Positions 1-22,553 of a DNA stretch of 22,553 bases are shown here, in pieces (positions within the stretch are counted from its first letter, which is position 1; every line of letters begins with the position of its first letter). The notes below the pieces were generated by a model. It did no database searches, was not told where the DNA came from, and saw only the letters and a program-made list of their open reading frames with translations. Both the position numbers and the translations under genes were made by a program. The stretch spans positions 1 through 22,553 of the forward strand of contig NZ_SMMD01000938.1 in assembly GCF_009711475.1 (NCBI RefSeq). The letters are read 5' to 3'. The DNA is from Fulvivirga aurantia (lineage in GTDB: Bacteria > Bacteroidota > Bacteroidia > Cytophagales > Cyclobacteriaceae).

Positions 1-486
1 CAGTATACTTGTTTGGAAAGTATCCGATATATTGATAATTGTTTCAAATGAAAATCCCTTACCAGGAGAAACGTCTCTAAGTTTATATTCGGGAATGAGC
101 AAGCAAGAAGCGAAATAGTCTGCTTCCACTTCTATCATGTTATTTCTTACCAGGTTAGTAAAAGATGGATGTGGATCAAACTTGCCAGATCTCAAACCTT
201 CACGATGTTCATCTAAAAAATAATGGCCAAACTCATGTGCCCAAGTAAATCGGCTTCTTTTCGATTGTGGTGCATTCCCACGGTCAATATTTAAATGAAT
301 GTGAAACTTAGAACCATCAAAAAGAAGCATTCCATCAAAGAAATTTTCATAGTGATCATAATAGAAAGGAATATCCTCGAAAAGAGCTATTCTTTCGAGA
401 TCAGTAATAAATCCGTTAGAATATTCATTTACTATGAATGCAGTAAACAGTTCAATCTGTTTCTTCTTCTGGACCGGAATCTCCAT
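1..486 (-). CDS. ImmA/IrrE-like zinc metallopeptidase (partial, 3' end cut)
   Basis: The left window edge cuts this gene; 162 codons from the ATG at 484-486 (MEIPVQ) are visible. The gluzincin signature HEFGH lies at residues 84-88, and an acidic stretch at 119-123 (EVEAD) supplies the likely third zinc ligand, followed by FASCLLIP, the arrangement of ImmA/IrrE (DUF955) proteases. In known systems such proteases cleave a repressor carried by a mobile element or stress circuit. Here no HTH repressor lies next to it; its partners are the overlapping 112-residue protein (35 bp overlap) and a sigma-like factor, so one of these may be its substrate (inference). The family call is firm; the start and target are less so. 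Confidence 0.85.
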   Translation of the reverse strand, partial: MEIPVQKKKQIELFTAFIVNEYSNGFITDLERIALFEDIPFYYDHYENFFDGMLLFDGSKFHIHLNIDRGNAPQSKRSRFTWAHEFGHYFLDEHREGLRSGKFDPHPSFTNLVRNNMIEVEADYFASCLLIPEYKLRDVSPGKGFSFETIINISDTFQTSIL

Positions 487-790
487 TATCTTGATTTCGC
501 CTCATTTTCTTTAAGATGTGCTCAGGAATATTATTGAAATTTCTGGCGGCCATTCTCCAATTTTGAGTGGTTTGCTGATCTTCAACATTTCCATCTGCTT
601 GGATTTCTTCAATTTCCCCTGACATTATTTTCTTAGGGTCAAGGATATCTACTGATAGCTCATGATCATACTCTTCAAATAGCTTCTCAAACCGTGCTAA
701 TTCACGATGATCCCTTGGAAAGAGAAATCCTAGGGAACCAAGCCATTCGTTGATATTATCGGTAGTAATATGTTTTTTATCCTTAGCCAT
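452..790 (-). CDS. Unknown small acidic protein between sigma factor and ImmA protease
   Basis: 112 residues, not recognised. The sequence is hydrophilic, without a signal peptide or membrane helix. The first half looks helical (residues about 10-45, with NEWLGSLGFLFPRDHRELARFEKLFEEYD), and the C-terminus is acidic (GPEEETD). Its start overlaps the end of the sigma-like gene by 8 bp, and its end overlaps the protease start by 35 bp, so the three are almost certainly cotranscribed and translationally coupled. Sitting between a sigma-like factor and a protease, it could be an anti-sigma factor or adaptor that the protease removes, but nothing in the sequence proves this. Confidence 0.7.
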   Translation of the reverse strand: MAKDKKHITTDNINEWLGSLGFLFPRDHRELARFEKLFEEYDHELSVDILDPKKIMSGEIEEIQADGNVEDQQTTQNWRMAARNFNNIPEHILKKMRRNQDNGDSGPEEETD

Positions 791-1433
791 AAATTTCTAT
801 ATACTCCTTGATTTTTTCATTTGCCTGATGCCGGTAAAACCTGACAGAGCTTTGTGTTAAGTTGAGCTCCGCTCGTAATCTTTTTAATAAGTGTCCCGGC
901 AAATTATGCCCCTCCACAAAATGTGCTTCATAAGTCAGGTATATGATTCGGTGTTTTTCTGAAAGCCTCTCAAGTGCCTTCTTAACTATTTCATACCGCT
1001 TCTTGAGAATTCCTCTTTTTTCAACAGCATAATTGTCGTAGTTCGGTTCAGGCATTTTATAAACAATATCTTCTTCACCTGTATAAGGCGAATTTTGCTC
1101 ATTCCGCCAATTAATCAGTTCCCTTTGAGCAATTCTGTATAAATAAAATTTAACGCCTGTATCATGATCAGCAGCCCTTGATTTTTCATGGTTGTATTTG
1201 GGATATTTCCAAAAACGGTGAAACGTTCTTTGTGATATCATGGTCGCCACCTGCTTATCAAGGCCATTATTTTTACAAATGACCTCACATTTTTTTACCA
1301 AATCCTCACCAAAACGAAAACAGAAGACGTGAAAGGCAGCCTGGGCGGCTTTTTCAAATCCATCATCGCCCTTCATCTTGATATACTCGATGATGTCTTC
1401 GGTTGTTTCGTCTTCGTATTCCTGCCAGTTCAC
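783..1433 (-). CDS. Sigma-70 family RNA polymerase sigma factor-like protein
   Basis: 216 residues. The N-terminal half (about 28-115) resembles a region 2-like helical bundle ending in FYLYRIAQRELINWRNE, the position where sigma factors have the region 2.3/2.4 helix. The C-terminal part (about 145-210, ALERLSEKHRIIYLTYEAHF then LKRLRAELNLTQSSVRFYRHQANEKIKEYI) resembles region 4 with its HTH. The start is a GTG at 1433: an in-frame TAG lies a few codons upstream and no ATG lies between; the next internal ATG is about 20 codons in. It is the first gene of a three-gene unit with the 112-residue protein and the ImmA-like protease, which suggests a regulated alternative sigma factor. The family call is moderately sure. 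Confidence 0.65.
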   Translation of the reverse strand: MNWQEYEDETTEDIIEYIKMKGDDGFEKAAQAAFHVFCFRFGEDLVKKCEVICKNNGLDKQVATMISQRTFHRFWKYPKYNHEKSRAADHDTGVKFYLYRIAQRELINWRNEQNSPYTGEEDIVYKMPEPNYDNYAVEKRGILKKRYEIVKKALERLSEKHRIIYLTYEAHFVEGHNLPGHLLKRLRAELNLTQSSVRFYRHQANEKIKEYIEIYG

Positions 1434-1521
1434 TAGGTTCTCATAAAGCTATACCAAAAAGCGTTTATAATGATTTTGGTAGTAGGGTGAAAGCATGTTT
1501 TACATTAAAATTCGAAAAATT

Positions 1522-1875
1522 ATGCAAAATCCAAAATTTCAAGTCTTCAAAAGCTCAGCAAACAGTGAGTATTACTATCGGTTAAGAGCAAGAAATGGTG
1601 AGATTATCCTGAATGGTGAAGGGTATAAAACCAAACAAGGGTGCCTGAATGGTATAGCTTCAGTAAAATCAAATTCTCCCTATGATAGTCGATATGATCG
1701 TAGACAATCTGTAAATGGCCAATACTATTTTAACCTGAAGGCCTTAAACGGTGAAATCATCGGCCGTAGTGAGATGTATGTGACTCGGTCTGGCATGGAG
1801 AATGGCATCAGTGCTGTAAAAAGGGACGCACCGACCGCTCCCATTGAGGATTTAACTTTGGCAGGAGCGTATTAG
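1522..1875 (+). CDS. YegP-like protein, tandem DUF1508 domains
   Basis: About 117 residues with two copies of the DUF1508 fold: residues about 3-50 (FQVFKSS, YYYRLRARNGEIIL, a helix with GCLNGIASVKSNSP) and 60-108 (YYFNLKALNGEIIG, GMENGISAVKRDAP). The tandem arrangement is that of YegP and its many Bacteroidetes homologues, small proteins of unknown function. I chose the ATG at 1522 because MQNPKFQV matches the usual start just ahead of the first domain; an in-frame ATG at 1495, preceded by a purine-rich stretch, would add nine residues. It is divergent from the sigma-like gene and has its own terminator, so it is probably monocistronic. Confidence 0.88.
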   Translation: MQNPKFQVFKSSANSEYYYRLRARNGEIILNGEGYKTKQGCLNGIASVKSNSPYDSRYDRRQSVNGQYYFNLKALNGEIIGRSEMYVTRSGMENGISAVKRDAPTAPIEDLTLAGAY

Positions 1876-1894
1876 TGCTCCTGCCCATTTTTTT
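1860..1894 (+). terminator. Intrinsic terminator of the YegP-like gene, overlapping its stop codon
   Basis: A perfect 9-bp stem, GGCAGGAGC (1860-1868) and GCTCCTGCC (1877-1885), with an 8-base loop containing the TAG stop (1873-1875), is followed by CA and a run of seven T (1888-1894). This is a classic Rho-independent terminator. It is oriented for the plus-strand gene; the other strand has no U tract after the stem. Confidence 0.9.
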
Positions 1895-1942
1895 ATTTGG
1901 AAGGGGGACGATGTTTTATATAGATCCGGTTAAATCAAGATT

Positions 1943-2206
1943 TTATGGTTCCCCCAGCCTTTCAAACAAAAATCTCACAATCTCCGGGCGAAGCAACTTA
2001 GTGTGTTTGGTATAACCGAACTGCTGGAGATCTTCAAAATACATGTGGATCCAGGCGGAGAAGGTTTTGGTGCAAACGTGGTACATCTCGGCCAGTTCAT
2101 ATTTGTAGTAGGCCTTGATTTTAGGCACGTCTTCATCCTGGAGAGCAACGGGCATCATTCGGGCAGCAGATGACTGGGAGGCGGTATGAGAAATAGATCT
2201 TTCCAT
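1943..2206 (-). CDS. Small HTH DNA-binding protein, last gene of the cluster
   Basis: 87 residues. After a disordered, Ser/Ala-rich N-terminus of about 30 residues comes a compact HTH: YKYELAEMYHVCTKTFSAWI (about 34-53) and a closing segment LLRPEIVRFLFERLGEP. The layout (YxKxELAxxxxVxxxTF... LLxPEIVxxxxxxLG) is that of short Bacteroidetes HTH proteins with a Homeodomain-like/MerR-like fold, and it resembles the 61-residue HTH protein at the opposite end of the cluster. It lies one base after the stop of the preceding 134-residue gene, so it belongs to the long operon. A role as regulator of the cluster is inferred from position. Confidence 0.75.
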   Translation of the reverse strand: MERSISHTASQSSAARMMPVALQDEDVPKIKAYYKYELAEMYHVCTKTFSAWIHMYFEDLQQFGYTKHTKLLRPEIVRFLFERLGEP

Positions 2207-2207
2207 G

Positions 2208-2612
2208 TTACAGGGTGTCCCCTCCCATTTTTTTCCATATACTCAAGGGGATTTCTTCACGCAGGGCCGTGTCAAAATGGTAGGCTTTGATCATGCCTTC
2301 CCAGGCCGGTTTAGTTTGTAGGATTTTAAACAGAGCCTTCAAGTCAGTCAAGTCTTTGGCAGGAAGCTCAGGATTTTTTCTTTTGATCTTATCTTCCAAA
2401 GGCTTCAGCTCTTTGGCGGTCAACTTGCGGTTCAGCCCCTTAAGTTCAATGGCGTAGTAGCTTTTGCCTTCATGAGCTTTCTGATTGAGGTACTGCTGAA
2501 TCTCACTGGCCGTGAACATGCCTTTTCTGATCAAGCGATCATTGCGATTGAACACCGCATAGCGTACTTTCTTATCTATTGGCTTGTTTCCCGATGTGAC
2601 TACTTTCTTCAT
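2208..2612 (-). CDS. Unknown basic protein (134 residues)
   Basis: Not recognised. It is a hydrophilic, lysine-rich protein without membrane segments or signal peptide. A small alpha/beta start (KKVRYAVFNRNDRLIRKGMF, about 14-33) is followed by a helix-rich part including LTAKELKPLEDKIKRKNPELP and KDLTDLKALFKILQ. It shares one base with the upstream gene's end at 2612 and ends one base before the HTH gene, so it is cotranscribed with both. The net positive charge would allow nucleic acid contact, but no DNA-binding motif is visible. Confidence 0.65.
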   Translation of the reverse strand: MKKVVTSGNKPIDKKVRYAVFNRNDRLIRKGMFTASEIQQYLNQKAHEGKSYYAIELKGLNRKLTAKELKPLEDKIKRKNPELPAKDLTDLKALFKILQTKPAWEGMIKAYHFDTALREEIPLSIWKKMGGDTL

Positions 2613-3016
2613 TAGTACTTCAGGATTTTAAGATCAGATCGTTTCCAGCCTTTTTTGAGCATTTGTTTTAATGCAGACTCGGCTTCCTTCTTGGTCTGAT
2701 ACACTTTGGGTTTGGATTGCACCCGGTACTTTTCGCTAGCTTTTACTTCGCTACCGAAAATGGCATAGCCTTCTCCTCGCTTGACGGGTTTGGCCTTTTT
2801 CGTTAGCTTTCTTTTTCTCTTTAACAGCTTATCGGCTGCTTTATCTGCTTCTGCAGCGGTAGTGTAAATCGCGTGTACTCTATCAATCGTCAATCCTCCC
2901 AGAACCTGACGGAACAGTCCGGCCAACGAATCCGGTCGGCCATCGAACACATCCACTCGCTCAGAGTACTTGGTGGGTTTATACACCACATAGAATTTAT
3001 TGAGATCAAGCTTCAT
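2612..3016 (-). CDS. Unknown basic protein with an internal repeat (134 residues)
   Basis: Not recognised. It is very rich in Lys and Arg. Two segments look like diverged copies of one unit: about residues 49-71 (AIYTTAAEADKAADKLLKRK) and 104-126 (KVYQTKKEAESALKQMLKKG), both reading aromatic-x-T-x-x-EA-x-x-A-x-x-x-LLK-like, each after a short beta-like stretch. The region between them (RKLTKKAKPVKRGEGYAIFG) is strongly basic. This could be a pair of small alpha/beta modules that bind nucleic acid or a polymer. It overlaps its neighbours by 4 bp upstream and 1 bp downstream. Confidence 0.65.
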   Translation of the reverse strand: MKLDLNKFYVVYKPTKYSERVDVFDGRPDSLAGLFRQVLGGLTIDRVHAIYTTAAEADKAADKLLKRKRKLTKKAKPVKRGEGYAIFGSEVKASEKYRVQSKPKVYQTKKEAESALKQMLKKGWKRSDLKILKY

Positions 3017-3240
3017 AACTGAATAAGTTTAAGTTGTCCGTTCCGGTCTATATACCCAAGCGTATTTTGTTGGTAGCATTCTTCCGGTATCAGTTCTTCT
3101 CCTATGGTATTACCCAGAAAGCCGCCCAGCAAAATGAAAGGGTAATAGTCCTCTATTTTCAACTGTTTAGCCATCAAGAACCCAGCCATAGAGCCGATGA
3201 GTGCCAACCCTGCTTTCTTCGTATTTTTAGATAACTTCAT
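3013..3240 (-). CDS. Small membrane protein (75 residues)
   Basis: Not recognised. The N-terminus has Lys residues followed by a hydrophobic stretch with glycines (about 11-26, AGLALIGSMAGFLMAKQL), then a second less hydrophobic stretch (YYPFILLGGFLGNTIGEEL, about 32-50), and a soluble tail. One or two membrane helices are plausible. It overlaps the L,D-transpeptidase-like gene by 14 bp upstream and the next gene by 4 bp, so it is part of the operon. Small single-helix proteins of this kind recur throughout this cluster. Confidence 0.65.
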   Translation of the reverse strand: MKLSKNTKKAGLALIGSMAGFLMAKQLKIEDYYPFILLGGFLGNTIGEELIPEECYQQNTLGYIDRNGQLKLIQL

Positions 3241-3925
3241 AGCGTCTGGAGTTAATAAAAGAATTGGCCACCACGGCTATTGAAGAGGCAATCAAAGATG
3301 TCCAGGCAGTAATACTCAACGTTCTTCTGCGCTCATCTCGAAAGTCAACCAATGTCAACGTAAAGCGGTTGTCATGCATACTGCGATGAATTTTGGCCAG
3401 CTTCATAAATAAGTCGTAATCTTCGGCATTGGCAAAAACCAGACACCCAGCAGAAAAACTATCAATTACCTTGGCTGACCCGGATTGTCTAGCCCGGTGA
3501 ATGTTGATCCCGAACTTTCCAGTGTCGGGGGAACCGCTTTCGAACCAGTTGAAAATGCCCTTACGATCATAATCACGAATGACTGTAACATCCTCTACCT
3601 GAACTACAGCCTCATAAATCCCTCTGTGTAGTCCAATGGCATAAGCATCCATATATTGACCTTTTTTCAGAAATGCCGTTCCCTGGGGATGCATGGGATT
3701 ATCGAGCCAATACTGCCCCGGGTCGGTGGTGGCTGGAAAGACATGATATACCCACTTTCCGAGTTCATTTTTGTAAAACACATGGATTTCGTCATCAAAG
3801 CGGTTGCTACGAACATACTTGCTCCGGTAGGCCACTATATTGAGTTCATAGGGCTTATCAAAGAGCTTATAGTCTTTGCTGCGTAGTATGTTTCTTGTTT
3901 TGCTGAGCATGAATTTATGGATCAA
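3227..3925 (-). CDS. L,D-transpeptidase (YkuD)-like protein with C-terminal membrane helix
   Basis: 232 residues. The mid-region carries INIHRA (His143) and, 15 residues on, DSFSAGCLVF (Cys161), the His...S-x-G-C arrangement of the YkuD catalytic motif. YkuD enzymes cleave or join peptidoglycan stem peptides. There is no N-terminal signal peptide; instead a hydrophobic helix lies near the C-terminus (about 205-222, TAWTSLIASSIAVVANSF), which would tether it to a membrane. The strand-rich N-terminal half (about 25-115) fits the same fold. It overlaps the CHAP endolysin-like gene by 11 bp. With that protein it gives the cluster two cell-wall-active enzymes. The exact activity (transpeptidase or hydrolase) cannot be decided from sequence. 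Confidence 0.72.
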   Translation of the reverse strand: MIHKFMLSKTRNILRSKDYKLFDKPYELNIVAYRSKYVRSNRFDDEIHVFYKNELGKWVYHVFPATTDPGQYWLDNPMHPQGTAFLKKGQYMDAYAIGLHRGIYEAVVQVEDVTVIRDYDRKGIFNWFESGSPDTGKFGINIHRARQSGSAKVIDSFSAGCLVFANAEDYDLFMKLAKIHRSMHDNRFTLTLVDFRDERRRTLSITAWTSLIASSIAVVANSFINSRRYEVI

Positions 3926-4454
3926 TGAAATTGCTTACTGCCCACACCTGTCGCTGGATCCTTCGTTTGCGATATACGCCATCACCTTCTCGTGAGCCAT
4001 CGTCATTGGTATTTCCTTCCACCGTGATCACCCAGGCATCCTGCCATTGGTCTATAAAACCAATATGGGCTGGGCGTTTCAACCTTTCGTACCAAATCAG
4101 GAAGACATCCCCCGTCTGTGGAAGTTGTTTCATAAACTTGCCTCTTTGGTAGATCAGGTTTTGCTTGGTGGCATAGCTCGGCACCCATGCACTTTTCGGG
4201 TGCTCCACATCCACCTGCTGGTAACACCAACTTACGAAGGCGGCACACCATGCATAGCCAGGGTCAAAACCTACGGAAGCTAAATATTGCTCCACATTCT
4301 CTCCTCGGTTTGCTCCGCCTTGCTCACGGACACCTACCTGGCTGAGATATATTTTTTGTAGCTCGTTTCTTTTGCTCAGATGATCCTGGCCAGAAAGACT
4401 GCTGCAAACAAAAAAGCAAAGAAGATAGCTGTAGATAATTTTAGCTTTTGCCAT
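3915..4454 (-). CDS. CHAP-type amidase/endopeptidase, endolysin-like, with signal peptide
   Basis: 179 residues. Residues 1-22 form a signal peptide (basic start, hydrophobic LLCFFV core, SSLSGQ cleavage region). The domain that follows has YAWCAAFVSW (Cys70 nucleophile), GDVFLIW, AHIGFI (His130) and VEGNTN (Glu146/Asn148), the Cys-His-polar triad of CHAP/NlpC-P60-like peptidoglycan hydrolases. The gene start lies 79 bp inside the upstream holin-like gene in another frame; I keep this start because it supplies the signal peptide and no later in-frame ATG exists before the catalytic domain. An overlapping holin and endolysin is a familiar phage lysis arrangement. It may equally serve wall penetration or cell-wall remodelling. 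Confidence 0.85.
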   Translation of the reverse strand: MAKAKIIYSYLLCFFVCSSLSGQDHLSKRNELQKIYLSQVGVREQGGANRGENVEQYLASVGFDPGYAWCAAFVSWCYQQVDVEHPKSAWVPSYATKQNLIYQRGKFMKQLPQTGDVFLIWYERLKRPAHIGFIDQWQDAWVITVEGNTNDDGSREGDGVYRKRRIQRQVWAVSNFIDP

Positions 4455-4771
4455 GAGGTAATGGTTTTAAAGTCTTGAGCAAATTGATGGTCCAAATAAT
4501 CATCGGAAGTGGGCCAGATCAGCTTCATCAGGATGCGAACGATCCCGTGAAGTAAAAACAGGCCAATAATCGCAAACAGATAGACCTGGAATACCCCCGC
4601 ATCATAAGTAGCGGCAGTGGGATCTATTTTGCGAAGGAACCAGGCACTGTTGGCCCAGAGAAAGAGCGCTACGGCTATGGACGATAATTCCCGCCATACT
4701 TTCAGGTAGTTCCACAACCATTGCAAGACCGGAACTACATTCGTTTTTAACCATTGTTTGAGTTTGTTCAT
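4376..4771 (-). CDS. Small multi-helix membrane protein, holin-like by context
   Basis: 131 residues with about three predicted membrane helices: ELSSIAVALFLWANSAWFL (about 28-46), YLFAIIGLFLLHGIVRIL (about 64-81) and STAIFFAFLFAAVFLARI (about 113-130), with basic and aromatic connecting segments. No family is recognised from sequence alone. Its tail overlaps the start of the CHAP endolysin-like gene by 79 bp, and the size, topology and position match holins of phage lysis cassettes. That role is inferred from context; a structural membrane protein of the same particle is the alternative. Confidence 0.7.
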   Translation of the reverse strand: MNKLKQWLKTNVVPVLQWLWNYLKVWRELSSIAVALFLWANSAWFLRKIDPTAATYDAGVFQVYLFAIIGLFLLHGIVRILMKLIWPTSDDYLDHQFAQDFKTITSWQKLKLSTAIFFAFLFAAVFLARII

Positions 4772-4773
4772 CG

Positions 4774-5802
4774 CTAAATCAGTTTTAAGTTTTGTGTAGG
4801 GGCGTATACGGTCACCCCATTTTCAGTAATGATTTGGGCTATGCCCTTATTATTATTGGCCAGATAGCCTACTATCGTTCTGGGCGGAATGGCTGGCAAT
4901 ATATAATCCCCCTGTCCGTTGCGCAGCATCGTATGTTTTTGGGTAATGGCCACATTCAGAGCCTGGCTATCTTTCAAATATTGTTGCAGCTCCTCCAGGG
5001 TCTCCAGTTCGCCCAGTCCGGACAAGGTCCATGTGCCGGACGGGCTTTGCTTTAAGCCCATACGGATGAACTCAGCTCTGATCTTTACCTTAGCCGGTTC
5101 GTTATTTTTAAAAGCTACGCTGAGCAAGGCATTCACTGGACTGGTAACTCTGACTCCTCCGACAATGGCATTAGAAAAATGGCTTCTCACTGCCAGATAA
5201 TCATTCGTATTTTGCATTTGCTTCAGGGCAGCCAAGGCAGCAAACAGATTGCGGCTGTTGGCTGCTTTGAGCAGCTCGTCTGCAATGGCCTTGCTACTCA
5301 GGGTGCTGCTTTGAGCAGAAGTGCTGCTGCCCACAATTTTGCTGAAAGTACTTTCTGAAACGGTGGTGCTATAGCCTGCTGCCCGGAGTGCTTTTTCTGT
5401 TCCACCACCAAAAACTCCATCAGGTGTGCCGTCTGGCCGGATGCTGGTGCTGCGGATATGGCTGGCGGATTCTCCTCCCAGTCTGAGCAAGCCTTGCTGA
5501 AGTTGCTTGACCAGCTCACCCCTTGATCCGCTTCTCAGTGGGAAGAAACTACTGCTCGTAGTTCGGGGAACTGAGGCAGGCAAAGCCGGGATGATATTAT
5601 TAACAGTAAGTCCTTGTCCGCGTTGCATCACCGCCCTGTCCTGCAAATAATTGTACAAGAGATAGCCACCACCTAATACCGCCCCGGCTCCCAGGCCATA
5701 GATGATGTATTTTCGTTGAACACCCGTCTTTTGCTTTGGTACCGGTTGTTTCCGATTTGCCAATGTGGGTTTTGTATTGCGTTTTCGTGTCTTTGTTGCC
5801 AT
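4774..5802 (-). CDS. Membrane-anchored protein with peptidoglycan-binding domain
   Basis: 342 residues. A basic N-terminus (1-31) precedes one membrane helix (about 32-51, YIIYGLGAGAVLGGGYLLY). After a Ser/Pro linker, residues about 87-157 form a PG_binding_1-like domain: LRSGSRGELVKQLQQGLLRLGG, then DGVFGGGTEKALRAA, with a basic and serine-rich insert between. A helical region follows (about 168-250, containing LFAALAALKQMQNTNDYLAVRSHF), and the end (about 290-342) looks beta-rich and SH3-like. The topology suggests a protein anchored in a membrane that grips the cell wall. It is 2 bp from its neighbours on both sides. Comparable anchors occur in wall-spanning complexes and at virion vertices; which applies here is unknown. 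Confidence 0.75.
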   Translation of the reverse strand: MATKTRKRNTKPTLANRKQPVPKQKTGVQRKYIIYGLGAGAVLGGGYLLYNYLQDRAVMQRGQGLTVNNIIPALPASVPRTTSSSFFPLRSGSRGELVKQLQQGLLRLGGESASHIRSTSIRPDGTPDGVFGGGTEKALRAAGYSTTVSESTFSKIVGSSTSAQSSTLSSKAIADELLKAANSRNLFAALAALKQMQNTNDYLAVRSHFSNAIVGGVRVTSPVNALLSVAFKNNEPAKVKIRAEFIRMGLKQSPSGTWTLSGLGELETLEELQQYLKDSQALNVAITQKHTMLRNGQGDYILPAIPPRTIVGYLANNNKGIAQIITENGVTVYAPTQNLKLI

Positions 5803-5804
5803 GA

Positions 5805-6239
5805 TCAGGGTTTTGAATTGATAATCTGTAAAGCGGTGGCGAACTCTTCGGAAGAGAGTTCGTCTTTCAGGTCAGCGGCCAGGTTCCTTCCGTAGAGGTC
5901 ACGGTAAGCCCGCTGTACTTTGTTCATCACCGAACTGGTCGGAATGGCCTCCAGCACAGCAAATACGGCTGCCTCATCGGTGCCCCAACCGAAATAGTTG
6001 TCATTCTCAAAGGCCATTTTGAGCTGGGTGGCAAATGCGGCCGGATTACCTTCTGTCAGGGCCTGGTTTTCCCGAATACCCTGTTTGAAGTTTTTCACCA
6101 CTGCTTTAATGCCCAGAAATACACCAGCCGCTGCACCTACCGCCAGAATAGTAGAAGTCACCTGACTGCTGATGCTAATCCGGGGACGGTTTTGCCAGGC
6201 CAATTGCCCGGCTTTATATGCTATCGCTGGTACGGCCAT
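5805..6239 (-). CDS. Membrane-anchored protein with a single annexin-like repeat
   Basis: 144 residues. A membrane helix lies at about 27-46 (VTSTILAVGAAAGVFLGIKA). Residues about 66-142 read like one annexin repeat: GWGTDEAAVFAVL at 84-96, then AYRDLYGRNLAADLKDELS at 111-129. The calcium-site signature of annexins is GxGTD plus an acidic residue about 40 positions later in a LKxEL context; here Gly84-x-Gly86-Thr-Asp88 and Glu127 in LKDEL are both kept. Eukaryotic annexins need four such repeats to bind membranes, so a single repeat on a membrane anchor is unusual. The gene shares one base with the next upstream gene. Function is unknown; calcium-dependent contact with lipid, or a purely structural helical module, are both possible. 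Confidence 0.72.
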   Translation of the reverse strand: MAVPAIAYKAGQLAWQNRPRISISSQVTSTILAVGAAAGVFLGIKAVVKNFKQGIRENQALTEGNPAAFATQLKMAFENDNYFGWGTDEAAVFAVLEAIPTSSVMNKVQRAYRDLYGRNLAADLKDELSSEEFATALQIINSKP

Positions 6240-6427
6240 TACTTTTTGATTCCGAGTTTCATTTTCACCACATTGCGTACAAAAGCATCTGATTTGAAGA
6301 TTTTCTCCATCTTGATGATGCCCTCCACTTTGAAGGTGGCCACCATCGTTTCGAAGGCTTTTTTGACCTGGTTAACTTCTACCTGGTTTTTAGCTTTCAG
6401 TTTGATATTGAGGTTAAATTCTTCCAT
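6239..6427 (-). CDS. Small basic protein (62 residues)
   Basis: Not recognised. It has a short beta-like start (FNLNIKLKAKNQ), then a helix (VEVNQVKKAFETMVATF), a strand and a second helix (IIKMEKIFKSDAFVRNVVKM), ending in lysines. This alternation and size fit a small alpha/beta fold. It shares single bases with both neighbours (ATG/TAA-type junctions), a strong sign that it is real and translationally coupled. Confidence 0.68.
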   Translation of the reverse strand: MEEFNLNIKLKAKNQVEVNQVKKAFETMVATFKVEGIIKMEKIFKSDAFVRNVVKMKLGIKK

Positions 6428-7293
6428 TAGCTTAGATTATTTCTTTCCGATTGTTCTGTTTGCTTTTGCTTGGACTTTCTGATCTTTTTCATCTGGTTGA
6501 GGTAGTAGATTACCTTGGTAACCATAGTGGCATCTTCCTTGACCTGCTCACCGAGCTGGCTGACCATCTGCACGACTTGCTCAAACTGCTCATCGTCAAA
6601 CAACTCTCGGAAGTACTCGGAGATGTTGAGCAGGTTTTGCTGCTCTTCAGAGAGGTTGGCTGCCGGAAGTAACTGCTTCACATCTTCACCACTCAGACTT
6701 CCCAGGGTGGTAGCCAATCCCTGCATTTCCTTGGGGTACTTGCTGGCCAACCCATTAATAGCACCCGGCAGCAGCACTTTGCCCAGCTCTACCAGGCTGA
6801 GTTTTTTGACCAGCTCCTCAATTTCATCGCATTTTTCTTCCAGTGCCTCTTCGGACTTTTCTAGTTCTTTCTCCAGCTTTTCTATGTCCTTCAGCAAACC
6901 GGCATTTTCCTTTTTCAAAGTATCATAATCACGCTTAAGGAGTTCGTCTTTTAGCAACCCCTCCACCTGGTTATGAATGCCATTGAGCGACTCATCCCTG
7001 CTTCGGCTTATTTCCTCCAGCTTTTGCTTGAGCTGCTCATTTTCCATAGAAAGCTTCTGTAGTGCCAGTTTGTCTTCAAAGGAGTCACCAGTAACTTTTA
7101 CAGGTGCAGTATCCGGTTTTTCTTCGCTGACCCGCGTAGGATTATCCCGTAGTACCTGCAAGTGTTTCTGTGCCCCGCTGAGTTTATACTTTACATACGC
7201 ACTTTCATTCTCCAGCCCCAAAGCTTCCATTTCTTCATACTGCTCATCGGTTAGTCTAACGGATCCGGGTCTTCTGATTCTGTCTGCTTCCAT
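6427..7293 (-). CDS. Long coiled-coil protein with RHH-like N-terminus
   Basis: 288 residues, no membrane segment. Residues about 8-36 (RPGSVRLTDEQYEEMEAL, ESAYVKYKL) have the beta-helix-helix look of ribbon-helix-helix proteins. Residues about 72-175 form a long heptad-rich coiled coil (repeated L/K/E pattern such as LEKELEKSEEALEEKCDEIEEL). The C-terminal part (about 176-265) is a helical domain with several short amphipathic helices and a basic, polar tail. A scaffold or assembly role in the cluster would fit a coiled coil of this size, and the RHH-like start would allow DNA or partner binding, but both are inferred. It begins 6 bp after the preceding stop and overlaps the next gene by one base. 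Confidence 0.72.
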   Translation of the reverse strand: MEADRIRRPGSVRLTDEQYEEMEALGLENESAYVKYKLSGAQKHLQVLRDNPTRVSEEKPDTAPVKVTGDSFEDKLALQKLSMENEQLKQKLEEISRSRDESLNGIHNQVEGLLKDELLKRDYDTLKKENAGLLKDIEKLEKELEKSEEALEEKCDEIEELVKKLSLVELGKVLLPGAINGLASKYPKEMQGLATTLGSLSGEDVKQLLPAANLSEEQQNLLNISEYFRELFDDEQFEQVVQMVSQLGEQVKEDATMVTKVIYYLNQMKKIRKSKQKQTEQSERNNLS

Positions 7294-7299
7294 ATCACC

Positions 7300-7608
7300 T
7301 CATTTTAAGATCACCTGGATAAACTTTACTTTTCTGGTTTCGGAGGATTGGTTCAGGATTTCAATCCGATCCGCATGCTCGTGGGTGTTTTCTGAGAGAC
7401 GGGGATTGTTGTAATCATACTCCCCAAAATCTGAGCTGATACGGATGCCGGATTCGGCTTCCAGCAATATCCAGAGTTCGTTAAAAGCAGCTAGTTGGAT
7501 TTCCTGTTTTGGCTCCAGGTTCAAATCTTGGAATACCATCCGGTAAGATTGAAACCCACGTTCCTGCACCCTTTGAGGGATGTATCGTATGGCCAGTTCT
7601 TCAGTCAT
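7300..7608 (-). CDS. Small beta-rich protein (102 residues), fifth of five in a row
   Basis: Not recognised. The central and C-terminal parts alternate polar and hydrophobic residues as beta strands do: IQLAAFNELWILLEAES, GIRISSDFGEYDYNN, HADRIEILNQSS and VKFIQVILK. The final strand runs to the very C-terminus, as in small jelly-roll or beta-sandwich proteins. There is no signal peptide or membrane helix. It follows the 111-codon gene by 7 bp. In the cluster it may be a spike, vertex or minor coat component (inference from context only). Confidence 0.7.
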   Translation of the reverse strand: MTEELAIRYIPQRVQERGFQSYRMVFQDLNLEPKQEIQLAAFNELWILLEAESGIRISSDFGEYDYNNPRLSENTHEHADRIEILNQSSETRKVKFIQVILK

Positions 7609-7615
7609 TTTTCAA

Positions 7616-7933
7616 TTATTCGGGTTCTTTTTCAATCATCAGCCAAAGTTTTACCTTGTAAGGCCCGGTGGTATATCCCACATCTTTAAATGCTCCGGTT
7701 ACATAATCACCGCTGATTTCAATATCCATAGGATGAATAGGCAGATTCGGAATTGGCTCGTTCAGTTCAACATCGTTGAAGTTGCAGTTCGTATCAAAGT
7801 TGAACAGGTAACGATCCTGCTTGAGCCGGTCATGATCCCGGAAGACTGAGGTGGCTTCAATCACTTCGGTTTTCATCTCTATGCCTTTTGGGCTGAATAT
7901 GGATAGTTCTCCCAGTATCATCAATTCAGTCAT
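7616..7933 (-). CDS. Small beta-rich protein (about 105 residues), fourth of five
   Basis: Not recognised. I chose the ATG at 7933 (MTELMILGELSIF), which overlaps the upstream stop by 8 bp; in-frame ATGs at 7936, 7942 and 7951 would add up to six residues. The sequence alternates in strand-like fashion (LMILGELSIFSPKGIEMK, EVIEATSVF, DRYLFNFDTN, PMDIEISGDYVTGAF) and ends with YKVKLWLMIEKE, a final strand close to the C-terminus as in its neighbours. There is no membrane segment. A minor structural role beside the 208-residue candidate coat protein is inferred. Confidence 0.7.
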   Translation of the reverse strand: MTELMILGELSIFSPKGIEMKTEVIEATSVFRDHDRLKQDRYLFNFDTNCNFNDVELNEPIPNLPIHPMDIEISGDYVTGAFKDVGYTTGPYKVKLWLMIEKEPE

Positions 7934-8495
7934 CATCCTCTTCATCGTCATCTATATCACCGTTACCATTTCCTCCTGACGCTGGAATTACCTCCAGTTG
8001 CACTTTACCCAACCCGGCATATTTACTTTCCCAAACCCAATAGTCTTCTTTAAAATCTGTCCAGAAATCCCTGATTTCTACCACCACCGGATCTTTGAAT
8101 TTATCCTGGTGACCATTCAGCTTCAGCTCCGACATTTCCAACCGTTTAGGCTGGGCGTAGTACAGTTTTTCACCTTCCTTAACTTCAATCTGATACACTA
8201 TCGGCTGACTTCCGATTAGATCATCTTTCAACCCGCAGACCAACGCTTGGTTGATATGAGTATCTGGCGCACTTCCCACATAGACCCGGTTATGGTGCAT
8301 CATATGATCAGAGGCATCATGCGTGATGATCACTCCTACTACCTTCCGGCTGCCATGTGGTACTTTTTCTTTAAAAGTTCTGTACTGCCCGTTTTCGGTG
8401 ATGGAAATTTCCACCGGTACAAAGTGTCTTTTGATGAGCAGTTTCTCGGCTACTTCACCTTCCAATGTAGGCGGTATGGTCACTTTTCTGATCAT
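7926..8495 (-). CDS. Beta-rich protein with acidic tail (189 residues), third of five
   Basis: Not recognised by family. Residues 1-170 look dominated by beta strands: KVTIPPTLEGEV, FVPVEISITENGQYRTF, RKVVGVIITHDAS, IVYQIEVKEGEKLYYAQPKRL, and near the end DPVVVEIRDFW, EDYWVWESKYAGLGKVQLEV. The C-terminus (about 171-189) is a flexible Gly-Asn stretch followed by an almost pure Asp/Glu run. Its ATG overlaps the stop of the 130-residue gene in an ATGA junction. The LYY-x-x-x-xRL segment echoes LYYRGSQRIEI in that neighbour, hinting at a shared fold. It is a candidate coat, vertex or receptor-binding component. Confidence 0.7.
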   Translation of the reverse strand: MIRKVTIPPTLEGEVAEKLLIKRHFVPVEISITENGQYRTFKEKVPHGSRKVVGVIITHDASDHMMHHNRVYVGSAPDTHINQALVCGLKDDLIGSQPIVYQIEVKEGEKLYYAQPKRLEMSELKLNGHQDKFKDPVVVEIRDFWTDFKEDYWVWESKYAGLGKVQLEVIPASGGNGNGDIDDDEEDDD

Positions 8496-8884
8496 ATTTC
8501 CTCTTCCAATAACAGCACCACAGATACCTGATAGCCATTGCCCAAAACCGCCCGCTCATGGTCTTTATCCTCGTAGCGGATTTTGACAGACAGGTCTCCA
8601 GGTTGAACTTCACCCAAATCAAAGAAACGCTCCCTCGGTGCGACACTGATGCTGGAAATCAGGATTTTGCTGTCAAAGCCTTCAGGGAAAAGCTCATCTC
8701 CTCCAATCTCTATTCGTTGCGATCCGCGATAGTAGAGCTTGTTGGGAAAATCGGAAGTGAGTTGTAATCCCTTCACAAAAGCGGTCTTTTTGGGCAATTC
8801 CCACTTTTGAGGAGTGTACAGCTTGTTCGCTTCATTTACCTGAAAGCTGAAAGTCTTCCGTATTTCCCGGGTCTGTTTTTCCAT
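8492..8884 (-). CDS. Beta-rich protein (130 residues), second of five
   Basis: Not recognised by family. A short charged N-terminus leads into strand-like segments: TAFVKGLQLTSDFP, NKLYYRGSQRIEIGGDELFP, KILISSISVAPRERFFDLGEV, LSVKIRYEDKDH and a final YQVSVVLLLEEEI ending exactly at the C-terminus. The pattern, with a last hydrophobic strand and no signal or membrane segment, suggests a compact beta-sandwich or jelly-roll. It sits 11 bp after the 208-residue candidate coat protein and overlaps the next gene by 4 bp, so its product is probably made in a fixed ratio with theirs. Confidence 0.7.
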   Translation of the reverse strand: MEKQTREIRKTFSFQVNEANKLYTPQKWELPKKTAFVKGLQLTSDFPNKLYYRGSQRIEIGGDELFPEGFDSKILISSISVAPRERFFDLGEVQPGDLSVKIRYEDKDHERAVLGNGYQVSVVLLLEEEI

Positions 8885-8895
8885 CAGTGTGCAGA

Positions 8896-9522
8896 TTAAG
8901 CAGGTACAGTTGAGGTACCGGCCAGTACGACCTTGATCAGGGTTTTGTCCGGGGCATCATCACCCAGCTCGATGGTGAACTCAAACTCCTCGTCATCACG
9001 AATAAATCTCGGGTTTTCCAGATAATAGGTACCTAGGTTGACCTGAAGGTTGTTGTCGGTAACGAATTCCTGCATCGGTCGCTCATCCACAATTATCTTT
9101 TTGTTGGCCACAAATGTCCAGACCCCGTTCTGAAGACCTGCCACCGCTTTGATGGAATCAAAGTTGGCAGACTTGATCAATTGCTTCCAGGCGGTATCGG
9201 ATTGGGGCAACTCACCTTCAAACTCTTTGGCCAGCAAGATGATCCGATTGCAAAGAAACAGCCGATCTTTAGGCAGCTTGGATTGGGTCACGTTGGTCAC
9301 CCCAATCTCCTTGGCATCCTGGGTTTCAAACATGTGGATGGTAGCCCGGTCGCCTCCGTATTTGATGGAGTAATAGGCACTATCAGACAACTGCAAGCGG
9401 CCTTCCTTGATCCCTTCAGCTACTTTAACCATAGCCGGGTCGTGCTTCTTGCCCTGCTCCCGGAGTGAGAGGTGGGCATTGACAATTTCCAGAAATTGTT
9501 CTCTTGAATTTTTACGTATCAT
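8896..9522 (-). CDS. Candidate major structural (coat) protein, beta-rich, 208 residues
   Basis: Not recognised by family, so the coat role is a hypothesis. The N-terminal third looks helical (SREQFLEIVNAHLSLREQGK, DPAMVKVAEGIKEG). From about residue 45 on it alternates in strand-like fashion: DSAYYSIKYGG, RLFLCNRIILLAKEF, GVWTFVANKKIIVDERP, LGTYYLENPRFIRDDEEFEFTIEL, and finally TLIKVVLAGTSTVPA. A last strand of the type KVVLxGT at the extreme C-terminus is common in jelly-roll coat proteins. It has no membrane segment or signal peptide. It is the only gene of the cluster set off by a sizeable gap upstream (91 bp), as expected for a product made in large amount, and it heads a run of five small beta-rich genes. 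Confidence 0.68.
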   Translation of the reverse strand: MIRKNSREQFLEIVNAHLSLREQGKKHDPAMVKVAEGIKEGRLQLSDSAYYSIKYGGDRATIHMFETQDAKEIGVTNVTQSKLPKDRLFLCNRIILLAKEFEGELPQSDTAWKQLIKSANFDSIKAVAGLQNGVWTFVANKKIIVDERPMQEFVTDNNLQVNLGTYYLENPRFIRDDEEFEFTIELGDDAPDKTLIKVVLAGTSTVPA

Positions 9523-9613
9523 GTTTATTAGAATTTAGTATTGAGTACAGAGTAGTTAGATGATCTTCATAGCGTAAATAGCTTGTGGCTTATAGCTTTC
9601 AACTTGAAGCTTT
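9523..9613 (-). other. Largest gap within the cluster, with repeated AGCTT-type words
   Basis: These 91 bases are the longest non-coding stretch inside the operon. They contain imperfectly repeated words: AGTA/AGTAC/AGTAG at 9538-9555 and GCTTG, GGCTTATAGCTTT and AAGCTTTTT between about 9581 and 9613. AGCTTTCAA and TTGAAGCT can pair as a short hairpin. On the coding strand a weak promoter-like pair exists (TTG, 19 bases, TATTTACG), matching the Bacteroidetes -7 consensus at only six of eight positions. This could be an internal promoter, a processing site or the remnant of an intergenic repeat. Confidence 0.4.
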
Positions 9614-10210
9614 TTAGGCCACAGCATTGAGTTCCAGTGCGTCAGTGCCCTGTAGTTCCGTAATATCAGGATTGCCAAAAGCTCCCAGATCACCCACGGC
9701 CTCATTGCTTTCAAATCCTGATTGTTCCTCTATGAGACTTTCAGCATTACCATCTTCCAATTGGCGTATGATCTCATCTACTTCAGATGTATCAAAATTG
9801 CCGATATCGCCCATGTAGCCATTGACCATCAGTACTTCACTGTCTTCCTTGCCATCCAGGCCAAGCTTTTCGCTCAGTGAGGGAGACAATTTGTCCAGGT
9901 ACACTTTCTTACCCAGGGCCTTCAGAGATGATAATGCCCGGTTTTTGGCATTGCCAATTTCATTCTGAAACCCATCCAGGCCGGATACATTCTCTTCGCT
10001 TCGCTGGGCAAAGCCATTGGAAGCCACCATGCCCACCCCGGCTGAAGTAAGCCAGTCGTGCTCGTACCAGGCTCCACCGAAGATGGTAGCTGCCCCGATC
10101 CAGAGCGAGTGCCTGCCTACAGCCGAACCAGCCAGCATACCGACCAGGCCTGAGCCAAGGTTTTTGCCTGTTTCAATCAGGCTGTCTTTTACTGTTGCCT
10201 TTGTTTTCAT
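9614..10210 (-). CDS. Glycine/alanine-rich membrane protein with acidic C-terminal half
   Basis: 198 residues, not recognised. The N-terminal part has two glycine-rich hydrophobic stretches (about 17-32, NLGSGLVGMLAGSAVG, and about 36-64, LWIGAATIFGGAWYE through AGVGMVASNG), giving one or two membrane helices of low bulk. The rest is hydrophilic, with a helix (NEIGNAKNRALSSLKALGKK), then an acidic and disordered tail rich in Asp, Glu, Gly and Asn. Small-residue membrane helices of this sort are found in membrane-containing virion proteins and in holins, but also elsewhere. It follows the 468-residue gene by 23 bp. Confidence 0.68.
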   Translation of the reverse strand: MKTKATVKDSLIETGKNLGSGLVGMLAGSAVGRHSLWIGAATIFGGAWYEHDWLTSAGVGMVASNGFAQRSEENVSGLDGFQNEIGNAKNRALSSLKALGKKVYLDKLSPSLSEKLGLDGKEDSEVLMVNGYMGDIGNFDTSEVDEIIRQLEDGNAESLIEEQSGFESNEAVGDLGAFGNPDITELQGTDALELNAVA

Positions 10211-10233
10211 CGTATTTGTATTAAAGTTTTCAT

Positions 10234-11640
10234 TTACAGTAGCGCAGTAGGTACCAGCTTCCTGTTTTTTTTGCGCACACTTTTCTTTTTCGTCTTGGAT
10301 TTACCACTGCCTTTAAATCTTCCCTTCGTATCCCTGGGAATGCCGTCCACAGATTTGGACTTTTCCTTCTTTTTAGACTGCTGGACTACATAGTATATAC
10401 CGCCACCGGCTACCAAGACTCCCGCACCAATCAGCAGTGGGGTTTTGTGCTTTTGAAAGAAGCCCTGCTTTTCTGGCCTTTCATCGGTCGTTGTTACTAC
10501 CGAAGTGGATGCAGGTGCCCTCCTGACCAGCGCGGTGGTTGTAGGAGCAGGTGTGCTGGGGGATTTAACTGGCAGGGTCGGAGAAGTAGCTACAGGCCTG
10601 CGCACCAGCGAAGTGGTTTGCGGACTGAACCTGACCAAGGGTTTTGGGATAGGCTGCGGTTGCAGCACCGAGGCTGAACCACCGCTGGGTGTTGGTACAA
10701 AAGATTTGGCTGTGCTCACCAGGCTTTTGACGTCACTCTGGGTTTTCTTGGCTTTGTCAAATACCCCAGTGATTTTATTAAGTAAAGCGGAAATAGTACC
10801 TACTGCTCCGGAAGCGGCAGCAACTGCGGTTCCGGTCACCACCACACCTAAACCTTCTACTTCAATGCCATCATCCAGTAGTTGTTCCACCTCATCGGCA
10901 TCTGCTTCCACGATCATTTTTTCAAAAGGATCCACATAATCATCCGCTGCGGATAAGGGACTGCCTAACCCATAACCACTCAAGGGTACCGCTTTATCGC
11001 GATTGCCTTTACCAGTAAGAATGGCTTTTTTGAGGTTTTCTTTTTTGCCACCGGCCAACTCGTAGATTTTATCCGCTTTGCTGATGGCTTCCTTTAGCTT
11101 AGCAAACCCACTCATATTCATGCCGCGCTTTCGGGCTTCCGCATCACTGAGGTAACCAAAACGAAGGCGTTCAGCCACTTTCATCAGGTTGGTTTTCATC
11201 GCCAGCAAAAAGCCATTTCTCAAGAGAATTGTTGCCGGATTCAGGTAGCGGTTCACTGTTTTTACTACGGGAGTAATCACTTTCTTAGCCGTGAACTTGG
11301 CCGCATTGGACACTCCTTTGGCCACCGGTTTGATCACTTTCTTGCCAACAAACTTGGCCGCATTTTTTAAGCCCCTGCCAATCTTCTTGAAAAAGCCCAG
11401 CTCGCCTAAGCCATCAATCACATACAGGTTTTCTTCGGCATCAGCATACATGATTACATTGCCGTTTTCATCCTGTATTTCGTAAGCGATATCCGGGCTT
11501 TGGACATAGCCCAGAGCTTCCAGGGCTTCAATCTGCTGGCCGCTCATTTCTCCTTCCTCCATAGTCTCAAAGTCTATGTCCTGGATATCGACATTATCCA
11601 ATCCAGAGGCGGTAAATCCGTCTAGTCTATGCAATTCCAT
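10234..11640 (-). CDS. Large protein with tandem amphipathic repeat, membrane helix and highly basic tail
   Basis: 468 residues, no known family recognised. Residues 1-80 are acidic. Residues 85-128 are strongly basic and amphipathic, with two tandem 19-residue units (91-109 and 110-128), each reading x-x-NAAKF-x-x-KKVI-x-PV-x-K. A helical region follows (133-205, NPATILLRNGFLLAMKTNLMKVAERLRFGYL). Residues 262-290 are small and hydrophobic (Gly/Ala/Val). A Pro/Ser/Thr-rich linker (315-385, with LVRR three times in variants LVRF, LVRR, LVRR) precedes one membrane helix (401-420), and the last 48 residues are dense in Lys, Arg, Gly and Ser. The basic tail would suit binding nucleic acid across a membrane; the amphipathic repeat would suit membrane binding or remodelling. 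Both are inferences. Confidence 0.72.
   Translation of the reverse strand: MELHRLDGFTASGLDNVDIQDIDFETMEEGEMSGQQIEALEALGYVQSPDIAYEIQDENGNVIMYADAEENLYVIDGLGELGFFKKIGRGLKNAAKFVGKKVIKPVAKGVSNAAKFTAKKVITPVVKTVNRYLNPATILLRNGFLLAMKTNLMKVAERLRFGYLSDAEARKRGMNMSGFAKLKEAISKADKIYELAGGKKENLKKAILTGKGNRDKAVPLSGYGLGSPLSAADDYVDPFEKMIVEADADEVEQLLDDGIEVEGLGVVVTGTAVAAASGAVGTISALLNKITGVFDKAKKTQSDVKSLVSTAKSFVPTPSGGSASVLQPQPIPKPLVRFSPQTTSLVRRPVATSPTLPVKSPSTPAPTTTALVRRAPASTSVVTTTDERPEKQGFFQKHKTPLLIGAGVLVAGGGIYYVVQQSKKKEKSKSVDGIPRDTKGRFKGSGKSKTKKKSVRKKNRKLVPTALL
11257..11370 (-). repeat. 57-bp tandem repeat inside the 468-residue gene
   Basis: Two adjacent 57-bp units (11314-11370 and 11257-11313) encode the paired 19-residue amphipathic segments. 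The DNA is still similar: ATCACTTTCTT occurs at 11276 and 11333, and AACTTGGCCGCATT recurs with the same offset. This indicates an internal duplication rather than convergent sequence. Confidence 0.75.
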
Positions 11641-11646
11641 AATTAA

Positions 11647-12573
11647 TCATGTTAAAATTTCTGTTAGTTTATAAGCGCCTAAACCTATTCCTAAGGCCAG
11701 CAGAATTCTTCCTGCCACTCCTAAACCTTTTTTTGTCCTTTCTCTGGCCAAAGGTGAAGTTGGATTGATTAAAGCTTCCTTTACTTTCACCTTTGGTTGG
11801 GGGTGGGTTATTTGCAATGCCGACTGGGGCGCGTTTTTTTGCTCGGGTAACTTTCTGATAGTAAGCTTATCTGATGTTGTCTCCTGATTTTTCATTGGAT
11901 CAACCCTTCTTACTTGTCGCAGAGGTAACCTGGGTTGTTTCAAATTATAAATGCCCAAGCCATGTATCAACAAATCAGCTGAGTCCACACCACTGACTTC
12001 CCGGATTCCGTTGATCTCGTCCACTGATCTGCGGTCGGCTATATCAAAATCCTTAGACTCAGAGTAAGGCACTTCATAGTTGAAGTGGTCAGTGACGCAA
12101 TCCAGAATGATATAACCACTCCTGGTTGGCACAATGGGATAGATATGTTGAAAGTAAGGTTTGCCACCGTATTTAGTGATTCTTACCCTGTGCGAAATAT
12201 TCAGGTTGGTAAGAATGCTAGAAATGAAAACGGTGTAGCAATCGCAATCCACGCCTTTCTTCCGATCCGCCCAGGTACGGGACGGTCGTCTGACCTGTTC
12301 TACCCCGGTTTTGTCACGGGCATACTGGATGTGGTTGTACACAAAATCCCAGATGTTTTCACAAGTGCCTTTTAGTGTCCGACCTTTCAGGGTTTTGGCA
12401 AGCAGTGCAGTATCACCTTTGGTTTCCCTTACCACTTGCTTGATCAGGTTGATGGTATGGTGCAGCCTGGCACTTCCTTCCGGACGGATCACTTTGTCCT
12501 GTTTGATGCTCATGGGAAAGAGTTTATCGAATTCATGTCCGGAGGCGATATATCTTTTCTTCAGTGCCTGCAT
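11647..12573 (-). CDS. Transglutaminase-like cysteine protein with C-terminal membrane helix
   Basis: 308 residues. The transglutaminase-like core spans about 35-165: helix CENIWDFVYNHIQYARD (71-87), the nucleophile segment GVDCDCYTVFISSIL (Cys110), FQHIYPIV (His143) and YIILDCV (Asp158), a complete Cys-His-Asp triad. The family includes cross-linking enzymes and peptidases. A long, Pro/Gln/Lys-rich linker (about 205-280) leads to one C-terminal membrane helix (284-305). There is no signal peptide. It touches the LEA14-like gene at base 12573 and lies 6 bp before the 468-residue gene. In this context it could mature or cross-link structural proteins, or act on the cell envelope; the sequence does not decide. 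Confidence 0.8.
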   Translation of the reverse strand: MQALKKRYIASGHEFDKLFPMSIKQDKVIRPEGSARLHHTINLIKQVVRETKGDTALLAKTLKGRTLKGTCENIWDFVYNHIQYARDKTGVEQVRRPSRTWADRKKGVDCDCYTVFISSILTNLNISHRVRITKYGGKPYFQHIYPIVPTRSGYIILDCVTDHFNYEVPYSESKDFDIADRRSVDEINGIREVSGVDSADLLIHGLGIYNLKQPRLPLRQVRRVDPMKNQETTSDKLTIRKLPEQKNAPQSALQITHPQPKVKVKEALINPTSPLARERTKKGLGVAGRILLALGIGLGAYKLTEILT

Positions 12574-13034
12574 CAGATATTGAGTTTGAGGGTTTCTTGC
12601 TGACTATAAGGAATACCGTTCACCTTGGTAGTGATGGTGGAAACCACATCCAACACGGCTTTTTGTCCACTGCGAATTTTTTGTACTAGCTCGGTACCCA
12701 GTACCTGAATAAGAGAAAGCCACCCGGCAGACTGGATGGTTAGGTTGAAAGACTGCTCTCCATTGGCCGGTAATTGGATGGTCTCGTCCTTCACCTGGGA
12801 AGTACCCAAGGAAGCCTCTTTGTAAGTGAGGTTGACAAAAGGATACTGGAGCGAAAGGTTGATAGGGTTGGGATTCTGTAAACGAATGTTGGCTTTGAGT
12901 TCTATGCCCGACAGGCTGACTTTATTGACCTGCAAGGACGTCCGGGTCACAATAGTCTTAGAGGCTTGATTGAGCCTCAGCAAATACCGGCCTACGAAAA
13001 AAGCGGCCGCTCCACCTACTATCCATTTGAGCAT
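12573..13034 (-). CDS. LEA14-like (WHy domain) protein with N-terminal membrane anchor
   Basis: 153 residues, first gene of the twenty-gene cluster. A short N-terminal membrane helix (about 3-19, KWIVGGAAAFFVGRYLL) is followed by a domain typical of LEA14/WHy proteins: VNKVSLSGIELKANIRLQNPNPI with the NPNP turn, VNLTYKEASLGTS, then ETIQLPANGEQSFNLTIQ and a final strand pair. The WHy domain is a beta-sandwich, found in desiccation-related proteins and some bacterial envelope proteins. The start codon lies inside an inverted repeat, described separately. A coat or envelope accessory role in the cluster is inferred. Confidence 0.82.
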   Translation of the reverse strand: MLKWIVGGAAAFFVGRYLLRLNQASKTIVTRTSLQVNKVSLSGIELKANIRLQNPNPINLSLQYPFVNLTYKEASLGTSQVKDETIQLPANGEQSFNLTIQSAGWLSLIQVLGTELVQKIRSGQKAVLDVVSTITTKVNGIPYSQQETLKLNI

Positions 13035-13059
13035 TTGATTCGGATTTTTTGCTCAAATG
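13024..13059 (-). promoter_or_regulatory. Inverted repeat over the start of the cluster (candidate operator)
   Basis: CATTTGAGC (13024-13032) and GCTCAAATG (13051-13059) form a perfect 9-bp inverted repeat separated by 18 bp. One arm reaches the start codon of the LEA14-like gene (13032-13034) and the other lies within the proposed -7 promoter element. If transcription starts just downstream of that element, the upstream arm is not in the mRNA, so a protein-binding operator is more likely than an RNA hairpin. Confidence 0.55.
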
Positions 13060-13084
13060 AATATTTATTTTCTATGCAGTCCAA
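13054..13084 (-). promoter_or_regulatory. Candidate Bacteroidetes-type promoter for the twenty-gene cluster
   Basis: On the minus strand TTG (13082-13084) is followed after 20 bases by TTCATTTG (13054-13061), which matches the Bacteroidetes -7 consensus TAnnTTTG at seven of eight positions with near-normal spacing to the -33 element. It lies about 20 bases ahead of the first ATG, giving a short leader. Confidence 0.45.
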
Positions 13085-13192
13085 GAGGGCTTGGCAAGGC
13101 TTGTTTTGGTCAGGGAAATCCGGTCAAAATCAGTTATTTTTAGGATTATGAAGGGTTTTCGTGCAAGTACCTGCTGGCTTCTGGCACTTCAA

Positions 13193-13222
13193 TTTCTAAT
13201 GGTTTTATTCGGTTTCTAATGG
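13193..13222 (+). repeat. Direct repeat TTTCTAATGG just ahead of and over the HTH gene start
   Basis: TTTCTAATGG occurs at 13193-13202 and again at 13213-13222, exactly 20 bp apart (two helical turns); the second copy contains the ATG of the small HTH gene. A protein could bind both copies on one face of the DNA, which would allow autoregulation. It may also be chance in an AT-rich spacer. Confidence 0.35.
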
Positions 13223-13404
13223 ATGATCAGTTTTTTCAAATACGGTTTGTGAGCAAGGCTGAACTGGCCGAAAGGTTCGGCATCAGTCGGGAAACGCTGC
13301 GCTTGAAACTGAAAGAAGTTGAGGGGCTGAATACCGGAAGACGGCAGTTGTTGTATCCCTGGGAGGTGAGGTTGGTTTACTTATACTTTAGTTCCGGTAG
13401 ATAG
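13219..13404 (+). CDS. Small HTH DNA-binding protein divergent from the cluster
   Basis: 61 residues. A short N-terminus is followed by an HTH, SKAELAERFGISRETLRLKL (about 12-31), and a closing segment RRQLLYPWEVRLVYLYF. The layout matches the 87-residue HTH protein at the other end of the cluster (ELAE, a six-residue turn, a recognition helix, then LLxPxxVRxxx). The gene is divergent from the cluster and shares with it the 13035-13218 spacer with the candidate operator, which makes it a plausible local regulator. The start ATG lies within a repeated decamer. No other in-frame ATG is available without losing the HTH. Confidence 0.72.
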   Translation: MDDQFFQIRFVSKAELAERFGISRETLRLKLKEVEGLNTGRRQLLYPWEVRLVYLYFSSGR

Positions 13405-13409
13405 TACAC

Positions 13410-13444
13410 GTTCATTTTAACTCTAAATACTCTAAATAATGAAC
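13410..13444 (+). repeat. Inverted repeat with tandem CTCTAAATA in the HTH-AbiE spacer
   Basis: Immediately after the small HTH gene, GTTCATT (13410-13416) pairs with AATGAAC (13438-13444); between them CTCTAAATA is repeated twice head to tail (13421-13429, 13430-13438). The rest of the 184-base spacer up to the AbiEi start shows only a possible 26-codon reading frame that I do not trust. There is no T run, so this is not an obvious terminator. Confidence 0.35.
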
Positions 13445-13558
13445 ACAAACAAATCGCAATTAAGATGATCCCTCAATTTAACCGCGAACGGTTTATACTT
13501 AGTGAGATTCAAGTACTAAAGGTGCCTATTTATAACATTTTTTAAACCACTGCTTGAA

Positions 13559-13621
13559 TTGGTTTATTTTTATAACGAAATTAGTACCATGAGTACCCAA
13601 AATGAGTCAAAAATAAACCAA
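13559..13621 (+). promoter_or_regulatory. Perfect 13-bp inverted repeat flanking the AbiEi start codon
   Basis: TTGGTTTATTTTT (13559-13571) and AAAAATAAACCAA (13609-13621) are exact reverse complements; with one mismatch they extend to 16 bp outward. The start codon of the antitoxin gene (13589-13591) lies in the 37-bp spacer, and the arms are 50 bp apart start to start. AbiEi antitoxins are known to repress their own promoter through inverted repeats, so this is a good candidate autoregulatory operator. It could also form an mRNA stem closing off the start. Confidence 0.65.
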
Positions 13622-14362
13622 CTCTTACGGCTACAGCCGCCCGGTGTTGTATTATTAGCCTCCTGGCTAACTGAAAAAGGATACAGCCTTGACTTGCAGA
13701 AGCGATACCGAAAAAGCAAGTGGTTGGAATCCATGGGTTCCGGGGCTATGAAGCGAACTGATGAAAAGGTGGACGTTACAGGTGCGCTATTTGCTCTCCA
13801 GTCTCAAAAGGGCATGAGCATACATATAGGTGCCAAGTCGGCCCTGGCTTATCTGGGTAAAGTGCAGTATCTGGAGCTTCACTCCAAAAAAGTTTATCTC
13901 TTTGGAGATAAGGATGAAAGATTACCCGCCTGGTTCAAACAATACCAATGGGGTGTTGAGATCAATTATTTAAGTACTTCTTTTCTTCCTCCCGGTTTGG
14001 GGTTAACTACTATAGACCAGTCCACTTTCCAACTCAAAATATCCGGTGCAGCCCGGGCTATGATGGAATGCCTGTACCTGGTACCGGAAAAACAACAACT
14101 GGTGGAATGCTATGAACTCATGGAGAGTTTGAACAACCTGCCACCGGCCAAAGTGCAAACACTACTGGAAGCCTGTACTTCCGTGAAGGTGAAGAGGCTA
14201 TTCCTGTATCTGGCAGAGAAAGCTAAACATGCCTGGTTCAGGCATCTAAAGTTTGATCAAATAGATTTGGGTAGCGGTAAAAGAAGCCTGGTCAAAAACG
14301 GGACTTACGTAGCTAAATATCAAATCACCGTACCTCAAGAACTGGAAAACTATGGCCACTGA
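13589..14362 (+). CDS. abiEi: AbiEi-family antitoxin of a type IV toxin-antitoxin pair
   Basis: 257 residues from the ATG at 13589 (MSTQNESK); a TTG 30 bases upstream is a possible but less likely start. The N-terminal part (about 10-60) begins with a helical winged-helix-like region (LASWLTEKGYSLDLQKRYRKSKWLESMG), followed by a domain with LQSQKGMSIHIGAKSALAYLG, characteristic of AbiEi proteins, and a C-terminal part with SLVKNGTYVAKYQITVP, the usual AbiEi ending. Known AbiEi proteins repress their own operon and neutralise the toxin. It overlaps the toxin gene by 11 bp in the standard antitoxin-first order. The inverted repeat over its start supports autoregulation. Confidence 0.85.
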   Translation: MSTQNESKINQLLRLQPPGVVLLASWLTEKGYSLDLQKRYRKSKWLESMGSGAMKRTDEKVDVTGALFALQSQKGMSIHIGAKSALAYLGKVQYLELHSKKVYLFGDKDERLPAWFKQYQWGVEINYLSTSFLPPGLGLTTIDQSTFQLKISGAARAMMECLYLVPEKQQLVECYELMESLNNLPPAKVQTLLEACTSVKVKRLFLYLAEKAKHAWFRHLKFDQIDLGSGKRSLVKNGTYVAKYQITVPQELENYGH

Positions 14363-15254
14363 AATATACCGCAGACAGGTAGCTCTATTGTTCAATGTAC
14401 TTCCAGAGGTGGCCAAAGAAGAAATCTTTGCGTTGCACGGAGGTACGGCCATCAATTTGTTTGTTCGCAATATGCCACGTTTATCCGTAGATATTGACCT
14501 GACCTATCTTCCTATTGAAGACAGAAAAGATTCATTACAAAATATATCGGATGGCCTTTCCAGAATAAGCGAAAGTATTCTCACAGTCTTGCCCAAAGCT
14601 AAGATATCCCTTGTTGAAGAAACCTCAAAGCTTCTGATCGCACACCAAGGTGCGCAAATCAAACTGGAAGTAAACCAAACCAACCGGGGAGCCTTGCATG
14701 ATCCCGATATACTGCCATTATGCGAAAAGGCGCAGGAAGAGTTTGAGGTTTTTTGTGAGGTGCCAGTCATTGGTATGGGCCAACTCTACGGAGGTAAAAT
14801 ATGCGCTGCCTTAGATCGTCAGCATCCGAGAGACCTTTTTGATGTGAAGTACTTTTTAGCCAATACTGAATTCACTGATGAGCACAGAGAAGGGTTGCTT
14901 CTAGCTATTCTCAGTAGCAACCGCCCAATGGAAGAGTTACTCTATCCTAATCTTCTTGATCAAAAAACTACGCTGACCAATCAATTTGAAGGAATGACCA
15001 ACGAGTCTTTTGAATACTCGGATTTTGAAAAAGCGAGGGAGAATCTTATCATAGCAATCCACGAATCTCTAACAGGCCGTGATAAAGAGTTCCTGTTATC
15101 CGTTCAAAGTCTTCAGCCCGACTGGAGTATTTATGATTTTGAGCGTTTTCCGTCTGTTCAGTGGAAGCTTCAAAATTTGGAAAGGCTAAAAGAAGATAAT
15201 TCAGCTAAGTATCTGGAACAGTTGAATGGGTTGAGATTAAAATTGAATTCATAA
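14352..15254 (+). CDS. abiEii: AbiEii-family nucleotidyltransferase toxin
   Basis: 300 residues. The nucleotidyltransferase-like core is complete: HGGTAINLF (Gly30-Gly31-Thr), RLSVDIDLTY with Asp47 and Asp49, LKLEVN-like strand IKLEVNQ (about 103-109), and the downstream KICAALDRQHPRDLFDVKYF with Lys149, Asp155, Arg160, Asp161 and Asp164. These are the four motif regions of AbiEii/DUF1814 toxins, which block growth and cause abortive infection by transferring nucleotides to target RNA. All key residues are kept, so the toxin looks active. The gene starts 11 bp before the antitoxin stop. It ends with a helical region of about 60 residues. Confidence 0.9.
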   Translation: MATEIYRRQVALLFNVLPEVAKEEIFALHGGTAINLFVRNMPRLSVDIDLTYLPIEDRKDSLQNISDGLSRISESILTVLPKAKISLVEETSKLLIAHQGAQIKLEVNQTNRGALHDPDILPLCEKAQEEFEVFCEVPVIGMGQLYGGKICAALDRQHPRDLFDVKYFLANTEFTDEHREGLLLAILSSNRPMEELLYPNLLDQKTTLTNQFEGMTNESFEYSDFEKARENLIIAIHESLTGRDKEFLLSVQSLQPDWSIYDFERFPSVQWKLQNLERLKEDNSAKYLEQLNGLRLKLNS

Positions 15255-15322
15255 ACGTCTCTATTATGCACTATCTATAAGCTGTGATTTTTAAAACTGA
15301 ATGATTATTTTCAAAGACAAAA

Positions 15323-17023
15323 ATGTATGAGCGATCTATCAAATACGGCCTCAATAAAATAACAGGTGAACAGCTCGATGCTGATGAAATTTTTTCTAAC
15401 ACCAAAGAAGCTTTTGCCTTAAAAAAGCAGTTTATTATTGAAAAGCATGTGATACATTGTAAGGAATGCGATCAGGAGTTATTCATCACCACTAGTAAAT
15501 ATGACAGACTACATTTTAGACATTCTCCACAATCAAATCCTTGTATTTTAAAGCAGAATAACCTCAGCTCAGAGGAGTTTGAGGCGATTAACAAAATTAT
15601 TGCTGCTAAAGAAAGCCCAAGACACAAGTATCTGAAAAATAGAATCGGTTCATTAGCACTCAAAACTCCTGATGTTGATACAGAATCTGTACAGATAGAT
15701 GATAAATTTATTATTGTGGGAAGTGAAAAGAGAAGGCCAGATGTGTACTTCTCATACAAAGGTTATCAAATAGCCTTTGAAATTCAGCTTTCTGCACTAC
15801 CACTGAAATACATTCTTGATCGCCAGAATTTTTATACTAAAAATGGTATTTACCTTATCTGGATTCTAGACGATTTCAATGTCCATGGGCAAACACAAAC
15901 CGAAAGAGATATAAAGTACCTCGACAGTCACCAAAATTTCTTCAAGTTGGACGAACGATCAGAGGACACTTTACAACTTCTTTGCGATTTTAAAAAGCCA
16001 TTTTTAAACTCTGAAAATGATCTTAGGCATAAATGGATACAAAAGCCAGTCACTCTTGAACAACTAACTTTTGACCCTAACACTAAAAAAGCTTACTACT
16101 TTGATCTTGAAAAGAACAACAGGTCGGAAGTAGCCAGACAACAAAAGATTGCTGAGGAGATAAAGCAAAGACAAAAAATAGAAACTCGGAAACGAGAATT
16201 AGAAACAGCGGAGGAAGAAGTTGATGATATGATAAATTTTATGAGACACCTCTACAAAAATGATCATTTTCCTTTTGAGAAGGAGCTTAGTAAGCTCGTG
16301 CATTTTAACGAACAACAAATACGACTTCTCAACAAGAAACTTTCATTTAAGAATAAGCATGCCCCAGAAACAGGTCGGCCTTTTATCATTGAAATGATTA
16401 CATCCCAAACACACCCAAACTTTTTGCAGTTTATACTAAGGGCTAACCATATTGAGAAGGATGTAAATGTATTGGATAGAGAAGGTTTATCAGCACTTCA
16501 ATACGTATTTCAACCTGAATATTATGCTTATCGAGAAATAGTTGTCAAATCATTATTCAAAGCCGGATATGAATTGACCACATCAGACAAAGCATTTTTT
16601 GAACAACAAAATACTACCGCCAGCAACCAGTTGGAAGCAGAGCGGCAATATTTACGGATTCAATTTTATGAGAGGTTAAGAGGCAGGAGTTATTATATTG
16701 ATGATGTAACAAATATTGACAGAGTGATCTATACCCTGCAGTCCATTCACGACAATAAAATACAAGGCTTTAATTTGAAAAATTTTGTAGCCTTAACCAA
16801 TAATGCGATAGAATATTATCCCAAACATTGGGTCTATATTGAGAATGCATTAAAAATCAAATGCCTTTGGGATATAGTCATTAGTTCTGACAAGAAAATG
16901 AGCTTTCAAAAGAAATTAGCAAAACACAAATCATTGAACATTGACTATGATTTTCGTAATCATGGGTTGATCAACATTCTGTTCCCGGAGCTAACAAAAG
17001 AAGTAAATCCGAATATCTTTTGA
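15323..17023 (+). CDS. CoiA-like nuclease candidate with zinc-ribbon-like start and ankyrin-like C-terminus
   Basis: 566 residues. An N-terminal metal-binding-like patch has Cys46-x-x-Cys49 (HCKECDQELF), HFRH (64-67) and Cys74. A nuclease-like core follows: RRPDVYF (Asp140), then AFEIQ (Glu153, Gln155) and YILDRQNFYTKNGIYLIWIL, which matches the D...ExQ form of the PD-(D/E)XK fold seen in CoiA-related proteins. Residues about 266-315 are a charged coiled coil; 355-425 resemble a degenerate ankyrin-type repeat (VLDREGLSALQYVF). The rest of the C-terminus is helical. The base composition is visibly more AT-rich than that of the neighbouring genes, which suggests separate acquisition. Next to AbiE, a defence role is plausible but unproven. 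Confidence 0.65.
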   Translation: MYERSIKYGLNKITGEQLDADEIFSNTKEAFALKKQFIIEKHVIHCKECDQELFITTSKYDRLHFRHSPQSNPCILKQNNLSSEEFEAINKIIAAKESPRHKYLKNRIGSLALKTPDVDTESVQIDDKFIIVGSEKRRPDVYFSYKGYQIAFEIQLSALPLKYILDRQNFYTKNGIYLIWILDDFNVHGQTQTERDIKYLDSHQNFFKLDERSEDTLQLLCDFKKPFLNSENDLRHKWIQKPVTLEQLTFDPNTKKAYYFDLEKNNRSEVARQQKIAEEIKQRQKIETRKRELETAEEEVDDMINFMRHLYKNDHFPFEKELSKLVHFNEQQIRLLNKKLSFKNKHAPETGRPFIIEMITSQTHPNFLQFILRANHIEKDVNVLDREGLSALQYVFQPEYYAYREIVVKSLFKAGYELTTSDKAFFEQQNTTASNQLEAERQYLRIQFYERLRGRSYYIDDVTNIDRVIYTLQSIHDNKIQGFNLKNFVALTNNAIEYYPKHWVYIENALKIKCLWDIVISSDKKMSFQKKLAKHKSLNIDYDFRNHGLINILFPELTKEVNPNIF

Positions 17024-17204
17024 TTTAGTCAGGCTGTAGTGATTTCTTTAGTTGATTTTAATAATATCAGCTTCCAATACGTATTCTTATTCTATTGATT
17101 AATCTATTCCTTTACCTCTTCTTTTTGTTCACTATCAAAGTATCGGATATCAGCATTAATGAACGGTTTCAAAACCACGCATTCATATATATAGAGTTTA
17201 AGTA

Positions 17205-17996
17205 TCACTTTGCTAACTTTAATATTCTGATAGCACCGCGCATTACAAAAGCGAAAACAATGCCTCCAATCGCCAGGTCGGGCCACTTACTTTCCAGAAA
17301 ATAAACCAGTACACCGGCCAGTATTACCCCTCCGTTGACGATGATGTCATTGGAAGTGAAAATTGCACTGGCCTGCATGTGGGCCTCTTTGCTTTTTGCC
17401 TTGTTAATCAGCCATAGCGAGACCAAGTTACCCGTTAAAGCCAGCAGGGAAACAATAATCATCCACTGGAAAAGGGGTGTTTCGCTTTGGGTGAAAAACC
17501 TGCGTAATACTTCCGAAAAGCCAAGCAGTGCCAGCCCCATCTGAAAATAACCACTGATCTTTGCTACTTTTTTCTTACGGGAAATAGCTGCTCCCACAGC
17601 AAATAGGCTCAGGGAATAAACAATAGAATCAGCCAGCATATCCAACGAGTCGGCTATCAGGCCCATGGAACTGGATATCCATCCGGTGGTCATTTCGGCT
17701 ACAAAAAATCCAAAATTGATGCCCAATACCCACCACAGTATTTTCTTTTGCTTGGTCTCGTCTTCGGCAATGGGCATTTCTGCCTCAGAAGTACCTTGTA
17801 GTTGATCGTTGAGGTTTAGTTCACTGATAGCATTTTGTATAGGAAGTACTTCATCCTGATGAAATACTTCCAGCTTCCGTGCCGGAATGTCAAACTCCAG
17901 GTGCTTTACCTGGCTCAGAGGTTCCAGCTTCATGCGGATCATTTGCTCCTCAGAGGGGCAGTCCATATTGGTTATTTTGAATGTGCTTTTATTCAT
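17205..17996 (-). CDS. CDF-type cation efflux transporter with N-terminal HMA-like domain
   Basis: 263 residues, last gene of the metal operon. Residues 1-66 form an HMA-like domain with ITNMDCPSEEQ, where a single Cys replaces the usual CxxC. Residues about 84-262 are the membrane part of a cation diffusion facilitator: helix WWVLGINFGFFVAEMTTG, then GLIADSLDMLADS with Asp116, Asp119 and Asp123, and later FTSNDIIVNGG (Asn216, Asp217) in the place of the second metal-site helix. The C-terminal cytoplasmic domain of many CDF proteins is absent. It would export Zn2+ or a similar divalent metal from the cytoplasm. It overlaps the DUF3703 gene by 8 bp. Confidence 0.85.
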   Translation of the reverse strand: MNKSTFKITNMDCPSEEQMIRMKLEPLSQVKHLEFDIPARKLEVFHQDEVLPIQNAISELNLNDQLQGTSEAEMPIAEDETKQKKILWWVLGINFGFFVAEMTTGWISSSMGLIADSLDMLADSIVYSLSLFAVGAAISRKKKVAKISGYFQMGLALLGFSEVLRRFFTQSETPLFQWMIIVSLLALTGNLVSLWLINKAKSKEAHMQASAIFTSNDIIVNGGVILAGVLVYFLESKWPDLAIGGIVFAFVMRGAIRILKLAK

Positions 17997-18381
17997 GAAA
18001 TTCTGTATTTGGATGAATGCCAGCCCTTTTAAATATGGCTTTTAGATCCCCTTCTATTTTCATTGGCTTGAGGGGCGGTACGTTGGCTCCTCCGGTATTT
18101 CCAACCGGAATCTTTCCAACAAAAGACTTAACACCCCCTACAAGTAATCTGGGAATTTGACCAAGTATTTCTTTCGCACTTTTTATATGAACCCCAAACA
18201 GCAGCATTTTCCAGTGAACATAGCTGTGATGCCAGGGATATGCCTGACCTATTATATGAGCTCGCTCAAGATGGTGCCAGGCTCCCTGAAGATTACCGGC
18301 TTTAAATTGCTGATCATATTCATTCAGTTCTCGTTTAAAATAAGGCTGAAGCTTTTTAGGCATGATGGTATTTAATTTCAT
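17989..18381 (-). CDS. DUF3703 family protein of the metal-resistance operon
   Basis: 130 residues. The sequence matches the DUF3703 pattern: an N-terminal helix (YFKRELNEYDQQFKAGNLQGAW), then HHLERAHIIGQAYPWHHSYVHWKMLLFG with several conserved His and Trp residues, and a glycine-rich end with GGANVPPLKPM. The family is of unknown function and is commonly found beside heavy-metal efflux genes; the row of histidines (residues about 36, 37, 42, 51, 52, 56) could bind metal. The start could be the ATG at 18381 or the one six codons later (MPKKLQPYF), which looks more natural. It lies 51 bp after the P-type ATPase gene. Confidence 0.8.
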   Translation of the reverse strand: MKLNTIMPKKLQPYFKRELNEYDQQFKAGNLQGAWHHLERAHIIGQAYPWHHSYVHWKMLLFGVHIKSAKEILGQIPRLLVGGVKSFVGKIPVGNTGGANVPPLKPMKIEGDLKAIFKRAGIHPNTEFHE

Positions 18382-18432
18382 ATCAATCCGATTAGGTATT
18401 TCAAAAGGCTTTTTTTCATAAGAATCAAAGGC

Positions 18433-20934
18433 TTAACTATTATCTCTCTTATAAGCCAACAACCTCAACGCATTAAATACTACCACCAGGGTAGAACCCT
18501 CGTGGATTAACACTGCAATACCGATATTGGCAAACCCGAAAATCGTGGCGGGTATCAACAAGGCCACAATACCCAAACTCATCCACAGGTTCTGTTTGAT
18601 GATCCCTTTTGACTTCCTGCTTAGCCCGATAGCAAAGGGCAAAGTTTCCAGCTTGTCGGCCATCAGGGCAATGTCTGCTGTTTCGAGAGCTACATCGCTT
18701 CCTGCCGCTCCCATAGCAATTCCTACGGTACTGTTGGCCATGGCCGGGGCATCATTCACACCATCGCCAACCATGGCTACTTTGTCTTCTTTTTGTCTAA
18801 GCTCCTTAATGGCTTCTACTTTTTCTTCCGGCAGCAGACTGCCCCAGGCATCTGTAAGGCCTATTTCTTTAGCTACCGCATCGGCCACTTTCTGATTGTC
18901 TCCGGTAAGCATGATCATGCGTTTGATACCAATCTTTTTCAACCGCTCCAGGGTATTTTTCGCTTCTTCCCTCGGGGTATCCATCAGGGCGATGATGCCG
19001 AGGTAGCTGTCATTTTGCCGGATCAGCATGGTGGTATTACCGGCTGACTCCAATGACTTTACTTTTTCTTCAATGTCATTAGATGGTTTGTAATCATCCA
19101 GCGACTCAAACAAGTCTAGATTACCAATGTAAATCTTATCGCCATTCAAATTTGCTTTGATGCCTTTTCCGAGTACGGCTTCCAAATCTTCGGCCTGAGG
19201 TATATTGGCAGCTTTCAGGCGCTCTTTTCCATCACGCACTACGGCTTTAGCCAAAGGGTGATCACTGAGATTTTCTACAGCAATGGCGGTTTTCAACAGT
19301 TCTTCTTCGCTCACTTCACTCAGGGTAATTACTTCGGTAAGTTTTGGCTTTCCTTCGGTTAGCGTACCGGTTTTGTCAAAAGCCAGGGCCGTGAGCACAC
19401 CCAGGTCTTCCAGTGGCCGCCCACCTTTAATGAGCACACCGCTTTTGGCGGCCCGGGCAACCCCACTCAAAACAGCACTCGGAGTAGAAATAGCCAAGGC
19501 GCAGGGACTGGCTGCCACCAGCACGGCCATAGATCGGTAAAAGCTTTCACTAAAAGTTTCATCAATGACCAAGAAAGCAAAATTCAACAGCACTACTAAG
19601 GCCAGCACCGAAGGCACAAAATATTTCTCAAACTTATCGGTAAACCGCTGGGTGGGCGACTTTTGGGTTTGTGCTTCATTGACCAGCTTCACCAGCCGTG
19701 ACAAAGTAGAATCTTTAGCTTCTTTGATCACCTTTATTTCCAGCGAGTTGTTGCCATTGATGGTACCGGAAAACACCCGGTTTTCATCCTTTATTTCGCT
19801 TACCTGTGACCAGTCCTTGTCGGGATCATCCACCGGTTCCTTGTCCACTGGTACACTTTCTCCGGTGATTGGGGCCTGATTCACACTGCTTGTGCCATCT
19901 ACTACTACACCATCAGCCGAAATTTTGCTGTTGGGCTTTACCACGATGATATCTCCCAAGCTCAAATGCTCAATGCCCACTTCCTTAGTTTTGCCGTTCT
20001 TTTTGAGTAATGCGGTTTTTGGGGCCAGTTCTGCCAGGGCGGCAATGGATTTGCGGGCTTTGTTCATGGCATAATGCTCCAGGGCATGGCCCATGCTGAA
20101 GAGGAACAGCAGTAAAGCACCCTCCGCCCATTCACCCAAAATAGCCGCACCAATGGCTGCCACCAGCATGAGAAAGTCAATCTCAAAGCCTCCTTTGGAA
20201 ACAGTTTCTACCGCTTCTTTAGCCGTATAAAAACCACCAAAGAAATACGCTGCGATGTAGAGCGTCAAGCTTACCCATGAAGGAATAGCTTCTACATAAG
20301 AAAGCCCAAAACCAATGCCGAGCAGTGCCCCGCAAATGATAGAAAAAATCAGCTCGGTATTTTTGCCGAAAATGCCTCCGTGTGAGTGGTCGTGATCTTC
20401 CCCTTCCTCATGATCATGTTCTTTTTCCTGAGTTTCCCTTGTTTCAGATTTGCTGGCCTGCTGTAAAAATCGCTCTGCACTTACCCGTGTATCGGGGATG
20501 TCCAGCCCTTCTTTCCTTAACGATTTCAGTATCTCCGCTTCATCTATTTTGGTAGTATCAAATTCCAAACGCACCAGGCCGGAGCCTGAGACGGAGGCTT
20601 CCAAAATCCCCTCTTTGCTCCGGAGATTTCGCTCAAAGTTACGGGCATGCCGAGTGTGCCGTATCCCCTCAACTTCTATGAGTTTATGGCCAAACTTCTT
20701 GGTGATTTCTGCCCCGGTTTGCTCCGCTAATTTTTGGATTAGGTCAATGGATATCACCTCAGGATCGTAGTGAAAGCAGAGCTGTGGAACACCATTATCA
20801 GTTTCATCAGCCACATGCACTTTTTCCAGGCCTTGGGTATCCTGAAGGCGGCCGATGAGTTTATCTACACATTGATCTTTTTCATCCGGTACTTCCGGCA
20901 GCATCACCGGTATTTGTACTTGTAGTTTTTTCAT
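18433..20934 (-). CDS. P1B-type heavy-metal ATPase (P1B-4-like signatures)
   Basis: 833 residues from the ATG at 20932-20934 (MKKLQVQ), one base after the Fur stop; an ATG 12 codons earlier would overlap the Fur gene. The core is complete: TGES (about 357-360), SPC in the metal-site helix (476-478), DKTGT (Asp520), HPLA (559), TGD and GDGVND (723-728), and HEGST near the end (811-815). SPC plus HEG[GS]T is the mark of the P1B-4 class (Co/Zn and related metals) rather than the CPC of copper or ZntA pumps. The N-terminus has two HMA-like domains without CxxC; the second has HTRH (93-96) there. A His/Glu/Asp-rich linker (about 173-187) precedes the first helix. It pumps divalent metal out of the cytoplasm. 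Confidence 0.93.
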   Translation of the reverse strand: MKKLQVQIPVMLPEVPDEKDQCVDKLIGRLQDTQGLEKVHVADETDNGVPQLCFHYDPEVISIDLIQKLAEQTGAEITKKFGHKLIEVEGIRHTRHARNFERNLRSKEGILEASVSGSGLVRLEFDTTKIDEAEILKSLRKEGLDIPDTRVSAERFLQQASKSETRETQEKEHDHEEGEDHDHSHGGIFGKNTELIFSIICGALLGIGFGLSYVEAIPSWVSLTLYIAAYFFGGFYTAKEAVETVSKGGFEIDFLMLVAAIGAAILGEWAEGALLLFLFSMGHALEHYAMNKARKSIAALAELAPKTALLKKNGKTKEVGIEHLSLGDIIVVKPNSKISADGVVVDGTSSVNQAPITGESVPVDKEPVDDPDKDWSQVSEIKDENRVFSGTINGNNSLEIKVIKEAKDSTLSRLVKLVNEAQTQKSPTQRFTDKFEKYFVPSVLALVVLLNFAFLVIDETFSESFYRSMAVLVAASPCALAISTPSAVLSGVARAAKSGVLIKGGRPLEDLGVLTALAFDKTGTLTEGKPKLTEVITLSEVSEEELLKTAIAVENLSDHPLAKAVVRDGKERLKAANIPQAEDLEAVLGKGIKANLNGDKIYIGNLDLFESLDDYKPSNDIEEKVKSLESAGNTTMLIRQNDSYLGIIALMDTPREEAKNTLERLKKIGIKRMIMLTGDNQKVADAVAKEIGLTDAWGSLLPEEKVEAIKELRQKEDKVAMVGDGVNDAPAMANSTVGIAMGAAGSDVALETADIALMADKLETLPFAIGLSRKSKGIIKQNLWMSLGIVALLIPATIFGFANIGIAVLIHEGSTLVVVFNALRLLAYKRDNS

Positions 20935-20935
20935 G

Positions 20936-21367
20936 TTAATCGCTTTTTGGAATGCTTGAACAGACATCACAAACTCCTTTCACTACCAGATTGGCTTCTT
21001 CAGGTTGATATCGTTCAGGCAACTCTATATTGGGTATTTTATAGCTGGTAAGGCATTTGGTTTGTCCGCATACTCTGCAGTGAAAATGTAAATGCAGATC
21101 TCTTTCTATTTCACATTTACACCCATCTTCACATAAAGCATATTTGGGCACACCGGTACCATCATCAATGCTATGTACCATGCCATTTTCTTCAAACACC
21201 TTCAATGTTCGGTAAAGAGTTGTCCGATCAGACTTTTCAAATGCCTCATAGATATCCGTAAGGCTCACTGCGGCATCTCTTTCAAGCAAGTATTCTAAAA
21301 CCAACAGACGCATGGCTGTTGGCTTAATTTCGTGTGATTTTAAATTTTCTTCTAATGCTCTGATCAT
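20936..21367 (-). CDS. Fur-family metal-responsive transcriptional regulator
   Basis: 143 residues. The winged helix covers about 1-75 (RLLVLEYLLER, SLTDIYEAFEKSDRTTLYRTLKVFEENGMV). The metal-binding and dimer part has HLHFHCRVC (His92, His94, His96, Cys97, Cys100) and CDVC (Cys133, Cys136), the four-Cys structural zinc site of Fur/Zur proteins. An extra cluster CEDGCKC (79-85) in the linker is unusual and could widen metal sensing. It lies between the adaptor and ATPase genes (12 bp and 1 bp from them), so it most likely senses metal and represses this operon. Zur-like zinc sensing or sensing of another divalent metal cannot be told apart here. Confidence 0.9.
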   Translation of the reverse strand: MIRALEENLKSHEIKPTAMRLLVLEYLLERDAAVSLTDIYEAFEKSDRTTLYRTLKVFEENGMVHSIDDGTGVPKYALCEDGCKCEIERDLHLHFHCRVCGQTKCLTSYKIPNIELPERYQPEEANLVVKGVCDVCSSIPKSD

Positions 21368-21379
21368 GATTCTTCTATA

Positions 21380-22553
21380 TTAATGGCCATGCTCAGTGGA
21401 GCCTTTTTTCATTTCTGCAATTAGATAATAAGCATTATTCCAGGCTACCCTCGCTCCCTCCGGCAAAGGTTCCAACAGGTTGATCTCTACCCAACCATCA
21501 TTGCTAACACCAGTTCTTATTTCTATCGGCCTAAATTCCCATTCTGTTTCTCCTTCTTCTTCTTTTCGTGCTTCAGCCAGAAAGATGTAGGGCTTACCCT
21601 CCTCTTCAATAATGGCTTCTTCCGGCAGTGCCTTAACTGTTTTACTTTCAGTATGGATTTTTCCATTGATGTACATACCCGGTATTAGAAAATCTTCTTT
21701 ACTTTTTATTTCGGCATGCACATGCACCGCCTTGGGATTTTGCTCAAATTTTTTACCTACCGAATAAATTTCTGCTGAAAGCTGAGAGTCCGGAACCGAT
21801 TCTATAGTAAAAGAAATTTTTTGTCCTTCTTTCACCTTATATACATCTTTCTCAAATACCATCAGGTCGGCATGCACATGCTCTGTATTAACAATCATGA
21901 ACATTTTGGTTTGGGGTTCTACAAATTGCCCTACCTGTATCAACACTTTTTCAATGTTGCCGTCAATGGGGCTGACTACTGGCACATTTTGGTAAATGTC
22001 ACCCTCTTTTACTGTTTTAACATTAATACTCAATTGCCTTAACTGAGCCTCTAATCCTTTGACCTCACCCTTTATAGACTGGTAATCGGCCAGGGTTTCC
22101 TGATAGGCTTTTCCAGAACCTACTTCTTCTTCATACAGCCTTTTTTGCCGCTGCATCTCCTTCTCAAGGTATTGCAGTCGACTATAAGCTTTAACATAAT
22201 TGGTTTGCAACTGGGTAATATTAGGATGAGAAATGTAGGCCAATACTTGCCCTCTCTTAACTTTATCCCCTTCAATTACTTTGATTGAAGTCACGTTTGC
22301 ACCTAGTATGGCCGTTACCGTGGCTTCATACTGAGGGGGCACTTCCAGTTGTCCGTTGGCTTCTACCACCCCGGATAAAGCCCGCATGGGAATGCTGTCT
22401 AATTTCATCTTGAGACTGTTAAACTTAAGGTCAGACAAGTATACCACGCCCATTTCTTCTTCACTGTGGCCACCTTCTTCACCTTCTGTATGGCTTTCCT
22501 GCATTTCTTCAGCCGTATCAGCCGATTTACTACCACAGCCTGTAAATACAACG
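21380..22553 (-). CDS. CzcB/CusB-like RND efflux periplasmic adaptor lipoprotein (5' end cut)
   Basis: The gene runs off the right edge. The reading frame stays open past the ATG at 22504 and there reads VFTGCGSKSADTAEE, a lipobox with the lipidated Cys, so the true start is beyond the window. After an acidic, His-containing segment (HTEGEEGGHSEEE) the order is that of membrane-fusion proteins: a lipoyl-like half (GANVTSIKVIEGDKVKRGQ), a coiled-coil hairpin (YVKAYSRLQYLEKEMQRQ through LEAQLRQL), the second lipoyl half (SPIDGNIEKVLIQVGQFV), a beta-barrel and a membrane-proximal domain ending in a His-rich tail (EHGH). It links an inner-membrane RND pump to an outer-membrane channel, presumably encoded upstream outside the window. 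Confidence 0.9.
   Translation of the reverse strand, partial: VVFTGCGSKSADTAEEMQESHTEGEEGGHSEEEMGVVYLSDLKFNSLKMKLDSIPMRALSGVVEANGQLEVPPQYEATVTAILGANVTSIKVIEGDKVKRGQVLAYISHPNITQLQTNYVKAYSRLQYLEKEMQRQKRLYEEEVGSGKAYQETLADYQSIKGEVKGLEAQLRQLSINVKTVKEGDIYQNVPVVSPIDGNIEKVLIQVGQFVEPQTKMFMIVNTEHVHADLMVFEKDVYKVKEGQKISFTIESVPDSQLSAEIYSVGKKFEQNPKAVHVHAEIKSKEDFLIPGMYINGKIHTESKTVKALPEEAIIEEEGKPYIFLAEARKEEEGETEWEFRPIEIRTGVSNDGWVEINLLEPLPEGARVAWNNAYYLIAEMKKGSTEHGH

Follow-up and report, generated by a model that had tools for sequence, protein, structure and literature searches.

The twenty-gene cluster at positions 1943-13034 of the window (the whole analysed stretch of 22,553 nucleotides from Fulvivirga aurantia) is very probably the particle-and-lysis half of a provirus, which belongs to a tailless virus that Fulvivirga and other Bacteroidetes carry in their chromosomes. 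The block is conserved and mobile, its lysis enzymes are exchangeable, and it is paired with an ATPase of the SSIP-1 type, which is encoded elsewhere within the element. Complete elements carry tRNA repeats at their ends and a recombinase. The link of the cluster to SSIP-1, a tailless membrane phage with very few known relatives, looks distant, and the coat fold, the membrane and the tailless shape of the particle are what we infer. The initial annotation had proposed a tailless virus-like element, with the cluster as its structural and lysis part, or a domesticated particle; this view gains support from the ATPase in the same genome, the mobility and the tRNA repeats.

As first described, the twenty open reading frames are collinear on the minus strand. 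The 19 junctions range from -79 to +91 bp with overlaps at 10 of them, and the largest gap of 91 bp is followed by one of 23 bp, in agreement with the earlier description. The block and its neighbours are listed below, with counts referring to a comparison of 86 loci.

1..1433, minus strand: CapP-like and CapH-like defence-regulator pair, plus a gene at 783-1433 without a family match, at the contig end; common to G010 and G001
1943..3240, minus strand: g07-g04, a small membrane-type protein, two small proteins and a DUF4248 protein that closes the block
3227..3925, minus strand: g08, phage-type protein (phrog_3000, E 4.4e-30), probable lysis function; 67/86 loci
3915..4454, minus strand: g09, wall hydrolase with a CHAP domain (E 5.5e-7; phage endolysin family, E 2.9e-20)
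4376..4771, minus strand: g10, membrane protein by hydropathy, putative holin from its position only; no family match
4774..5802, minus strand: g11, peptidoglycan-binding (PG_binding_1, E 8e-5, just over the curated cut-off), N-terminal hydrophobic segment; 77/86 loci
5805..6239, minus strand: g12, hydrophobic segment and annexin-like stretch (Pfam Annexin, 22.6 bits, below the cut-off of 25); 75/86 loci
6239..6427, minus strand: g13, small protein (family F17, 33 loci); family F13 takes the slot elsewhere (39 loci)
6427..7293, minus strand: g14, conserved, coiled-coil-like from weak matches; 80/86 loci
7300..7608, minus strand: g15, small conserved particle gene; 80/86 loci
7616..7951, minus strand: g16, particle gene in part of the loci; 36/86 loci
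7926..8495, minus strand: g17, fast-evolving particle gene (family F14, 38 loci); family F12 takes the slot in the other group (42 loci)
8492..8884, minus strand: g18, second conserved particle gene, 130 aa; 84/86 loci
8896..9522, minus strand: g19, best candidate for the major capsid protein; 84/86 loci; distant likeness to SSIP-1 gp45/gp46, alone not significant
9614..10210, minus strand: g20, small protein immediately upstream of the coat candidate g19; 82/86 loci
10234..11640, minus strand: g21, 468 aa, C-terminal hydrophobic segment; forms one reading frame with g22 in many relatives
11647..12573, minus strand: g22, transglutaminase-like (Pfam DUF553, E 2.7e-6), C-terminal hydrophobic segment, relative of SSIP-1 gp34
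12573..13034, minus strand: g23, first gene of the block, LEA_2-type domain (Pfam, E 9e-6) after an N-terminal hydrophobic segment; 75/86 loci
13219..13404, plus strand: g24, helix-turn-helix-like from weak matches, candidate regulator of the block; 37/86 loci, divergent in all 37
13559..15254, plus strand: AbiEi/AbiEii pair, probable defence cargo; common to G010 and G001

Metal-efflux and defence genes are among the neighbours of the block. The block is more than a chance run of reading frames, because dN/dS is low in 18 of its 20 genes and its order recurs in other genomes. Against the G010 orthologues, dN/dS was 0.005-0.17 in all 18 measurable genes, which are under purifying selection; dS was saturated for g06 and g19. 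When the same gene order was sought in other Bacteroidetes, as had been suggested, most core genes were found collinear in 86 loci, with variable flanks and lysis genes. The families of this comparison were formed by single linkage with near-identical loci kept in, and since g19 served to fetch the loci, its own count holds by construction. The g19 family comprises at least 377 proteins and 171 genome loci, 80 of which, including Fulvivirga imtechensis and several Aquimarina, were kept for the gene-block comparison. The cluster is patchy, occurring in 6 of the 395 sampled genomes of the phylum with its own genome included, and relatives of g19 were found on 2 contigs only in IMG/VR.

Of the products named in the initial annotation, family searches recovered a wall hydrolase (g09), a peptidoglycan-binding protein (g11) and a transglutaminase-like protein (g22). 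The g08 protein falls into a phage family whose function is unknown (E 4.4e-30) and also has a match to an endolysin family (E 3.5e-11); it hit 29 phage records, crAss-like phages among them. The slot of g09 is occupied in relatives by other wall enzymes, e.g. Amidase_2. The names GH108-type and FlgJ-like, and tRNA-Met(CAT) for the intron-bearing gene, are putative. The assignment of g10 as holin-like is consistent with its hydrophobic segments and position and found no match in the databases. The claim of at least seven membrane products is true only on a loose cut, because a 17-residue hydropathy cut gives 9 of the 20 products and the strict 19-residue cut gives 4. Family searches with the twenty products returned no portal, terminase or ATPase, as claimed. 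As to tail and head families, g09 matched a baseplate-hub/tail-lysozyme family (E 7.8e-5) and a minor tail family (E 0.037), both over the stretch containing CHAP, and g11 matched an endolysin filed under head and packaging (E 0.0022), while all other tail or head matches had E values of at least 0.07. A search for g17 in viral contigs gave 9 pattern stretches and no relative, and F27 and g11 had no match in phages.

A missing packaging ATPase and missing replication genes had been seen as the main weakness of the viral reading. The window is without an ATPase because the contig ends before it; the gene is located on another contig of the same genome (C103:1501-2673), and an element lacking the ATPase was thus rejected. 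No replication genes were identified for the window's own element; in one relative examined, L075, a DUF1376 gene and a DnaC/IstB-like gene lie upstream of the block. Among 58 genomes, the ATPase was present in 12 of 13 with the cluster and in 2 of 45 without it (Fisher p 1.3e-9), at a 90-bit cut picked after seeing the score list, in which the whole-genome best scores drop from 92.8 to ~61 bits. At a looser cut of 1e-10, 23 of the 58 genomes pass; the matches that pass only this cut are probably housekeeping RecA/RadA types. The best PHROG for the SSIP-1 virion ATPase gp40 is phrog_6891 (E 2.6e-79), and the same family was the best for all four element ATPases scanned (7e-21, 5e-11, 3e-22 and 3e-20). 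A profile of the element ATPases built without gp40 matched gp40 with 98% probability (E 1.8e-13). Judged by these profiles, the element ATPase belongs to the family of the SSIP-1 virion ATPase.

A complete provirus was found in Fulvivirga imtechensis (G002), where direct repeats of 28 bp at tRNA-Arg(CCT) enclose 62 kb (C33:43965-106024), one end of which adjoins a tyrosine recombinase (phage integrase). The tRNA-Arg beside hflX carries no insert in G014, G001 and G008, and an intact tRNA near hflX was present in all six genomes fetched there. A second case, on contig C3 of G112, has a 57-bp tRNA-Arg repeat and a serine recombinase; at the corresponding site in G247, only the left flank and the tRNA match, and nothing there corresponds to the right flank. 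In G112, 21-28 kb containing metabolic genes separate the two modules, and Pfam GTA_holin_3TM is found beside the ATPase. No convincing end repeats were found for the elements of G008, G010, G012 and G096. Between G010 and G001, the window-type element shares 8.4 kb at 99.95% and 31.9 kb at 97.4% identity, as opposed to 72.7% at the pnp locus, and these identities indicate that it moved recently between species. Because G010 is a bin from a metagenome, its contig may be chimeric, which weakens the transfer argument. Clusters always sitting at a fixed chromosomal place had been named as an outcome that would speak against the viral reading; such fixation was rejected, given the complete cases within tRNA repeats and the transfer between species.

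The coat candidate was compared with the two SSIP-1 capsid proteins. The g19 family scored at the top of the compared families against the SSIP-1 capsid profile and was colinear over 139 columns, but the hhalign probability was below 4% (E 0.01). In a control with 200 column shuffles, one reached this score, though none aligned over 100 columns. A PDB search with the g19 profile gave no match. A capsid link through phage records was rejected, as the 11 records matched by g19 all had E values of at least 0.4, ten being annotated as a topoisomerase subunit and one as a hypothetical protein. The g19 protein is the best coat candidate, and its similarity to the SSIP-1 capsid proteins is only suggestive.

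Could the block be a domesticated particle instead, resembling a gene transfer agent or a particle toxin, which the host has kept at least in the window's own lineage while its genes persist and excision has been lost? Purifying selection across the 18 measurable genes agrees with such a particle, as does the same tRNA site in the window's own genome (G000), G001 and G010, and inspection by eye showed no recombinase in the window, on G000:C103 and G001:C188, or along 60 kb of G010. A fixed place, vertical inheritance and a lack of integration machinery would mark a domesticated particle, whereas the complete elements have a recombinase and tRNA repeats, the window-type element appears to have moved between species, and the distribution is patchy. 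The alternative is unlikely and is not needed, though conceivable for the window's own lineage, where no recombinase was seen. That the genes form a non-viral operon for envelope or wall remodelling, riding on a genomic island, is highly improbable. The wall hydrolases, peptidoglycan binding, membrane segments and metal-efflux and defence neighbours would fit such an operon, but not the pairing with a virion ATPase of SSIP-1 type, the relative of an SSIP-1 structural protein (g22), the phage lysis families in the block or GTA_holin_3TM next to the ATPase in G112.

The least probable explanation is a fragment of a tailed phage with terminase, portal and tail too diverged for recognition. In its favour are g08, shared with crAss-like and other phages, the enzyme part of g09 with its likeness to the tail-lysozyme family, and a 687-aa protein of the G002 provirus, in which a fibronectin type III domain is present and for which a tail-fibre family was matched (E 1.7e-10). 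The terminase, portal and HK97-type coat of Caudoviricetes, however, had no match in the twenty window proteins or in the tested part of the G002 provirus, where 13 of the 61 listed ORFs were scanned against families; 10 G002 proteins were tested with Pfam, and 8 of those, the G002 ATPase and one G008 protein with PHROGs. Tail-type matches in the window and the tested G002 part arose only through CHAP and fibronectin-like parts. Bacteroides phage BS-TP4, found via its helicase-methyltransferase, was rejected as a relative of the whole element, as a portal protein is annotated in it. Against the main reading stand the weak match of g19 to the SSIP-1 capsid profile, the PDB result, the gene order unlike SSIP-1, the endolysin as the sole profile match to SSIP-1 proteins among the block and neighbour families, the recombinase not seen by eye in the window's lineage, the two IMG/VR contigs, the separated modules and unmatched right flank of G112, the origin of G010 as a metagenome bin and the 13 of 61 G002 ORFs that the family scans covered.

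If the cluster is the particle-and-lysis half of a tailless provirus, the operon would be read, after excision, from the divergent g24/g23 region. The g19 protein, with g18, g17 and g15, would form an icosahedral shell over the membrane proteins g23, g21, g12 and g11, with g22 and g11 as putative virion proteins acting on the cell wall at entry. The SSIP-1-type ATPase would load the DNA, methyltransferase or helicase proteins would protect it, and g10, g09 and g08 would lyse the cell. Evenly balanced, in our judgement, is the broader proposal of a lineage of temperate tailless viruses at family rank or higher, spread widely yet sporadically through Bacteroidota and hardly represented in virus collections. 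Its members would load their genomes by a RecA/KaiC-type instead of an FtsK/HerA-type ATPase and move defence, metal-efflux and metabolic genes between hosts, with SSIP-1 as the only isolated outlier. If the provirus reading holds, the orphan phage SSIP-1 joins a lineage that can be tested, virus catalogues miss large tailless temperate viruses that Bacteroidota regularly carry, and the question opens whether a RecA-type ATPase packages their DNA.

How does the element compare with known systems? Like gene transfer agents, it has particle and lysis genes that persist in chromosomes, and GTA_holin_3TM in one case, but recombinases, tRNA attachment repeats and the apparent recent interspecies transfer set it apart. 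FLiP and PhiCjT23 of Flavobacterium, with single-stranded DNA and a double jelly-roll, are likewise tailless phages of Bacteroidota; they contain lipid, and prophages related to them are described (PMC9719478, PMC5894146). The FLiP group differs in having genomes up to 17 kb, rolling-circle replication and no packaging ATPase (PMC5894146). With the vertical single-barrel viruses P23-77 and SH1 (Matsushitaviridae, Sphaerolipoviridae), the element shares a general plan of small, here candidate, capsid proteins and one ATPase near the particle genes, and with P23-77 also lysis enzymes. The g19, g18 and g17-slot families had no profile match to VP16, VP17, VP4 or VP7, but neither had the SSIP-1 capsid profile. 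The ATPase likeness was 77.7% over only 37 columns for P23-77 and 5.7% over 15 columns for SH1, and profile comparison did not identify the element ATPase as a genome-packaging ATPase of the Halopanivirales type.

The genome of SSIP-1 has hardly any similarity to GenBank content according to a published description (PMC6356626). When its two capsid proteins were searched against 5.8 billion database proteins, just three others were returned, at the limited sensitivity of the tool used. Its host is in Rhodothermota, whereas the elements here are in Bacteroidota and integrated, with tyrosine or serine recombinases. Most block proteins have no detectable SSIP-1 counterpart: when the profiles of 24 families from the block or its neighbourhood were compared with the full set of 57 SSIP-1 proteins, the endolysin alone matched, and hmmsearch of element families was clearly significant for the endolysin only (next best E 0.002). 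In SSIP-1, gp34 is separated from gp45/46 by the ATPase and methyltransferase, whereas in the elements g22 stands three genes away from g19, with both downstream. The capsid candidate has a similar size of about 210 residues, but SSIP-1 has the two paralogues gp45/gp46 and the elements a single g19-type gene. Both encode a large protein with a DNA-methyltransferase domain, the giant protein of the elements being a methyltransferase-helicase of another PHROG. The window has a CHAP enzyme in the endolysin slot rather than the gp31 type, while the F46 endolysin of some relatives matches gp31 (98%, E 4e-14). The likeness of g22 to gp34 is weak (tblastn E 1e-3, 19.5% identity over 40% of the query), and the two SSIP-1 records were the only matches of g22 among 50,697 phage records. 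SSIP-1 and the G008 element also share a PAPS-reductase-like gene, and the virion ATPase family phrog_6891 is common to SSIP-1 and the elements.

Twenty tightly packed genes on the minus strand, recognized as such in the initial annotation, fill positions 1943-13034 of the window, with junctions ranging from -79 to +91 bp and 10 of the 19 overlapping. The window is the entire contig C516, and the assembly of its own genome (G000) is in 947 pieces. Family searches assigned several block products, which are given below in order of transcription together with the defence-type genes that flank the block on both sides.

12573-13034, minus strand: g23, transcribed first; LEA_2
minus strand: g22, transglutaminase-like
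minus strand: g11, peptidoglycan binding
minus strand: g09, CHAP, and also phage endolysin families
minus strand: g08, phrog_3000
1943-2206, minus strand: g04, transcribed last; DUF4248
1-790 and 13559-17023: defence-type genes (CapP/CapH-like pair, AbiEi/AbiEii, DUF6035/CoiA-like nuclease)

None of the 20 block products matched a terminase or portal family, in agreement with the initial annotation. It saw no tail genes either; tail-type matches are confined to the enzyme part of g09 (E 7.8e-5 and 0.037) and to hits with E values of 0.07 or higher. Compared with the orthologues in the metagenome bin G010, all 18 genes with measurable dS are under purifying selection.

The block recurs well beyond the window. 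The g22 protein is present in 17 of 58 related genomes. With g19 as the probe, we obtained at least 377 proteins among 8000 scored candidates, two contigs from the IMG/VR scan, and 171 loci (from 278 pattern stretches) in a species-genome collection, 80 of which were kept. By record titles, 76 of these 80 belong to Bacteroidota; the proteobacterial names of three metagenome bins we take to reflect mis-binning. Carriers of g19 are rare in a sample of the phylum (6 of 395 genomes, own genome included). We compared 86 loci, composed of 82 from IMG/VR and the species-genome collection, three others and the window. The usual order is g23, g22, g21, g20, g19, g18 and a g17-type gene, followed by g15, g14, a g13-type gene, g12, g11, the lysis genes and g08. 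The most constant members are g18 (84 of 86 loci), g22/g21 (83), g20 (82), and g14 and g15 (80 each); g11 is found in 77, g23 and g12 in 75, and g08 in 67. The wall-enzyme slot is exchangeable among loci, being occupied by CHAP or Amidase_2, and its other families are presumably GH108-type or FlgJ-like, as judged by eye. The window g19 shares 95% identity with its G012 counterpart and 82% with the one in G010, whereas most of its neighbours are closest to their G010 counterparts, which indicates that the particle genes recombine. In several genomes the particle block occurs at least twice (G060:C18, G024, G026, G055 and G112).

The missing packaging ATPase and replication genes had been considered the main weakness of reading the block as a particle module. 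In other elements a P-loop protein lies downstream of the block, and the G010 copy used as a probe found a match in all eight genomes tested, the window's own among them, although those in G012, G002 and G008 were weak with this single query sequence. The own-genome copy lies on another contig (C103:1501-2673). Among 58 genomes, g19 is present in 13, the ATPase (at least 90 bits) in 14 and both in twelve, an association with a Fisher p of 1.3e-9 at this cut. G046 has g19 without the ATPase, in a genome that is 88% complete with a cluster contig of 13.5 kb; G023 and G025 have the ATPase without g19, but contain a g22 match. The copy numbers of g19 and ATPase are equal in G000, G001, G002, G010, G013 and G033 (1/1), G026, G055 and G112 (2/2), and G024 (3/3), and unequal in G008 (1 versus 2 strong), G012 (2 versus 1) and G043 (2 versus 1 strong). 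The own ATPase gene adjoins a tRNA gene holding a group I intron (Rfam RF00028). Such an interrupted tRNA gene marks the element end at both C103:1-530 and G010:C2:76168-76660, and its 5' half is found a second time about 160 bp further upstream, an arrangement resembling an attachment site that has been used. By eye we take this tRNA to be Met-type with anticodon CAT.

Clusters always at a fixed chromosomal place with housekeeping genes would have spoken against a virus-like element; the complete cases are instead bounded by tRNA repeats, and about 40 kb is shared across species. In G002 (Fulvivirga imtechensis, contig C33), copies of a 28-bp repeat occur at 43965 and 105997, the first covering the 5' end of tRNA-Arg(CCT) (43919-43991). 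Immediately inside the second lies a gene for a phage integrase-family tyrosine recombinase (104408-105799). Besides the block, the approximately 62 kb between the two repeats encodes the ATPase and a DNA-methylase-helicase protein. The tRNA-Arg is intact near hflX in all six genus genomes fetched around that gene, and in G014, G001 and G008 a single alignment runs from hflX across the repeat core, which marks the site as empty there. The provirus also encodes a 1418-aa protein (66175-70431) that has a secretion-system C-terminal sorting domain in addition to SprB repeats and possibly changes the host surface. In G112 (contig C3), the 3' part of tRNA-Arg(CCT) is repeated over 57 bp at 52911 and 103372, with a serine recombinase adjoining the first copy. 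In G247 the left flank runs uninterrupted into the tRNA, but no match to the right flank turned up next to them. In both G112 copies (52911-103428 and 165-210 kb), a recombinase-ATPase module is divergent from the particle block and 21-28 kb from it, with different intervening genes, which in the first copy include isocitrate dehydrogenase, IlvD and a class III aminotransferase. The intervening genes may be cargo or chromosome split by rearrangement.

For the window-type element, G010 and G001 have two stretches in common, one of 8,357 bp with 99.95% identity and one of 31,868 bp with 97.4%, whereas their pnp regions, located in G010 on this very contig, are 72.7% identical. Unless the G010 contig is chimeric, about 40 kb has thus moved recently between species. 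Metal or multidrug efflux genes, several of which we named by eye and take as such, recur beside the elements (window 17205-22504; L082; L203 in G096; G112 C3:177-198 kb) and may belong to them; in G010 and G001 some fall inside these 40 kb.

By conservation and position, g19 is the best candidate for the coat protein. A capsid profile was built from gp45 and gp46 of the tailless membrane phage SSIP-1 and three relatives. Among the element families that had an alignment to compare (the merged F2, F18 and F22 did not), its top match was the g19 profile, and the two stayed colinear for 139 columns. Taken by itself, the score falls short of significance (E 0.01, equalled by 1 of 200 shuffled profiles); no shuffled profile gave an alignment over 100 columns, and reversing the profile yielded a score of 12. 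The g19 profile had no match among PDB sequences. Since the SSIP-1 capsid profile also failed to match the capsid proteins of P23-77 and SH1, a missing capsid match is weak evidence.

The data establish a mobile element that carries phage lysis enzymes, an ATPase of the SSIP-1 type and a conserved particle-and-lysis block; complete cases are integrated at a tRNA gene and have a recombinase. Its working may be pictured as follows. The element would excise, and late transcription would start from the region of g23 and the divergent g24. A g19-based shell would assemble around membrane proteins, and the ATPase, assumed to be the packaging motor, would load the DNA. Lysis would be brought about by g10, g09 and g08, and virion-borne g22 and g11 may attack the wall on entry.

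No description of such proviruses was found in the literature searched, a coverage with most subscription papers and all preprints outside it. Published work counts SSIP-1 among the membrane-containing viruses that have two capsid proteins and lists T=49 for its capsid (PMC6356626, PMC6260650, PMC4958249). The SSIP-1 protein gp40 carries the annotation of a structural protein. It matches AAA_25 and families of the KaiC type and, over its full length, phrog_6891, to which the element ATPases belong; the element ATPase profile matched gp40 at 98% (E 1.8e-13, 161 columns). The likeness of the element ATPases to the P23-77 and SH1 packaging ATPases extends over 37 and 15 columns only. Among 50,697 phage records, the ATPase matched 13 (best an uncultured phage, 1e-18; SSIP-1, 1e-7) and g22 matched SSIP-1 only (E 1e-3), making SSIP-1 the sole phage matched by both. 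An endolysin family of some relatives also matches SSIP-1 gp31. Part of gp43 resembles the methyltransferase part of the large element protein (E 6e-8 in a small database), but the two differ in PHROG, and the SSIP-1 host Salisaeta is placed in Rhodothermota. We rate the elements as a lineage of presumably tailless proviruses linked to SSIP-1 yet clearly distinct from it.
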